Positions 1-64,000 of a stretch of DNA of 64,000 nucleotides are shown piece after piece. The DNA is from Zobellia nedashkovskayae. Its GTDB lineage: Bacteria; Bacteroidota; Bacteroidia; Flavobacteriales; Flavobacteriaceae. Both the position numbers and the translations under genes were made by a program. Position 1 is the first letter of the stretch. Each line of letters starts with the position of its first letter. The stretch is taken from the NCBI RefSeq assembly GCF_015330125.1, contig NZ_JADDXR010000002.1, positions 2,170,001-2,234,000 of the forward strand, given 5' to 3'. The notes under the pieces were generated by a model. It was not told where the DNA came from. It made no database searches and saw nothing but the letters and a program-made list of their open reading frames with translations.

Positions 1-305
1 TTTAATTTTTCAACAAAAGAAAGAGGCATTAAACCTGCATTATTAATTAGTACATCTATAGTTTTGAACTCCTCAAGTGTTTTTTTGACCAACTCCTCGT
101 AATCAGATTTTTTGGTAACATCTCCGGTTACTATCAATGCCTCACCACCTTGATCTTCTATTTTCTTCTTTAACTCTTCTAGCTTTTCTTCACGTCTGGC
201 CGTAAGAACTACTTTGGCTCCTTCCTTAGAGAGTTTTAGTGCTGTAGCTTCACCTATTCCGCTAGATGCTCCTGTAATGATGATTACTTTTCCTTTTATG
301 TCCAT
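1..305 (-). CDS. Short-chain dehydrogenase/reductase (partial, 3' end outside window)
   Basis: Reading the minus strand from an ATG at 305 gives MDIKGKVIIITGASSGIGEA and continues open to the window edge. The glycine-rich TGASSGIG motif is the NAD(P)-binding turn of classical SDR enzymes, an arginine pair (TARREEK) follows the second strand as in NADP-preferring members, and an NNAG motif appears about 90 residues in. Only about 100 N-terminal residues are present, so the catalytic Tyr-x-x-x-Lys is not visible and the substrate cannot be inferred. A generic YdfG-like cytosolic oxidoreductase is the most likely identity. It follows the YihY-type gene on the same strand with a gap of about 150 bases. 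Confidence 0.85.
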   Translation of the reverse strand, partial: MDIKGKVIIITGASSGIGEATALKLSKEGAKVVLTARREEKLEELKKKIEDQGGEALIVTGDVTKKSDYEELVKKTLEEFKTIDVLINNAGLMPLSFVEKL

Positions 306-458
306 TTTTCTTATTTTATAAATTGACTATTTAACTGATGTAAAGATTTCAATAACTCACGGCATAGCTTAATCACATCAAAATAAATATTGACTATAAC
401 CGTAAAAATGATAGGGTAGAGGTGGACTGAACTTTTAGGTAAGCCTAATAAAACCTAG

Positions 459-1364
459 TTATTCAATAAGTTCTTCTGAAGATTTAAGTGGTACGCCATG
501 ACCGTATCGTTTGGCATAGACCCAAGTAAATTCAGCACCAAAAAATAGAATTAAACAAGAATAGGAAACCCATAAGAGAATTAAAACTATAGTGCCTGCA
601 GCACCATAAGTAGAGCCAGGGTCTGCCTCGCCAAAATAATAACCTAATAAGGATTTACCCAAAACAAATAAAACTGCGGTTATAAGGGCACCTATCCAAA
701 CTGTTTTCCAGCGTATTTTAGCATCGGGAAGGTAGCGAAAAATTAGAGCGAAAAGCACCGTAACTATACCCACGGAAACCACAAAATCTAGAACATAGGC
801 TATATAGATAATCACTTCTGGTAGTATACTGCGGATATAAGCGTTAAGTGCTGAAATGGCTGCGGTAACCAAAAAACTGACCAGTAATAAAAAACCTATA
901 GCAAGAATAAAAGCGAAGCTTCTAGCTCTATCAATAAGCATTTTAATAAAGTTTGAATCAGGCTTGGGTTCTACGCCCCAAATTTGATTAAGAGAAAGTT
1001 GTAAGTGATAGAAAACTCCGGTAGCACCAAAAATTAGGGTTCCAATACCTAAAATACTAGCAACCGTACTTCGGTCTTTGTTTTGTGTTTCAACCATCAT
1101 AGATTGTATAGCTTCAGCAGCATCACGACCTAAGGCACTTGATATTTCTTGCGTTAATTCACCCTGCACGATTTCCGTACCCCAAACAGAACCTACAACA
1201 TTAATTATGATGACCAAAAGTCCGGGTAGTGAAAGCACCGCATAGTAGGCCACTATCGCGCTAAGGCGAAAAGGATCATCTGCTTCCCATGCTTTATAGG
1301 TATCAACAATTAATTTGGGTAGATGTTTTAACTTGAATTTTTTATCGGTCTCGGTAACTGTCAT
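459..1364 (-). CDS. YihY/BrkB family inner-membrane protein
   Basis: The 301-residue protein starts with a soluble stretch and then has about six hydrophobic segments (residues roughly 40-60, 105-125, 150-175, 185-210, 225-245, 255-280), the layout of the YihY/virulence factor BrkB family. The family signatures are recognisable: AYYAVLSLPGLLVII near the first membrane helix, FGATGVFYHLQLSLNQIWGV in the middle and YGAAGTIVLILLWVSYSCLI near the end. The biochemical role of this family is unsettled; it was once thought to be RNase BN, which is now assigned to another gene. Nothing in the neighbourhood narrows its job. Confidence 0.9.
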   Translation of the reverse strand: MTVTETDKKFKLKHLPKLIVDTYKAWEADDPFRLSAIVAYYAVLSLPGLLVIIINVVGSVWGTEIVQGELTQEISSALGRDAAEAIQSMMVETQNKDRSTVASILGIGTLIFGATGVFYHLQLSLNQIWGVEPKPDSNFIKMLIDRARSFAFILAIGFLLLVSFLVTAAISALNAYIRSILPEVIIYIAYVLDFVVSVGIVTVLFALIFRYLPDAKIRWKTVWIGALITAVLFVLGKSLLGYYFGEADPGSTYGAAGTIVLILLWVSYSCLILFFGAEFTWVYAKRYGHGVPLKSSEELIE

Positions 1365-1685
1365 AATCTGGATACTCTACAGTGGCTAGCCATAGTTTTG
1401 GGATAAAATTACCTAGACCGGTCCCAAACCATTAACCGATATGCTTAATGTTTTAATACGATTGAATAATATGGACAGGATGTTGGTTCATTTTTAGAGA
1501 TATTGTAGGATATTTTATTCTAAGGTGGCGCTTGCAGCCATTTCGTGAATGTTATTTAAGACAGATTATGATGTAATGTTACGCTACTTATTTGTTTCAT
1601 AAATTTTATTTGAACAGTTTGTGCCTATAATAATTTGATGGTTATACTTATCTTCAAATTATAATCTATTCTCAAAAAAAATAGT
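1365..1685. other. Intergenic region between divergent yihY-like and ldhA genes
   Basis: No plausible gene is seen in these 321 bases. It must hold the promoters for the divergent flanking genes. About 33 bases upstream of the YihY-type start there is a gapped inverted repeat, TTTGGGA at 1397-1403 and TCCCAAA at 1422-1428, enclosing the 8-bp palindrome GACCGGTC at 1416-1423. It could be an operator or a 5' UTR hairpin. No consensus TAnnTTTG box was found with confidence. Confidence 0.4.
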
Positions 1686-2675
1686 ATGAAAATAGCGGTA
1701 TTTAGTACAAAATCTTATGACCAAGAATATTTTGAAAAGTACAACGAAAAGTATGGGTACATTTTTTCGTTTTATGAAACTGCACTAAACGCGGATACGG
1801 CCAGGTTATCTGCCGATTGTGATGTAGTCTGTGTTTTTGTAAATGATGTGGTTAATGAAGAGACCATACAAATTCTTGCTTCAAATGGTGTCAAGTTGAT
1901 TGCATTGCGATGTGCGGGATATAATAATGTGGATTTAGAAGCTGCTGAAAAAGCCGACATTAAAGTGGTTAGGGTGCCTGCATACTCACCGGAAGCGGTA
2001 GCGGAACATGCTCTAGCCCTAATTTTAACATTAAATAGAAAAACCCATAAAGCATATAATAGAGTTAGAGAGGGGAATTTTTCATTAAAGAACCTCATCG
2101 GTTTTAATCTGAATAATAAAGTTATTGGGGTTATTGGAACAGGTAAAATTGGAGCAACTTTTTGTAAAATACTAAAAGGTTTTGGATGTAAAATTCTGGC
2201 GTTTGATATTTCTAAGAACGATGAATTAATTGAACTTGGCGTAGAGTTTTTGCCTTTAGAAGAAGTTTTAAAACAAGCGGATATCATATCGTTGCATTGC
2301 CCCTTAAATAAACATACCAAACATATTGTTAATGAAAACTCCATAGCATCAATGAAAGATGGTGTAATGATTATCAATACCAGTCGCGGAGCATTAATAA
2401 ATACAGCGGAAGCAATTGAGGGACTGAAGAATAGAAAAATCGGATATTTAGGAATAGATGTTTACGAGCAGGAAGAAAATCTGTTTTTTGAAGATCTTTC
2501 TGAACATATCATTCAAGATGATATGATTTTAAGGTTATTAAGTTTTCCAAATGTTCTGATAACTTCGCATCAAGCATATTTTACCAAAGAAGCAATGAAT
2601 CAAATTACCATAATAACACTTGAAAATATAAAGTCTTTTGAAAATAATACGGAATTAAAAAACGTGGTTAGATAA
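1686..2675 (+). CDS. ldhA: D-lactate dehydrogenase (2-hydroxyacid dehydrogenase family)
   Basis: This 329-residue cytosolic enzyme should interconvert pyruvate and D-lactate with NADH during fermentative redox balancing. The NAD-binding Rossmann turn is GTGKIG at about residue 151, followed by an acidic residue in ILAFD that fits NAD preference. The substrate-binding and catalytic residues of the family are visible: Arg in NTSRGALI, Glu in the DVYEQEENLFFED segment, and His in ITSHQAYFT. The DVYEQEENLFFED block and overall length match LdhA-type D-lactate dehydrogenases rather than phosphoglycerate or glyoxylate reductases. The ATG follows an A-rich stretch, normal for this phylum. Confidence 0.92.
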   Translation: MKIAVFSTKSYDQEYFEKYNEKYGYIFSFYETALNADTARLSADCDVVCVFVNDVVNEETIQILASNGVKLIALRCAGYNNVDLEAAEKADIKVVRVPAYSPEAVAEHALALILTLNRKTHKAYNRVREGNFSLKNLIGFNLNNKVIGVIGTGKIGATFCKILKGFGCKILAFDISKNDELIELGVEFLPLEEVLKQADIISLHCPLNKHTKHIVNENSIASMKDGVMIINTSRGALINTAEAIEGLKNRKIGYLGIDVYEQEENLFFEDLSEHIIQDDMILRLLSFPNVLITSHQAYFTKEAMNQITIITLENIKSFENNTELKNVVR

Positions 2676-2883
2676 GGAAGGAGTGGCAGTTACTGGAGGG
2701 TAAAAAGTATGAGCATCTGGTCACTTTATATTTCAGATTTAAAATAGGTGTAAATAAATAGAGCAAAAAAACCGATTTATTGTATATAAAATCTTTATTT
2801 AATAATTTAATAATCCTACTGTTGCCAAGTTGAATTATTATAAAATTATCTTTAGGAAATATTAATCAACCAATAATTTGACC

Positions 2884-4815
2884 ATGATGAAGAAAGTTCC
2901 CCTTCTAATATTCTTTCTATTTTCTATACTGTCGTTTAGCCAAATTCCATCATATTACAATGATGTAAACCTTGAGCTTTCAGGCCAAAATTTATTGAAC
3001 GAGCTTGGTGATAAGGTTACGGAAACACATACTACATTTTTGTCCTATACTCCAGGTGTATGGGAGGCGTTAAAACAAACGGATATTGACCCGGCGAATA
3101 GTTCAAACGTAATTTTGGTCTATGGGTTCAATGATAATGACAATACTTCCAATACGGATCGCACAAGAGGGGTAAATGATAACGGAGGAGGTGCTAGTGA
3201 TTGGAATAGGGAACATGTTTACCCTAAATCATTAGGAACTCCAAATTTAGGTACTTCCGGTCCTGGAGCAGATGCCCATCATTTGCGACCTTCGGATGTG
3301 TCTAGAAACTCAAGTAGATCTAATAGAAAATTTGCCGATGGATCAGGCAATTCTGGAACAACGGCCCAAGGGCATTGGTATCCTGGTGAGGAATTTAAAG
3401 GTGATGTAGCACGTATGATTATGTATATGTACATCCGTTACGGAGATAGATGTTTGCCGAATAATGTAGGTATAGGAACGGCTGTTTCAGGTGATTCCAA
3501 TATGATACAATTATTTTTGGATTGGAATGCTGAAGATCCCGTTTCCACATTGGAAATACAACGAAACCCAATTTTGGAAAATATTCAAGGAAATAGAAAC
3601 CCTTTTATAGATAACCCGGCTTTTGCTACGGCTATATGGGGAGGCCCTCAAGCGGAAGATCGGTTTGGCGATACTGGCGGCGGTAATACAGGTCTTGTGT
3701 GCAATTCAACAGTTTCGAGTTTTCCTTATAATCAAAGCTTTGAAAATTCTTTGGGTGATTGGAGCCAGGGTACTAACGATGATTTTAATTGGACGTTGAA
3801 TTCCGGAAGCACACCTTCTAGTAATACAGGACCTTCAGCTGCGGATCTGGGTTCCTATTATCTATTTATGGAAAGTTCAAGTCCTAATTATTCCAATAAA
3901 AGAGCCATTATAAACAGTCCTTGTTTTACTATTTCTTCAAATCAGGCATTATTTTCCTTTGCCTATACTATATTTGGTTCTAGTACTATGGGTAGCCTTA
4001 CTTTAGAAGCAAGTACCAATGGTACAAACTGGACAACAATTTGGAGCAAAGTAGGCAATCAGGGTAGCACATGGCAAACCGCAACCGTAAGTCTAGCAGA
4101 TTATTTAGAACAAAAGGTGCAACTTAGATTTAATGGTTTAACCGGCACAACATGGCAGGGGGACATAGCAATAGACAACATACGGTTAACCTCTTCTAAT
4201 AGTAGTGGTGGTGGGTCTAGTTCTTCTAACGTAAATCTTAGTATAACTTTTGATAACTACCCTGCAGAAACAAGTTGGGAAATACGAAACAGTAGTAATA
4301 CCCTGGTTTCTTCTGGGGGAAGTTATGACGGCCAAGCCGAGGGTGCCACTTTAAATGTGCCTTTAGAATTGGAAAATGGTTGTTATTCTTTAACCTTTAA
4401 TGATAGTTATGGTGATGGTATGTGCTGTAGTTATGGTAATGGGTCATATACCCTTACCAATAGTGTTACGGGAGCTGTACTGGAATCGGGAGGTGAGTTT
4501 TCTACTTCAATAACCGAAGATTTTTGTTTAGGAAGTAGTTCATTAAAAGTGAATTTAAACTCCTTCGGACAAGTTGATGATGATTTTAATTTTGAAAAAA
4601 TTGAGAACGGTTTTTATCCAAACCCTGTTAGTGATATTATAGTAATAGATGCGGATGATAACAGTATCTACACGATATATGATACTATTGGTAATGCGGT
4701 GCAAACAGGTATGATAACACCAAGAATTAATCTTCAATCACTTCCAACTGGGGTTTATGTACTATATTTTGTGAAAGATGAAAATAAAATATTCAAAAGA
4801 TTGATTAAAGAATAG
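2884..4815 (+). CDS. Secreted endonuclease I with MAM-like modules and T9SS sorting domain
   Basis: A roughly 643-residue modular exoprotein. After a signal peptide ending near FSILSFSQ comes an endonuclease I (EndA/NucM, PF04231) domain at about residues 20-265, with the active-site segment NREHVYPKS and the metal-site block GADAHHLRPSD. Next is a beta-sandwich resembling a MAM/jelly-roll module (about 275-440), then a second beta module with a DSYGDGMCCSYGNGSY segment, and finally a type A C-terminal sorting domain (FYPNPVSD, then LPTGVYVLYF, ending KRLIKE) that directs export by the type IX system. It probably degrades extracellular DNA for phosphate or nucleotides. An upstream TTG at 2878 is possible, but ATG at 2884 leads straight into the signal peptide. 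Confidence 0.9.
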   Translation: MMKKVPLLIFFLFSILSFSQIPSYYNDVNLELSGQNLLNELGDKVTETHTTFLSYTPGVWEALKQTDIDPANSSNVILVYGFNDNDNTSNTDRTRGVNDNGGGASDWNREHVYPKSLGTPNLGTSGPGADAHHLRPSDVSRNSSRSNRKFADGSGNSGTTAQGHWYPGEEFKGDVARMIMYMYIRYGDRCLPNNVGIGTAVSGDSNMIQLFLDWNAEDPVSTLEIQRNPILENIQGNRNPFIDNPAFATAIWGGPQAEDRFGDTGGGNTGLVCNSTVSSFPYNQSFENSLGDWSQGTNDDFNWTLNSGSTPSSNTGPSAADLGSYYLFMESSSPNYSNKRAIINSPCFTISSNQALFSFAYTIFGSSTMGSLTLEASTNGTNWTTIWSKVGNQGSTWQTATVSLADYLEQKVQLRFNGLTGTTWQGDIAIDNIRLTSSNSSGGGSSSSNVNLSITFDNYPAETSWEIRNSSNTLVSSGGSYDGQAEGATLNVPLELENGCYSLTFNDSYGDGMCCSYGNGSYTLTNSVTGAVLESGGEFSTSITEDFCLGSSSLKVNLNSFGQVDDDFNFEKIENGFYPNPVSDIIVIDADDNSIYTIYDTIGNAVQTGMITPRINLQSLPTGVYVLYFVKDENKIFKRLIKE

Positions 4816-4856
4816 TTCTTGGGTTTCATATACCTATTGGGCCATGATGTATTACG

Positions 4857-6341
4857 CTATACCATCTTTTTCATTTGCTCTGATACATTCGGGTTGGCAT
4901 AGATTACATCAATCATTTCTGCATATTGTTCGGTGAATTTTTGATTTTCAATTAGATTACCGAATATAGACTCCAACTTCAAAAACGAAAGTTTATCATT
5001 AGCTGTCTCTTTTGCCGCTTCATGTAGCTCGTCTTTCATAGCATCAACAATATCAAGAGGTTCGTTGTGTTGGTTTACTCCTTTATCACTATAATAACAC
5101 CACGCCGCAATTACAAGGGTTGCATATTTAATACTACCACCGTTTGCTAGATTATCATGAATGGTAGCGATTAAGAATTTGGGAAGTTTAGCAGAACTTT
5201 CCAGACAGATACGAGCAAGGTTGTCTTTTATGTTTGGATTGCCAAAACGTTCTATTAAACTATCCTTGTAAGCATTTAAGTCTACGCCTTCTACTGTATC
5301 CAGTACTGGGGTTACTTCAATATCCATGAATTTCCGAAGATAACTACCAAAAAGGGGGTCCGAAACGGTATTGTCAATAGTATCAAATCCTTGAATGGAG
5401 CCTAGTAGTCCAAGAACGGAGTGCCCTGCGTTTAACAGGCGGATTTTCATTTTCTCATAAGGCGTAACATCAGGAACAAACTGCGCACCTACATTTTCCC
5501 ATGCAGGACGGCCATTACTGAAGTTATCTTCAATTACCCATTGGTGGAAAGGCTCACAGGTTACTGGCCATTCATCTTTCAAACCAAACGTTTCGCTTAG
5601 GTAATCCATGTCTTTTTGGGTAGTAACCGGAGTAATTCTATCTACCATTGCGTTAGGGAAACGCACTTCTTTTTTTATGTATTGCGCTAATTCCGGGTCT
5701 TGTCTCTCAGCAAAAGCAGAGAGCATTTTAGCGGTCATAGTACCATTATGCTGAATATTATCGCAAGACTGAACGGTAAAGGCTGGAATACCTGCGTTTT
5801 TACGTTTTCTTAGAGCCGCAGTCAAATACCCAAAAACAGTTTTAGGAGTTTCGGGGTTGGCCAAATCGTATTTTACATCTGCATTATCAAAATCGAATTC
5901 GCCGTTTGACGGCTTAAAATTGTAGCCACCTTCAGTAATGGTCAGGGAAACAATTTTAATATCCTTATCGGCCATTTTATCGATAACGGCTTGTGGGTTA
6001 TCCACAGAAAGCATAAAATCTATAATGGAGCCTACTACTTGGGTTTCTACCTTGCCATCCGGATGTTTGACAATTAAAGTATAAAGGTGATCTTGTCTTT
6101 TCAATATATCTGCCATGTGACGGTCGCCTTCTCTAAGACCTACTCCACAAATACCCCAAGAGGAAGCATCTGGTCCATGTAATAACATATCTGTATAAAC
6201 AGCTTCATGTGAACGATGAAAGCCGCCTACACCAATATGAACGATTCCTGCCGTAACCGAATCACGGTCGTATTTTGGTATGCTGATGTCCTTTGGTAGA
6301 CGAGATAGATTTTTTTGATTTAATTCTATAGATTCCTTCAT
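4857..6341 (-). CDS. Mannitol 2-dehydrogenase (mannitol dehydrogenase family)
   Basis: The 494-residue protein is a long-chain polyol dehydrogenase that most likely oxidises D-mannitol to D-fructose with NAD. The N-terminal Rossmann motif GVGGFHRSH at about residue 37 and the catalytic block KMKIRLLNAGHSVLG at about 297 (Lys, Asn and His as in the family) are intact, and the length matches the fungal/Pseudomonas type M2DH. Fructuronate reductase and altronate oxidoreductase belong to the same superfamily and cannot be excluded from sequence alone. The gene lies 13 bases downstream of a permease gene on the same strand, so the two are probably cotranscribed. Mannitol is a major brown-algal storage compound, which fits the rest of the window. 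Confidence 0.88.
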   Translation of the reverse strand: MKESIELNQKNLSRLPKDISIPKYDRDSVTAGIVHIGVGGFHRSHEAVYTDMLLHGPDASSWGICGVGLREGDRHMADILKRQDHLYTLIVKHPDGKVETQVVGSIIDFMLSVDNPQAVIDKMADKDIKIVSLTITEGGYNFKPSNGEFDFDNADVKYDLANPETPKTVFGYLTAALRKRKNAGIPAFTVQSCDNIQHNGTMTAKMLSAFAERQDPELAQYIKKEVRFPNAMVDRITPVTTQKDMDYLSETFGLKDEWPVTCEPFHQWVIEDNFSNGRPAWENVGAQFVPDVTPYEKMKIRLLNAGHSVLGLLGSIQGFDTIDNTVSDPLFGSYLRKFMDIEVTPVLDTVEGVDLNAYKDSLIERFGNPNIKDNLARICLESSAKLPKFLIATIHDNLANGGSIKYATLVIAAWCYYSDKGVNQHNEPLDIVDAMKDELHEAAKETANDKLSFLKLESIFGNLIENQKFTEQYAEMIDVIYANPNVSEQMKKMV

Positions 6342-6354
6342 GATAAGTGTGCGT

Positions 6355-8079
6355 TTAATGGTCGCTTTTGTTCAATACTTTTTTTCTTTGTAACACCCAA
6401 TAGGCCGTTGCAAAATACGTTAATGTGCAGATAAATGCATAGGTGTAAAAAATATCCCGGTTAATTTCGTATTGCGCCATATCTGGGCTCCAGAACATGG
6501 TGATAATAGCAAGAACCATAGTAATGATTAAGCTGCCATAGGCAACTACACGTAGTAGTTTGGTAAACCCGGATTTATCATCCAAATGAGGAGGGTCATT
6601 TTCAGCTTGTTCATCTTGGTAAGCTATTATTTTCTCATTTCGTTGTTTGTCAAGTGCTTCTTCTTCTGGGTAACTTTCTGCTGCACCATATTTCTTTGCC
6701 AAAAGTGTATAGAGTAAGATGGTAAATATCCAGGTAGGAATAAATAAATAATAGAAAGATATAACGTTCATGGCGTTGAGACCAAAACCAAAGACCAATC
6801 CTAGCCCCCAAGAAGCCACGGCAGGAACACTAGTTTTTAAGTTTTTATAGGATACCCAATATCTGGTAAGACCTATACGCGGAAAAATTACATGCTCAGC
6901 AAAAACAATGGCACCAACAGGTACAACCAACAGTCCTGCGTAAGTCAATAAGGGGAGCATTTGTGTAAATACGAATGGGAAGCACGCCACCACAACGGTA
7001 ACTATACCCACCACCATAGTTGTTTTTCTTCTTGAATGTTTGTAGAATATGGCCTGTGCAGCTAATCCTGCTCTATAAAGGTTGGCATTGGCGGTGGTCC
7101 ATCCAGCAATGATAACGATAACAAAACCAGAAAGGCCAAGTGCGTAGTATGCCACATCGCCAGGGTCAAGTTCAGTAATGCTTTTCTTTAATAAAACAGC
7201 CGTACCTGCACCCATAATACCTGCACTGATCCACGCAACAAAATGTCCGAACAACATACCCGAACTGGTAGCTAGACCATATGAACTTTTCTTTGCATAA
7301 CGGAGTAATGCCATATCTATTAACCCAAAGTGAGTAATGGTGTTTGCCGCCCATGCAAATCCTATAACTTCCAGTAGACCTATGCCGGGTTCTCCAGCAC
7401 TGTTTATACCGGTCCAAATAGATTGGTCCCCGATAAGTAAAAAGTCGCTCCACCCGTTTAGTTCGGTTTTACCTATAACCGCCTCAGATAAAGCAGGCAT
7501 AAGCACAAGAGCTCCGCTACTAAACATAACAAAAAGCCAAGGGGCACAAATACTGGAAAATTCAGAAACAGCCTTAAAACCGTACATGGCTACAAAAACA
7601 ACTATAGTACCCACTAAAAGCACCACTATCACAAAAAATGCATTTGTAGGATACCAATTGAGTTGTGCCGGGATATCAAATGCGAATCTAACTGCTGTGG
7701 ATGAAACTGTAATCATGGCCGCAGATATTACGGTGAATATAATTACGTTAGCCCAATTGTATAGCTTGGTCATTGAATCGCCTGCTATTTTATTCAAATA
7801 GGTGTAAAGGCTCTGGCGGGTATCTACCGCAATAGGCGCAGTAATGAAGGTCCAGCTTAAAATCGCTAAAATATTACCAACTAAGAGGCCCAATATTATA
7901 TCTGTAGTACTGGCCCCAAGCGCAACAAAGGTCGCGCCAATAACAAATTCCGTGGCTGCAACATGCTCACCTGCATATAAGCCTAAAAAATGTGCCCAAC
8001 CATGTAATTTATGTTTTGAAATTGGTAGCTGTTCCTCATTCAGTTCTTTTAATGCGCTATAATCTTCCGAAGCGTTCAT
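6355..8079 (-). CDS. NCS1-type permease (purine-cytosine permease family), candidate polyol transporter
   Basis: A 574-residue integral membrane protein with about twelve hydrophobic segments, plus a soluble loop (about 470-505) before the last two. The N-terminal half resembles cytosine/purine permeases of the NCS1 family (for example the GWTTANANLYRAGLAAQ segment and the substrate-site region GFAWAANTITHFG). It precedes the mannitol dehydrogenase gene by 13 bases, so the operon arrangement suggests that it imports a sugar alcohol rather than a nucleobase; that part is inference from context. The first ATG at 8079 is taken as the start because it opens a short soluble N-terminus ahead of the first helix. 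Confidence 0.85.
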   Translation of the reverse strand: MNASEDYSALKELNEEQLPISKHKLHGWAHFLGLYAGEHVAATEFVIGATFVALGASTTDIILGLLVGNILAILSWTFITAPIAVDTRQSLYTYLNKIAGDSMTKLYNWANVIIFTVISAAMITVSSTAVRFAFDIPAQLNWYPTNAFFVIVVLLVGTIVVFVAMYGFKAVSEFSSICAPWLFVMFSSGALVLMPALSEAVIGKTELNGWSDFLLIGDQSIWTGINSAGEPGIGLLEVIGFAWAANTITHFGLIDMALLRYAKKSSYGLATSSGMLFGHFVAWISAGIMGAGTAVLLKKSITELDPGDVAYYALGLSGFVIVIIAGWTTANANLYRAGLAAQAIFYKHSRRKTTMVVGIVTVVVACFPFVFTQMLPLLTYAGLLVVPVGAIVFAEHVIFPRIGLTRYWVSYKNLKTSVPAVASWGLGLVFGFGLNAMNVISFYYLFIPTWIFTILLYTLLAKKYGAAESYPEEEALDKQRNEKIIAYQDEQAENDPPHLDDKSGFTKLLRVVAYGSLIITMVLAIITMFWSPDMAQYEINRDIFYTYAFICTLTYFATAYWVLQRKKVLNKSDH

Positions 8080-8455
8080 AAATTTAGGTGGTTTAAATAT
8101 TTTAATGTTTTAAAGGAACTAAGCCGGAATGAGAAATATTCTGTCTCAGTCTGCTAACTTAACAAAAGCTTTTCGTATAACTTTTATTTATGTTTCTTTT
8201 TTGAGAAATTTAGAGAATTCACGATTGAATCGTTAACATTTAAAATTAAATTATGGAATAGGGCTAAAGTAAATATTGAAAGAGCAGGTTAACAATTGTT
8301 CCTGCAGTATTTTTGCTAAAATTTAAATATGTTGCCATAAAAGGTACTACAAAAGTAGTAGGATTCAAAAGGCGATAGTTACTATTATTGTTGGGCCTTT
8401 TCCCTGTTTTCCGATAAATAGTATTGTTTAGCACAGCGTAACAAAGAAAATATGT
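8080..8455. other. Divergent intergenic region, no gene seen
   Basis: These 376 bases separate the divergent permease and SBF-like symporter genes. No convincing ORF is present. A small perfect dyad, TACTAC-AAAA-GTAGTA at 8345-8360, lies about 95 bases ahead of the symporter start and is a possible protein-binding site. The rest is AT-rich leader sequence without a recognisable riboswitch. Confidence 0.4.
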
Positions 8456-9427
8456 ATGAGATTAAAGATTGATGGATTTGTGCTATCTGTTATCGCGGTA
8501 ATTGGCATAGCGTATGTTTTTCCGCAGTGGGGAACACCTGAAAGTAAAATTCCAATCGACACAATTAGTGCTATTGGAATTTCGCTTATATTTTTCTTCT
8601 ACGGACTTAAATTAAGTCCGGCAAAATTAAAAGCAGGAATTAAGAACTGGAAATTACATGTTCTGGTACAAGGATCTACCTTTTTAATATTTCCGTTATT
8701 GATTTTGGTTTTTCGGCCATTTATTCAAAACGAAGCACAGGAAACCATTTGGTTGGCATTTTTTTTCTTGGCAGCATTACCATCAACCGTATCTTCATCT
8801 GTTGTAATGGTTTCTATAGCAAAGGGTAATATTCCGGCAGCTATTTTTAATGCCAGTATATCTGGGATAATAGGTGTTGTTCTTACTCCTTTGTGGATGG
8901 GCTTGTTTGTTCAGAGTGCGCAGACAGATTTTGATTTCACCGATATTTATATAAAACTATTTGTTCAAATAATTTTACCGGTAGTGGTGGGTATTCTTCT
9001 GCAACGCTTTTTGGGAGAATTTGCTCAAAAACATAATAAGCGCTTAACCTTGTTTGATAAGTCTGTAATCCTTCTTATAATCTACAAGAGTTTTGCGGAA
9101 TCATTTGAAGGAGATATATTCAGTACGGTATCTATTTTGGATTTATTGATGCTTTTTGTAGCCGTTTTGATATTGTTCGGGATTGTGTTTTTCTTAACGG
9201 GTTTCTTAGCAAAAAAGATGAGGTTTAATACTGCAGATCAAATTACGGCCCAGTTTTGTGGTACAAAAAAATCATTGGTACACGGAACGGTATTTTCTAA
9301 AATAATATTTGGAAAGCTAGCCTCTATAGGCATAATCCTTTTGCCGCTTATGCTATTTCATGCCATACAATTATTAATAATCAGTACGGTGGCATCTAGA
9401 ATGAGTAGGAAGAATATAACGGAGTAG
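8456..9427 (+). CDS. Bile acid:sodium symporter-like transporter (YfeH/SBF-like family)
   Basis: The 323-residue protein is nearly all hydrophobic, with about nine to ten membrane segments. The FFFYGLKLSPAKLKAG block near residue 47, FLAALPSTVSSSVVMVSIAKGN near 105 and QFCGTKKSLVHG near 264 are typical of the SBF-like (PF13593, YfeH) branch of bile acid/sodium symporters. The natural substrate of this bacterial branch is not established; an organic anion taken up with sodium is the usual expectation. It stands alone, convergent with the helicase gene 23 bases downstream. ATG at 8456 directly precedes the first membrane segment. Confidence 0.87.
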   Translation: MRLKIDGFVLSVIAVIGIAYVFPQWGTPESKIPIDTISAIGISLIFFFYGLKLSPAKLKAGIKNWKLHVLVQGSTFLIFPLLILVFRPFIQNEAQETIWLAFFFLAALPSTVSSSVVMVSIAKGNIPAAIFNASISGIIGVVLTPLWMGLFVQSAQTDFDFTDIYIKLFVQIILPVVVGILLQRFLGEFAQKHNKRLTLFDKSVILLIIYKSFAESFEGDIFSTVSILDLLMLFVAVLILFGIVFFLTGFLAKKMRFNTADQITAQFCGTKKSLVHGTVFSKIIFGKLASIGIILLPLMLFHAIQLLIISTVASRMSRKNITE

Positions 9428-9450
9428 TTTTTAATCCGTGGCTTAAATTG

Positions 9451-10818
9451 TTACCACTTCTTCTTGCTACTGTTTTTGTTTTGGATTTTATCGCCTCGTT
9501 TTTGTGGCTTTTTGTACTTCTTTTTTATTTTTCTCTCGTAGCTTTTTACCTCTGCTTGTACTTTGCTATTCTTGGCTGATTTCTTATGAAAGGAAGCTCC
9601 TTTTTGAATAGGAGAATCATCGTCAGCTAACTCTGCGTGAGGGTCTACCGGTTTAACGTCTTCTTCAGGTGTTAGTTCAGAGCTAATTTCTACTTCTTTG
9701 GGAAACTCATTAAAAGGTATTTTGTAGTTCATTAAGCTTTCAATAGCCTCTTTTAATTCGGTCTCTTTTTCATTGTAAAATAGAATAGACCTTCCTTGTT
9801 CACCAGCTCTACCGGTTCTACCAATTCGGTGGATGTAATTTTCAGGATAGTAAGGTGTATCAAAACTAATTACCGTACTTATTTTATCAATATCAATACC
9901 ACGAGCAATTACATCTGTCGCGATAAGGATTCTACTTTTACCGTTTTCAAATTTCTCAATGGATTTTGTACGGTGGTTTTGTTCTTTACTTGAGTGAATT
10001 ACAGAAATTTCAGATTCAAAATTTTCTAATGTTTCAGCAAGTCTATCTGCACTGATCTTGCTACCCACAAAGATTAATACTTTGTTGTACTCATCTTTAT
10101 CTTCTAACAGATGATGTAATAAGTTGGCCTTGGTATAGAAATTAGGAACAGCATAGGCTTCTTGACTAATACTTTCCAAAGGTGTACCACTTATAGAAAT
10201 GGTTTTTTTAACCGGGTTAACTAGGAAATCGTTCATCAATTGGTCTACGTAAGTAGTCATAGTGGCAGAAAAAAGGATGTTCTGACGCTTTGTTGGTAGA
10301 TACTCAAAGATGTTCCTTAGCTGCGTTTTATAGCCAAAATCTAACATAACATCAACTTCATCAATAACCAATTTTTTAATTGATTTTAATCGCAACACAT
10401 TAGCAAGCACCAAGTCATATAATCTTCTAGGCGTACCTACAATAATATCTTGACCTTCCGCTACAGCTCTTTTCTGATTGTTTATATTGTTAGAGCCTCC
10501 GTACACACCCAGTGCCCTTACACTTAGATATGGCGTTAGTTTTTCTATTTGCTCTACTATTTGAATTACTAGTTCTCTAGTAGGCGCTAGGATTAAAACC
10601 CTAGGGTGTTTTTGATCAGAATATTTCAAATCCTGCAAAATAGGTAGAAGGAATGCAATTGTCTTTCCAGTTCCGGTTTGGGCAATACCAACAAAATCAG
10701 TGCCGCCAAGGATGGGGGAATAAGACTCTTGTTGAATAGGTGTTGGTTCATCAAACCCTAAATCTACAATAGCCTTTTGTAACTGCTTTTTAATTTTGAA
10801 ATCTTCGAAAGTATTCAT
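9451..10818 (-). CDS. DEAD-box RNA helicase (DEVD variant)
   Basis: A 455-residue ATP-dependent RNA helicase likely involved in ribosome assembly or cold-related RNA remodelling. Motifs in order: Q motif PTPIQQES, motif I AQTGTGKT, Ia PTREL, II, III SAT, V ARGIDI, VI HRIGRTGRAG. Motif II reads DEVD instead of DEAD, which keeps the metal-binding Asp-Glu and final Asp. A lysine-rich tail from about residue 400 to the end (QKRGDKIQNKNSSKKKW at the terminus) probably provides non-specific RNA binding. It is a single-gene unit convergent with the symporter. Confidence 0.95.
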   Translation of the reverse strand: MNTFEDFKIKKQLQKAIVDLGFDEPTPIQQESYSPILGGTDFVGIAQTGTGKTIAFLLPILQDLKYSDQKHPRVLILAPTRELVIQIVEQIEKLTPYLSVRALGVYGGSNNINNQKRAVAEGQDIIVGTPRRLYDLVLANVLRLKSIKKLVIDEVDVMLDFGYKTQLRNIFEYLPTKRQNILFSATMTTYVDQLMNDFLVNPVKKTISISGTPLESISQEAYAVPNFYTKANLLHHLLEDKDEYNKVLIFVGSKISADRLAETLENFESEISVIHSSKEQNHRTKSIEKFENGKSRILIATDVIARGIDIDKISTVISFDTPYYPENYIHRIGRTGRAGEQGRSILFYNEKETELKEAIESLMNYKIPFNEFPKEVEISSELTPEEDVKPVDPHAELADDDSPIQKGASFHKKSAKNSKVQAEVKSYERKIKKKYKKPQKRGDKIQNKNSSKKKW

Positions 10819-10938
10819 TTTGCAAAAGTAATCAAGAAAAATCTGAAAGTGAGGGCATTTGTACCAATAAACGTCAAAGTGTCTTTTAGTTCATACCATA
10901 AGAGTGCTTTTGCTTGATAAACCATCTAATGCCTGAAT

Positions 10939-12939
10939 TTATTTTTCTTTCTTAATGGTTAACTTCATTGCAAATTCAGCTGCAGAAACCTTTTCCTTTG
11001 TTGTGATTGCCAGCTTTACACCTCTTTCTTCATCACCACCTTCGTCTACAAATCCTGGTTTTCCTGGTGCCGTTAAAATATTAGCATCCACTTTTGTTTC
11101 AAATATTTTAGGAGCGATAATTTTTACCAAAAGGCTCGTTTCTTTAGGCTCAAATTCAAATGTGTTCTCTGAAATCTGATTTATAGCATTATCTGCGTGT
11201 AAAAACGAAGTGATAATTTTAGGGGAATTTGTTTCAACATCATCGGTTATGGTAAAACTACCCGGAGCCTTAAATTCAAACTTACGAGTGAATTTTTTTA
11301 CCCCAACCTCAGGTTCGTACGCTGCGGTAACATCTGCTAAAATAGAAATTTGATTAGCATCTAACTGAGCATCTACAATTCTAATTTTATTGATTCTCTC
11401 ATAAGGAATACCGTAAAAAATATCATGCCCTTCACCTTCATGATTCTGTCCTTTTCCGTCAAATACAAGAGTGTTGTGACTTTGTGTCATTGTGAGTCCT
11501 TCGTAACCAGAATCTCCGGTTAAATATTCTCCGTTGGCCCAAATGATAAAACTGCCTGCGTCTGGATGTGCATGACCGCTAGATAAACGCCATTCTGGAT
11601 ATTTTATCTGTTTTTCTAATGCAGAGTGACCTTCGGAAGGTCCACATTTAAATGAAAATGCAGTAGCATCATTGTTCCAACTTGTTCGCCAAAAAACAAC
11701 ATCGTGGTCTTTGAAATAGTGCCATGTTTCTTGTTTTTCAATAGGTATAGTTTTTACGGTAGGGTTATACCAAATAAAAGTCCACATTTCTTCTGCGCTT
11801 ACTTGCCCTTTCTCCTTCAGCCAATTGGCAACACCTTGTGCTTCCCCGTTTTGAAATTTGTTGGCAAGATTATATAAAATATTATAACTACTCTGAAAGT
11901 GACCGTCTATACGTTCTCGACCATAGTCTTCACTTTTTTTAGATCGTGTAAGTCCACCGGTGTAGGTATCACCATAATCAAAATGGAATTCACCGCCTGG
12001 TAATGTTGCGTGGGCTATATATTTATGAATCAATTTTAAACCTGGTGCTGCTTCAAATAGGTCCTCTCCTGTAGCATGCAATTGCACATCTAAATAATGA
12101 ATAAGCCATGGTGTGGAAAAAATCCAATATTCAATACCTTCATAGTAAAACCCGTCATCAGAATAGGTTCCTAAAACACCTTCATAAATTGCTCGTGGTA
12201 AAGCAGCCCAATCATCTGCTTCAGGCGTTTCACCTTGTAGTGCATACGCGGCAACTGCCAAACCGGTCATGGGAATAAAGGTATGATTTTGACTATAAGC
12301 GTATGTTTTGCCTGATTTTGGCTTATAAAAATCATACAACAACCTAGCCTGTCGTATTAATTTTGCCTTGTATTTTTCGCGTTCAGTAGGAGTTAAATCG
12401 TGGTAAAGTAAATCGTACCCCCAACCCAAGCCATAAAGTAGATGGCCGGCAGCTAGATCAACATCTGGTTTGTTATATAGATAGCCCCAAACGTTATAGG
12501 AAAGTGCAGCTTCCATATATTTCTTGGCTGCATCTAAGTATTTTTTTTCGCCTGTTATTTTATAGGCAAGAGCTGCTTCGGGAATTCCTAGTCCGACTGG
12601 ATTTTGAACCCTGCGGTCCTGTGCTGGTGCAGGTGTTGGTTCAATAGTCATGGCCCTAACCCTGGAAAGAGCAGTTTGCCAGAGTTCTTTTTGTGATTTG
12701 GTTTTATCTTTTAACCCTTCAATTTCAGATTGTGTTAGAAAAATTCTTGGATGCACACCTTCAAGTTCTTTTTTCAATGAAGAATTTTTTGTCTTCATCA
12801 AACTAACAAGCACGCTTTCACCTTTTAATTTTTCATTTGCAGCCTGTTCGGCTTCGAGTTCTTGCGTGTCTTGAGCAAATGTGAAACTCGTTAGCAATAA
12901 GTTTAGGAGGAGGGAAAAAATAGATACTTTCTTGTACAT
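10939..12939 (-). CDS. Heparinase II/III-type polysaccharide lyase, secreted
   Basis: Taking ATG at 12939 gives about 666 residues with a clean signal peptide (MYKKVSIFSLLLNLLLTSFTFAQ); the longer frame back to 12975 puts twelve extra residues in front of it and is less likely. Residues about 60-400 look like an alpha/alpha toroid (KYLDAAKKYMEAAL, YSQNHTFIPM, YEGIEYWIF), and about 400-660 like the heparinase II/III beta-sandwich, including SSGHAHPDAGSFIIWANGEY. The NH pair in QNHTF and the HAHPDAG segment fit the catalytic sites of families such as PL15, PL17 and PL39. The target is a uronic acid polymer; alginate is plausible in this setting but not shown. No SusCD or transporter adjoins it. 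Confidence 0.82.
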   Translation of the reverse strand: MYKKVSIFSLLLNLLLTSFTFAQDTQELEAEQAANEKLKGESVLVSLMKTKNSSLKKELEGVHPRIFLTQSEIEGLKDKTKSQKELWQTALSRVRAMTIEPTPAPAQDRRVQNPVGLGIPEAALAYKITGEKKYLDAAKKYMEAALSYNVWGYLYNKPDVDLAAGHLLYGLGWGYDLLYHDLTPTEREKYKAKLIRQARLLYDFYKPKSGKTYAYSQNHTFIPMTGLAVAAYALQGETPEADDWAALPRAIYEGVLGTYSDDGFYYEGIEYWIFSTPWLIHYLDVQLHATGEDLFEAAPGLKLIHKYIAHATLPGGEFHFDYGDTYTGGLTRSKKSEDYGRERIDGHFQSSYNILYNLANKFQNGEAQGVANWLKEKGQVSAEEMWTFIWYNPTVKTIPIEKQETWHYFKDHDVVFWRTSWNNDATAFSFKCGPSEGHSALEKQIKYPEWRLSSGHAHPDAGSFIIWANGEYLTGDSGYEGLTMTQSHNTLVFDGKGQNHEGEGHDIFYGIPYERINKIRIVDAQLDANQISILADVTAAYEPEVGVKKFTRKFEFKAPGSFTITDDVETNSPKIITSFLHADNAINQISENTFEFEPKETSLLVKIIAPKIFETKVDANILTAPGKPGFVDEGGDEERGVKLAITTKEKVSAAEFAMKLTIKKEK

Positions 12940-13155
12940 AATATTTCGTTTTGTTGAGATAAAGGCTTGAAACATTTAATGTACAAGCAATCAAACCTAA
13001 GCGAAAGATTACAACATTCCAAAAACTAAAATATAATCCCTAGGAATTGAACAATTAGCTTTTTAGAAACGTAACGATGTAGTTTGTGAATTTAGAACGA
13101 GGTGATTGATATATCCAGAATAGAGTGTTGTCAAGAAAAGGGATTCAGTTTTCGT

Positions 13156-13377
13156 TTATTCTATTATTTCGTAATCAACATTCAGTTTACGCAACGCTCT
13201 TAGGGCAGAACCAGAATTTTTATCCTCAACCTCAATGTCTACAGCATCTCCTTCTAAAAGGATATCGGTAAGTTCATGAGCTAAAGAGCTACCTACATTA
13301 GAAATCTCTGTAATACATTGGACTATTGCTCTTTTATCTGGTCTTTGAGCATCGCAAGACAATAAGTTTAATTTCAT
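13156..13377 (-). CDS. Small conserved protein resembling the ribosomal L7/L12 C-terminal domain
   Basis: A 73-residue soluble protein with no signal peptide. After a short first strand (KLNLLSC), the segment DKRAIVQCITEISNVGSSLA matches the pattern of the L7/L12 C-terminal domain ([20 protein letters not shown] in E. coli), and the end, ALRALRKLNVDYEIIE, matches its last helix and strand (ALKKALEEAGAEVEVK). The predicted order beta-alpha-alpha-beta-alpha-beta is the same. It lacks the N-terminal dimerisation domain and hinge, so it is not a ribosomal stalk protein. Function unknown; identification is by eye. Confidence 0.7.
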   Translation of the reverse strand: MKLNLLSCDAQRPDKRAIVQCITEISNVGSSLAHELTDILLEGDAVDIEVEDKNSGSALRALRKLNVDYEIIE

Positions 13378-13440
13378 AATGACAGTTTATTATTGCAAGA
13401 TACTAGAGTTGAGATAGGTTTGGAATGGTTTTAGACTTTA

Positions 13441-14223
13441 TTAGTAACTATCTTTTCTAATTTCTATGTCAAAGTAGTGCTTCAATTTTGTTTCAAACTC
13501 ACTTTCCTTAAACCTTACCTCTTCCTCTATTCCTGCTTTGGTAATTTTTAACTGTGAATTATTGAGCGTTATTCTTCCTTCATTTGTTGTAATGGATATT
13601 AATTTCTTTTTGCTGAAATGCGATTCATCGCTGGTCTGGTGGAATTCACATCTCTGAACAAATTCAGAAAGTTCGCGTGGGTCAGTTTTAAAAATATATT
13701 GCGGAATTAAGTCACTGCTTTTTAGTTCATTTATGCGGTAGTAATCCTTTTCATAGGTGTCGAATTGAAACTGGCCAAGAGTATCGGTAATCTTTTGGTT
13801 TGGTATTAATTCTAGCGGTTCTAATGTAAACTTTCCAAAACCAACATCTACCAAATAATCTTGGTTTTCCAAATTAACGATAATGGCCATATGGTCATAC
13901 TCAGGACTATATTCTTCATTTTGCACATGAACGCGAGCTGAAATCAGTTTTGCGTTAAAACCAATTTCTTTTAGAAGTTGATGAAATAGCCCGTTTAGCT
14001 CGTAACAGAATCCACCACGGTTCTCAATGATTATTTTTTTATAAATATGAGCTATTGAAAGATTTATTTCTCTTCCATAGTGGATATCCAAATTTTCAAA
14101 CGGAATATTTAGAAGGTGCTTTTTCTGAAGTTCATAAAGAACACGTTTGTTGACTTCCGGAGAGTCAGTAAAGTTTATTCGGTTTAAATACGGCCTTATA
14201 TCCATGGTGCTAATGTATTTCAT
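13441..14223 (-). CDS. Arylamine N-acetyltransferase (NAT family)
   Basis: The 260-residue cytosolic enzyme transfers an acetyl group from acetyl-CoA to arylamines or hydrazines through a Cys-His-Asp triad. Cys lies in NRGGFCYELN at about residue 73, His in YDHMAI at about 114 and Asp in VDVGFGKF at about 130. The IPFENLDIH segment in the N-terminal helical bundle is also a family hallmark. Length is normal for bacterial NAT. A second in-frame ATG six codons in (MDIRPYLNRI) may be the true start. The physiological substrate is unknown; it is 56 bases downstream of the PLP enzyme gene on the same strand. Confidence 0.92.
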   Translation of the reverse strand: MKYISTMDIRPYLNRINFTDSPEVNKRVLYELQKKHLLNIPFENLDIHYGREINLSIAHIYKKIIIENRGGFCYELNGLFHQLLKEIGFNAKLISARVHVQNEEYSPEYDHMAIIVNLENQDYLVDVGFGKFTLEPLELIPNQKITDTLGQFQFDTYEKDYYRINELKSSDLIPQYIFKTDPRELSEFVQRCEFHQTSDESHFSKKKLISITTNEGRITLNNSQLKITKAGIEEEVRFKESEFETKLKHYFDIEIRKDSY

Positions 14224-14279
14224 AGCTACATAACCAGCTGTTTCTTAGTTCTTGGGTAGGAGTATTTCTTCTACCAAAA

Positions 14280-16133
14280 TTAAATACTTTCAACAAATTT
14301 TAAAAACACTTTTTTGTGATGGTCAAGGTCCAAACTTGGTGAAAGTGATACTCTTACGATGTAATCTTTATCGCCCTCTTTAGTCGTTCCTTGAGTAGAA
14401 GTGGCGGGTATTGTCCAGTAACAACCGTTTAACTGCCCGTAGCTCACACAGAACTTGCTCTCGTTAGGAATTTCGGTAATCATTAAGTTGATTAACTTCA
14501 GGTTTAGCGCTCTCTTATACGCTTCTTTTTCCTCAGGGGTATTACCTTTAGTGGGCAGGTCTAATGAAAAAACAGATGGCGTGAACCCTTCTGATGCCAG
14601 TTCTTCTGAAACAAAATTGATTTTTGCTCCTGGTAAGGTCTCGTGGATATAGTTTACAAATTCGCGAGTGTTTTTATAAGCATCATAAATTCTTTCATTC
14701 ATAGAAGGTAATTGCTTTGCCAATATTTCAACTTGATAATCTGTAGCTTCATTATCGCAAAGTCTTAAATGCATGTCTATTTTGTCCATCAAAGCTTCCG
14801 TTTTTGTATTTCCTACGCAATAGCCAGCAGTACATTGGCCGCCGCTAGGAAATTTAGAGCCACTAACATATGAAATGGTTCTAATGGTAGATAGGATGGC
14901 ATTCTCGCCTAGAAAGTGAACATTAGGACAAAATGTTTGATCTAGAATAAAAACGGGATCAATTGCAATCTCACCACTATCCGTTTTTCGCTCTTGACTC
15001 AAAACAGCCTTTAAGTTAATGAGGTTTGGAACTTCTACTCTAGGGTTTGTTGGGATTTCTGCAATGATGTAGGGAACGGCATCTTCGTGAGCTATGTTAT
15101 TTAAAATGGTGTCAATACTCTGTACCATATCATTAGCACCATCCACAAGTAAATCCACGATTTCTACATTGTCAATACAAGCAGCTACACGTCTTGCTTG
15201 GTCATTGGTGCCACCATAACAATTAGGCGGAACAATGATTTTTATAGCCTTTCCTTTATGGTTGTCTAAAGCATCATGAATTAGACCCATCATAATGGCA
15301 TACTGCATAGAAAGTCCGCTAGAAGCAAGTAATGCCTTTGTATTGGAACCAGTAACGGTTGCAATTGAATTTAAGACTAGCGTTTTGTTAGTCTCCGTGC
15401 TGGTTATCTTAGTATTGGTAGAAGATTGCCCGATGATTGACTTTAAGGCAACTATAGAATTTGCCGGTGTCATGGCAATAGTTTCCCTTCTTCTTACATG
15501 CTGAATATCTGAAATATAACTCTCATTTTCCTTACCATTTATAATTAGGATACTGCCTAGTTTAGAATTAAGGTTGACGTAAAAATCAATATTTGGATTA
15601 TGGTCAATTGAACCAATTTCTTCTTGTTGCGAAATGAAGATGGTACTGCCATCAAACTTTGTAATAGTTGAAGCTTTTTCAATTTTTTTCAATTCAAACT
15701 TATAGCCATACACCCGCTTTACAACTTCGGCATTAAAAAATGTTGGCAAGTCATCTGTATAGATGATTTGGGTGTTGTTACCTTCTAACAAGTTTTTTCT
15801 TAAAATGGCTAAAACGGGAATCGTCTTTGATGAAAAGCTAATTACATTATCTGCTTTCAGATTATTTAAGTGAGCAATTACCCACTCTAGAATACAAGAT
15901 AAAGGGTGGCCCAATCTAATATAGTCGTAAGCGGTGGGTAACTCATTTAGGGCGGATTGAGTGGAATTGGCTTTATTAAATAAGGCTTCAAACTGATGTA
16001 AAAATTGAGTTTTAGCTAAACTTTCATTATAAATATCTAGCCTGTGGGTTGTTAGATTCAACCATCCAGCAGGCATATTTTCCAGTACTTCTTTAATATA
16101 ATTTAGCAGTTTACTATCTCCCATAACTTTCAT
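14280..16133 (-). CDS. PLP-dependent Cys/Met-metabolism-type enzyme with long N-terminal extension
   Basis: A 617-residue cytosolic protein. The C-terminal part (about 250-617) resembles fold-type I enzymes of the cystathionine gamma-synthase/lyase class: ALLASSGLSMQYAIMMGL for the cofactor phosphate region, IIAEIPTNPRVEVPNL for the substrate strand, DQTFCPN, and a Ser-Gly-Ser-Lys in SYVSGSKFPSGGQCTAGY that supplies the probable Schiff-base lysine. Normal family members are about 400 residues, so about 200 extra residues precede it. Part of that extension (GHPLSCILEWVIAHL, then NVISFSSKTIPVLAIL) looks like a degenerate copy of the same fold start. Reaction and substrate are not assignable. 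Confidence 0.75.
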   Translation of the reverse strand: MKVMGDSKLLNYIKEVLENMPAGWLNLTTHRLDIYNESLAKTQFLHQFEALFNKANSTQSALNELPTAYDYIRLGHPLSCILEWVIAHLNNLKADNVISFSSKTIPVLAILRKNLLEGNNTQIIYTDDLPTFFNAEVVKRVYGYKFELKKIEKASTITKFDGSTIFISQQEEIGSIDHNPNIDFYVNLNSKLGSILIINGKENESYISDIQHVRRRETIAMTPANSIVALKSIIGQSSTNTKITSTETNKTLVLNSIATVTGSNTKALLASSGLSMQYAIMMGLIHDALDNHKGKAIKIIVPPNCYGGTNDQARRVAACIDNVEIVDLLVDGANDMVQSIDTILNNIAHEDAVPYIIAEIPTNPRVEVPNLINLKAVLSQERKTDSGEIAIDPVFILDQTFCPNVHFLGENAILSTIRTISYVSGSKFPSGGQCTAGYCVGNTKTEALMDKIDMHLRLCDNEATDYQVEILAKQLPSMNERIYDAYKNTREFVNYIHETLPGAKINFVSEELASEGFTPSVFSLDLPTKGNTPEEKEAYKRALNLKLINLMITEIPNESKFCVSYGQLNGCYWTIPATSTQGTTKEGDKDYIVRVSLSPSLDLDHHKKVFLKFVESI

Positions 16134-16361
16134 CCTTAAATAGAGTGGTAATATACATTAATAAGTTTTTTTTAAGTGCTATAAAGGGTTTAATTGTATT
16201 GCATTTATGATACTTTAAAGATAGCACGTTAGGTTAATTTGAAATGGCTTAGGGCAGAAGTGAAGTGGTTGGTTATAATAGATTAGCAAAATATAAATTT
16301 GGATTCCAATATAGTTTTGTAAAAATGTATTTTGCATGGTTAAAGAAACCACCCAATAGAA

Positions 16362-16952
16362 ATGCAAGAAATGAATGAACAACATTTTTTAAATAACATT
16401 TTCAAAGCTCAAGATTTCTCCGCTGAAGAAAGGGATATTATTTTTCCCAAATTCAAACAAGTTTCATTTTCCAAGAACGATTTTCTTTTACAAGAAGGCA
16501 CTACGGAAAATTATTATTGGTTTGTAGAAAGCGGGTTTGTACGTTCTTATGTTGTGGATACAGAAGGCAATGATATTTCAACTAATTTCTATTCTACGGG
16601 AGATATTGTTATTGACTGGACATCTTTTTTTCTGAGAAACCCCACAAGGGAAAATATTCAGGCTTTAACGGATTGTGTTTGTTGGCAATTAGATTTTGAT
16701 ACGTTTCAAACTCTTTTTCATAACATCCGAAGTTTTAGGGAGCAAGGCCGTACAACCCTTGTGAGTAGTTACTTTTCACTAAAACAGCAAAGTGTATCCA
16801 TGATTGCTGATCAGGCGAAGGATAGGTATTTAAGGCTGATGAAAGAAAAACCACACGTAATACAAAATGTTTCTTTAAAGCACATTGCTTCCTTTCTTGG
16901 TATTACGGACACTTCTCTAAGTAGGCTCAGGAAAGAAATTTCTGAGGAATAG
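16362..16952 (+). CDS. Crp/Fnr family transcriptional regulator
   Basis: A 196-residue regulator with an N-terminal cyclic-nucleotide-binding-like beta-roll (about 20-125; FSKNDFLLQEGTTENYYWFVESGFVRSY region) and a C-terminal HTH (about 165-190; LKHIASFLGITDTSLSRLRKE). The cNMP pocket lacks the canonical RGE-x(n)-RSA signature, as in most Bacteroidota members of this group, so the ligand is unknown. It starts a + strand cluster with a YciI-like protein, a DUF1569 protein and a membrane protein, which it may control. It is divergent from the PLP enzyme with 228 bases between. The first ATG at 16362 was kept; another lies three codons on. Confidence 0.9.
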   Translation: MQEMNEQHFLNNIFKAQDFSAEERDIIFPKFKQVSFSKNDFLLQEGTTENYYWFVESGFVRSYVVDTEGNDISTNFYSTGDIVIDWTSFFLRNPTRENIQALTDCVCWQLDFDTFQTLFHNIRSFREQGRTTLVSSYFSLKQQSVSMIADQAKDRYLRLMKEKPHVIQNVSLKHIASFLGITDTSLSRLRKEISEE

Positions 16953-17033
16953 ATTTTCTTGCCATAGGACAAGTTTTATATTCTCCGTTGTTCGCAACTT
17001 TACAACATAGATAATTGGTAAAACTGTAAACGA

Positions 17034-17384
17034 ATGGAAAATCAAAAAGAATTTATGTTTCTCTTCCGTATGGAACCGAGCAAGAAACAGCCTACTGCAA
17101 CACAAATTGCTAGAATGCAGAAAGAATGGGGTGCCTTTATAGGCACTATTGCTTCGCAGGCTAAATTGGTAAGTACTTCCAGAATAGGTTTTGAAGGGAA
17201 TCTAATACATAAAAATGGGCGTATTGAAAACAATATTAATGTTTCTAATAACGAAACCTTAAGCGGTAATATGGTCGTGAAATCCTCTTCATTAAAGGAT
17301 GCTACGGAAATGGCTAAAAATTGTCCTATTCTAACACTAGGTGGGTCTGTTGAGGTCAGGAATGTTATTCCCATGGAATCTTAA
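17034..17384 (+). CDS. YCII-related (DGPF-like) domain protein
   Basis: A 116-residue soluble protein. MFLFRMEPSKKQPTATQIARM and the last strand ILTLGGSVEVRNVIP correspond to the beginning and end of YCII-related proteins, a ferredoxin-like fold found in bacterial stress and sigma-factor clusters; the His-Asp pair seen in some catalytic members is not evident. It lies 81 bases after the Crp-type regulator and 13 bases before the DUF1569 gene, so it is probably cotranscribed with the latter. The biochemical role is unknown. Confidence 0.75.
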   Translation: MENQKEFMFLFRMEPSKKQPTATQIARMQKEWGAFIGTIASQAKLVSTSRIGFEGNLIHKNGRIENNINVSNNETLSGNMVVKSSSLKDATEMAKNCPILTLGGSVEVRNVIPMES

Positions 17385-17397
17385 AACACGTACTTAT

Positions 17398-17784
17398 ATG
17401 AAAACGATATTTAACCAAAATACAGTTGAAGAGTTGGTGTTAAGAATCAATACATTAGAAGCTAATGACACTGCGCAATGGGGTAAAATGAATGCCTATC
17501 AAATGGTGAAACACTGCTGCTTGGGTGAAGAGATGTTTCTAGGGAAGAAAAATTACAAACGTTTATTTATTGGCCGGTTGTTTGGTTCAAAGGCCTTAAA
17601 GGGAATTTTAAAGGATGAAAAGCCCATAAAGAAAAACCAACCCACCCATCCTGAACTGAAAATTATAGGAACCGGAAATTTTGAAAATGAACAAAGGAAA
17701 TGGATTGATCTGTTATGGGAATATCCAACATTTTCAAACACCAACTTTGTACATCCGTTTTTTGGAAAAATGAGTAAAGAGTAA
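17398..17784 (+). CDS. DUF1569 family protein
   Basis: About 128 residues from ATG 17398; a GTG at 17341 would extend the frame into the preceding gene and was not used. The sequence MNAYQMVKHCCLGEEMFLGK, with a conserved His after the Met, and NQPTHPELKI resemble DUF1569 (PF07606), a family with a DinB-like four-helix fold and putative metal-binding histidines. The C-terminal TNFVHPFFGKM segment is the usual family ending. Expected to be cytosolic; function unknown. Its neighbours suggest a small stress or detoxification unit under the Crp/Fnr-type regulator. Confidence 0.8.
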   Translation: MKTIFNQNTVEELVLRINTLEANDTAQWGKMNAYQMVKHCCLGEEMFLGKKNYKRLFIGRLFGSKALKGILKDEKPIKKNQPTHPELKIIGTGNFENEQRKWIDLLWEYPTFSNTNFVHPFFGKMSKE

Positions 17785-17849
17785 ATCGGGCAATTTGTTT
17801 ACAAGCACACCAACCATCACTTAAATCAATTTGGGAAATAACTTTAAAA

Positions 17850-18497
17850 ATGCTCAGTCTAATTTTTATACTCATTACCATTTTATCGCTAGTTCTCTTC
17901 TATTTTGGAACTGGCCAAAATAGGAAAGTCCTGATTTTGAGTGTTATATTACTTTTGGTTACTGGAGTACTGGCGTATTTCGGATTTTTTGAAAATACAG
18001 AAACCAAGCCTCCAAGATTTTTACTGGTAATTTTTTTGGGTATAGTGATGGCTACATATTTTTATAAAATAGTCCAGAAAGATGGCTTGAATTCCAACAA
18101 GTTGTTGGCCGTACATATTTTGAGAATACCAGTGGAATTAGTATTGTATCAACTCTTTTTAAGAAAGTTAATTCCGGAATTGATGACCTTTACCGGTTAT
18201 AATTTTGATATTTTAGTTGGGGTTTCAGCATTAATAATTCTCATATATCTTCTAATTACAAGAAACAAATTGTCAAAACTGTTTGTAATACTATGGAATT
18301 CTATTGGTATACTTTTCTTGACGATTATTGTTGTGATTGCAATTCTATCATCTCCATTACCAATACAGCAATTCGCATTCGATCAACCTAACATAGCCCT
18401 ATTGAAATTCCCTTATATCTATTTACCAGGTTATATTGTTCCCATTGTTTACCTGTCCCATATTCTATCTATTAGAAATGAGATAAGTCAAAAATAA
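17850..18497 (+). CDS. Hypothetical multi-pass membrane protein
   Basis: A 215-residue protein with about six to seven hydrophobic segments (about 1-18, 25-45, 55-75, 85-105, 118-135, 142-170 and 185-205) and short polar loops; the segment PRFLLVIFLGIVMATYFYK is the most distinctive. No family was recognised. It follows the DUF1569 gene by 65 bases on the same strand and ends the cluster; the next gene converges on it. Confidence 0.7.
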   Translation: MLSLIFILITILSLVLFYFGTGQNRKVLILSVILLLVTGVLAYFGFFENTETKPPRFLLVIFLGIVMATYFYKIVQKDGLNSNKLLAVHILRIPVELVLYQLFLRKLIPELMTFTGYNFDILVGVSALIILIYLLITRNKLSKLFVILWNSIGILFLTIIVVIAILSSPLPIQQFAFDQPNIALLKFPYIYLPGYIVPIVYLSHILSIRNEISQK

Positions 18498-18618
18498 AAG
18501 CTGTTCATGGAACGGTTGTAGTTTTTTATGCTCTAGGAAGAGCAAGATTTATCAAAATCAAATACCAATTCAAAATGGCTTTAAAGCTAACATGCAGAAT
18601 GAAAAAAGCTATTTGGGA

Positions 18619-19740
18619 CTAGTTCGTCAATACCCAAAGCTCTACTTCTTCGGTAGGTCGAGAATCTTTGTCCTCTTTTGTTTTGTTAGAATTAACCTTC
18701 ACATCTTTTGTCCAAGACTTTTCTAATTTAAACCTGCCACCAGACTCCAGTTCCTTCTTAATAGGGTGTTGTTTTGTTGACTTTGTTAACTGGGCTATAT
18801 TAGAAAATATAATTACAAGCTTTCCGTCTGGTAACAAGCGCTCTTTTGCAGCAGCAAAAAAATCAGGAAACAGGTTTTTATCGTAATAAACAGCCTCGTC
18901 GTTTTTATCCGAACTATCTATTTTTGGTAGCCAAGGCGAATTAAAAACAATTAATTCGGTCTGTTTATCCCATTTTCCAAAAAGAGAACCATAATCTAGC
19001 TCAATTTTTCTGGAGAGTTTGGTATCACCCATGTGTTCTTTTAAACCAATAATAGCATTAGGATTTGTATCCGTGGCAAAAACCTTTTGAAAGCCATGCT
19101 TAACCATCTGGAAGGATAATACGCCAGTGCCAACGCCTACATCAATAGCAGATTTTTTAGGTCCTTCATAACGTTTTAACCAATTATCAAAAAGAATCAA
19201 TTTTTCAAAACGGGTGGAGAAATATACACCGTAATAAGGGTGTATTTTGTTCCGTAATACAGGAGTGGTAATTCCGTTTTTGTACCATTGCCAAGCACTG
19301 TTTAGGCCTTGAACTTGCGGAAAGGATAATATAAAATTGTTGTCCTCTGGATATAATTTTTCTAACCAACCAATGGAAGGCGCTTTTTTTACGGCCAGTT
19401 TATGGTCTACAATTTCTATTAAAACTAGATTTGAAAGTTTGTGAAAAGCAGAACGGAATTGGTGTTGTTCTTTAAGGGTTTTATTGGGTAGCTTTTTCTT
19501 GAGATATAATTGCAACTCTTTAAGAAGGAGTAAGCCATCACTATAAAAAGCGGTTATTAAAATAGGCTTGCCACCTTCTAAAATTTTAATAGTACGCTTA
19601 AGGTCTAAAGAGCCGTCAAAGACTATTATGGGTTTTCCTGTTTCAGATACAAAAGGTTCTGGCTTGTTTACAAGAATTGGCTCAGACTTGTTATCTTCTT
19701 TTTTTGAAGTTTTATTTACTGTAGATTTTGAAAGCGCCAT
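18619..19740 (-). CDS. Class I SAM-dependent methyltransferase (small-methyltransferase type)
   Basis: About 373 residues from ATG 19740; the frame continues upstream to 19824 but that part looks like leader sequence. Motif I is AIDVGVGTGVLSFQMVKHGF, followed by an acidic residue in FATDTNPNAI, the layout of class I methyltransferases. Motif IV reads FNSPWLPK, an N-S-P-W variant of the NPPY motif used by enzymes that methylate amide or ring nitrogens, so a protein glutamine or nucleic acid base target is possible. The N-terminal 150 residues are not recognised. It is a single gene convergent with the membrane protein cluster. Confidence 0.8.
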   Translation of the reverse strand: MALSKSTVNKTSKKEDNKSEPILVNKPEPFVSETGKPIIVFDGSLDLKRTIKILEGGKPILITAFYSDGLLLLKELQLYLKKKLPNKTLKEQHQFRSAFHKLSNLVLIEIVDHKLAVKKAPSIGWLEKLYPEDNNFILSFPQVQGLNSAWQWYKNGITTPVLRNKIHPYYGVYFSTRFEKLILFDNWLKRYEGPKKSAIDVGVGTGVLSFQMVKHGFQKVFATDTNPNAIIGLKEHMGDTKLSRKIELDYGSLFGKWDKQTELIVFNSPWLPKIDSSDKNDEAVYYDKNLFPDFFAAAKERLLPDGKLVIIFSNIAQLTKSTKQHPIKKELESGGRFKLEKSWTKDVKVNSNKTKEDKDSRPTEEVELWVLTN

Positions 19741-20321
19741 TTTTTTGAATTGAAACGAATTGCAAAGTAATGAACTGAGCAAAGCGTAAGGATTAAAACC
19801 ACTACATGAGTTACTTGCTAGCAATCAGGCATTAAATTGGTTGCTAGCGTTTTATTAATCAAAATAAGGACTGAAAATAGCCTTATCAATTCGCTAGTGC
19901 GAAGGGGTGTTGAAAAATAATACGAGGACAAAGATACCTCTTTATGAACCAGCACCGGGATGATAATAAATGAAAATAGATTGACTTGAACGGGAAAACC
20001 TAATTCTTTTTATTTGGAAGATGTATGAGATTGTTGAAGCTATTTCTTTTTCTGATTATTGCGGTAATACCTAATCTATATATTAACATATCGCGTTTTG
20101 AAGCAAGAAATCTTGTACGAGGTTATGACCTGAAGTGGTATTTGGTAAACCTAAAAGAGAGCAAAAGTATAATTATTTGACTATAAAAATAAGGCCTTAA
20201 CTTTTTAAAAAATAAAGTATTTGTGTTAAATGGTAATAAAAATTTAACGCATTGTTGTTTTTTGAATAAATTTCTTTACTTTTTCACACTCAAACCTTGA
20301 ATAAATGTCAATCTATTAAAT
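19741..20321. other. Gap between methyltransferase and fecI genes
   Basis: The 581-base gap contains one small secretory-type ORF at 20025-20180 (listed separately) and is otherwise AT-rich. It must carry the promoter for the sigma factor gene. A weak match is TTGTTG at 20252-20257 with TACTTTTT at 20277-20284, 19 bases apart, compared with the Bacteroidota consensus TTTG/TAnnTTTG. A four-codon ORF (ATG TCA ATC TAT TAA at 20305) precedes the sigma start. Confidence 0.35.
20025..20180 (+). CDS. Small hypothetical ORF with signal-like N-terminus
   Basis: An ATG at 20025 opens 51 codons ending at TGA 20178-20180. The product begins MRLLKLFLFLIIAVIPNLYI, a membrane or secretion segment, followed by a basic/polar tail ending in ESKSIII. 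It lies on the same strand as fecI, 141 bases upstream. No similarity was recognised and coding is uncertain; it could equally be a relic of a longer gene. Confidence 0.3.
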   Translation: MRLLKLFLFLIIAVIPNLYINISRFEARNLVRGYDLKWYLVNLKESKSIII

Positions 20322-20978
20322 TTGAATACTGATTTATTACATAGCGATAAAGAATATTTAAAGGAACGTGGCTCAGGTGTTTCAAAAAGTGATGCAAGCA
20401 GTTATGAATCTTCTGATTATCAACTTTGGCAAGAGTTCAAAAGGGGTAATGAAACTGCTTTTGCCACAATTTATAAGGATAATGTTCAGCGCCTATACAG
20501 TTATGGTATTAAATTGGTTCATGATAAAGGGTTGGTCAAAGATGCTATTCAAGACCTTTTTGTTGAAATTTGGGATGCAAGAGAGAAGCTGGGTGAGGTG
20601 CGCTCCATAAAATCTTATTTATACAAGTCAATTAGAAGAAAACTAATTTCCCAAACAGTAAAAAAAAGAAAGAGATCAAGTGCTAATTTTGAGTTGGAAA
20701 TTGTTCATAGAGAAACAAATTCTGCAGAAATTAACCTTATTGAAAAGCAACTTTTTGACGAAAAGCGAAACAAGTTGCTCAAAACGTTGGGCAAACTTAA
20801 TGACAAGCAAAGCGAAATTATACACTTAAAGTATTACGGTAATTTAACGTACAATGAAATTTCTGAAATAATGTCATTGGATAAAAAAGGTACTTACAAT
20901 CTAATGGCCCATACTATTAAACTTCTAAGACAACATTGGGTAACTCTGTGTCTAATTTTCATTTTTCCTATTTCTTAA
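20322..20978 (+). CDS. FecI-like ECF RNA polymerase sigma factor
   Basis: The 218-residue protein has sigma region 2 at about 45-110 (GNETAFATIYKDNVQRLYSY, then DAIQDLFVEIWDAREKLG) and region 4 at about 150-205 (LNDKQSEIIHLKYYGNLTYNEI, then IMSLDKKGTYNLMAHTIK). It should be released by the FecR-type protein encoded next and direct transcription of the SusCD operon. The only usable start before region 2 is TTG at 20322: the frame has no ATG until deep in region 4 and an upstream stop at 20298. ATG at 20305 is in another frame and ends after four codons. A non-ATG start may keep expression low. Confidence 0.9.
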   Translation: MNTDLLHSDKEYLKERGSGVSKSDASSYESSDYQLWQEFKRGNETAFATIYKDNVQRLYSYGIKLVHDKGLVKDAIQDLFVEIWDAREKLGEVRSIKSYLYKSIRRKLISQTVKKRKRSSANFELEIVHRETNSAEINLIEKQLFDEKRNKLLKTLGKLNDKQSEIIHLKYYGNLTYNEISEIMSLDKKGTYNLMAHTIKLLRQHWVTLCLIFIFPIS

Positions 20979-21060
20979 CAATTTCTTTCTGTTCTACACA
21001 ATTTTTTTAAATAAGAATAAAGATTCTAAGCCTGTAAATGCCTATTATCAGAGGTATTGT

Positions 21061-21104
21061 TAAATTTTACTTAAAAAAGGTATATTTTTTTTAAGTAAAA
21101 TTTA
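21061..21104. repeat. Perfect 18-bp AT-rich inverted repeat between fecI and fecR
   Basis: TAAATTTTACTTAAAAAA at 21061-21078 is exactly complementary to TTTTTTAAGTAAAATTTA at 21087-21104, separated by the eight bases GGTATATT. The dyad is 83 bases after the sigma gene and 57 before the anti-sigma gene. In RNA it would form a long A-U hairpin that could weaken readthrough from fecI into fecR; as DNA it could be a protein-binding site. It lacks the GC-rich stem of a classical terminator. Confidence 0.7.
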
Positions 21105-21161
21105 TGTTAATCCCCTCTTACTATATAGACAAGGAAAATATTAGATAGTCAATTGTAGGAA

Positions 21162-22364
21162 ATGAGGTATAATAACTATACAGAAGAGAATTTTATTGCA
21201 GATGAATACTTCCAGAAGTGGGTGTTAGGTTCTGATGAAATGTGTGATAATTTTTGGAGTAACTGGTTGGAAGACTACCCTCATAAATTAGAGACTGTAA
21301 AAAAGGCTCGAACGTTAGTGTTATTACTCAATACTGAGGAGAGTAAGCTTCCTGAAAAAGATTTTGACGCAATGTGGAGAAACATTGTAGAAAGAAGAGC
21401 AAACGAATCCAATTTAGCTATAAACCAAAGAAACTCCAAAAAAGGTATTATCTTAAAAGTAGCGGCTGTTTTTGTGGGTATTATGGTAACCACCCTAGCT
21501 GTCTATTATGCTAACACTAACCTTGCATCAACTACCGCCGCACCAGCTCAAATTACTTTAGAACTTGAAGATGGAACCCTCAAAATTTTGGATGAAGAGG
21601 CTTTTGGGGCTGTTACCAATGCTAATGGTAATTTGGTAGTACAACAACAACAGAACTTATTGAATTATGCAGAAAACGATGCGCCAAATCAAAAACTGGT
21701 GTACAATCAACTAACGGTGCCTTATGGGAAAAAGTTTCAGTTACAGCTTTCGGATGGTTCTCATGTGTTTCTCAACTCGGGCTCAAAGCTTAGATATCCT
21801 GTAAATTTTATAGAGGGAATGCCTAGAAATGTATACTTGGATGGTGAGGCTTATTTTTCGGTTGAAAAAGACACTGAAAGACCCTTTACAGTAGTGACCC
21901 ATGATATGGATACTAGAGTACTAGGTACGGAATTCAATGTTTCTAGTTACATGAATGAAAACAACACTTCTACTGTACTGGTCGAAGGGAGTGTAGTCGT
22001 TTTTAAATCTGATGAAAACGAAATGACCGAATTAGTAAAAATTAAGCCTGGCGAACGTGCGGTATTTGAAAACGATGAGATAGGTGTTAGTACCGTAAGC
22101 ATTGATAAATATATAGCATGGAAAGAAGATAAACTACTTTTTGAAGATGATCAGTTCTACTTAATATTAAATGAACTGGAGCGAAACTTTAATGTGACTA
22201 TAGAAAATAAATATGTGGCATTGGGCGACAAAAGATTCACAGGGTCTTTTGATGGAGAAACACTTGAGCAGATATTAAAAATCTGTAGTGAACATACTCC
22301 TTTTGACTACGCTATAAATGCAGATAAAATTACGATTACCAAAAACCAAGAGAGCCTAAATTAA
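21162..22364 (+). CDS. FecR family anti-sigma factor
   Basis: A 400-residue inner-membrane regulator. The first 85 residues form the cytoplasmic sigma-binding part (FQKWVLGSDEMCDNFWSNWL), a single membrane helix spans about 90-110 (GIILKVAAVFVGIMVTTLAV), and the periplasmic FecR domain follows at about 170-275 (LTVPYGKKFQLQLSDGSHVF, then VLGTEFNVSSYMNE). The C-terminal DUF4974-type domain (about 320-395, LNELERNFNVTIENKY) should contact the STN domain of the SusC-like receptor. Upon substrate binding it is expected to release the ECF sigma factor. The start ATG at 21162 fits the domain layout. Confidence 0.95.
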   Translation: MRYNNYTEENFIADEYFQKWVLGSDEMCDNFWSNWLEDYPHKLETVKKARTLVLLLNTEESKLPEKDFDAMWRNIVERRANESNLAINQRNSKKGIILKVAAVFVGIMVTTLAVYYANTNLASTTAAPAQITLELEDGTLKILDEEAFGAVTNANGNLVVQQQQNLLNYAENDAPNQKLVYNQLTVPYGKKFQLQLSDGSHVFLNSGSKLRYPVNFIEGMPRNVYLDGEAYFSVEKDTERPFTVVTHDMDTRVLGTEFNVSSYMNENNTSTVLVEGSVVVFKSDENEMTELVKIKPGERAVFENDEIGVSTVSIDKYIAWKEDKLLFEDDQFYLILNELERNFNVTIENKYVALGDKRFTGSFDGETLEQILKICSEHTPFDYAINADKITITKNQESLN

Positions 22365-22432
22365 CCTTTGGAGCATCAGTGTGGTGCCAAAAGTGACCAA
22401 ACCTAAAAATTAAATATGTGCATATGATTTGA

Positions 22433-22502
22433 ACAAAAAAAATCGGAAAGTGTTGCAGCACTTTCCGAAAATTTAAATGACCTAGTCGCTTAACAACTAA
22501 AA
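22433..22502 (-). ncRNA. Candidate cis-antisense small RNA to the susC leader
   Basis: A minus-strand -7 box, TAATTTTG (complement of 22509-22516), lies just ahead of a stretch that ends at a perfect minus-strand terminator (22435-22468). A transcript starting near 22502 would be about 70 nt and fully complementary to the susC 5' leader, covering the bases just upstream of its start codon. Bacteroides PULs are known to carry antisense RNAs of this kind between the anti-sigma gene and susC (DonS). No clear -33 element was found, so the RNA is predicted, not shown. Confidence 0.4.
22435..22468 (-). terminator. Rho-independent terminator pointing against susC
   Basis: TCGGAAAGTG (22443-22452) and CACTTTCCGA (22459-22468) form a perfect 10-bp stem with a six-base loop. 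On the minus strand the stem is followed by eight T (A-run at 22435-22442). On the plus strand the following bases are AAAATTTAAA, so it is not a plus-strand terminator. There is no minus-strand protein gene for it to terminate. Confidence 0.75.
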
Positions 22503-22515
22503 TCAATTCAAAATT

Positions 22516-25500
22516 ATGAAAAAACGAAGGAACACTCCTGGAGGTTGGAAGTATATTTTTCCAAAATTCGACTTAAAGATGAAATTATCGTTATTGTTCT
22601 TGTTTACCGCATTACTTCAGCTACAAGCTAATGTAGGATATGCCCAAAAAACCAAGATTTCTTTAGATCTTGACAACGTATCCGTGCTCAATGTTATTGC
22701 GGAAATAGAGTCAAAATCCGAATTTAAATTCTTTTATAGCAAAGAAGACCTTGAAGCAATTGGGTCTATTAGTATCAAAGCTAACAAAGAGAATATAGAT
22801 AAAATTCTACAACGAATTTTCTCTAAAGGCACTATCAAGTATAAGGTTCTAGAGAAGCAAATTATTCTAACCCCTTTAAAGGGTGAAGAAAAAAATGTAG
22901 ATGAGGGCAACTATGTAGACGGTCCAATTCAACAGCAATTTAAAGTTAGTGGTCAGGTCTATGATTCAAATGGCTTACCATTATCTGGGGCTAGTGTACT
23001 TGAAAAAGGTACGATTAACGGAGTTACTGTAAATTTTGATGGTGAGTTCGTTATTGAAGTAGGTAGTGCAGATGCTGTACTGGAGATATCCTATATTGGT
23101 TTTACCACCAAGGAAGTTCCTGTAGATGGCAAGGATGAAGTAGTAGTAACTTTAAAAGAAAATACTTCAGAATTAAAAGAGGTAATAGTTGTTGGTTACG
23201 GTACTCAGAAAAAGGTGAATTTAACCGCAGCAGTATCGCAAGTAGATGCTGAAGTTTTCAAAGATAGACCTACTGCTAATGCTGTACAATCTTTACAAGG
23301 TACGGTGCCTGGTTTGTTTATTACTAATTCTACAGCTGGGGGTGAGCCTGGTGCTGATTCTAATATCAACATTCGTGGTTACTTAACAAGTGGTGCAACT
23401 GGTGCTATAGGAGACAGCGGTCCTTTAGTACTTGTAGACGGAGTGCGTATGGAAATAAACGATATTAACCCACAAGATATTGAATCTGTCTCTGTACTTA
23501 AAGATGCCGCTGCCGCTGCCATATATGGCTCAAATGCCGCTTCAGGTGCTATTTTGGTGACCACTAAAAGTGGTAAAGCTTCAAATGGAAAGGCTAGAAT
23601 AAGCTATAGCTCAAATGTAGCTTTTTCATCCCCTACGTCATATCCAGATGCTGCGAGTCCTATTGACTTTGCTTATACTATTAATGATGCCCGTATTAAC
23701 AATGGTCAGGGAGTTTATTATGACGAGACCGACTTAGCCAATATAAGAGCTAATATGGCTAATCCAGGTAGTGCACCTTCTATAGAGAGCAATGCTACTG
23801 GGAACGCTTGGAATTATGGGACAATTGGTATCGAAGGTACGGGCGCAACGGACTGGGATGAGATTATTCTAAAAAAATCTGCGGTAAGAACAAAACATGA
23901 TTTAAGTATATCCGGTGGTACCGAAAAAGTGAACTATTATATTTCTGCGGGTGCTTATGATGAAGAGGGTTTACTAAAAGTAGGAGACGAATCTTTTCAG
24001 AGATACAATATAGATGCAAAATTCAGTGCACAAGCCAATGAATGGTTAACAGTAGAATTATATACTAAGTATTTAAAAAGTTTTACTGATTTTCCTTCAG
24101 AAACTGGTCAGGGAACGGATTTACGAAATAAAACCAGAGTTCTTGATTTAATTACTAAAATAAAACCTACACTACCACAATTCGATCCAATTTATGGTGA
24201 AGAATTATTACAACATACTTATTATCCATTTTGGGAGTTTCAACGTTTAAAGACTAGGACCGATCAAATTATTCTTGCACCTAAATTCATTATTCGACCC
24301 ACAGAGAATCTTACATTAAATGTAGATTTAAATTATAGAAGAAATAATGGCTTTAGGGAAGAGACTATTTTGGCGCATCAACAAGTTGTCCCAAATGGTC
24401 TTGTTGATAGAATTTCTCAACAACAAACGTCGTACTCACCAACAGTTTCTAGAACTGAATATTTCTCGCCAAATATCTATGCCAATTATGATAAAACTGT
24501 AAATAACCATAATTTTAATGTAACGGCAGGTTTTCAAAGCGAGATAACCGATGTTTATTCTCTCCAAGCTACAACAGATTATTTAATTACAAACGATATA
24601 GTTTCTCTCAGTGCTGCATTAGACGATGATCAAATAATTAATGACGAGATTATCCAGGACTTTACTACTGTAGGTTATTTTGGTAGGTTGAGATATAATT
24701 ATAAAGAAAAGTATCTTGCAGAGTTTACTTATAGAAGGGATGGCTCTTCTCGATTTGCACCAGGAAATCAATGGGTAGGATTACCTAGTTTTTCCGTTGG
24801 TTACAACATTGCCAAAGAAAATTTTTGGCCAATTGATAAAATCAACACTTTTAAATTAAGAGGGTCTTATGGTTCTTTAGGAAATCAGAATGTAGAACTC
24901 TACAGATATCTATCTACTATTCCTATAAATACACCTGGAACTAGCTTCTTATTTAATGGGCAACAGGGTATTTTTTCTTCAACACCCGACCTAGCAAGTC
25001 AAGGTTTAACTTGGGAAACTGTGACCACAACAGATATAGGTTTAGATTTTGGTGCTTTTGACAATAAGTTGAACATGGCTTTTTCTTGGTACAGAATAGA
25101 CACCGAGGACATGACCGGTCCAGGTTTAGATTTGCCATCACAGCTTGGGGTTACACCTCCCTTTCGTAATGTTGGAACATCTAGAGTGCAAGGTTTTGAC
25201 CTAGAAGTAACATGGCGACAGCAATTAGGAGATTTTGGATATAGTATTAGAGGTGTTCTTAATGATTATAAGCAGACGATTGTAGACTACCCTAATGAAG
25301 GTAGTATTTTGAACAGTTTCTTCGAAGGTCAAGATCTTGGAGCTATTTATGGTTATGAAACTGATGGTTTGTTTCAAAGCAACGAAGAAGCTGACGCATA
25401 CACAGCAGGAGTAGATCAATCCTTTATTAACGGAAATGCTTATGAAGCTGGAGATTTAAGATATGTCGATCAAAACGGTGATGGTCTTATAGATAACGGT

Positions 25501-26103
25501 AATAATGCAGATGGCGATAGTGGAGACCTTAAAGTTATAGGTAATAGTACACCGCGTTTCCAATACGGATTTACAGTGGGTATGAATTATAAAAATTTTG
25601 ATTTCAATGCCTTTTTACAAGGAGTAGGAAAACGTGACGTAAATTTAGTTACAGGAAATTCTCAAGGATTTAGAGGTCCATCTAATGGTCCCTTCCATGC
25701 TTTTGTTTGGGAAGGCCATTTAGATTATTGGAGACCAGAAGATACGACTAATCCGTTAGGTGCCAATACAGATGCTTATTTTCCAAAACCTTATTTAAAT
25801 GGTGGAGGTAGAACCAATAAAAACTACAATCAAAATACAACGCACTTTATACAAAGCGGTGCCTATGCTAGATTAAAAAGTTTACAGATAGGATATACCC
25901 TCCCTTCAGATTTAACTAATAAATTTAATATTAGCAATATAAGATTGTACGTAACAGGTGAAAATTTATTTACTATTTCTGATTTGATCTTTTTTGATCC
26001 TGAGACGGTGAGGGATTTTGCTGGTAATAGTGACCTAGTAGGTAGCGCATCATCCTATCCATTATCCAAAATAGTGTCGTTTGGAGCAAATATCTCATTT
26101 TAA
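22516..26103 (+). CDS. SusC/RagA TonB-dependent outer membrane receptor with STN domain
   Basis: A 1195-residue glycan importer. Order: signal segment (about 20-45), STN signalling domain (about 50-118, ISLDLDNVSVLNVIAEIESK), CarboxypepD-like beta-sandwich (about 140-215, KVSGQVYDSNGLPLSGASV), plug (about 222-345, EVIVVGYGTQKKVNLTAAVS, then SVLKDAAAAAIYGSNAASGA) and the 22-stranded barrel ending in an aromatic-rich strand (KIVSFGANISF). The STN domain is the contact for the FecR protein encoded just upstream, so this receptor both imports the glycan and triggers sigma release. The SusD partner starts 15 bases downstream. The signal segment is preceded by a basic 20-residue extension, common in STN-type SusC proteins. 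Confidence 0.96.
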   Translation: MKKRRNTPGGWKYIFPKFDLKMKLSLLFLFTALLQLQANVGYAQKTKISLDLDNVSVLNVIAEIESKSEFKFFYSKEDLEAIGSISIKANKENIDKILQRIFSKGTIKYKVLEKQIILTPLKGEEKNVDEGNYVDGPIQQQFKVSGQVYDSNGLPLSGASVLEKGTINGVTVNFDGEFVIEVGSADAVLEISYIGFTTKEVPVDGKDEVVVTLKENTSELKEVIVVGYGTQKKVNLTAAVSQVDAEVFKDRPTANAVQSLQGTVPGLFITNSTAGGEPGADSNINIRGYLTSGATGAIGDSGPLVLVDGVRMEINDINPQDIESVSVLKDAAAAAIYGSNAASGAILVTTKSGKASNGKARISYSSNVAFSSPTSYPDAASPIDFAYTINDARINNGQGVYYDETDLANIRANMANPGSAPSIESNATGNAWNYGTIGIEGTGATDWDEIILKKSAVRTKHDLSISGGTEKVNYYISAGAYDEEGLLKVGDESFQRYNIDAKFSAQANEWLTVELYTKYLKSFTDFPSETGQGTDLRNKTRVLDLITKIKPTLPQFDPIYGEELLQHTYYPFWEFQRLKTRTDQIILAPKFIIRPTENLTLNVDLNYRRNNGFREETILAHQQVVPNGLVDRISQQQTSYSPTVSRTEYFSPNIYANYDKTVNNHNFNVTAGFQSEITDVYSLQATTDYLITNDIVSLSAALDDDQIINDEIIQDFTTVGYFGRLRYNYKEKYLAEFTYRRDGSSRFAPGNQWVGLPSFSVGYNIAKENFWPIDKINTFKLRGSYGSLGNQNVELYRYLSTIPINTPGTSFLFNGQQGIFSSTPDLASQGLTWETVTTTDIGLDFGAFDNKLNMAFSWYRIDTEDMTGPGLDLPSQLGVTPPFRNVGTSRVQGFDLEVTWRQQLGDFGYSIRGVLNDYKQTIVDYPNEGSILNSFFEGQDLGAIYGYETDGLFQSNEEADAYTAGVDQSFINGNAYEAGDLRYVDQNGDGLIDNGNNADGDSGDLKVIGNSTPRFQYGFTVGMNYKNFDFNAFLQGVGKRDVNLVTGNSQGFRGPSNGPFHAFVWEGHLDYWRPEDTTNPLGANTDAYFPKPYLNGGGRTNKNYNQNTTHFIQSGAYARLKSLQIGYTLPSDLTNKFNISNIRLYVTGENLFTISDLIFFDPETVRDFAGNSDLVGSASSYPLSKIVSFGANISF

Positions 26104-26118
26104 AAAAAAAGAATAATT

Positions 26119-27843
26119 ATGAAAAATATATATAAACTACTTATTCTAAGTGCAATATTTTCTTTAACAGCTTGTGAAGATTACTTAGATAAGCCGCCTT
26201 TAGATGAAATTTCCGAAGTTACTTTTTATCAAAATTCTAATGACCTTAGAACAGCTGTAAATGGGTTTTATAATGACTTACCGGGCTGGCAAGGTCTTAA
26301 TGTTGGTTTCAACATTTTACCTGATAGTAGTACGGATATGGGGACGACTGAAGCCCCGAGCAATGGACTCAGCGGATTAGCTTATGATTTGCCAACCTCT
26401 GGTTCCGGCTTTGGCGCGGGCACCAATTGGAGTTGGGATGAGGTGAGGGAAATAAACTTTCTTATAGATCGTTTAGATCAACCTATATCTATTGATGATA
26501 CGGACCAAGCTTTAATTGACCAATTTTCTGGAGAAGCCTATTTTTTTAGAGCCTACTATTATTTTCTTCAATTAACAAGGTATGGAGATGTGCCAATATT
26601 CCCTAACAGTTTTACCGCTGACGATGAGGAATTTGTTTTTGCAGCTAGAGACCCAAGAAACGAAGTTGCGGATTTTATTCTTTCAGATTTAGACACTGCA
26701 ATTGGTCTAATGCTATCTTTTTCAGAAATTCCTGATGCTCCAAGAGTAAGTAGAGAAGCTGCGCAACTGTTTAAAGCAACAGTGGCTTTGTATGAAGGTA
26801 CTTGGGAAAAATACCATAACAACACCCCTTTAGGTGTTGCAGGATCAGATGGTAGTCGTTTTCTTGAAATAGCAGCAGATGCAGCGCAAGATGTAATGAA
26901 TAGCGGTGTATTTTCTTTACACAACGACTATGCAAGTTTATTTAATCAAGTTGGTTTGGCTAACAATACAGAGGTATTGTTATGGAAAGATTATGATGCG
27001 GTTTCATTAGGCCTGGCAAATGTGTTACAGATATCATGGCCCAATAGATGTGGCTACACTAAATTTGCGGTTGATAGTTATTTGGCTGCGGATGGTTTAC
27101 CTACTGCTTTAAGTGATGTTGATGGAAGTAATTTAGACTTAAACACTATTGAAATTGGCAGAGATCCAAGATTAGCTGAATTAATTATGGTTCCTGGCGA
27201 CGTGGTGGAAATACGAAATGGAGAGACTTTACTTTGGGAATTTCCAGACTTTGGTGATGCAAACACGGGCAATACAGGTTATGAAAGTCAGAAGTACAGA
27301 AACGTAAACTATGACGGTGATGTTGATGATTTTACTCAGAATACGTCAAGAATTATTATGCGTTACGCAGAAGCATTGTTAATTTTTGCAGAAGCGAAAG
27401 CTGAATTAGGTACCATTACGCAATCAGATTTAGATATATCTATAAATCTATTGCGTGACCGTGCTGGTATGCCCGGTATTACATTGTCCAACATTGCTGT
27501 AGATCCTAACTGGCCAGATTATGGCTACAATTTAACTCCTATTCAATATGAAGTTAGAAGAGAGCGTTCTGTTGAACTTATGGCAGAAGGATTTAGAACA
27601 AACGACTTAAGGAGATGGAGAGCACATGCATTATTTGATGGTGATCAACCAAGAGGTGCATTTTATAACGATGGTATAGTGAACACTGTATCTGTCGAAA
27701 CTCCCTTGGATAGCGATGGCTTTTTATTACCGTTTAGTAATTTTGGAAACTACAACTTTGATCCAACTAGAGGGTATTTAAGCCCTATACCAACGGACGA
27801 ACTTATTTTAAACCCTAACCTAGAACAGACTCCAGGTTGGTAA
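26119..27843 (+). CDS. SusD/RagB family glycan-binding lipoprotein
   Basis: A 574-residue outer-membrane lipoprotein: signal peptide MKNIYKLLILSAIFSLTAC with the lipidated Cys at about 19, followed by acidic EDYLDKPP typical of SusD surface export. The helical TPR-like scaffold is seen in DQALIDQFSGEAYFFRAYYY and the RagB/SusD C-terminal domain in IIMRYAEALLIFAEAKAELG and RRERSVELMAEGFRTNDLRR. It forms the lid of the SusC transporter and captures oligosaccharide at the cell surface. A strong terminator follows 58 bases downstream, separating susCD from the enzyme genes. Confidence 0.96.
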   Translation: MKNIYKLLILSAIFSLTACEDYLDKPPLDEISEVTFYQNSNDLRTAVNGFYNDLPGWQGLNVGFNILPDSSTDMGTTEAPSNGLSGLAYDLPTSGSGFGAGTNWSWDEVREINFLIDRLDQPISIDDTDQALIDQFSGEAYFFRAYYYFLQLTRYGDVPIFPNSFTADDEEFVFAARDPRNEVADFILSDLDTAIGLMLSFSEIPDAPRVSREAAQLFKATVALYEGTWEKYHNNTPLGVAGSDGSRFLEIAADAAQDVMNSGVFSLHNDYASLFNQVGLANNTEVLLWKDYDAVSLGLANVLQISWPNRCGYTKFAVDSYLAADGLPTALSDVDGSNLDLNTIEIGRDPRLAELIMVPGDVVEIRNGETLLWEFPDFGDANTGNTGYESQKYRNVNYDGDVDDFTQNTSRIIMRYAEALLIFAEAKAELGTITQSDLDISINLLRDRAGMPGITLSNIAVDPNWPDYGYNLTPIQYEVRRERSVELMAEGFRTNDLRRWRAHALFDGDQPRGAFYNDGIVNTVSVETPLDSDGFLLPFSNFGNYNFDPTRGYLSPIPTDELILNPNLEQTPGW

Positions 27844-27901
27844 ATAGTACAAAATAAAAATGTTAGTTAGTTCCCTCGGTTTGTTAGTTTATTAAGTAGA
27901 G

Positions 27902-27928
27902 AAAGGGAGGTTGTTCCTCCCTTTTTTT
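27902..27928 (+). terminator. Rho-independent terminator after susD
   Basis: AAAGGGAGG (27902-27910) pairs perfectly with CCTCCCTTT (27916-27924) across the loop TTGTT, followed by a run of T to 27928. It sits 58 bases after the susD stop and should end or attenuate the susCD transcript, leaving the downstream enzyme genes to readthrough or their own promoter in 27929-28079. Confidence 0.85.
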
Positions 27929-28079
27929 ATAACTTTTACTTGAGTTTATTTGCCTTGCACCAAGAGTGTTTAAGTTACTTATTACTTTCCTTTAAAGATA
28001 ACGGAGATATTAATTGGATAGTGAATAATTTGGCACCTAAGTAGGGTTTAAGAACTAATGAAAAGACAATCTATCATTA

Positions 28080-29726
28080 ATGAAAAATTTGATAATGCTG
28101 AAAAAAATGTATTACCGAAAGGGTAAAGTTAACCAAGGAGCTCTATTTTTTAATCTGTTTTATTTAACACTTCTGTTTGCAAGTTGCCAAACAAAAGTTG
28201 ACGATAAAAAAACGGAACAGCCGCCGAATATCATTTTTATAATGAGCGATGACCATGCGTACCAAGCCATAAGTGCTTACGGTCATGGTTTAAATAATAC
28301 CCCTAATATTGATAGAATTGCAAACGAAGGTGCATTGTTCACCAAAGGATATGTCAACAATTCAATATGTGCACCAAGTAGGGCGGCAATGCTCACCGGT
28401 AAACATAGCCACATGAACGGTAAGGTAGATAATATATTACCTTTTGATTGGAGTCAAGATAATTTTGCCAAACACTTACAAACAGCGGGTTATGAAACTG
28501 CTTTGATAGGTAAAATTCATTTAGATGGTATCCCACAAGGTTTTGATTATTCAAATGTGCTACCAGGGCAAGGTCAATATTATTCACCTGAGTTTATTGA
28601 GAACGGAATCAAAAAAACGTATCAAGGCTATATCACTCAAGTAACCACAGATTTAACCTTAGATTGGTTAGATAAGAAACGAGATGAGAAAAAACCTTTT
28701 ATGGTAATGTACCATCAAAAAGCACCGCACAGAACATGGATGCCAGAAGAAAAGTACTTTACTTTATTTGACGATACTCAATTTACACCACCGGATAATT
28801 TTTTTGATGACTATGAAGGCAGGCCAGCTGCCGCGGACCAAGAAATGGGTATCTACAAAGACATGGATTTGGTGTATGATTTAAAAATGCTCGATAAGGA
28901 AAAAGAAATTAAAACTCCTTATCGTGGAATGTTCCAAAGGCAGTATGACCGAATGACTGATGAACAAAAAAAGGCTTGGGATGCGTATTACGATCCAATC
29001 ATTAAGGATTTTAAATCAAAGAATTTAGAGGGTAAGGATTTAGCGCTTTGGAAATATCAAAGGTATATGCAAGATTACTTACGTACAATTCAATCTGTTG
29101 ATGATGGCGTTGGTGAAGTTTTAGACTATTTGAAGGAAAACGGATTAGAAGAAAATACGATTGTAGTATATACTTCTGATCAAGGTTTTTATTTGGGAGA
29201 GCATGGTTGGTTCGATAAGCGTTTTATGTACGAAGAGTCCTTTAGAACTCCAATTTTAATGAAGTATCCAAAGGAGATAAAAGCAGGTTCAAAAATCAAC
29301 AACTTGATTCAGAATATTGATTTTGCCCCAACATTCTTGGACTATGCAAACGTTGAAATACCGAAAGACATACAAGGAGAATCGTTCCGAAAATTAGTTT
29401 CTGGTGAAGCTTCAGAATGGCGCGATGCTATTTACTATACGTATTATGAATATCCTGCGGAACATAAAGTAAAACGGCATTACGGCATTAGGACAGATAG
29501 GTATAAGCTCATTCATTTCTACTATGATATTGATGTATGGGAATTGTATGATTTAGAACAAGATCCCACAGAAATGAAAAATCTATATGATAACCCTGAA
29601 TATGCATCGGTTCAAGAAAATATGCATAAACAGCTTCAAGATTTACGTAAAAAATATGGGGATAGTGATGAATTGACCCAACAGAATTTAGAGCGGTTTT
29701 TAGATGCGAAGGGAATAGAGAAATGA
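28080..29726 (+). CDS. Family S1 sulfatase, GlcNAc-6-sulfatase-like (S1_11-like), lipoprotein
   Basis: A 548-residue lipoprotein (lipobox LLFASC at about residue 36) that should remove a sulfate ester from a sugar. The formylglycine motif CAPSRAAMLTGK has the modifiable Cys and catalytic Arg; metal ligands are in FIMSDDHAYQ and YTSDQGFYLGEHGWFDKR. The stretch QGFDYSNVLPGQGQYYSPEF is characteristic of the S1_11 group, where N-acetylglucosamine-6-O-sulfatases of Bacteroides belong (from memory, not a search). The usual GKWHL is GKIHL here, keeping Lys and His. It opens the enzyme operon after the terminator. A paralogue lies two genes downstream. Confidence 0.9.
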   Translation: MKNLIMLKKMYYRKGKVNQGALFFNLFYLTLLFASCQTKVDDKKTEQPPNIIFIMSDDHAYQAISAYGHGLNNTPNIDRIANEGALFTKGYVNNSICAPSRAAMLTGKHSHMNGKVDNILPFDWSQDNFAKHLQTAGYETALIGKIHLDGIPQGFDYSNVLPGQGQYYSPEFIENGIKKTYQGYITQVTTDLTLDWLDKKRDEKKPFMVMYHQKAPHRTWMPEEKYFTLFDDTQFTPPDNFFDDYEGRPAAADQEMGIYKDMDLVYDLKMLDKEKEIKTPYRGMFQRQYDRMTDEQKKAWDAYYDPIIKDFKSKNLEGKDLALWKYQRYMQDYLRTIQSVDDGVGEVLDYLKENGLEENTIVVYTSDQGFYLGEHGWFDKRFMYEESFRTPILMKYPKEIKAGSKINNLIQNIDFAPTFLDYANVEIPKDIQGESFRKLVSGEASEWRDAIYYTYYEYPAEHKVKRHYGIRTDRYKLIHFYYDIDVWELYDLEQDPTEMKNLYDNPEYASVQENMHKQLQDLRKKYGDSDELTQQNLERFLDAKGIEK

Positions 29727-29756
29727 GGAAAACGATAAAAGTTGAATCATAAATTA

Positions 29757-31256
29757 ATGAAGTACAAAATCAACTCAAACTATTACAGGCTGTTATTAGC
29801 TATTACACTCTTTGTAGGATGTAAGGCTGAAACCAAAACTGTTGCAAAATCGGATAAGCCTAATATACTTTTTTTATTTACTGATGACCAACGCTATACA
29901 TCCGTTGGTAGTTTAGGAATAGAAGAGGTCTTGACCCCTGCTTTAGATGGTTTAATGGAACAAGGCACCTCGTTTACCAATTCTTATATTTTGGGAGCAC
30001 CCCATGGTGCTGTTTGTTCGCCTAGTAGGGCAATGTTAATGACGGGTCGTCATTATTTTAATCTAGAACCTAATGTATATGCGCAGTTCTCAGTTGCCGA
30101 TAGTTTAAAAGGAGTCTCAAAGCATTTGACCTTTCCAGAATATTTTAAGGCTAACGGATACCATACTTTCGCTACTGGAAAACAACATAACGGCGTGCAA
30201 TGGGTAGAGAAGGGGTTTGATGAAGGTAAATCATTGTATTTAGGAGGAATGACTAAACATTTTGGTACAAAGGTCAAAGACTTCAATAAGGAAAGAGGCT
30301 GGTCTAAACCTTATATCAATGAAGAGAAATTTTCTAGTGAACTTTTTGCTGATGCAGCTATCGATTTCTTAGAAGATGATAAATCTGATAGTCCTTTTTT
30401 AATATACGTAGCCTTTACGGCACCGCATGATCCCAGGACCGCTCCAAAAGAATACCATGCTATGTATTTGGAGGAAGAAACCAAAGTTCCTGAGAATTTT
30501 ATGGAAGGGCACCCTTTTCCCATTGCCGATATGAAAATACGCGATGAAAAGTTAGCTGCTTTTCCAAGAACCAAAAAGGAGGTTAAGAAGCATATATCAG
30601 ATTATCATGCTATGATAACCGCTACAGATACTCAAATTGAAAGAGTATTAGAAGCATTGAAAGCTTCAGGAAAAGCGGATAATACGATTATAGTTTTTTC
30701 TGGCGATAACGGCCTTGCAGTGGGGCAACATGGTTTGTTGGGCAAACAAAGCGTTTATGAACATAGTATAAAAGTTCCATTAATTTTTGTAGGCCCAGGA
30801 ATACCAAAAAATCAAAAAAGAGAGGCGTTCGCGTATCTGCATGATGTATTTCCTACACTTTGCGGATTAGTAGATATTGACATACCAGAATCTATTCAAA
30901 CAGAAAATCTAAGTCCAATTTTATCTGGTGATAAAAAGCAGGTCAGACCATCAATGCTCTATGCTTATAATGCATGGCCTGGTGATAAAAAGCCAACACA
31001 AAGAGGGGCACATCGAGCAGTTCGTAAAGGAGATTATAAACTAATCGTTAGCAGTAAAGATGGTAAAGTTACATATCAGCTTTTCAATATAAAAAACGAC
31101 CCTTGGGAAATGGAAAATCTAATTTCATATCTAGAGTTCAAAAATAAGAAATCTGATTTACTGATTGAACTGAAATCATTAATGAAAAAAACCGGGGATC
31201 CAGCTGATTTAAATGAAGAAATGTTCGGTTTATATAGCTTGGAACAATCAGAGTAA
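29757..31256 (+). CDS. Family S1 sulfatase (choline-sulfatase-like group), lipoprotein
   Basis: About 499 residues from ATG 29757 (a TTG at 29742 in the same frame is less likely). Lipobox LFVGC at about residue 22 predicts a lipoprotein. The formylglycine motif is CSPSRAMLMTGR; metal and catalytic sites are seen in FLFTDDQRY, TGKQHNG and VFSGDNGLAVGQHGLLGKQS. The spacing and the VGQHGLLGKQSVYEHSIKVP block resemble choline/sugar sulfatases that act in exo mode on oligosaccharides. The sulfate position cannot be assigned by eye. It lies 30 bases after the previous sulfatase and 18 before the GH29 gene. Confidence 0.9.
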   Translation: MKYKINSNYYRLLLAITLFVGCKAETKTVAKSDKPNILFLFTDDQRYTSVGSLGIEEVLTPALDGLMEQGTSFTNSYILGAPHGAVCSPSRAMLMTGRHYFNLEPNVYAQFSVADSLKGVSKHLTFPEYFKANGYHTFATGKQHNGVQWVEKGFDEGKSLYLGGMTKHFGTKVKDFNKERGWSKPYINEEKFSSELFADAAIDFLEDDKSDSPFLIYVAFTAPHDPRTAPKEYHAMYLEEETKVPENFMEGHPFPIADMKIRDEKLAAFPRTKKEVKKHISDYHAMITATDTQIERVLEALKASGKADNTIIVFSGDNGLAVGQHGLLGKQSVYEHSIKVPLIFVGPGIPKNQKREAFAYLHDVFPTLCGLVDIDIPESIQTENLSPILSGDKKQVRPSMLYAYNAWPGDKKPTQRGAHRAVRKGDYKLIVSSKDGKVTYQLFNIKNDPWEMENLISYLEFKNKKSDLLIELKSLMKKTGDPADLNEEMFGLYSLEQSE

Positions 31257-31274
31257 TAAGTAGCGAGAAATGGC

Positions 31275-32909
31275 ATGATAATGCAAACGAAATCATTTTT
31301 AAGAAGAGGTATTCTGAGTTTTTTTACGCTTTGTGTATTTTATACACAAGCTCAAGAGGTTAATAAGAATTTAGAATGGGATGAGTTGGCCAAATCTTAT
31401 TCGTGTCCAGAATGGTTCAGGGATGCTAAATTCGGAATTTGGTTTCATTGGGGTCCACAAAGTGTACCTGAGCAAGGTGGGGGATGGTATGCTAGGCATA
31501 TGTACATGAAAGATGTGGGCAAACAGGTGTTTGGTAAAATGGCAAATCCATATCATTTAAAAACATTCGGGCATCCTTCGGTATTCGGTTTTAAAGATAT
31601 TATCAATTCTTGGAAAGCAGAGAATTTTAATGCAGAAGAGCTTATTGATTTTTCCAAGAATAACGGAGCCAAATATATTGTAGCATTAGCCAATCATCAT
31701 GACCATTTTGATTTGTTCAATTCTACATATCACCCATGGAACTCGTTTCAGGTCGGTCCAAAGAAAGATATCATTAAAGAGTTTGCGGATGCCTCTAGAG
31801 CGGCCAATTTAAAATTTGGGGTAACCAGTCATGATAACAGACATTTAGAATGGTGGAAACCGGTTTTTGGGGCAGATGAAAGTGGCGAATATAAAGGAAT
31901 TCCCTACGATGGTAGGCTCACAAAAGAAGATGGAAAAGGCAAATGGTGGGATGGGCTAGATCCAGCAGATTTGTACGGTCCTATTCCTGAAAAAAGAACT
32001 GCTGAGGTAATTGAGGCCATCAAAGAAAACTGGGAAAAACGACATTTAGAATTGGTAAATACGTATAAACCTGACCTTTTGTATTATGATGGAGGTAAAT
32101 TTTCATACGGCGAACACGGTAAAGAAGTAAGCCGAAGGTTATATAACAATAGCCTGTTACAAAATGGAAGTATTGAAGCTGTAATGTTGCTAAAAGGACG
32201 GGTTCCCGGAACGGTTAACGAAGTGGAAAGTGGTGGAAGTAATACCTTAAGAAAAGAGCCGTGGCAATCTGAAATTACTTTCACCGATTGGTTCTATAAA
32301 AAAGATAGACACCTTACCCATAATGCAAGAACCATTTTAGAAATGTTGATAGATGCAGTAAGTAAAAATGGAAATCTCCTTTTAAACATAGAATTACATC
32401 CTGATGGAACCATCCCTAGTGAACAAAGAGTGATTATAGATATTGTGGGAGATTGGTTAAAAACTAACGGAGAAGCCATTTACGAAACTAGACCATGGAA
32501 CGTGTATGGAGACGGTGTTAGTGTAAGAGGAGGCAGCTCACTTATAGCAAACGGTGAGATAAGAAATGTTGATGAGAATGCGGCAACCATGAAGCATAAA
32601 GGGGAACATTACAACCAAAGAACAACGGCTTCCCCCGAGTATGCTAATGATGAAGTACGTTTTACTACCAACGACAATGTGTTTTACATCATCTCGCTCA
32701 ATCCCAAGGAGGGAAAATTACTAATTCCCACTCTAGGGCTTGGCAAGTCAACAAATCCAGGGAAGTTAAAATCACTGATTCGTCTTGATACCAACACAAA
32801 GGTAGAATTTATGCAATCAGAGGTAGGGGCAATGGTAAATGTATCCGTCATTAATGGTAGAAGTTACCCTATTGTATATAAAGCAGAGTTTAAAAATGTT
32901 ACCTATTAA
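31275..32909 (+). CDS. GH29 alpha-L-fucosidase (first copy)
   Basis: A 544-residue secreted enzyme (signal peptide ending VFYTQAQ) that should hydrolyse terminal alpha-L-fucose with retention. GH29 hallmarks: FGIWFHWGPQSVPEQ near residue 50, ANHHDHFDLFNSTYHPWNSF near 140, and the nucleophile Asp in DLLYYDGGKF near 268. The C-terminal beta domain includes GNLLLNIELHPDGTIP. It has an insert after the HWG motif (YARHMYMKDVGKQVFGKM) that the second GH29 of this locus lacks, so the two copies probably differ in linkage or in tolerance of sulfated fucose. Located between two sulfatase genes. Confidence 0.93.
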   Translation: MIMQTKSFLRRGILSFFTLCVFYTQAQEVNKNLEWDELAKSYSCPEWFRDAKFGIWFHWGPQSVPEQGGGWYARHMYMKDVGKQVFGKMANPYHLKTFGHPSVFGFKDIINSWKAENFNAEELIDFSKNNGAKYIVALANHHDHFDLFNSTYHPWNSFQVGPKKDIIKEFADASRAANLKFGVTSHDNRHLEWWKPVFGADESGEYKGIPYDGRLTKEDGKGKWWDGLDPADLYGPIPEKRTAEVIEAIKENWEKRHLELVNTYKPDLLYYDGGKFSYGEHGKEVSRRLYNNSLLQNGSIEAVMLLKGRVPGTVNEVESGGSNTLRKEPWQSEITFTDWFYKKDRHLTHNARTILEMLIDAVSKNGNLLLNIELHPDGTIPSEQRVIIDIVGDWLKTNGEAIYETRPWNVYGDGVSVRGGSSLIANGEIRNVDENAATMKHKGEHYNQRTTASPEYANDEVRFTTNDNVFYIISLNPKEGKLLIPTLGLGKSTNPGKLKSLIRLDTNTKVEFMQSEVGAMVNVSVINGRSYPIVYKAEFKNVTY

Positions 32910-32934
32910 ACCACAAACCAAAACAGCATACCCT

Positions 32935-34536
32935 ATGAACTATAGACTTGTTATGATAATATTAAAAAAGGCTATTTTTTTGTGTACGATAACACTACTA
33001 ATTTCGTCGTGTAAAGAAGATAAAAAAAGTATAGTGGCGGAAAAAACCCAACCTAATATTCTTTTTATAATGGCCGACGACCATACGTCTCAAGCTTGGG
33101 GGATTTATGGTGGTATTTTAGAAGATTATGTACATACGCCCAACATAAAAAGGTTGGCAAAGGAGGGCACGGTACTTGAAAATTGCTTGGTTTCAAATTC
33201 CATTTGCACTCCTAGTCGAGCAACAATTCTTACCGGGCAGTATAGCCACGTTAATGGCGTGACAACCTTAGGTGCCGGATTGTCTCCTCAATATAACAAC
33301 ATTGCCAAAGAGCTTCAAAAAGGAGGGTATCAAACATCGGTAATTGGTAAATGGCATCTTAAACAAGAGCCTGCAGGTTTTGATTACTATTGTGTGCTTC
33401 CAGGTCAAGGTGAGTATTGGAATCCCGTAATGAAAACCAAAGAAAACTGGGAAGATTACTATGCTGGAGGAAAACAATATGAAGGATTTAGCACAGACTT
33501 AATAGCGGATAAAACTATTGATTGGATAGAGAACAGGGATAAGGATAAACCCTTTATGGCCATGTGCCACTTTAAAGCTACCCACGAACCTTTTGATTAC
33601 CCGGAAAGATTTAGCGATTTAAACAAAGATGTAGATATTCCAGTACCAGCTTCAATTTATGATAAAGGCGCAGAAACTACAGGAAGGTCTTTCAAAGGAC
33701 AGTCTATTGATAATCTAAAAAAACGCTATTTAGAGGCCACGGCAGACCCATCATTGCGAAAAGATTTTATGAATTATCCTGATTTGCCATTTTCGGTAGA
33801 CGGACTATCGAACGATGAAGCACGGTACAAGACCTATCAGAAATACGTTAAAGATTTTATGCGCTGTGGGGCTGCCGCCGATGATAATATTGGTAAGCTT
33901 TTAGATTATCTGGAAGAGTCCGGTCTTGCAGAGAATACAGTGGTCATTTACACTGCGGATCAAGGTTATTTCTTAGGGGAACATGGCTGGTTTGACAAGC
34001 GGTTAATTTTTGAAGAATCTATTCACATGCCTTTCGTAATCAGGTATCCAAAAGAAATAAGGGCTGGAGCAAGAAACAAGGACTTAATAGAGAATGCAGA
34101 TTTCTCGGCACTTTTTGCAGATTATGCCGGTATAGATTATCCGGAAACAATGCAAGGCCGCAGTTTTCGGGAAAATTTAAAGGGCAATACTCCGGATGAT
34201 TGGAGGACGTATGGCTACTACCGGTATTGGGACCATTCCAAAGATCGCCCAGGTCATTTTGGTATTAGGGGCGAACGCTATAAGCTTGCATTTTTCTACG
34301 GAAATGGATTAAAAGTTAACGAGTATACAGCTGAAGAGCAACCTACTCAATATTGGGATTTCTATGATTTGCAAGAAGACCCGAATGAATTGCACAATGC
34401 ATATGAAGATGAAAAATATCAGGATATCATCACAGAGATGAAAACTGAGATTCTAGCTCAAAGGGAAGCATTGGGAGATACAGATAAGGAGAATGCCGAA
34501 GTACTTGAAATTATCAAAGCGTATTGGAATGAATAA
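32935..34536 (+). CDS. Family S1 sulfatase, S1_11-like paralogue, surface lipoprotein
   Basis: About 533 residues from ATG 32935; the frame is open back to 32839, overlapping GH29, but only this start gives a proper lipoprotein signal (LLISSC). The residues after the Cys, KEDKK, resemble the Bacteroidota lipoprotein export signal, so it is likely surface exposed. Formylglycine motif CTPSRATILTGQ, GKWHL, and YTADQGYFLGEHGWFDKR are intact. FDYYCVLPGQGEYWNP mirrors the first sulfatase of the operon, marking them as paralogues, but the substrate-facing segments differ (THEPFDYPERF here, PHRTWMPEEKY there). Probable HexNAc-6-sulfatase or a related exo-activity. Confidence 0.9.
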   Translation: MNYRLVMIILKKAIFLCTITLLISSCKEDKKSIVAEKTQPNILFIMADDHTSQAWGIYGGILEDYVHTPNIKRLAKEGTVLENCLVSNSICTPSRATILTGQYSHVNGVTTLGAGLSPQYNNIAKELQKGGYQTSVIGKWHLKQEPAGFDYYCVLPGQGEYWNPVMKTKENWEDYYAGGKQYEGFSTDLIADKTIDWIENRDKDKPFMAMCHFKATHEPFDYPERFSDLNKDVDIPVPASIYDKGAETTGRSFKGQSIDNLKKRYLEATADPSLRKDFMNYPDLPFSVDGLSNDEARYKTYQKYVKDFMRCGAAADDNIGKLLDYLEESGLAENTVVIYTADQGYFLGEHGWFDKRLIFEESIHMPFVIRYPKEIRAGARNKDLIENADFSALFADYAGIDYPETMQGRSFRENLKGNTPDDWRTYGYYRYWDHSKDRPGHFGIRGERYKLAFFYGNGLKVNEYTAEEQPTQYWDFYDLQEDPNELHNAYEDEKYQDIITEMKTEILAQREALGDTDKENAEVLEIIKAYWNE

Positions 34537-34615
34537 CCGCTAAAAATCTGATTTGAGAATTTTTTATTGGTTTATCCAGAACTTACGAGATACATAGTAG
34601 TAAAAAGAACACTAT

Positions 34616-36910
34616 ATGAAAAGTATAAATAAATTCACCCTTATTTGGGTACTCATTCTTGGTCCTGTACTTCTAAGCGGACAAGAAAATATGCACTTAT
34701 CCTATGATGTGCCTGCCACAGAATGGACCGAAGCTTTGCCAGTTGGTAATGGAAGCCTTGGAGCAATGATTTTTGGTGGTGTGGAGCAAGAACATCTTCA
34801 ATTTAACGAAGAAACGCTTTGGGCAGGAGAACCACATGATTATGCACATAAAGGCGCTGGCGAGCATCTAGCGGAAATAAGAAAATTACTTTCGGAAGGA
34901 AAGCAACTAGAAGCTCAGGATTTAGCTACGAATGAATTTATGAGCGTGCCTATTAAACAGGTTCCTTATCAACCTTTCGGTGATTTATATTTAAATTTTC
35001 CAAACCATAAAAATTTTGAAAACTACAATAGAAAACTGGACTTGTCCAATGCCGTTAGTAGTGTTTCTTATACTGTAGATGGTGTTGATTATGAGAGAAA
35101 AGTCCTTTCTAGTTTCCCTGATCAGTTATTGGCCGTACAAGTTTCATCCAGTAAGTCCAAAGTTTTGAATTTTGAGGTTTGGATGGATGCCTTGCATGAA
35201 GATAAGCAGGTAACTTCTGCAGGTTCATCGCAGACCCTTAAGGTAAAAGTAAAAGACGGGGCATTAAGAGGGGTAGCTACATTCAAGGTACAAACTGATG
35301 GAAAGTTGACAACTATAGAAGGTAAACTAACAATTTCCAAAGCTTCATGGGCTACCATTTACTTGACAGCGGCTACCAATTATGTGAATTACAACGACGT
35401 TACAGGAAACCCGGAAGCCAAAGTAGATGAGGTATTGTCCAAAATTGAAGGAGAGAAATTTAGTAGCATTGAAAAAAATCATATAGAAGATTACCAGTCA
35501 CTTTATAATCGTTTAAAAATAGATTTAGGTGATAATGGGCGGTCCAAAAAGCCAACGAACCAGCGCATCTATGATTTCTGGAAAGACCCCAATGACCCAC
35601 AATTGGTGGCGCTCTATGTGCAGTATGCTAGATATTTGCTAATATCAAGCAGCAGACCGGGTACAAAACCAGCTACCTTACAAGGTATCTGGAACCACAA
35701 ATTAAATCCACCTTGGTTCAGCAGTTATACCACCAATATAAATGTAGAAATGAACTATTGGCCGGCGGAGATGGTTAATCTTAGTGAATGTCACGAACCC
35801 TTATTTGGATTGATAAAAGACCTTTCTGAAACCGGTAAAACCGTAGCAAAAGAACATTACAACGCAGAAGGGTGGATTGCGCACCATAACGTAGATATTT
35901 GGCGTGGAGCTGCACCGGTAAATGCATCTCACCATGGTATCTGGTTAGGAGGAGGAGCATGGTTGAGTTCGCATATTTGGGAGCATTACCTCTTTACCCA
36001 AGATAAAGAATTTCTTAGAGAGTATTTTCCTATTATAAAAGAATCGGCATTGTTCTATTCTCAATTTTTATACGAAGACCCCAAGACAGGATATCTTATC
36101 AGTTCACCATCTAACTCTCCAGAAATAGGAGGTTTGGTAGCAGGCCCCACAATGGACCATCAATTGATAAGAGCTTTGTTCAGAACAGTTATTTCTGCTA
36201 CTGAAATTTTGGAAGAAGACCAAGGTTTTGCAGGAAAGCTATCTGATATGTTACCCAGAATAGCACCTAATAAAATAGGTAAACACGGTCAGTTACAAGA
36301 GTGGATGGAGGACCGTGATGATCCTGAGAACCACCACAGACATGTATCTCATTTATGGGCAGTACACCCTGGAAACGAAATCAATTGGGAAGAAACTCCT
36401 GAATTGATGAAAGCGGCAAAACAATCTTTGGAATATAGAGGCGATAACGGAACAGGATGGAGCTTGGCATGGAAAATCAATTTTTGGTCCAGGTTCAAAG
36501 ATGGTAATAGAGCGTATAGATTAATGCATAAACTTTTGAGTCCTGCAGAAGAGCCTTTACGCGAGACAAGTGGAGGTTCGTATCCTAACCTTTTTGATGC
36601 ACATCCACCATTTCAAATAGACGGAAATTTTGGCGGCACTTCTGGCATTTTAGAAATGCTAGTACAAAGTCAAATGGGAGAAATAGAAATTTTACCTGCC
36701 CTTCCCGATGCATTGCCAAATGGAGAAATATCAGGTCTAGTAGCCCGTGGTGGTTTTGAAATTTCCCTAAAATGGAAAGATTCAGAAATGGAATCCTTAG
36801 AAGTTTTGTCTAAAAACGGGTCTGATTGTAAAATTGAATATAAAGGGAAAACCATAGCCTTCGGGACGGAAGTTGGTAAAAAATATAAGTTTAACAAAGA
36901 GCTAAAATAG
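34616..36910 (+). CDS. GH95 alpha-L-fucosidase (or alpha-L-galactosidase)
   Basis: A 764-residue secreted enzyme with signal peptide ending near LLSGQ. The N-terminal beta domain starts at LSYDVPATEWTEALPVGNGS; the alpha/alpha barrel carries the GH95 residues: the Asn pair in TTNINVEMNYWPAE (about 378), the general acid Glu in SSPSNSPEIGG (about 505) and the DGNFGGTSGILEML block (about 690). GH95 enzymes invert and usually cleave alpha-1,2-fucose; some members prefer L-galactose. Together with two GH29 copies it points to fucosyl groups in more than one linkage. The upstream gap of 79 bases is the largest in the operon. Confidence 0.94.
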   Translation: MKSINKFTLIWVLILGPVLLSGQENMHLSYDVPATEWTEALPVGNGSLGAMIFGGVEQEHLQFNEETLWAGEPHDYAHKGAGEHLAEIRKLLSEGKQLEAQDLATNEFMSVPIKQVPYQPFGDLYLNFPNHKNFENYNRKLDLSNAVSSVSYTVDGVDYERKVLSSFPDQLLAVQVSSSKSKVLNFEVWMDALHEDKQVTSAGSSQTLKVKVKDGALRGVATFKVQTDGKLTTIEGKLTISKASWATIYLTAATNYVNYNDVTGNPEAKVDEVLSKIEGEKFSSIEKNHIEDYQSLYNRLKIDLGDNGRSKKPTNQRIYDFWKDPNDPQLVALYVQYARYLLISSSRPGTKPATLQGIWNHKLNPPWFSSYTTNINVEMNYWPAEMVNLSECHEPLFGLIKDLSETGKTVAKEHYNAEGWIAHHNVDIWRGAAPVNASHHGIWLGGGAWLSSHIWEHYLFTQDKEFLREYFPIIKESALFYSQFLYEDPKTGYLISSPSNSPEIGGLVAGPTMDHQLIRALFRTVISATEILEEDQGFAGKLSDMLPRIAPNKIGKHGQLQEWMEDRDDPENHHRHVSHLWAVHPGNEINWEETPELMKAAKQSLEYRGDNGTGWSLAWKINFWSRFKDGNRAYRLMHKLLSPAEEPLRETSGGSYPNLFDAHPPFQIDGNFGGTSGILEMLVQSQMGEIEILPALPDALPNGEISGLVARGGFEISLKWKDSEMESLEVLSKNGSDCKIEYKGKTIAFGTEVGKKYKFNKELK

Positions 36911-36927
36911 CTTGTAAAAATAAAGAG

Positions 36928-38298
36928 ATGAGATTATTAGTACTTTCTTTTATGTTTTTGGTTGCAGCGGTTCCTAATGTTTTGGGACAGAATAAAACCA
37001 AAAAACCGAATGTAATTATATTTTTCGTTGATGATCAAGGGTATGAAGATGTTGGGGTGTTCGGTTCTCCATTAATTAAGACCTCCAATTTAGATGGAAT
37101 GGCGGAAAACGGAATGAGGTTTACAGACTTTTATTCCGCATCTCCAGTTTGTTCTCCTTCTAGAGCTGCTTTGTTGACCGGAGCGTACCCAGTTCGGGTA
37201 AACGTGCCTAGAGTGTTATGGCCAAATAGAGAAGGTGGCCTTTCCAATAAAGAGTTGACGCTTGCCGATATGCTTAAAACTAAAAACTACGCAACCGCTT
37301 GTATAGGAAAATGGCATCTTGGAGATGAGGCACAGTACCTACCAATAAAACAAGGTTTTGATTCTTATTATGGCATTCCTTTTAGTAATGATATGTCCGT
37401 TAATCCAAAATCTAAAGTGGCTGAAAATATTCTTTTTAGAGAGGGAATGACCATAGATAGCCTACGGGAAGAGAAATGGAGAAAAGGACAAGTACCTTTG
37501 TTCAGACAAGATGAGGTTATAGAATATCCTGTAGACCAGACGACGCTAACGCAAAGATATACAGAAGAAGCGCTTGGTTTTATTACGGATAATAAAGACA
37601 ATCCTTTCTTTCTTTATGTTGCCCAAACCATGCCACATATTCCTTTATACGCCTCTGAAAATTTCAAAGGAAAGAGTGCCCGCGGATTGTATGGTGATGT
37701 TATAGAGGAATTGGACTGGAGCATGGGTGAAATTTTAAAAACCTTGGAGACTTTGGGGATTGATGATAATACCTTGGTCATTTTTGCATCTGACAATGGG
37801 CCGTGGAAACTTAAAAATGGACATGGTGGTAGTGCATATCCTTTACGAGGGTACAAGTTCAATACCTATGAAGGTGGTATGCGCGTGCCGATGATTGCAC
37901 AATGGAAAGGACAAATACCGGCTCAGACCGTGTGTTCAGAAGTTACATCTACTATAGATATTTTACCTACTGTAGCGTATCTAACGGATAGCGAGCTACC
38001 CGATGAAAAGATAGACGGTAATAATATATGGCCTATTCTACAGGGGAAAAACAAAAAATCACCACACACAAAAACGGGTTTCTACTATTACAAGGATACC
38101 ATTGTAGAAGCGGTTCGGAAAGAAAATTGGAAACTACGTAGAGTTGAAGGGGAAATAGAACTTTTCAATTTGGCCGATGATATTTCCGAGACGACCAATG
38201 TTGCCTCTTCCAATCCCAAAAAAGTAAAAGAGCTGACTAAGATGTTAGAAGATTTTGATGCGGAATTAAAAACAGATGTCAATAGATATCAATACTAA
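36928..38298 (+). CDS. Family S1 sulfatase (arylsulfatase A-like), secreted
   Basis: A 456-residue sulfatase with a standard signal peptide (ending NVLGQ). Formylglycine motif CSPSRAALLTGAYPVR, metal ligands in FFVDDQGYEDVG and FASDNGPWKLKNGHGG, and CIGKWHLGDE are all complete. The shorter length and the NGHGGSAYPLRGYKFNTYEGG block resemble arylsulfatase A/GalNAc-sulfatase-like groups rather than the two S1_11-like paralogues. The substrate position is not assignable. It follows GH95 by 17 bases and precedes GH3 by 10. Confidence 0.9.
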   Translation: MRLLVLSFMFLVAAVPNVLGQNKTKKPNVIIFFVDDQGYEDVGVFGSPLIKTSNLDGMAENGMRFTDFYSASPVCSPSRAALLTGAYPVRVNVPRVLWPNREGGLSNKELTLADMLKTKNYATACIGKWHLGDEAQYLPIKQGFDSYYGIPFSNDMSVNPKSKVAENILFREGMTIDSLREEKWRKGQVPLFRQDEVIEYPVDQTTLTQRYTEEALGFITDNKDNPFFLYVAQTMPHIPLYASENFKGKSARGLYGDVIEELDWSMGEILKTLETLGIDDNTLVIFASDNGPWKLKNGHGGSAYPLRGYKFNTYEGGMRVPMIAQWKGQIPAQTVCSEVTSTIDILPTVAYLTDSELPDEKIDGNNIWPILQGKNKKSPHTKTGFYYYKDTIVEAVRKENWKLRRVEGEIELFNLADDISETTNVASSNPKKVKELTKMLEDFDAELKTDVNRYQY

Positions 38299-38308
38299 AT
38301 AATCTAGA

Positions 38309-40999
38309 GTGAAATACCTGAATCAAATTACTAAAGTTGTATTCTTTACCATTGCAGTCATAGCCATTTTTGCCTATACGAACGAGGAAGGAAAAACGCC
38401 TATTTATAAAAATCCCGATGCACCAATAGAGGATCGTGTAAACGATCTTTTAAGCAAAATGACGTTGGAAGAAAAATTCTGGCAAATGTTCATGATCCCG
38501 GGAGATTTGTCTGATGGGAAGGAAAAATACAAGCATGGTATTTTTGGTTTTCAAGTCTCCTCAAAAGGTAAGAATGATAATGCCGCGGAACAGTTGATGG
38601 ATTACGGTCCGTCTGGGAGTGCGGAGGAAATGACCAATAAAATCAATGAGATTCAAAAATATTTCTTAGAAGAGACAAGATTGGGTATCCCGATTATTCC
38701 TTTTAATGAAGCGTTACACGGCTTGGCTCGTGATGGAGCAACGGTGTTTCCGCAAGCAATAGCGTTAGCTGCAAGTTGGGATACCACTTTGGTGGGCAAT
38801 GTGGGGCGTGCCGTTACAAAAGAAACAAAAACTAGGGGCATACGTCAGATTCTCTCACCAGTTCTGAATATTGCAAGAGACGTTAGATGGGGTCGTACCG
38901 AAGAAACCTATGGAGAAGATCCTTTTTTGACCACACAAATGGCAAAGTCGTACATCGGGGCATTTGAGCGCGAAGGGGTCATTACAACACCCAAGCATTT
39001 TGTGGCCAATGTAGGTGCCGGTGGTAGAGATAGTTATCCAATTGATTTTAATGAGCGTATTCTTGAAGAAGTTTATTTTCCTGCTTTTAAAGCGGTATTT
39101 AAAGAAACGGGCGCACGTTCTGTTATGACATCTTACAACTCTTTGAACGGTGTACCCTGTACATCAAACGAATGGCTTTTAAGAAAGAAATTAAAAGAAG
39201 AATGGGGGTTTGAAGGCTTTGTTATTTCTGACGCCGGAGCTACTGGTGGCGCCAATGTGCTCCATTTTACGGCCAAAGATTATGCAGAGGCTACGGAAGA
39301 TGCTGTTGAGGCTGGTTTGGATGTGTTATTCCAAACAAGCTATAATCATTATCCTTTATTTTGGGAAGCTTATGAAAAGGGAATGGTAGATATAAAGGCC
39401 ATAGATGAAGCGGTTTCCAGGATATTAAAAGCCAAATTTGAGCTTGGACTTTTTGAAGACCCATATGTAAATGCAAAAGATGCCGCCTTTTGGAACGGTC
39501 ATAAAGACCATCAAGATTTGGCACGCGAAGCTGCATCAAAATCCATGGTATTGCTAAAAAATGAAAATGAAGTTTTGCCTATCGATAAAAAGGAAAAAGT
39601 AGCTCTTATCGGATACGATGCCAAAGCGGCAAGATTGGGTGGTTACAGTGGACCAGGGAATGAAATTGTCTCTATCTACGATGGTTTGGTGTCAAAGGCA
39701 GGACAGGGTAATATAAAGTATGTCCCAGGAGTGTCCATAAAAGAAGAAAACTACACAATTGTTAAAAAAGACTTTTTATCGACTGAAAAATCAGGGAAGA
39801 AAGTAGAAGGGCTTTCCGCCGCATATTTTGATAATATAGCATTGACAGGTAAACCAAGAGTAGAACGCATAGATAAGGAGGTAGCTTTTTCATGGACACT
39901 TTTTTCTCCACACGAAGATTTGCCGTACGATTGGTTTTCTGTTCGTTGGAACGGAAAAGTAAAAGGTCCAAAAAATGGTAACGTCAATATTGGAGTCGAG
40001 GGCAACGACGGTTATCGCATGTATCTAGATGGTAAATTGTTCATTGACAATTGGAAAAAAAAATCATATAATACCATTGTAAAACCTTTTGAATTTGAAA
40101 AGGATAAGGAGTACGATATCCGAGTTGAGTTTTACGAATCTGCTGGAAACACAAAAATAAAATTGGTTTGGGATGCCGGTATTGTACAAGAATATAAAAA
40201 GCAGATAAACGATGCCGTAGAAGCGGCTAAAAATGCAGATATAGCTGTGGTTACTGCAGGTATAAATGAAGGGGAGTTTCGTGATCGTGCACTGTTGGAT
40301 TTGCCCGGTCATCAAGAAGAATTGATAAAAGCGGTGGCGGCAACGGGTACCCCAACTGTAGTAGTATTAGTAGGTGGTAGCGCAATAACCATGGCAAATT
40401 GGATTGACGATGTAGACGGAATTTTGATGGCATGGTATTCCGGTGAAAATGGCGGTAATGGCTTTGCCGATATTCTTTTTGGTGATGTCAATCCTGCAGG
40501 AAGATTACCGGTTACTTTTCCTGTAGATGTAGCGCAATGTCCTTTGTACTATAATAACAAGCCCACTGGTAGGGGCGACAATTACCATAATCTTACAGGG
40601 CAACCTTTGTTTCCGTTCGGCTATGGTCTAAGTTATACCTCTTTTGAGTATTCCAATTTAAAATTTAGTAAAGCGACCATAACCGCTAATGAAAGTGTAA
40701 CGGTTAGTTGTTCTATTAAAAATAACGGAGCTGTTGTTGGTGATGAGGTGGTTCAATTGTACATAAGAGATGAGTTGGCTTCTGTAGTAAGACCGATTAA
40801 AGAATTAAAGGGTTTTCAGCGTATTTCACTAGAACCTGGTCAATCTAAAAATGTTGTTTTTGAGCTTGGAGAAGAAGAACTTTCCATGCTTAATATTGAT
40901 TTAAATAGAATTGTAGAACCCGGAGATTTTAGAATTATGCTCGGGTCTTCTTCCAAGGATATTAGGTTGAGAGGGTTTGTGAAAGTGAATGCTAATTGA
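38309..40999 (+). CDS. GH3 beta-glycosidase with PA14 insertion
   Basis: An 896-residue enzyme starting at GTG 38309; no ATG occurs before residue 52, and GTG yields a signal segment (VFFTIAVIAIFAYT). The GH3 N-domain spans about 33-370, with TPKHFVANVGAGGRDSYP and the nucleophile Asp in FVISDAGATGG at about 309. The C-domain is interrupted by a PA14 module (about 505-630; VEGNDGYRMYLDGKLFIDNW), and a fibronectin III-like domain ends the protein. PA14-containing GH3 are usually beta-glucosidases or beta-xylosidases; the sugar here is unknown, and beta-GlcNAc or beta-Gal remain possible given the neighbours. Confidence 0.92.
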   Translation: MKYLNQITKVVFFTIAVIAIFAYTNEEGKTPIYKNPDAPIEDRVNDLLSKMTLEEKFWQMFMIPGDLSDGKEKYKHGIFGFQVSSKGKNDNAAEQLMDYGPSGSAEEMTNKINEIQKYFLEETRLGIPIIPFNEALHGLARDGATVFPQAIALAASWDTTLVGNVGRAVTKETKTRGIRQILSPVLNIARDVRWGRTEETYGEDPFLTTQMAKSYIGAFEREGVITTPKHFVANVGAGGRDSYPIDFNERILEEVYFPAFKAVFKETGARSVMTSYNSLNGVPCTSNEWLLRKKLKEEWGFEGFVISDAGATGGANVLHFTAKDYAEATEDAVEAGLDVLFQTSYNHYPLFWEAYEKGMVDIKAIDEAVSRILKAKFELGLFEDPYVNAKDAAFWNGHKDHQDLAREAASKSMVLLKNENEVLPIDKKEKVALIGYDAKAARLGGYSGPGNEIVSIYDGLVSKAGQGNIKYVPGVSIKEENYTIVKKDFLSTEKSGKKVEGLSAAYFDNIALTGKPRVERIDKEVAFSWTLFSPHEDLPYDWFSVRWNGKVKGPKNGNVNIGVEGNDGYRMYLDGKLFIDNWKKKSYNTIVKPFEFEKDKEYDIRVEFYESAGNTKIKLVWDAGIVQEYKKQINDAVEAAKNADIAVVTAGINEGEFRDRALLDLPGHQEELIKAVAATGTPTVVVLVGGSAITMANWIDDVDGILMAWYSGENGGNGFADILFGDVNPAGRLPVTFPVDVAQCPLYYNNKPTGRGDNYHNLTGQPLFPFGYGLSYTSFEYSNLKFSKATITANESVTVSCSIKNNGAVVGDEVVQLYIRDELASVVRPIKELKGFQRISLEPGQSKNVVFELGEEELSMLNIDLNRIVEPGDFRIMLGSSSKDIRLRGFVKVNAN

Positions 41000-41010
41000 A
41001 GATAGATAGA

Positions 41011-41799
41011 ATGAAACGATCGGATTTTTTGAAAAAAGTAGGCGTAGGTGGTGTCGGTTTGGCATTGCTACCTCAGGTATATTCTTGTGCAACAAAAAAG
41101 GAGAATGATAGGGCCAAAGCTGCTTGGGAAGAATTAAGATCACATGCCAACCCTGTTTTTCATTATGTATATCCAAAGAAAGGGCTGTCTAATGTATTGT
41201 TGTACGGAGACTCTATTTCAATAGGATATACGCCTTCGGTAAGAAAGGAACTTGAGGCCAAAGCCGCGGTTTTTAGAATTTACCAAAACGGTATGTCTAG
41301 CAATGATTTTATAGCTAAAATGGATAAAATGGAACAAACCATGTTCAAGCCCTATTTAAAAGGAGGTTGGGATTTTGAATGGGACGTAATTCATTTTAAT
41401 GTGGGGCTTCACGATTTAAAATATATGGGTCCTGATGGACTAGATAAAGAGGATGGTAAAGTAGTCTCTGAGATTTCAAAATACAAAGAAAATCTTACGG
41501 CAATATGCGAATACCTTCAACGCAAATTCCCTAATACAAAATTGATTTTCGCGACCACGACCCCGGTACCGGAAAATGCCAATGGTAGGTTTGCCGGAGA
41601 TGCCATAAAATACAATGTTGCGGCTCGAGAGGTTTTAAAAAATTATCCAGCTATAAGTATAAACGACCTATACGATTACACTTTGCCGCATCATGAAGAA
41701 TGGATGGTAGAACCCGGAAATGTTCATTACAACCAACTAGGAAGAACAAAGCAGGGCAAGCGGGTTGCGCAAGTAATTTTGGAACAATTAAATCAGTAA
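41011..41799 (+). CDS. SGNH/GDSL hydrolase, probable glycan esterase, lipoprotein
   Basis: About 262 residues from ATG 41011. MKRSDFLKKVGVGGVGLALL with lipobox VYSC predicts a lipoprotein. Block I is LLYGDSISIGY with the nucleophilic Ser, block III is NVGLHDL, and the C-terminal His is in EPGNVHYNQLG. The residue three before that His is Gly instead of the usual Asp, so the triad may be incomplete or use another acid. In this setting it may remove acetyl or similar ester groups from the glycan. It starts 11 bases after GH3 and ends three bases before GH20. Confidence 0.85.
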   Translation: MKRSDFLKKVGVGGVGLALLPQVYSCATKKENDRAKAAWEELRSHANPVFHYVYPKKGLSNVLLYGDSISIGYTPSVRKELEAKAAVFRIYQNGMSSNDFIAKMDKMEQTMFKPYLKGGWDFEWDVIHFNVGLHDLKYMGPDGLDKEDGKVVSEISKYKENLTAICEYLQRKFPNTKLIFATTTPVPENANGRFAGDAIKYNVAAREVLKNYPAISINDLYDYTLPHHEEWMVEPGNVHYNQLGRTKQGKRVAQVILEQLNQ

Positions 41800-41802
41800 T
41801 AC

Positions 41803-43659
41803 ATGCATAAATTTATAAGTTATATAATCGTTTTTTCTACTTTGGTCTTTGGTTTGCCGGCCTTCGCTCAGGAATCTTTTTTTATACCGCAACCGGAGTC
41901 TGTTTCTTTTACAGAAGGAGCTTTTCAGCTAGATGAAAATGTAAAAGTCATTGTGCCCAAAAAATTACAGGGAACGTTAATTCCTTATTTAGCGGAAAAG
42001 TTTCAAAACGATTTAAAGCTAAACCTGACATATTCCTACAAAGAAGCAAATCGTGACGAAAAGTATATTCTCTTTAAATTAATTAAGAAATCAGAATTAC
42101 AGGATGAAGGTTATCAACTAGAGGTGACGCCAGAATCAATAACGGTTACGGCCAAGGATTACCCAGGACTTTTCAATGGTTTTCAGACTTTAAGACAAAC
42201 CTTTCCTATAGAAAATTCAAGAACAATAGAGATACCAGCCATGTCGGTTACGGATAATCCTAGATTTGGTTGGCGCGGAATTATGTTAGATGTGTCTCGG
42301 CATTTTCAGACTAAAGAATATATCTTAAAACAGATTGATGTGCTTTCAGCATATAAGGTAAATAAATTTCATTGGCATTTGACTGATGATCAAGGATGGC
42401 GCATAGAAATTAAAAAATATCCAAACCTTACAGATAAAGGTGCATGGAGAGGAGATAGAACAGGAATCACCTGGTGGGAACGCGATAAGGCGACTGCAGA
42501 AGAACCTAAAACCGTAGGAGGGTTCTATACTCAAGAAGATATAAAAGAAGTTATAGCCTACGCCAAAATTCGCAATGTAGAGGTAATTCCAGAGATAGAT
42601 ATTCCCGGTCATAGTAAAGCACTGGTAGCCTCTTATCCAGAGTTATTCTGTTATAATGATGCAGAGGCTAATTTTGAAGTAGCCGTAGGAGGTAAGGCTC
42701 CAGATAATGCTGTTTGTGCCGGAAAAGAATACACATACGAATTTTTGGAAGGTGTAATTGAGGAAATTGCTGCGTTGTTTCCTTCAGAATACCTCCATAT
42801 TGGTGGTGATGAGTGTAATAAAAGCAATTGGAAAAAATGTCCGTACTGCCAAAAGGTAAAAACGGATAACGATTTTAAAGATGAAGAAGAGTTGCAGAGT
42901 CATTTCATTCAGAAAATACATAAAATAGTAAAAGCACAAAAGAAGACCATGATTGGTTGGGATGAAATTTTAAGTGGAAACGGTGCGCCTGGCGCTACCA
43001 TTATGGCATGGAGAAGAGGTACCTATACTCCTCAAATTACAGCTCCCCAAAATGGATATCCAACGATAATGACTTCCTATAAATATATGTATATAAGTCA
43101 GATTCAAGGTGCTACAATTTCTGAGCCAGAAGGGCCTAAAGTAGTACTTCCGGTATCAAAAGTGTACAGCCATGACCCCATGCCTAAAGAATTAACGGCT
43201 GAACAACAAGCTTTGGTTCTTGGTAATCAGGCAAGTCTGTGGGCAGAATTCACCCCTACTGAAGAACATAACGAATACATGTTATACCCGCGTGCTCTGG
43301 CAAGTGCAGAGGTGTCGTGGAGTAAACCTGAAAATAAAAACTGGCTAAGATTTCAGAATGCACTAGGAGCGTATCATTTTGAAAAATTAGAAAAGACAGG
43401 TATTAACGTCTCTAAAAGTGTATTCAGTGTTTACCCTTCATATGCTATAGACGAATTAAAAAATCAAGCGATTGTTTATCTACAGACGGAAACAGAAGGC
43501 AATGCTATTCATTACACACTTGATGGTGAAAACCCTACCTATCAGAGTGAAAAATATATTAGTGAATTTAGAACAGAAGCCAAAACCCTATTGAAAGCAG
43601 GAATTTTTAATGCGGATGGCAAACTATTGGGCAAAGTATTGGAAATAAGATTAAAATGA
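41803..43659 (+). CDS. GH20 beta-N-acetylhexosaminidase (first copy)
   Basis: A 618-residue secreted enzyme (signal peptide ending LPAFAQ). The GH20b domain (about 25-140) is followed by the TIM barrel (about 150-500) with WRGIMLDVSRHFQTKEY, the substrate Arg in this strand, and the catalytic Asp-Glu pair in HIGGDECNKSNW at about 335. A chitobiase C-terminal beta domain follows (HYTLDGENPTYQSEKY). It should release terminal beta-GlcNAc or GalNAc by substrate-assisted catalysis. The stop overlaps the start of the next sulfatase by four bases (ATGA), a sign of translational coupling. Confidence 0.96.
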   Translation: MHKFISYIIVFSTLVFGLPAFAQESFFIPQPESVSFTEGAFQLDENVKVIVPKKLQGTLIPYLAEKFQNDLKLNLTYSYKEANRDEKYILFKLIKKSELQDEGYQLEVTPESITVTAKDYPGLFNGFQTLRQTFPIENSRTIEIPAMSVTDNPRFGWRGIMLDVSRHFQTKEYILKQIDVLSAYKVNKFHWHLTDDQGWRIEIKKYPNLTDKGAWRGDRTGITWWERDKATAEEPKTVGGFYTQEDIKEVIAYAKIRNVEVIPEIDIPGHSKALVASYPELFCYNDAEANFEVAVGGKAPDNAVCAGKEYTYEFLEGVIEEIAALFPSEYLHIGGDECNKSNWKKCPYCQKVKTDNDFKDEEELQSHFIQKIHKIVKAQKKTMIGWDEILSGNGAPGATIMAWRRGTYTPQITAPQNGYPTIMTSYKYMYISQIQGATISEPEGPKVVLPVSKVYSHDPMPKELTAEQQALVLGNQASLWAEFTPTEEHNEYMLYPRALASAEVSWSKPENKNWLRFQNALGAYHFEKLEKTGINVSKSVFSVYPSYAIDELKNQAIVYLQTETEGNAIHYTLDGENPTYQSEKYISEFRTEAKTLLKAGIFNADGKLLGKVLEIRLK

Positions 43660-45155
43660 GAAATATTAAATTGATAGTGAGAACGGTAGTATTATTTCTA
43701 ATTGGATTTCAACTAATACAGGCGCAAGAACAGCCTAATATCGTTTATATATTATGTGACGATTTAGGCTATGGAGATATTCAAGTTTTAAACCCTGAAA
43801 AAGGAAAAATTTTAACACCTCAAGTTGATGCTTTTGCTAAAGAATCTATGACGTTTACCGATGCACATTCAGCCTCGGCAGTTTGTACACCATCAAGATA
43901 TGCGATTTTAACGGGCCGTTACTCTTGGCGTTCTAGGTTGCAACAAGGTGTCTTAAGTGGTGGCGATGAATTAGAGCCGCTAATTTCAGAAGACCGGATG
44001 ACGGTTCCTAAAATGCTTAAAAAATCTGGATATAAAACAGCGGCTATTGGCAAGTGGCATCTTGGATTTAAGTTTGTGGATAACGAAGGTAATCCTGTAC
44101 AGGTATATGATGGTAAAAAGGTTGTGGGACCGGCAATTGGATCAACCGTACCTAACGGACCAATCTCACGTGGTTTCGATTCTTATATTGGTTTTCATCA
44201 TTCTAGAGTTATGAAAACCGTAATTAAAGATGATAAAGTAGTCAATAAAATGGAGCCCATAAAAATGTTACCGTTTTTAGCTGCTCATGCAGAAGAATAC
44301 ATAGATAGGGAGTCTAAATCTAAAGAACCATTCTTTATGTATTTAGCTTTAAACTCACCACATAGTCCGGTAGTACCTTCCGAAGCATGGCAAGGAAAAA
44401 GCGGTATGGGTGCTTATGCGGATTTTGTGATGGAAACGGATGATGTAGTCGGCAGAGTTTTGGATGCATTGGAAAAAAATGGCATTGCGGACAATACTTT
44501 GGTGTTCTTTACCAGTGATAACGGTTGTTCGGAACCAGTTTCAAAAGCAAAACAATTGGAAAAGAATTATGGTCACTATCCAAGTGCGGATTTTAGAGGT
44601 TATAAATCGGATATTTGGGAAGGTGGCCATCGGATTCCGTTTATCGTGAAATGGCCTGGTGTAATAGAACCCGGTACTACCAATAATCAGCTTATCTCCC
44701 AAACTAGTTTAATGGCAACCGTTGCACAAATTGCCGGTGTTGCCCTAGATGATTCCACAGGGGTAGATTCGTACAGCATACTGCCTATATTGAAAAATAG
44801 AAAAACCAAAACGGATTACAAGTTGGTGGTGCATCATTCTATTAACGGCAAGTTTTCTATACGTAATAAGAAATGGAAATTAGAGCTTACACCTGGCTCC
44901 GGGGGGTGGAGTAATCCAAAGGATAATAAAGCTATTGAAAAAGGATTGCCGGCCATTCAATTATACAACATGCGGAAAGACCCTAGTGAAACTACAAATG
45001 TGTCCGCAAAACATCCCAAGTTGGTAGAAAATCTAACCACAGAGTTGGTAGAAATCGTTGAAAGCGGACGGTCAACTTCAGGAACGGAACAAGATAATGA
45101 TGTACTCGTAGATATCTTCAAGAAAAATGGAGCGAAACAAGCTGCAGCACACTAA
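43656..45155 (+). CDS. Family S1 sulfatase (arylsulfatase), secreted
   Basis: A 499-residue sulfatase with signal peptide ending LIQAQ. Formylglycine motif CTPSRYAILTGRYSWRSRLQ, with Tyr in place of the usual small residue after Arg; metal ligands in ILCDDLGYGD and FFTSDNGCSE, and IGKWHLGFKF, are intact. The SWRSRLQQGVLSG block and NGPISRGFDSYIGFHHSR are shared with a marine-type arylsulfatase branch whose positional specificity I cannot assign. Translational coupling with the GH20 gene suggests that it removes sulfate from the hexosaminide that GH20 then cleaves. Confidence 0.91.
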   Translation: MRNIKLIVRTVVLFLIGFQLIQAQEQPNIVYILCDDLGYGDIQVLNPEKGKILTPQVDAFAKESMTFTDAHSASAVCTPSRYAILTGRYSWRSRLQQGVLSGGDELEPLISEDRMTVPKMLKKSGYKTAAIGKWHLGFKFVDNEGNPVQVYDGKKVVGPAIGSTVPNGPISRGFDSYIGFHHSRVMKTVIKDDKVVNKMEPIKMLPFLAAHAEEYIDRESKSKEPFFMYLALNSPHSPVVPSEAWQGKSGMGAYADFVMETDDVVGRVLDALEKNGIADNTLVFFTSDNGCSEPVSKAKQLEKNYGHYPSADFRGYKSDIWEGGHRIPFIVKWPGVIEPGTTNNQLISQTSLMATVAQIAGVALDDSTGVDSYSILPILKNRKTKTDYKLVVHHSINGKFSIRNKKWKLELTPGSGGWSNPKDNKAIEKGLPAIQLYNMRKDPSETTNVSAKHPKLVENLTTELVEIVESGRSTSGTEQDNDVLVDIFKKNGAKQAAAH

Positions 45156-45176
45156 AAATTAGAACCAAGGGTATAT

Positions 45177-47528
45177 ATGAAGGTTAAGAATATTAAAATA
45201 TTAGTTTGTGTTAGCGTACTATTATCTAGTCTCGTTATAGCCTGTTCTTCCTCAAATGTAGAGAAAAAGATAGTTCAGCAAGATGAAGTAGCAGAGAAAA
45301 TCGGAAAGCAGGCGGTGGATTATATAGACCCTATAATCGGTGCGGTCACGTATGGTAAAAAGTCAAAAGATGCCCATGGTTTTGGCAAAACTTTTCCTGG
45401 TGCGGCCACACCATTTGGTCTGGTACAATTGAGTCCGGATACGTTTACGGGAGGTGATAATGGACCGGGTTATTCTTACGAACACCCAACTATGGAAGGA
45501 TTCAGTTTTACTCACATGAGCGGAATCGGCTGGTTTGGAGATTTGGGTAATTTTCTGGTTACCCCAACGGTAGGCGCATTACAAACAAATCGTGGTGTAC
45601 CCGAGGAACCGGAAAGTGGTTACCGTTCCCGTTATTCTCATGATAGCGAAATTACTCAGGCAGGTTATTATGCGGTTACCTTAGACGACTATAAAGTCAA
45701 AACAGAACTTACAGCAGCACCAAGAGCCGGAATTATTCGGTTTACGTATCCTGAAAGCGATAGTTCTCGTGTACAGATTGATTTATCGCGTAGAGTTGGT
45801 GGAACATCAACAGAGCAATACATAAAAATAGTAAACGAAAATACGATTGAGGGTTGGATGAAATGTCCGCCAGAAGGTGGTGGCTGGGGAGCAGGTGCGG
45901 GTAATGCCGATTATGTGGTTTATTTCTATTGCCAGTTTAGCAAACCTTTAAAGGATTATGGTATTTGGAGTGCAGATTTACCTGATGTAAAACGAAAAAT
46001 GCGTTGGATAAGAAAGGACAACTACCAAGATGCGGTAAAAAACGCCAAGATTTATACGAATAAAACAGAAATGCAAGGAAAGCATCTAGGTTTCTATTCA
46101 AACTTTAATACTCAAGAGGGTGAGGAAGTTTTAGTAAAGAGTGGGATTTCCTTTGTCAGTATAGACGGAGCTAAAGAGAATTTAGAGCACGATATTAATC
46201 ACTGGGATTTTGATAAAACCAGACAAGAAGCTAGAGCTCTTTGGAGCAAATCCATAGAAAACATTTCGGTGAAAGGAGCTTCGGATAGAGAGAAAACCAT
46301 TTTTTACACCTCTCTTTATCATACTTTAATAGACCCAAGGGCATTTTCCGATGTAAATGGTAATTATATGGGTGCCGATAAAAAAGTACACCAGACCAAA
46401 GATTTTACATACCGTACCATTTTTAGTGGTTGGGATGTTTTCCGTTCGCAATTTCCTTTACAGACCATTATTAATCCAAGCTTAGTAAATGACGAGATTA
46501 ATTCACTCTTACAAATGGCAGAATTGAGTGGTCGCGAATATTTACCACGTTGGGAAATGCTAAACTCGTATTCAGGGGTTATGTTAGGTAATCCTGCGGT
46601 TTCCGTAATTAACGATGCGTACCAGAAAGGCATCCGTAATTACGATGTGGAAAAAGCATTTCAATATTCTTTAAATACGGTTAATAATACAGGAAATGGC
46701 GAGTTGGGATATTCAAATAAGCATATATCAAAAACCTTAGAATACGCGTATTCCGATTGGTGTTTGGCTACTATGGCCGAGTCTTTGGGAAAAAAAGAAA
46801 TAGCCAGTGAATATTTTAAACGTAGTAAAAACTATAAAAACATCTGGAACGATGAGGTTAGTTGGTTCAGGGCAAAAGATAGTACAGGTACGTGGTTAGA
46901 TTGGGAAGGGAAAACAAAACATGGTCAAGGCTGTATAGAAAGTAATCCATACCAACAAGGATGGTTCGTTCCGCATGATATTGATGGTTTAAAAGATTTA
47001 ATGGGAGGGGAAGAAGCTTTTAAAGATGAACTGGTTTCGTTCTTTGATAACACTCCAGAAGATTTTCTGTGGAATAATTATTACAACCACCCAAATGAGC
47101 CGGTACACCATGTACCATTTATGTTAAACGAAGCAGGGATGCCGCATCTAACGCAGAAATATACACGAACTATTTGTAATGATGCCTATGGAACTGATGC
47201 CTTTGGATTGTGTGGAAACGAAGACGTAGGGCAAATGTCCGCTTGGTATGTTTTAGCATCCATAGGAATTCACCCTATAAATCCTGGTGATAATAAATAT
47301 CAAATAACAAGTCCAGTATTCAACGAAGTCGAAATCAAGTTAGATAGCGATTATTATACCGGTAAAACCTTCAAAATTATAGCAAACAACAATTCAGAAA
47401 AAAATATCTACATACAGTCCATGAAATTAAATGGCAAAAATTTAGATAGGTATTGGATTACCCATGATGAAATAACCCGGGGAGGTATATTAGAAATGGA
47501 GATGGGACCAGAACCTGTAAAACAATAA
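45177..47528 (+). CDS. GH92 alpha-mannosidase, lipoprotein
   Basis: A 783-residue lipoprotein (lipobox LVIAC at about residue 23). The N-terminal beta domain begins YIDPIIGAVTYGKKS and includes GAATPFGLVQLSPDT; the alpha/alpha domain contains TIFSGWDVFRSQFPL. The GH92 catalytic region has HPNEPVHHVPFMLNEAG (about 642) and GNEDVGQMSAWYVLASIG (about 680; Asn-Glu-Asp where many family members have Asn-Asp-Asp). GH92 enzymes are calcium-dependent exo-alpha-mannosidases that act on N-glycans and alpha-mannans. It implies alpha-mannose in the substrate. It lies 21 bases after the sulfatase and six before GH172. Confidence 0.95.
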   Translation: MKVKNIKILVCVSVLLSSLVIACSSSNVEKKIVQQDEVAEKIGKQAVDYIDPIIGAVTYGKKSKDAHGFGKTFPGAATPFGLVQLSPDTFTGGDNGPGYSYEHPTMEGFSFTHMSGIGWFGDLGNFLVTPTVGALQTNRGVPEEPESGYRSRYSHDSEITQAGYYAVTLDDYKVKTELTAAPRAGIIRFTYPESDSSRVQIDLSRRVGGTSTEQYIKIVNENTIEGWMKCPPEGGGWGAGAGNADYVVYFYCQFSKPLKDYGIWSADLPDVKRKMRWIRKDNYQDAVKNAKIYTNKTEMQGKHLGFYSNFNTQEGEEVLVKSGISFVSIDGAKENLEHDINHWDFDKTRQEARALWSKSIENISVKGASDREKTIFYTSLYHTLIDPRAFSDVNGNYMGADKKVHQTKDFTYRTIFSGWDVFRSQFPLQTIINPSLVNDEINSLLQMAELSGREYLPRWEMLNSYSGVMLGNPAVSVINDAYQKGIRNYDVEKAFQYSLNTVNNTGNGELGYSNKHISKTLEYAYSDWCLATMAESLGKKEIASEYFKRSKNYKNIWNDEVSWFRAKDSTGTWLDWEGKTKHGQGCIESNPYQQGWFVPHDIDGLKDLMGGEEAFKDELVSFFDNTPEDFLWNNYYNHPNEPVHHVPFMLNEAGMPHLTQKYTRTICNDAYGTDAFGLCGNEDVGQMSAWYVLASIGIHPINPGDNKYQITSPVFNEVEIKLDSDYYTGKTFKIIANNNSEKNIYIQSMKLNGKNLDRYWITHDEITRGGILEMEMGPEPVKQ

Positions 47529-47534
47529 GATGTA

Positions 47535-49199
47535 ATGAAAAATTTGATAATTAATACCGCACGTATTACTGTACTTGTACTGTTTTTGGGCTCATGTTCT
47601 CAAAGCAAAGACCAAGAAGATAAAATTAGCATTTCGTCATTATTAAATGAAATGATAGATCGCGATGCAATAACCAAATTTCCAACAAAGGATTTTCGTT
47701 TAAAACAAGAAAGTAGTTACAACAGAGCATCAAAAACAACAAATGATACGGTTGGCTGGTTTATAAATCAAGATTTCAACAGAAAAAATAAAGAAGAAGA
47801 TCAAAATTTCATTCGAACCGAAGAAATTAACGGACAAAAAGAATGGGTAATAATGGATCATCAAGGTCCTGGTGCTATAGTTCGTACATGGATGCCTTTT
47901 TTAAACGCTCAAAAACCAACAACAACCAGTATTGTCAAAATTTATTTAGACGGAGCTAAAGAACCAACTTTGCAAGGAAATATGTTGGGACTTTTGAATG
48001 GCACAGGTTTGTTTCCTTTTCCTTTTGCCCATAAATCATTGCGATCATCGGTTTCTTTTTTTCCTATTCCTTATGCCAAAAGTTGTAAGATAACAGTAAC
48101 CGAAAAACCATTTTTCTATCAATTCACGTATCGCGAGTATGATGAGGGAACCAAAATTAAAACCTTCACTTTTAAAGATTTTAAAGAGGAAAATACTTTA
48201 ATTAAAAAAGTGGGTGATGCTTTATTGGCTCCGGAAAAAATAACAGAAGGAAAACATTTTACATTATCGGAAACCTTAAATACAGGTGAAGAAAAATCTG
48301 TTGAATTAACTTCTGGTACAAATGCTGTTCGAGGTTTATCATTAAAATTAGATAGTTATAAAGATTCTACGATTACACGATCGGTAGTTTTAAAAATGGA
48401 GTTTGATGGGCAAGAAACAGTATGGATTCCTATTGGCGATTTTTTTGGATGCGGTATTGGTTTAAACCCTTTTCAAGGGTGGTACAGAACTGTTGCAAAT
48501 GACGGAACGATGTCCAGTAGATGGGTGATGCCATATCAAAAAAATGGAAAAATCTCTGTTATTAATCTTGGCAATAATCCTATTAATATAAACCTAGAAG
48601 CTGTAGTTGGCGCTTATACCTGGGATAAAAATAGCATGTATTTTAATGCAGCTTGGAGAGGTGAATATCCGGTTTCAACAAGACCGTTTTCAGATTGGAA
48701 TTATGTTACGCTAAAAGGTAGGGGAGTGTATGTAGGTGATGCTTTAACCATATGGAATCCTGTAAAGAGATGGTGGGGCGAAGGTGATGAAAAAATTTGG
48801 GTAGATGGAGAAGATTTTCCTTCGATTTTCGGAACCGGAACAGAAGACTATTATGGATATTCTTGGGGAGGCATGAGCAATGATTTTTATGAGCACCCAT
48901 TTCATGCACAGCCAAACTCCAATAAATACAATAAAATCAATAGAAAAACCGAAGCGGAGATTGGTGATAGAAACACCCAAAAATACAGTACGGAAACACG
49001 AACCCGTGCTTTGGACGGTATGCCATTTGGCAGCTCGCTGCAACTAGACATGGAAATTTGGAGCTGGACTGATTGTGATATGGAATACGGTGTAGGGGTA
49101 TATTGGTATGGCGATGCGGCTACAAAATCGAATCGAAAAGGAGACCCGGAGGCCGTGAAAGATTTGTTGGGTGCCACCAAAATAATTATAGAGGAATAA
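47535..49199 (+). CDS. GH172 (DUF2961) glycoside hydrolase, lipoprotein
   Basis: A 554-residue lipoprotein (lipobox LFLGSC at about residue 21). WVIMDHQGPGAIVRTWMP, HKSLRSSVSFFPIPYAKSCK and the GTGTEDYYGYSWGG block with the likely catalytic acidic residues are typical of DUF2961, now CAZy GH172. Characterised members hydrolyse furanosides, including alpha-D-arabinofuranosides, or rearrange difructose anhydrides. Its presence suggests a furanose side group in the substrate. The codon and base composition look like its neighbours. It follows GH92 with a six-base gap. Confidence 0.9.
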   Translation: MKNLIINTARITVLVLFLGSCSQSKDQEDKISISSLLNEMIDRDAITKFPTKDFRLKQESSYNRASKTTNDTVGWFINQDFNRKNKEEDQNFIRTEEINGQKEWVIMDHQGPGAIVRTWMPFLNAQKPTTTSIVKIYLDGAKEPTLQGNMLGLLNGTGLFPFPFAHKSLRSSVSFFPIPYAKSCKITVTEKPFFYQFTYREYDEGTKIKTFTFKDFKEENTLIKKVGDALLAPEKITEGKHFTLSETLNTGEEKSVELTSGTNAVRGLSLKLDSYKDSTITRSVVLKMEFDGQETVWIPIGDFFGCGIGLNPFQGWYRTVANDGTMSSRWVMPYQKNGKISVINLGNNPININLEAVVGAYTWDKNSMYFNAAWRGEYPVSTRPFSDWNYVTLKGRGVYVGDALTIWNPVKRWWGEGDEKIWVDGEDFPSIFGTGTEDYYGYSWGGMSNDFYEHPFHAQPNSNKYNKINRKTEAEIGDRNTQKYSTETRTRALDGMPFGSSLQLDMEIWSWTDCDMEYGVGVYWYGDAATKSNRKGDPEAVKDLLGATKIIIEE

Positions 49200-49238
49200 T
49201 TAATATTAAAGAGATTAACTAGAAATTAAACTGAACAG

Positions 49239-50540
49239 ATGAAAAAGTTACTTTTATTAGCCGTATTAACCATAATGGTGAACCAAGTTGGCGCACAGGT
49301 AAAATACGAATACCTTATGCCAGAGTACACACCTACAGAAGGTAATCTTCAGGCTCGAAAAGAGTTTCAGGATATGAAATTTGGTATGTTCATTCACTGG
49401 GGCGTATATAGCGTTTTAGGTGATGGAGAATGGGTGATGTACCAACAGAAAATAAAGCTGGATACGTATAAAAAACTACCTAAATTTTTTGACCCAGAGG
49501 ATTTTGATGCCGATGAATGGGTAAAAATTGCTAAGGCTGCAGGTATGAAATACATAACTATTACCTCTAGACACCATGATAGTTTTAGCATGTTCGATAC
49601 GGATGCTACCGACTATGACATTATAGATGCAACCAGATTTGATAGAGATCCATTAAAAGAGTTGGCTGAGGCTTGTAAGAAGGAAGGCATAAAATTGAAT
49701 TTCTATTACTCACTTCTAGATTGGGCACGTGACGATTATAAAAATGGAAAAAAAGGCGATGAAGAAGCTTGGGGCGATTATGTGAAATTCATGAAAGCGC
49801 AACTTACGGAACTACTTACCAATTATGGCGAAATAGGCTGTATTTGGTTCGATGGACATTGGGATAGAAAAAAGGCCAATTGGAATTATGATGAACTTTA
49901 TTCGTTGATTCATGAATTGAGTCCAAATACCTTAATTGCGAACAATCACCACATACAGCCTATTCCGGGAGAAGATATTCAAACCTTTGAAAGGGATTTA
50001 CCAGGAGAGAATAAAGGAGGATATAGCGCTGGTGTAGAGATTAGCCCATTGCCTTTAGAATCTTGTGCTACTATGGCTAAAACATGGGGTTTTGATTTAA
50101 ACGACACAAAGTTTAAGACCACGAAACAATTGGTTCATTTTTTGGTAAAGGCAGCAGGAAAAAATGGAAATCTTTTACTTAACGTAGGCCCTATGCCAAA
50201 CGGCGAAATTCAACCAGAATTTGTATCTACATTGAAAGAAATGGGAGAGTGGGCCACAAAATATGGGGAGTCTATTTACGGAACAAGAGGGGGTGTGATC
50301 AAAACTCAAGATTGGGGAACAATTACTAAAAAAGAAAATACCTTATACGTTCACGTTTTAGACGCTCCTACCGAACCCTACATTTTTATTCCTGAACTTA
50401 TGGAAAAGATAAAGTCCGTTTCTTCTTTTGATGGTGCTACCAAAATTAAATTCAAGCAAGTTAAAGAGGGGATTTTTCTATATCCTGCATCACTTGATGA
50501 CGAAAGTATCGATACTATTTTCAAAATGGAAATCAGATAG
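49239..50540 (+). CDS. GH29 alpha-L-fucosidase (second copy)
   Basis: A 433-residue secreted enzyme with a short signal peptide ending NQVGAQ. FGMFIHWGVYSVLGDGEW, SRHHDSFSMFDTDATDYD and the nucleophile Asp in GCIWFDGHWD at about 210 are the standard GH29 features; GKNGNLLLNVGPMPNG marks the end of the barrel. It is the compact classical form, closer to broad-specificity GH29-A enzymes than the longer first copy at 31275-32909. It probably acts on unsulfated terminal fucose after sulfatase action. Confidence 0.95.
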   Translation: MKKLLLLAVLTIMVNQVGAQVKYEYLMPEYTPTEGNLQARKEFQDMKFGMFIHWGVYSVLGDGEWVMYQQKIKLDTYKKLPKFFDPEDFDADEWVKIAKAAGMKYITITSRHHDSFSMFDTDATDYDIIDATRFDRDPLKELAEACKKEGIKLNFYYSLLDWARDDYKNGKKGDEEAWGDYVKFMKAQLTELLTNYGEIGCIWFDGHWDRKKANWNYDELYSLIHELSPNTLIANNHHIQPIPGEDIQTFERDLPGENKGGYSAGVEISPLPLESCATMAKTWGFDLNDTKFKTTKQLVHFLVKAAGKNGNLLLNVGPMPNGEIQPEFVSTLKEMGEWATKYGESIYGTRGGVIKTQDWGTITKKENTLYVHVLDAPTEPYIFIPELMEKIKSVSSFDGATKIKFKQVKEGIFLYPASLDDESIDTIFKMEIR

Positions 50541-50584
50541 AAAACAAGATGTCGCTTATGCGTTCAAATATGAAATTCTTACAA

Positions 50585-52891
50585 ATGAAGAATCAGAAAT
50601 TATTCTTAGCACTGGCACTAATTACAGTGTTATCTGCATGTACATCACCTAACCCATCGTTTAAAAAAGAAGATATTTCATTACTGCCCAAGCCAACAAG
50701 TTTTGATTTGGGTGAAGGTTCTTTCAGGGTTACATCTGATACCAAATTGGTTGTCAGTGATGAAATGCACAAGAAAGCGGCAAATTCTTTGACGAACTTG
50801 TTTTCTAAAGCTGCTGGATTTTCTTTAGAACACACGGCCGAAAGTATTGAGCAAAGCATAGTTTTTACTACTATTTCAGGTATGAAAAAGGGAGAATATA
50901 TGCTTGATGTACATCCGAATGAAATTACGGTTGAAGCATCCCATGAAAACGGATTCTTCAATGCTGTCCAGACCCTACGCCAATTGCTTCCTGCTGAAAT
51001 TGAATCTGCAGAAAAAGTTAAAGCAGAATGGCTGATTCCAACAGTGGCCATTAGTGATGAGCCACGCTTTCAGTGGAGAGGAATGCATATGGATTTTAGT
51101 CGTCATTTTTTCAAAATGGACGAGGTCAAATCCTTTTTGGATTATATGGCGCTCTACAAGATGAACACCTATCACATGCACCTTACCGATGATCAGGGCT
51201 GGCGTATGGAGATAAAAAAGTATCCGTTATTGACGGAAAAAGGTGCGTGGCGTATTCCCAATAATCAAGATACTATTTGTAATACCAGAGCCGTTGAAAA
51301 TGAGCTTTATAAAATAGACGAATCCAATTTCAAAGAAGTTGATGGAGAACGAAAATACGGTGGCTTTTTCACTCAAGAAGAAATCAAGGAAATCATAGCC
51401 TATGCAGATGAGCGAAGCATTACCGTTATCCCTGAAATTGATATGCCGGGCCATTTCAAATCTGCTATAGATAATTATCCTTATTTATCGTGTAACGAAG
51501 ATTCTGGCTGGGATACGGTTTTTACTTATCCTGCTTGTTTAGGTAAGGAAACGACTTATAATTTTATGAAGAATATCTTATCTGAAGTCGCTGAAATTTT
51601 TCCTTCGGATTACATTCACATTGGTGGAGATGAGGTCAATATTAAATCGTGGGAAAAGTGTCCGCATTGCCAAAAGGCAATTAAAAAACACGGTCTGTCA
51701 GACGAGCACGAATTGCAGTCTTATTTTAATAGGGATATAGAGCAATTTTTAAACTCCAAAGGGAAAAAATTATTGGGTTGGGATGAAATTGTAGAAGGCG
51801 GTCTAACCAAAGAAGCTACCATTATGTGGTGGAGGGGCTGGAGGCCAGATGCCCTGGAAAAGGCAGCTGAAAATGGAAATGAAACCATAATTACAACAAC
51901 AGACGCATATTATTTTGATTATTTAAATGAAGGAAATCCTTTAGAAAGAATCTATAATTACGAGCCCGTGCCTGAAAATTTTACAGAAGAACAATCAAAA
52001 AATGTGCTAGGTATCCAGGCCAATTTATGGTCGGAATGGATACCTAATTTTAAACGATTACAGTACCAAGCTTTTCCAAGAATATTGGCAGTTGCTGAAA
52101 ACGGTTGGGCTTCAGCTGAGACTAAGAGTTTTGACGACTTTAATTCAAGAGTAGAAAAGCAGTACAAGAGGTTAGATGTTCTAGATGTCCATTATTACAT
52201 ACCCGCCGTCAAAGGATTGGATAAAGAAATAGCCATTGTAGACAGTGCATTGGTGCCGTTAAAACTAGCTTATCCACTAGAAGGAGTTGAGATTTTTTAT
52301 ACTTTGGATGGAACCGTACCAACACCAGAATCCATTAAATATGAAAAGCCATTCTTGGTTGAAGACACTGTAACAATAAAAGCAAGAGCATACAGGGGTA
52401 AAATATTCAATGACCTAAAGTCTACAAAAGTAACCCGGACAACATACCGGGAAGCATCTAACGAAGTTCCTAAAACCAAGGGATTGAAAAGGTTTGTTAT
52501 TAAAGGAAAACATAAGGAGGTGAAAAGTCTAAAACCGGATACCAACTTAAAAGGGGAAAAGGTAGATAGTGTTGATTTGGCAGGGTTCAAGGAAGAGAAA
52601 AGCTTTAATTTAGTGTTTCAAGGCTATTTTCACGCAGAAGAAGATGCGGTTTATGAGTTTGAAACACGTTCTGATGGCGGAGACCATTTATTGATAGGTG
52701 ACGAACTGATTGTTGACAATGGCGGCTGGCACGGCCCACGAAAACGACATGGTAAAGTAGCTTTAAAAAAAGGATGGCATCCCATCTTAATTAAATATAG
52801 ACCTAGTGACGATCCAAGGGTTATGAGTGTTAAATATGCTAGGCAAGGAGAAGAGCTATTGCCGATGAATAGTAGGGTTAGTGGATTTTAG
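50585..52891 (+). CDS. GH20 beta-N-acetylhexosaminidase with PA14 domain, lipoprotein
   Basis: About 768 residues from ATG 50585, which places the lipobox Cys (TVLSAC) at residue 19; earlier in-frame ATGs at 50549 and 50570 would only lengthen the signal peptide. GH20b domain about 28-150, TIM barrel about 165-510 with FQWRGMHMDFSRHFFKMDE and the catalytic Asp-Glu in HIGGDEVNIKSW at about 358, chitobiase-type beta domain (EIFYTLDGTVPTPESI), then a C-terminal PA14-like module (about 655-760; FETRSDGGDHLLIGDELIVD). It closes the operon. The PA14 module may bind the same ligand as that in GH3. Confidence 0.95.
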   Translation: MKNQKLFLALALITVLSACTSPNPSFKKEDISLLPKPTSFDLGEGSFRVTSDTKLVVSDEMHKKAANSLTNLFSKAAGFSLEHTAESIEQSIVFTTISGMKKGEYMLDVHPNEITVEASHENGFFNAVQTLRQLLPAEIESAEKVKAEWLIPTVAISDEPRFQWRGMHMDFSRHFFKMDEVKSFLDYMALYKMNTYHMHLTDDQGWRMEIKKYPLLTEKGAWRIPNNQDTICNTRAVENELYKIDESNFKEVDGERKYGGFFTQEEIKEIIAYADERSITVIPEIDMPGHFKSAIDNYPYLSCNEDSGWDTVFTYPACLGKETTYNFMKNILSEVAEIFPSDYIHIGGDEVNIKSWEKCPHCQKAIKKHGLSDEHELQSYFNRDIEQFLNSKGKKLLGWDEIVEGGLTKEATIMWWRGWRPDALEKAAENGNETIITTTDAYYFDYLNEGNPLERIYNYEPVPENFTEEQSKNVLGIQANLWSEWIPNFKRLQYQAFPRILAVAENGWASAETKSFDDFNSRVEKQYKRLDVLDVHYYIPAVKGLDKEIAIVDSALVPLKLAYPLEGVEIFYTLDGTVPTPESIKYEKPFLVEDTVTIKARAYRGKIFNDLKSTKVTRTTYREASNEVPKTKGLKRFVIKGKHKEVKSLKPDTNLKGEKVDSVDLAGFKEEKSFNLVFQGYFHAEEDAVYEFETRSDGGDHLLIGDELIVDNGGWHGPRKRHGKVALKKGWHPILIKYRPSDDPRVMSVKYARQGEELLPMNSRVSGF

Positions 52892-52973
52892 CGGTTTACG
52901 ACCTCTCCTAACTTTAAAACGAACAGCAAAGGATGTGCTATAACAATTTATATTTTTTAAAAAAAATACATTA

Positions 52974-52999
52974 TCACTTTCAGGAAAGTGACTTTATTT
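52974..52999 (+). terminator. Probable terminator of the PUL1 enzyme operon
   Basis: TCACTTTC (52974-52981) and GAAAGTGA (52984-52991) are perfectly complementary around AG; in RNA the loop would be four bases with a seven-pair stem. A T-rich tract (CTTTATTTC) follows on the plus strand, 83 bases after the last operon gene. A run of A at 52961-52967 on the other side gives a T-run for the minus strand too, so it may work in both directions. Confidence 0.5.
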
Positions 53000-53079
53000 C
53001 TACCTAATGGCCTAATGATTTGCATGGGATTACCATATTCACCAAAATAAATGGGCATTTGTACCTAACGACCAAAAGC

Positions 53080-53217
53080 ATGGTTATTGATTGGATGCAA
53101 TTCAAAACCACAATAGAAAATATAGAAAATTTGCTAGAATATTACCGTTTTGAAAATAGAAAAGATACGTTAGAATCTATTATAGAGTCTGTCATTGGTC
53201 TAGCGAAGGTTATTTAA
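53080..53217 (+). CDS. Weak small ORF between the two loci
   Basis: ATG at 53080 opens 45 codons (MVIDWMQFKTTIENIENLLE at the start); a TTG at 53020 would give 65. The product is acidic and helical-looking (NRKDTLESIIESVIGL), resembling the tail of a longer protein. No family recognised; it may be a gene remnant. Confidence 0.25.
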   Translation: MVIDWMQFKTTIENIENLLEYYRFENRKDTLESIIESVIGLAKVI

Positions 53218-53322
53218 ATTGAAAGATAGTATTTCCGGTATTGAGTGACATAAATTAATGATTAGAAATATGACTAAGAGGAGTTTTACATATCGTTTCT
53301 TATGAATTTTAATATTTATAAT

Positions 53323-54210
53323 TTACTCTTGTTGATATACCCTAGCATAGTCAATTATCATTTGTTGTGGAAAGATGCTATCGTCTATACCTTTTTGTCC
53401 TCCCCAACTACCACCAATGGCTAGGTTTAATTTTAGATGAAACGGTTGGTCAAAAGGCCATTCTGCATTGGTTTTGTGGAGGTTTATAAAGTGATGATAA
53501 ACGCTGCCGTCTAGAATAAAATCTATTCTCTCTGGTGTCCATTCAATCGAATATTCATGGAAATCATCGTAAGGATTTTCTATAAAAACAGATTTGCCAA
53601 CTTCGGTTCCTTTAATGTGGTTGAAAGATGTAGTATGAACGGTACCGAAAATCGAATCGTTTTGATAGCCAACGTGTTCCATGATATCTATTTCACCGCA
53701 TTTTGGCCAACCTACTTCTTTCCAATTTTCGCCCAACATCCAAATAGCCGGCCAAGTTCCCGTACCCTTCGGTAATTTGGCCCGAACACTGACTTTGCCA
53801 TATTTCCATTCGTTTATACCCTTGGTAGTTAAGCTGGCGGAGGAGTATTCTCCAAACTCCTTATTTTTTATCCAGTTGTCGGTTTCTTCAGAAACAAATG
53901 CCTCGTTTATTACCTTTTCCTTGTGGGCCTCTATGATGAGAAAGCCATCCTCGATACGAACGTTTTTTGGGTCGTTAGTATAGTACTGTGCTTCGTTATT
54001 TCTAATAAAACCTGTTTCGTAAGCCCAATTAGCAGATTTTGGTTTACCAGTACCATCAAATTCATCCGCCCATACCAACGTGTAGGCTTCGGGCGATTCT
54101 TCACCTGGCTCAGTGTTTGTGTTTTTCTTAGTGTTGCTTTCGCAACTGCCATCAATAAGTCCTACAAAAATTAAAATTAGAAGGTATTTGAAATTAGGGG
54201 GCTTTTGCAT
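53323..54210 (-). CDS. GH16 endo-beta-glycanase (laminarinase-like), lipoprotein
   Basis: A 295-residue lipoprotein with Cys in LIDGSCESN at about residue 24. The GH16 jelly roll begins at YTLVWADEFDGTGKPKSANW and has NNEAQYYTNDPKNVRIEDG, AIWMLGENW and the catalytic GEIDIMEHVGY (nucleophile and acid/base Glu, no beta-bulge residue missing) at about 178. EAQYYT and the GNEIDIMEH-like core fit the GH16_3 laminarinase group better than agarases or carrageenases, but this is by eye. The last gene of PUL2, 75 bases after the phosphodiesterase gene. Confidence 0.92.
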   Translation of the reverse strand: MQKPPNFKYLLILIFVGLIDGSCESNTKKNTNTEPGEESPEAYTLVWADEFDGTGKPKSANWAYETGFIRNNEAQYYTNDPKNVRIEDGFLIIEAHKEKVINEAFVSEETDNWIKNKEFGEYSSASLTTKGINEWKYGKVSVRAKLPKGTGTWPAIWMLGENWKEVGWPKCGEIDIMEHVGYQNDSIFGTVHTTSFNHIKGTEVGKSVFIENPYDDFHEYSIEWTPERIDFILDGSVYHHFINLHKTNAEWPFDQPFHLKLNLAIGGSWGGQKGIDDSIFPQQMIIDYARVYQQE

Positions 54211-54285
54211 GAGTCTTAGTTATATATACAAGATAAGAAACTTCGGGAGAGTGTAGAGGTTGTAACTAAATTCTTCATAGAAGTA

Positions 54286-55074
54286 CTATTTTCTGGGTTG
54301 CGATGATATTTTGAGTAGCAATTCTGGCTCGTTCGTTGTGATAAAATCAAAATCATTTTTCAAGAACCACTCCATGTCATCTTCCTCATTAACCGTCCAG
54401 GCATTTAGGGCTATTTTATTTTTTTTGGCACTAATTACCCATTCGGGATGTTTTTTAAAGACAGAAAAATAATAATCCGCACCATCAATACTATCTCGTT
54501 TTAATACTTCAGGAGATTTGCTTCCATCAAGGTATTGCGTATGTACTTCAGGGTTCAGTGCTTCCAATCTTTTTAAAATATCATAGCTAAAGCTAATGTA
54601 GATGACCATATGTTGTGCTTTGAGTTCATCTATTAACTTATAAACTTTCTCTGCAATCAAAACTCCCCTTTCCTTATTTGTTGAAGGTTTTATTTCGCAA
54701 ACAAGACGGGTAGTCGTATTGTTTTGCAAGCCGGCTACAATATATTGTCTTAGGGTAGGTAGTATTTCGCCGTTTTTCAAAGGAAATCTGATTAGATTTT
54801 CATAAGAGGTATCTTCGATATTTAGGTTGGCATAATCTGGGTCATGAGTAATTATTAAAGAATCGTTTGCCGTCATACGTACATCAAATTCGCTACCTGC
54901 GTATTGCATCCGAATAGCTTCCTTTAAAGCTGCAATGGAGTTTTCCGGTAAGTTTTTGGCCTTCCATGCACCTCTGTGGGCTACCACCTTATTTTGGGAC
55001 AACCCGGATGTTTTTTTTGTAGAGGAACAAGAACCAACTAGTACCATTGTCATCAATAAAAAAATAAATCTCAT
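54286..55074 (-). CDS. Glycerophosphodiester phosphodiesterase, lipoprotein
   Basis: A 262-residue lipoprotein (lipobox LVGSC at about 16, with no acidic export signal after it, so probably periplasm-facing). The GDPD domain starts VVAHRGAWKAKNLPENSIAA, with metal ligands in GSEFDVRM and the second catalytic His in ITHDPDY; VCEIKPS and NAWTVNEEDDMEWFL complete the barrel. It cleaves glycerophosphodiesters to glycerol phosphate and an alcohol. Its position between SusD and GH16 suggests a role in removing phosphoglycerol groups from the locus substrate or from a teichoic-acid-like polymer. Confidence 0.92.
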   Translation of the reverse strand: MRFIFLLMTMVLVGSCSSTKKTSGLSQNKVVAHRGAWKAKNLPENSIAALKEAIRMQYAGSEFDVRMTANDSLIITHDPDYANLNIEDTSYENLIRFPLKNGEILPTLRQYIVAGLQNNTTTRLVCEIKPSTNKERGVLIAEKVYKLIDELKAQHMVIYISFSYDILKRLEALNPEVHTQYLDGSKSPEVLKRDSIDGADYYFSVFKKHPEWVISAKKNKIALNAWTVNEEDDMEWFLKNDFDFITTNEPELLLKISSQPRK

Positions 55075-55097
55075 ACGTTACATTTTAAACATTAATA

Positions 55098-55129
55098 TTT
55101 GGGCACAGATCAAAAGATCCATGCCCAAA
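55098..55129. repeat. Intercistronic stem-loop between susD and the phosphodiesterase gene
   Basis: TTTGGGCA (55098-55105) pairs with TGCCCAAA (55122-55129), and an inner GATC-AAAA-GATC stem (55108-55119) is stacked on it with a 2x2 internal loop. No T-run follows on the minus strand, so it is not a simple terminator; it may protect the susCD part of the transcript or reduce readthrough. Confidence 0.6.
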
Positions 55130-55132
55130 CTT

Positions 55133-55152
55133 CTCAACTCAACTCAACTCAA
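55133..55152. repeat. Four tandem copies of CTCAA
   Basis: Four perfect CTCAA units followed by a partial fifth, just after the susD stop on the minus strand (TTGAG in transcript sense). A short microsatellite, not a coding feature; prone to copy-number change. Confidence 0.8.
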
Positions 55153-55178
55153 CTTAAATTAATTTTTACTCGGGTATT

Positions 55179-56783
55179 TTAATTGTAACCATCATTCTGT
55201 GGATAGCCAGGGCCTAACAAATCAAGATCAATCTGTGCAATAGGAAAATTGATGTAATAAGGCTTCCAATTTGTACGTGGGTCTTTTTCACCTAAATTGT
55301 CCGGAAAATATTCACCATCACCTGCATAATTTGTTATTTGTTTATCAATAACGTTTTGTCCCATTCTTTTGAGAGTAAACCATCGTTCCCCTTCAAAGGC
55401 AAGTTCTCGTGCCCGTTCATCTAAGATAGCTTGTTCATCTATAGTGGTTATGGGACTGGCTCCCGCCCTAGTTCTTACCGCATTTAAATAAGGTAAAGGG
55501 TCTCCGCTGGATCGCATAATAGCCTCTGCCGCTATCAAATAGGTCTCAGCCAATCTATAAGCTAATATGTTGCTTCTTTGAAGATAAGAATTTGGGTTAT
55601 CGTCTTCTTGGGCAAACTTTATGCATGATGGATGAAGTCTTTGGTAGTATGAGGTATAGGTGTCGCTAGGGGAGCTCAAATCCGTAATAGGTTTATAGAT
55701 TTTAATCTCTTGGTTGATGCTGTCGCCAGAAGTGTAATAGTATTTTAATCTAAAATAAGTATCGTCATCCCTTGTGTCATTTGGGTCCTCTGCTAGAAGG
55801 TCTAGTAAATATCGATTTGGTAATATCCTGGAGAATCCTCTGCCACCTTGGGCTATATTAGCCTCTATACCGGAAATCTGAAAGTATTGGGTAACATAGT
55901 TGGCATTCATCATGGTATTGTCTCCGCCACCCAATAGATCATCTTGAGACTGTACGACGAACAATGCTTCTGCGTTATTTCTATCACCTGAAAAAACTTC
56001 TTCCGTTGTTGGCATTAAGCTATGAGGCCCTTCTTCAATAAGCGAAACCGCTTGGTACTTTGCCTCTTCCCAATCGCCTTCCCACATGGCCACTTTGGCT
56101 TTCAGGTGTTTTGCCGTCCCTTTTGTTACGCGGCCAAAGGTATCGTTCCATTCCAAGTGTTCTATAGCGAAATCCAAGTCACTATTTAATAGTGCAAAGA
56201 TTTCTTCCTTGGATGATTTATCATTAATAACATCAAAAGCATTATCTACCGTAACCGTAGTAGTTGTAACGAAAATGTTATTGAACATCCTATATAAATA
56301 AAAATAGGAGTTGGATCTAAAAAACTTGGCTTCGGCTAAAACTTTGTTTCTTGTATCGTCATCAATTTCTTCTAATTCCTCGGCAGCATTAATGATTTCA
56401 GTGGCCTTATTTGTAATGTTATAAAAATGCTTCCAAAATAACGAGGATACAAAATTAGCGCCTTGATCTACAGGAGAGACTCCTCTTTCGTATCTGCCCA
56501 TTAACCCTGTATACCCCGTTCTACTAAATGCAAGATCGCTTCGGGAAGACATTAAGACAGCTCCCATAAAATCTTCGGTGCTGTTATCATATCTATCCCT
56601 GTTGAACTTATATAAGCTTACCACGCCTGATTTTAATCCGTCCTCGGTAGTATATATATAATCAGAATCTATTAAGGTGCTCGGTTGTTCCTCTAAATAG
56701 TCATCGCACGATACGGCTATAAATACTACCGTTAGTAGGGTAAATCCCTTCTTTAATTTTATGTATAGTTTTTCGGTATTCAT
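55179..56783 (-). CDS. SusD/RagB family glycan-binding lipoprotein (PUL2)
   Basis: A 534-residue lipoprotein with Cys in VFIAVSCDDYLEEQPS at about 26 followed by acidic residues, as expected for surface SusD proteins. KFFRSNSYFYLYRMFNNIFV and the C-terminal NILAYRLAETYLIAAEAIMR, ARELAFEGERWFTLKRMG are RagB/SusD hallmarks. It partners with the SusC encoded 11 bases upstream. Little sequence resemblance to the SusD of PUL1 is apparent, so the two loci bind different glycans. Confidence 0.95.
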   Translation of the reverse strand: MNTEKLYIKLKKGFTLLTVVFIAVSCDDYLEEQPSTLIDSDYIYTTEDGLKSGVVSLYKFNRDRYDNSTEDFMGAVLMSSRSDLAFSRTGYTGLMGRYERGVSPVDQGANFVSSLFWKHFYNITNKATEIINAAEELEEIDDDTRNKVLAEAKFFRSNSYFYLYRMFNNIFVTTTTVTVDNAFDVINDKSSKEEIFALLNSDLDFAIEHLEWNDTFGRVTKGTAKHLKAKVAMWEGDWEEAKYQAVSLIEEGPHSLMPTTEEVFSGDRNNAEALFVVQSQDDLLGGGDNTMMNANYVTQYFQISGIEANIAQGGRGFSRILPNRYLLDLLAEDPNDTRDDDTYFRLKYYYTSGDSINQEIKIYKPITDLSSPSDTYTSYYQRLHPSCIKFAQEDDNPNSYLQRSNILAYRLAETYLIAAEAIMRSSGDPLPYLNAVRTRAGASPITTIDEQAILDERARELAFEGERWFTLKRMGQNVIDKQITNYAGDGEYFPDNLGEKDPRTNWKPYYINFPIAQIDLDLLGPGYPQNDGYN

Positions 56784-56794
56784 AATTTCTTATT

Positions 56795-59700
56795 TTAAAA
56801 TTTAACCCTTAAACCAAAAGTGAAACTTCTTGCGTCTGGATAGCCAGTGTCGGCATTTGAAAAGGTACTTCTAATATTAACTTCAGGACTATAGCCGATA
56901 TAATCGGTATTGGTGAACAAATTGGTTCCGGTAACATAAAACCTAATTTGCTCAAGGTTTAAATCGGAAGTTATAGCATTGGGCAATGTGTACCCTAAAC
57001 TAACCGTCCTTAATCTTACGTAAGACGCATCTCTTACAGCCAATGCATTTAAATATAGGGGAGTACTGTCAAAATCAGGTCTAGGAAATGATGTGGACGG
57101 ATTCTCGGGGGTATAATAATCTACCTTTACACCATTTAGCTTTCCAGAAAGAGTGCCGCCGTTATTAAAATCAGACAAAAAGGGATTTACTTTGTTAGTA
57201 CCTTCAACAGCGTAGAAATCTACAAACAAATCAAAACCTTTATACGCTATAGTAGTGGATAACGAACCGAACCATTCTGGATTGGATTTTTTATATACTC
57301 GATCCTCAAGTGTTATCTTTCCATCCGGTATTCCAGTTTCATTGCCATTAGCATCTACCCCGTTAGTATCTTTGATTTTAATATCGCCTGGTCTAAGGTT
57401 TTCCTGAGGTAACGCCGATTCGGGGTTTGCCTGTGGAGCATTGGCAAAATCTTCTCCTTCTTGCCAGATGCCATCAAACTCATATTGATAAATAACTCCA
57501 ACGGGTTGTCCTACGTAATACCCATAGCTATCATCTGTCGTAACCGGGTTATTGTCTCCATCATTATAGAGTTCCAGTAATTTGTTTTTGTTCGTGGACC
57601 AATTAGTTGAAACCGACCATTTAAATTTATCGTTATCTACAATATTGGCCGTCAGATTTAATTCCACACCGGTATTTTGGAGTTCCCCTGCATTAAAGAA
57701 GGTGTATTGGTATCCTGTGGTAGAAGGCACCCCTCGGCGGAGCAATAAATCCGTTGTTCTGGCATCGTAATAATCAATATTACCTGTTAAAAGCCTATTG
57801 AACAGCGAAAAATCAAGGCCTAGGTTTAGTGTTGTTATTCTTTCGAATTTCAAATCGGTATTCGGAAGAATTACAGAAGGTGAGTAGCCTGAAAAGGATT
57901 CGCCGTCAAAAGTATAGTTTTGCCCATCTGCGGTAAATAAAGAAGTATAAGCACGCCCAAGATCATTTACTAAGGAACCGTAACTAGCCCTGAATTTTAG
58001 TTCTTGAACAGAATTTACATCTTGTAAAAAACCCTCATTATGTATTTTCCAAGCGAAGGAAGCTGCGGGATTAAAGCTCCATTTATTATCTTGTGAATTA
58101 ACGGAAGCCCCATCGGCCCTAGCCGTTGCAGTTAATAGATATTTATTGTTGAGGTTGTATCTGGCCCTAGTCATAAAGGAAGCCAACCGTTGCTGGTTTT
58201 TGTCGCGTTCAACAGTTACGTTACCTACAGCATTTGAAATACCGTCATAACTTAAACTTTCATTGGTAAAACCTTGTCCTTCGGTAAATGTTCTACTGTA
58301 CTTATTTTCTTGTGAAGATTGAACGAAAGTCAAATTAAGCCTATTATTTTCATTAAAGGCCTTGTCATAGGTTAATATATTTTCTATCAAATAAGACTCT
58401 ATCAAACTATTGTCAATTCTAGCTATACCATTGACATCATCGCCGGCGGAACTTAATGAAGATTGATATTGTCCTCTTTCCGATGTTCTTCTGGTAAGGT
58501 TGGTCTTTAATTGATATTGTAGGTCTTTGGTAATCTGCCAAATAGGAGTAATATTTATTACATAATCATTTCCCTTTTCATCATTATCTTGCTCCCTTAA
58601 ATTCCAGATAGGGTTTACTGCGGACAGTTCCTCGCCACTTGGAAATTGTGTTAGGTTACCATCTTCATCATAGGCCCTGCCCAAAGGTGAAGTTGTGATT
58701 ACATTTACGTTTGCAGCCCTTTCGGTATCATCGTTCAAGATGTTTAGATCAAAATTTACTGAAAACTTATCACTGATTTTTTGATCTACATTTAAACGTA
58801 ACGTTTTTCTAGTATAATTGGAAGTTGGAATAATACCTTCTTCTTTAAAATAATTAACGCTACCGAAAACCTTGGTAAATTCAGTGCCGCCACTTACGCT
58901 AACCGACTGACTGTTTACATAACCGCTTTTTACCAACTCATCTTCCCAGTTAATGAATTCGTTATTAGCTAAAGAGGCCAATTCTAATTCAGAAAAGATA
59001 TCCTCTTCGTTAGGGTAAGATCCATCTGCAATATTAGACCTAGCTGCTTCTCTTCTTAATTGGGCAAACTCTTGTCCGTTATAGACGTCAAAATTACGCT
59101 CTATGGATTTTGATGATACAAACCCGTGATAATTTACACTGACTTTACCGCTTTTGCCTCTCTTGGTAGTAATTAGAACTACACCATTGGCCCCTCTTGA
59201 GCCGTAAATAGCTTGTGCAGATGCATCTTTTAGGAACTCCATTGATTCTATATCATCAGAATCTATATCTTCAATTCCTCCATCTCTGATGATGCCATCT
59301 ACAACATAAATGGCACTAACGCTACCCTCAATAGAACCTTGGCCCCTAAAGATGATATTTGATGTGCCTCCAGGTCTTAAAGTACCTCCTCCTACATCTA
59401 CTTGTAAGCCAGCTATTCTACCTCTAAGCATTTCATTGACATCTGCTGTCGGTGTCAATATGGCTTTTTCAATATCCGTTGTGGCTACCGCGTTGACTAC
59501 ATCACTTTTCTTCTGAGTACCATAACCAACAACAACGACTTCTTCCAGTTGACTGGAATCCTCCTGTAAAGTAATAGTTATAGGACCCTTGGAAATAGGC
59601 ACATCTGCATTGGCATAACCAATATATGAAGCGGTTAAGGTAGTGGCATCTAAAGGAGCATTCAAGATGAAATTACCATCAAAATCGGTAGATGTACCCT

Positions 59701-59869
59701 GGGTTGTACCTTTTACCACTATTGAGGCCCCGGCTAAGGGAATTCCATTTTGATCAAGAACTAATCCTGTTATTTTCTTCTGGTCTTGAGAGTAGAGCAC
59801 TACAACAGAAAAGATGTTTAGCAAAAGCCACATTAGCTTTTTTCTTGGGTTAAATAATTTGGTAATCAT
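56795..59869 (-). CDS. SusC/RagA TonB-dependent outer membrane receptor without STN domain
   Basis: About 1024 residues from ATG 59869; the frame runs back to 60016, but only this start gives a signal peptide (KLMWLLLNIFSVVVLYSQ). CarboxypepD-like domain about 35-110 (KITGLVLDQNGIPLAGASIV), plug about 115-235 (EEVVVVGYGTQKKSDVVNAV, then KDASAQAIYGSRGANGVV) and the barrel to the end (PDARSFTFGLRVKF). Without STN it cannot signal through a FecR protein, consistent with the sensor-regulator encoded upstream. It imports oligosaccharide together with SusD. Confidence 0.95.
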   Translation of the reverse strand: MITKLFNPRKKLMWLLLNIFSVVVLYSQDQKKITGLVLDQNGIPLAGASIVVKGTTQGTSTDFDGNFILNAPLDATTLTASYIGYANADVPISKGPITITLQEDSSQLEEVVVVGYGTQKKSDVVNAVATTDIEKAILTPTADVNEMLRGRIAGLQVDVGGGTLRPGGTSNIIFRGQGSIEGSVSAIYVVDGIIRDGGIEDIDSDDIESMEFLKDASAQAIYGSRGANGVVLITTKRGKSGKVSVNYHGFVSSKSIERNFDVYNGQEFAQLRREAARSNIADGSYPNEEDIFSELELASLANNEFINWEDELVKSGYVNSQSVSVSGGTEFTKVFGSVNYFKEEGIIPTSNYTRKTLRLNVDQKISDKFSVNFDLNILNDDTERAANVNVITTSPLGRAYDEDGNLTQFPSGEELSAVNPIWNLREQDNDEKGNDYVINITPIWQITKDLQYQLKTNLTRRTSERGQYQSSLSSAGDDVNGIARIDNSLIESYLIENILTYDKAFNENNRLNLTFVQSSQENKYSRTFTEGQGFTNESLSYDGISNAVGNVTVERDKNQQRLASFMTRARYNLNNKYLLTATARADGASVNSQDNKWSFNPAASFAWKIHNEGFLQDVNSVQELKFRASYGSLVNDLGRAYTSLFTADGQNYTFDGESFSGYSPSVILPNTDLKFERITTLNLGLDFSLFNRLLTGNIDYYDARTTDLLLRRGVPSTTGYQYTFFNAGELQNTGVELNLTANIVDNDKFKWSVSTNWSTNKNKLLELYNDGDNNPVTTDDSYGYYVGQPVGVIYQYEFDGIWQEGEDFANAPQANPESALPQENLRPGDIKIKDTNGVDANGNETGIPDGKITLEDRVYKKSNPEWFGSLSTTIAYKGFDLFVDFYAVEGTNKVNPFLSDFNNGGTLSGKLNGVKVDYYTPENPSTSFPRPDFDSTPLYLNALAVRDASYVRLRTVSLGYTLPNAITSDLNLEQIRFYVTGTNLFTNTDYIGYSPEVNIRSTFSNADTGYPDARSFTFGLRVKF

Positions 59870-60174
59870 AGCGTATTGGTTTTGTTCAAAACTAAAGTTG
59901 GGTTTTTTTAGACAGTTGTAAATTGTTGTATAACAAGAACATGAAGTTCCATCTGTTACCAAAGTAGAGAGATTTATCTTTTGAAAAAGAAAACAGGACC
60001 CTACAAAAACATACATATTAAAACAGAACTCCAGTATGCTCTTTAAGTCCTATTGTTTATAGGACTTCATGCCGCTCAATTTTTTGAGGAACTAATAAAA
60101 AAAGGTAGTTAAAAAAGAGAATTTAGAAAATTTGTAGGGTTAATGTAGTGGTGTTATTTGGGTTATCTTAACTA
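59870..60174. promoter_or_regulatory. susC leader/promoter region of PUL2
   Basis: The 305 bases between the regulator stop and susC start (both minus strand) hold no gene. A perfect hairpin or dyad lies at 60045-60067 (listed). A -7-like box TAGTTTTG (complement of 59887-59894) matches TAnnTTTG but would leave a leader of only about 11 bases and has no well-placed -33 partner. Confidence 0.4.
60045..60067. repeat. Perfect 9-bp inverted repeat upstream of PUL2 susC
   Basis: AAGTCCTAT (60045-60053) and ATAGGACTT (60059-60067) flank the loop TGTTT. No T-run follows on either strand, so termination is unlikely. It lies 176 bases upstream of the susC start and is a candidate operator for the adjacent regulator or a leader hairpin. 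Confidence 0.65.
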
Positions 60175-63006
60175 TTAAACAGAGAGAATGTAGTCCGTAA
60201 GTTTTGTTTCTCTTTTTAAATCGAGTTTTTTTCGTAACCTAGAACGCCTTACTTCGACACTTTTTACGGAAATATTTAGTAGTGGAGCTATTTCCTTTGA
60301 TGAAAGGTTTAAGCGTAGATAGGCGCAGAATTTTAAATCGTTTGATGATAAATTGGGATGAAGTTCTTTGGCTCTTGTTAAAAATTCCCTATCGGTATTA
60401 TTAAATGCCTCCATGAAAATTTTTCGGTCTTTAGAACTGTTTAAATTTTTGTCTATCAGTTTTACAACTGGATGGGTTTTATTGAAAATATCATTGCTTT
60501 TTTTTAGTTCTTTTTTAACCCTTCTCAGCAATTCATTTCTTTTCACCAAGCTCATTGTGGAAATGGCCAACTCGCTATTCTTGCTTTCAATTTCTTGGTT
60601 TAGTTTTTCATTTTTAAGGCGTATCATTTCCTGTTCACTTTTAATATATTTCAGTTGTATTTCTCGTTGACTTTCAAGCATCGCTTTTCTGTTTAGTCTA
60701 CGGTAGTACTTTTTGTAGGATTTGTGGATAAGCAGGCCAAGGCAAAATATGACTAGGGCGTAAGCCAATAAAGCTATGTTGGAGAGATAAAAGGGTCTGG
60801 CTATAGTAAAACTGTATTGTATTGTATTCACTGATTCATGGCTTCCAATTTTTGAACGTGCCCTGAATACGTAATCTCCAAATGGCAACTTTTCAAAAGT
60901 TATGGATGGTGTTGAGGTCCATTCGCTCCATGAATCGTTTAGTCCCTCTAGTTGATATTGATAGCTAACGTTGGCGTACTTGTTGTATTGAGGAACGCTG
61001 TAATTAAAGTTGAGGGTTGATTCTTTATACTGAAACTGACCTTTGTCAAGTTTAGAAACATTCTTGGTACTATTCTCATTTTTTGTAACGTTGACTTTTT
61101 CCAAAACTAGTTGATGGGAATTGTTCGGAATCTTGTCAAGGTCTATTAGCAGATATCCATTAGTTTTACCTATCAGGTATTTGTTGTTATCTAATTGGGT
61201 GATATTTTCAAAGCTAAGGGTCATTTCCCTCCAATTGTTTTGAATGGGAATGGAGTTGAAGGTCACCATATTGTTCAAAGGCCCTTTTTGGGTATAGGCG
61301 ATATGGTTTTGGTTGAAGCTCCATAGTCGCTCTTTTTTGTCAAATACTAATTTGCCCGATAGGTATTCTCCATGTGGGATAAGTCGACTCAAAGTTGAAT
61401 CTCTAATAAAACTTTTTGAGCTGGGTTCAAGTTTGAAAATTCCTTTGTGGTTTGTATAGAGTAAATCGTGACCCATCTTTATTATTCCCGAACCCTTACT
61501 TTTTTCTATGTCAGGAATAAGAGTAACGGAATTAAAAGACAATAGGTCGTTATTTAGTTCCAAGCGATAGATTCCTTTGGTTTCATGATTTACCCAAACT
61601 TCATGCGTATCTAGAATTTCAAAAAAACGAGAGGAAATTTCAAATCCTTCTATTTTATGATCAAAACTCCAAACGTTTCCATCTTTTTTCATAATCGCCA
61701 AGCCCGAATAATGCCCTAGAAGAAGCTTGTCCGGTTGATTAGGAATAGCCCTAAAGTTCCAAACCCCATCAATATGCGCAACTAATGATGCTTTATTTTC
61801 GTTAATGGAAAAGACTCCGTTATTGTGTCCACATAGTAATTGACTCTTCGCGGCGTAAAGTGACCAAACTTGTCCTTCTGTCCCTTTGATAAATTTTAAA
61901 CTTTCATCAGAATCGATATTTTTATAGAACAGTCCTTGATTAGTGCCAATATAGAGTTTTTCATTGTGTATAATAGAGGCGTAGGTTGTTCCAAAAGTAC
62001 CGTCTCGGTCATTATATTCTCTTATATAGGATTGCCTGTTTATGCAGTCCAGGCCATTGTCTAGGGCGGCCCAGATATTATCGTCGGCGTCTTCAAATAA
62101 ATTTAGAACGGTATTGTTGCTTAAACCATTCGTTTGGTTAATTAAACTGGTTATTTGGCCATCTATTGACATTGAAACGATGCCTTTTGAGATGGTACCC
62201 AACATAAAACTCTTATCCTTTAATTGAATACCTCTAAATACGCGTGTGTTTTTAAGTAACGTATCGGCAGGAATATTCCATTTTTTAAGTGTTTGATTTT
62301 CTATTTTGTACAGTCCTTTTGTTCGTGTCAATACTACCAGCTCATCATTTACGGAGAAGATGTTAAGTAGAAATTTTATGTTCAGGTTTTTCGGTATGGT
62401 GGCGATTAATTTTTCCGTTCCGTTTTCAAGATTAAATATTCTTCCATCGTATTTCTGAAGATAAATTTTCTGGCCAACCTTGAATAATCTATAGTTGTTT
62501 TCTTTGTCCGTAGTAAAGTTCAACTCTTTTGAATCGGTATCATAAAAATAAAGGCGATTGTAAGATTGAAAAATTACATATTTATCTAGACCTTCAATAT
62601 TCCATATGATTTCATCTTCGAATAACTCTTTTTTTATGGAGTTGGAGATAGATTGGTAGTCCATAACCCCTTTATCCGTTTTGGTCCAAAAACCAAATTC
62701 CATATAACTACCTGTATAGATTTTGTCCTTATAGGAAGATAATGAACGAATTGCAGCATTGTGGACCGAGGGGTATAGAGCCCATCTCGAACCATCATAT
62801 TCTAATAGCCCTTCATTATTGGCCACATATATGTTGCCTTGAGGATTTTGTGTTACATCCCAATTTTGATTCTCGGCGCCATATTCTGAAGCTGAAAACT
62901 TAATGATCGGGGGTGTTTCTTGAGAGTGTAGGAATTGAAACACTAAAAAAAATATGACTGAAAGTTTATAATATCTTTCAAAACTTAAGGCTACGGAGTT
63001 AAGCAT
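60175..63006 (-). CDS. SusR-like sensor-regulator: propeller, Y_Y_Y domain, membrane helix, LuxR-type HTH
   Basis: A 943-residue one-component regulator. Signal segment about 10-28, then about 700 residues of beta-propeller repeats (NNEGLLEYDGSRWALYPSVH, GLSNNTVLNLFEDADDNIWA) and the triple-Tyr (Y_Y_Y) domain (ANVSYQYQLEGLNDSWSEW) in the periplasm. One membrane helix (about 735-757, NIALLAYALVIFCLGLLIHK), a coiled coil (about 765-840), and a C-terminal HTH (LSSKEIAPLLNISVKSVEVR) follow. There is no histidine kinase or receiver domain, so it is not a hybrid two-component system. It likely senses an oligosaccharide in the periplasm and activates the susC operon downstream. Confidence 0.92.
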   Translation of the reverse strand: MLNSVALSFERYYKLSVIFFLVFQFLHSQETPPIIKFSASEYGAENQNWDVTQNPQGNIYVANNEGLLEYDGSRWALYPSVHNAAIRSLSSYKDKIYTGSYMEFGFWTKTDKGVMDYQSISNSIKKELFEDEIIWNIEGLDKYVIFQSYNRLYFYDTDSKELNFTTDKENNYRLFKVGQKIYLQKYDGRIFNLENGTEKLIATIPKNLNIKFLLNIFSVNDELVVLTRTKGLYKIENQTLKKWNIPADTLLKNTRVFRGIQLKDKSFMLGTISKGIVSMSIDGQITSLINQTNGLSNNTVLNLFEDADDNIWAALDNGLDCINRQSYIREYNDRDGTFGTTYASIIHNEKLYIGTNQGLFYKNIDSDESLKFIKGTEGQVWSLYAAKSQLLCGHNNGVFSINENKASLVAHIDGVWNFRAIPNQPDKLLLGHYSGLAIMKKDGNVWSFDHKIEGFEISSRFFEILDTHEVWVNHETKGIYRLELNNDLLSFNSVTLIPDIEKSKGSGIIKMGHDLLYTNHKGIFKLEPSSKSFIRDSTLSRLIPHGEYLSGKLVFDKKERLWSFNQNHIAYTQKGPLNNMVTFNSIPIQNNWREMTLSFENITQLDNNKYLIGKTNGYLLIDLDKIPNNSHQLVLEKVNVTKNENSTKNVSKLDKGQFQYKESTLNFNYSVPQYNKYANVSYQYQLEGLNDSWSEWTSTPSITFEKLPFGDYVFRARSKIGSHESVNTIQYSFTIARPFYLSNIALLAYALVIFCLGLLIHKSYKKYYRRLNRKAMLESQREIQLKYIKSEQEMIRLKNEKLNQEIESKNSELAISTMSLVKRNELLRRVKKELKKSNDIFNKTHPVVKLIDKNLNSSKDRKIFMEAFNNTDREFLTRAKELHPNLSSNDLKFCAYLRLNLSSKEIAPLLNISVKSVEVRRSRLRKKLDLKRETKLTDYILSV

Positions 63007-63038
63007 GTTTTATATGGTGTAATCTATAGTTCATCAAA

Positions 63039-63046
63039 CAAATTTA
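63039..63046 (-). promoter_or_regulatory. Candidate -7 box for the regulator gene
   Basis: On the minus strand the bases read TAAATTTG, a full match to TAnnTTTG, 33 bases before the start codon at 63006, so the leader would be about 26 bases. A -33 TTTG/TTG at the proper distance was not found. Confidence 0.35.
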
Positions 63047-63190
63047 TAAATATGTAATTTGGTGACGGACCTTGTCATAGATAATATAGTTTATTTAATT
63101 TGGACTCAACCTATCAAAAATGTAAACCATGTAAGGGTGCTTGCAGTATTGGTTTTCCATTTTCAGAATTAAGTAAGGAAAATTAGACAT

Positions 63191-63221
63191 AAAAAAAGCC
63201 TCTCAATTTCTTGAAAGGCTT
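63191..63221 (-). terminator. Rho-independent terminator (minus strand)
   Basis: AAGCCT (63196-63201) pairs with AGGCTT (63216-63221), and TCAA with TTGA inside, around TTTC with one C/A mismatch. On the minus strand a run of seven T follows. It would end transcription from the partial gene at 63412 or from a former tRNA gene at 63234. Confidence 0.8.
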
Positions 63222-63233
63222 GTCTTCTCGAGT

Positions 63234-63278
63234 AATGGGGGACTGGACTCGAACCAGAAACTTTAGGGTTATGAGCTA
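63234..63278 (-). pseudogene. tRNA-Met-like 3' half (possible integration remnant)
   Basis: On the minus strand a seven-base anticodon-type loop CTCATAA (anticodon CAT) is followed by CCCTA, a variable region, a T-arm CTGG-TTCGAGT-CCAG, and CCCCCAT in the acceptor position. The 5' partner sequence (GATAG before the loop) does not form a proper anticodon stem, and no D-arm or matching ATGGGGG 5' acceptor is seen. A terminator stands directly downstream, as after real tRNA genes. It may be the 3' part of a tRNA left by an integrative element. Confidence 0.4.
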
Positions 63279-63411
63279 TCTGTCCTGATTTTTATTGGAC
63301 TCATGGTTCATCTGTTATGAAATTGTAAAATCGTAACTAGGTTTAGTATTGAGCTAAATGTTTAAAAAAACAAAATTCTTTTACGAGGTTTTTAAAGCGG
63401 TCTTCCAACAA

Positions 63412-64000
63412 TTATTCAACTAAGAATGGTATGTTGGCGGTAGCGGCCTGATTGTTTCCATCGGAGGCATATACAAATAATCTATAGGCTCCTTTGGGTG
63501 GGGAATTAAATATAATCTTATTTTCTTTTTGCGATACTATCAATCCTTCTATGACTTTTGGGCGAATTTCATGGTCACCTCCGTCTTTTAAATCGGTACT
63601 CTCGCGCATTATTTCCCAAGAATAGGTAATGGAATCTTTTTCTTGGTCCATTACATTTAGAAGGGCACTGTACTGTTTTTTTACCTCTAATGTTACATTG
63701 TCGTATGCCGTTTTACCTTCAATTACGAATTTTTCTATGCTAGGTGTTCTGTTTTCAGGCCATTTCCTGTTCCATAGATAATGCATTACATCTACAGATT
63801 CCGTTTCCTTGCCATTCTCCAAGAAAATACCATACCAAGTAGGTGTACGTTCTTGCTTATTTCCCCAAAGAAAAACATACGAACCTATACATTGCAGGGA
63901 ATCGGCTGCAATTCCTCCTTGATATCGTTTTAAGTAATTGTTAGCTTTTAAAGAGCTATTCTCTTCAATAGGAGCTCCCCAATCGGTCGTTGGCACCTCC
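63412..64000 (-). CDS. C-terminal part of a secreted glycan-related protein (5' end outside window)
   Basis: The frame is open to the window edge and about 196 residues are visible. The first part (ADSLQCIGSYVFLWGNKQER, TPTWYGIFLENGKETESVDV, HYLWNRKWPENR) resembles the barrel end of proteins annotated as GH2-like TIM barrel enzymes in Flavobacteriia, and the last 95 residues look like an immunoglobulin/PKD-like beta domain (SALLNVMDQEKDSITYSWEI, GAYRLFVYASDGNNQAATAN). Identification is tentative. It lies upstream of the PUL2 regulator on the same strand but behind a terminator, so it is a separate unit, perhaps of the same or an adjoining PUL. Confidence 0.6.
   Translation of the reverse strand, partial: EVPTTDWGAPIEENSSLKANNYLKRYQGGIAADSLQCIGSYVFLWGNKQERTPTWYGIFLENGKETESVDVMHYLWNRKWPENRTPSIEKFVIEGKTAYDNVTLEVKKQYSALLNVMDQEKDSITYSWEIMRESTDLKDGGDHEIRPKVIEGLIVSQKENKIIFNSPPKGAYRLFVYASDGNNQAATANIPFLVE

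Follow-up and report, generated by a model that had tools for sequence, protein, structure and literature searches.

A minus-strand antisense RNA very probably covers the susC leader of a PUL in Zobellia nedashkovskayae, to judge from sequence signals that recur beside many related susC genes. The best explanation for these signals, to which we give a probability of roughly 0.72, is a small antisense RNA gene lying between fecR and susC and repressing susC as part of a threshold switch. Its promoter box, near-fixed length, terminator and two stem-loops, and the strand on which they lie, are supported by the comparison of relatives; from the analogy with known systems we infer that the RNA would repress susC in cis.

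Genomic context of the candidate RNA gene

The analysis was conducted on a 64-kb window (positions 2,170,001-2,234,000 of the contig) of the 4.94-Mb Z. nedashkovskayae genome. The PUL in this window reads, on the plus strand, from a FecI-type ECF sigma factor (20322-20978; Pfam Sigma70_r2 and Sigma70_r4_2) through a FecR anti-sigma factor (21162-22364; PF04773 and PF16344) to a SusC-type TonB-dependent transporter with an N-terminal STN-like domain (22516-26103; Pfam), which is the presumed target of the RNA, and a SusD protein (26119-27843; Pfam SusD_RagB), followed by sulfatases and glycosidases. The STN match, within the first 140 residues of SusC, has an E-value of 5.9e-5 and falls under Pfam's curated cut-off. 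Among the PUL enzymes at 28080-52891, part of which were examined with Pfam, are sulfatases, an alpha-L-fucosidase and members of GH95, GH92 and GH20, a combination reminiscent of glycoprotein or sulfated fucose-rich glycans; DonS is likewise described at an N-glycan PUL (PMC11697453). An orthologous locus is present in Pseudozobellia thermophila, of the same family (L188).

The gap between fecR and susC measures 151 nt. No minus-strand ORF of at least 250 aa was found in 19824-53323 and none of at least 120 aa in 19824-34000, in agreement with the preliminary description, which had seen no minus-strand protein gene in need of a terminator there. The minus strand of the window also carries, at 56795-60016 and 60175-63006, a second SusC-type gene lacking an STN match and a neighbour with Y_Y_Y, Reg_prop and GerE domains. 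This second SusC-type gene serves as an internal negative control, with no box at its first ATG and no covariance-model match.

Sequence signals in the fecR-susC gap

On the plus strand the gap displays A8 at 22435-22442, then TCGGAAAGTG-TTGCAG-CACTTTCCGA (22443-22468) and then AAATTTAA; since the A8 precedes the hairpin and no T run follows it, the terminator faces the minus strand. Read on that strand, a perfect 10-bp stem with a 6-nt loop (22443-22468), whose pairs covary in relatives, is followed by a T8 tail (22442-22435) that relatives keep on the same strand, and this succession of a G+C-containing stem and a T run is that of an intrinsic terminator. The -7 box TAATTTTG occupies 22516-22509 of the minus strand, where it overlaps the susC ATG; it presents the TAnnTTTG motif of the Bacteroidota primary sigma factor at the predicted promoter, and the same motif is seen at the susC starts of relatives. 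According to PMC9723704, the primary sigma factor of Flavobacterium psychrophilum recognises TAnnTTTG at -12 to -5, which here would set the 5' end of the RNA at 22504 and, with the 3' end in the T run, predicts a minus-strand transcript of 70-72 nt (22433-22504). The perfect stem, the eight T on the minus strand only, the box on the susC start codon and an RNA of about 70 nt had all been put forward in the preliminary description, and each was recovered at the same positions or, for the RNA, at the same predicted length.

A strict scan for terminators (perfect stem of 9 bp or more with a minimum of 4 G-C pairs, and 7 or more T in 8 tail bases) returned two in the 64 kb, where 60 shuffles averaged 0.017. 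Besides the terminator in the gap, the window has a single one of comparable strength, which lies on the plus strand at 27902-27924, directly after susD and before the sulfatase genes, and may mark the end or the attenuation of the susCD message. A looser scan of 20000-26000 found 2 terminators where 3.6 were expected, and TAnnTTTG on its own matched the window 75 times for 88.5 expected, with no excess over chance in either case. Given that the box alone does not rise above chance, the window by itself is no proof of an RNA, and it is the comparison with relatives that carries the case.

The predicted 72-nt antisense RNA folds at -22.4 kcal/mol (z -4.8 versus shuffles), with a 5' stem-loop at 22479-22504 of the minus strand, a stretch that also folds on the antisense strand in relatives. 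Its complement folds at -18.1 kcal/mol (z -5.5), and the isolated hairpin of this locus is marginally more stable on the mRNA strand (-16.1 kcal/mol) than on the antisense strand (-14.7 kcal/mol). Because the stem is perfect on both strands, the wobble test described below is silent at this locus.

Conservation and spacing in FecR-downstream gaps

Conservation of the hairpin and T run in related loci had been named beforehand as the test that could refute the proposal, together with a search of other flavobacterial fecR-susC gaps. The proposal withstood this test. Both orthologous gaps (L011 and L012, with FecR proteins 67% and 63% identical) keep the hairpin, the T run and the box. They also retain a short inverted repeat, GCATCA/TGGTGC, found at 22373-22387 directly 3' of the fecR stop. 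More broadly, a strand-neutral stem search located the hairpin in 77 of 108 gaps 3' of FecR homologues, the relatives being sampled among the matches listed, and under the criteria used did not find it in the other 31. This search scores G.U and A.C alike and hence can introduce no strand preference. The 108 gaps comprise 29 loci and 79 of 80 further stretches picked from among the FecR matches listed (L110 had no downstream ORF); L001 and L004, which are the window again, as well as L007, L009 and L034-L039, were left out. The identity of the downstream ORF as SusC was checked for part of the 108 gaps, and the gaps share ancestry, so that counts over them are not independent. An initial pass, made with uncorrected start codons, gave a hairpin at -40 to -62 that beat all 20 shuffles in 65 of 106 gaps.

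The position of the hairpin is informative. Over the 77 gaps, and with the search restricted to -100 to -25 from the ATG, its near end lies 50.0 +/- 3.6 nt from the ATG and 54.9 +/- 33.2 nt from the fecR stop. The hairpin is thus anchored to the ATG and not to fecR, as expected for an RNA of near-fixed length started at the ATG. At the window locus the terminator hairpin falls 47-73 nt upstream of the susC ATG. In the 77 relatives the distance from box end to tail end is 71-93 nt, the RNA being about 4 nt shorter. As far as these sequence comparisons go, the arrangement is not special to this PUL, but is met again at many susC genes of the family that are linked to FecR.

These data bear on the possibility that antisense transcription takes place here and the RNA as such has no role, either because transcription alone matters or because the terminator blocks read-through into fecR. 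The antisense unit does cover a stretch where the sense promoter could lie, and there are gaps in which the fecR stop is immediately followed by the hairpin (L018, L027). A bare roadblock, however, needs neither a fixed length nor a structured, strand-specific 5' stem-loop, and both are found. Removal of 20 near-duplicates from the 77 hairpins left 57 non-redundant relatives, in which the 5' segment between box and terminator folds with z below -2 on the antisense strand in 41 cases and on the mRNA strand in 9 (mean z -2.56 versus -0.70). Wobbles in the 5' stem are G.U on the antisense strand by 76:5, against 220:68 in shuffles (p 2e-4). A 5' stem-loop that is specific to one strand argues that the RNA itself matters, beyond transcription across the promoter, and we therefore consider an antisense unit devoid of RNA function improbable, at something like one chance in a handful.

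Promoter box versus translation-start context

The start-codon motif that we read as a promoter box could instead be a context for translation initiation, since A at -3 and -6 is reported to enhance initiation in Flavobacterium johnsoniae (PMC6847099); such a context could explain part of the excess of the motif. The complement of the box on the ATG, CAAANNTATG, is indeed also present in 13 of the 40 gaps that lacked a hairpin in the first pass, with YAAANNTATG in 21 of the 40, and the CAAANNTA motif is still seen in 9 of 29 gaps without a hairpin in the 108-gap analysis. In that analysis, and in the named-SusC, class-wide, out-of-sample and second-order hairpin analyses reported below, a box-bearing in-frame ATG was preferred as the start, which favours the box. 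The comparison with ordinary starts was made on first ATGs with no box preference, the controls being the first ATG of 268 ORFs of at least 200 aa, drawn from the window and from 400 kb of this genome. Here YAAANNTATG occurs in 58 of 65 hairpin-bearing gaps against 5 of 268 control starts, and CAAANNTATG in 32 of 65 against 2 of 268. Likewise, YAAANNTATG is found in just one of 43 SusC genes matched only from residue 107 or later.

Further evidence comes from a second order, sampled as 30 FecR loci in genomes of one family (f55). The CAAANNTA motif appears at 21 of the 30 starts, against 1 of 31 starts of the upstream ORFs of the same loci. It does so in four registers to the ATG (-7, -8, -9 and -3), a count in which the starts are assumed to be first ATGs of ORFs and the box-bearing one is preferred among the first two. 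A motif that keeps its sequence and shifts its register to the ATG is hardly a translation signal, and we regard a pure translation context as quite unlikely. No -33 TTG element stood clearly above background upstream of the box (present in 13 of 50, control windows giving 1 to 10 of 50), and a FecI-dependent sense promoter of susC, looked for by eye only, was not found.

Strand polarity of the hairpin

The hairpin could instead be a plus-strand RNA element, be it a structure of the susC mRNA leader or a terminator of fecI-fecR. The stem at the window locus does fold on the plus strand as well, with the stability given above and a leader z of -5.2. Across the 57 non-redundant hairpins, by contrast, the evidence points to the antisense strand. 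At least five T occur in the 8 bases after the stem in 55 of the 57 on the antisense strand and in one on the mRNA strand, and the hairpin is more stable as antisense in 50. Of the wobble pairs in the alignment, 73 read as G.U on the antisense strand and 4 do so on the mRNA strand. Taken relative by relative, wobbles favour the antisense strand in 47 and neither strand in 10; none favours the mRNA strand. For individually found stems, the ratio of antisense G.U to A.C is 69:2, compared to 382:159 in composition shuffles (Fisher p 8e-8, a guide only, since the sequences are related). The 5' segment, as seen above, also folds mainly as antisense. A plus-strand element accordingly strikes us as very unlikely. 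In 27 of 57 relatives one stem pair (columns 12-31 of alignment A2) is a G.U on the antisense strand, as if this wobble were retained in order to leave the mRNA leader open.

The stem itself is under evident structural constraint, with 95.6% of cells paired, 11 of 12 pairs changing on both sides and 88 cells so changed, versus 15.9 in shuffles of the 57-hairpin alignment. A DNA site for a regulator such as FecI or a dimeric repressor would suit an inverted repeat of partly conserved sequence beside a regulated start, but its arms would not vary with compensation and a palindrome would have no strand preference, when wobble polarity and T tail both do, which makes this option scarcely credible. 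The plus-strand leader element, the DNA palindrome and the translation context were all rejected, on strand, compensation and control-start tests. Jointly, the wobble polarity, the fixed spacing to the ATG and the box on the start codon indicate a minus-strand RNA.

Covariance-model search and phylogenetic distribution

A covariance model of hairpin and tail (43 positions), trained on antisense-strand stems, was used to search further genomes. In the genome of Z. nedashkovskayae four matches at E up to 0.013 all lie opposite box-bearing susC-like starts, and the sixth match, a weak one (E 0.46, L145), is located within an ORF. Across the family, 38 of 199 genomes gave a match at E up to 1e-4. 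Eight of these had contributed training sequences, and the best match was inspected in 22 of the other 30. All 22 out-of-sample matches, in as many genomes, lie upstream of a susC-like start, as judged from the N-terminus, and come after a FecR-sized ORF (376-413 codons); YAAANNTATG is present at 19 of the 22 starts. One more out-of-sample match of the same kind, again at a susC-like start, is L146. The wobble count among out-of-sample matches, 27:0, is not an independent strand test, given the antisense-strand training of the model; the independent tests are the individually found stems and the second-order wobble counts.

Outside the family, model matches are mostly not at susC: of 13 in other genomes, four are opposite a box-bearing start (L146 and L157, in a genome of the same family, and L147 and L158, in one genome of another family) and nine are not. 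The specificity of the 43-position model is hence confined to low E. In 40 relatives, with up to 11 matches in one of them, the model gave 64 matches at E up to 0.01, of which 53 fall within 400 nt of a FecR end, for a set of 71 FecR ends taken from among the matches listed. Eleven matches remain. Five of them lie at box-bearing starts of SusC-like genes (L141, L267, L269, L270 and L276), L271 is at a box-bearing start, L272 and L274 are 32 and 133 nt from boxless starts, and L268, L273 and L275 have no start nearby. The SusC-like gene with hairpin, T run and box at L141 (G000:C2:3152424-3152466) belongs to the Z. nedashkovskayae genome itself; no FecR was found in the 3 kb examined, and a second hairpin sits between terminator and start. 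SusC-like genes with hairpin, T run and box were likewise seen at L267, L269, L270 and L276, in four relatives.

In the second-order sample, hairpins found without the model are present at 18 of the 30 FecR loci. Their wobbles favour the antisense strand by 27:0, and 15 of the 18 have a plus-strand A run of at least 5 in 8, with no plus-strand T run. Named SusC genes provide a complementary view: of 80 loci, 66 were analysed. Where the match starts at residue 43 or earlier, so that the STN region is present, 12 of 16 loci carry the hairpin; where it starts only at residue 107 or later, 2 of 43 do. Seven loci matched from residues 71-97 were set aside, with the box in five, the hairpin in none and one without ATG. 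The early-matched loci with a hairpin include Prolixibacter, Mangrovibacterium, Tamlana, Cellulophaga, Flavobacterium soli and Pedobacter. Across the class, a sample of 28 FecR loci gave four with the box in the form searched, six with a hairpin and two with the two together. These class-wide counts make the arrangement common, yet far from universal with FecR, and on sequence grounds it extends to some of the loci sampled from a second order and to Prolixibacteraceae.

Proposed mechanism and relation to known antisense RNAs

The small antisense RNA gene that we favour would operate as follows. The primary sigma factor would start minus-strand transcription from the TAnnTTTG box on the susC start codon, yielding an RNA of about 70 nt that crosses the susC leader, adopts two stem-loops and stops at the intrinsic terminator. 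Without glycan, the RNA would pair with the susC leader, beginning some 12 nt upstream of the ATG, and this pairing, together with antisense transcription over the same stretch, would limit leaky expression of susC. Once FecI is released by glycan, strong sense transcription would titrate the RNA and collide with its transcription, creating a threshold switch.

DonS and the PUL-associated cis-antisense RNAs of Bacteroides were reportedly the subject of work by Cao et al. in 2016 (J Bacteriol 198:2410). Accounts of this group in PMC7366714 and PMC10994844 mention DonS and 32 PUL-associated antisense RNAs, and the former describes RNAs of 78-128 nt opposite a susC homologue and a primary-sigma promoter motif in 52% of B. 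thetaiotaomicron cis-antisense candidates. The predicted RNA resembles DonS, as described there, in position and size, being a short RNA encoded antisense to the 5' part of a susC homologue, and would act in the manner of the Bacteroides DonS-type RNAs, to which it would belong by mode of action. A promoter and a terminator of its own, as in the DonS type, are indicated here by sequence signals, among which no clear -33 element was found. It differs in being found in Flavobacteriaceae and other groups and in its predicted length of about 70 nt, versus the 78-128 nt reported. The box on the start codon and the wobble polarity are features of the present data, DonS being known to us by description only.

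A second point of reference is FopS, which is described as acting at the translation start region of susC mRNAs and as having a single-stranded 5' stretch and a terminator hairpin; FopS-10, bound beside the start codon of a susC message, blocks translation in Bacteroides (PMC11697453). In the same account, which treats FopS and GibS with RbpB, FopS is multicopy, addresses several PUL messages and is mostly not antisense, unlike the present candidate. No RRM_1 (RbpB-like) match was obtained in this genome at E up to 0.001, unlike the Bacteroides control, which makes an RbpB-like partner unlikely. The candidate is also akin to the Flavo-1 RNA motif, named for the Flavobacteriaceae (PMC9723704), in being a widespread structured RNA candidate of this family. 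Rfam release 15 nonetheless has no family at gathering score in the window, and of the six weak matches at E up to 10 in 22350-22600, all to unrelated families, none is Flavo-1. A literature search, mostly without subscription papers, found no report of PUL antisense RNAs outside Bacteroides.

The presence of the same arrangement beside susC in many relatives suggests a widespread RNA brake on sugar use, of the Bacteroides kind. Taking all observations together, it is about an even bet that we are looking at one ancestral structured antisense RNA gene, its promoter fused to the susC start codon, built into the FecI/FecR-STN-SusC transducer operons of several Bacteroidota orders. The RNA threshold would then be standard in such operons and no speciality of Bacteroides, and the selection that keeps the two stem-loops of the free RNA would argue that it acts as RNA, perhaps also on sister susC messages. 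The sequence rule that emerges is a simple one, a box on the ATG and a terminator about 50 nt upstream of it, and can be used to find such RNAs. If they are expressed, PUL-rich species would offer several test cases per genome, and antisense control would be a general feature of sigma/anti-sigma-regulated glycan uptake in the Bacteroidota.
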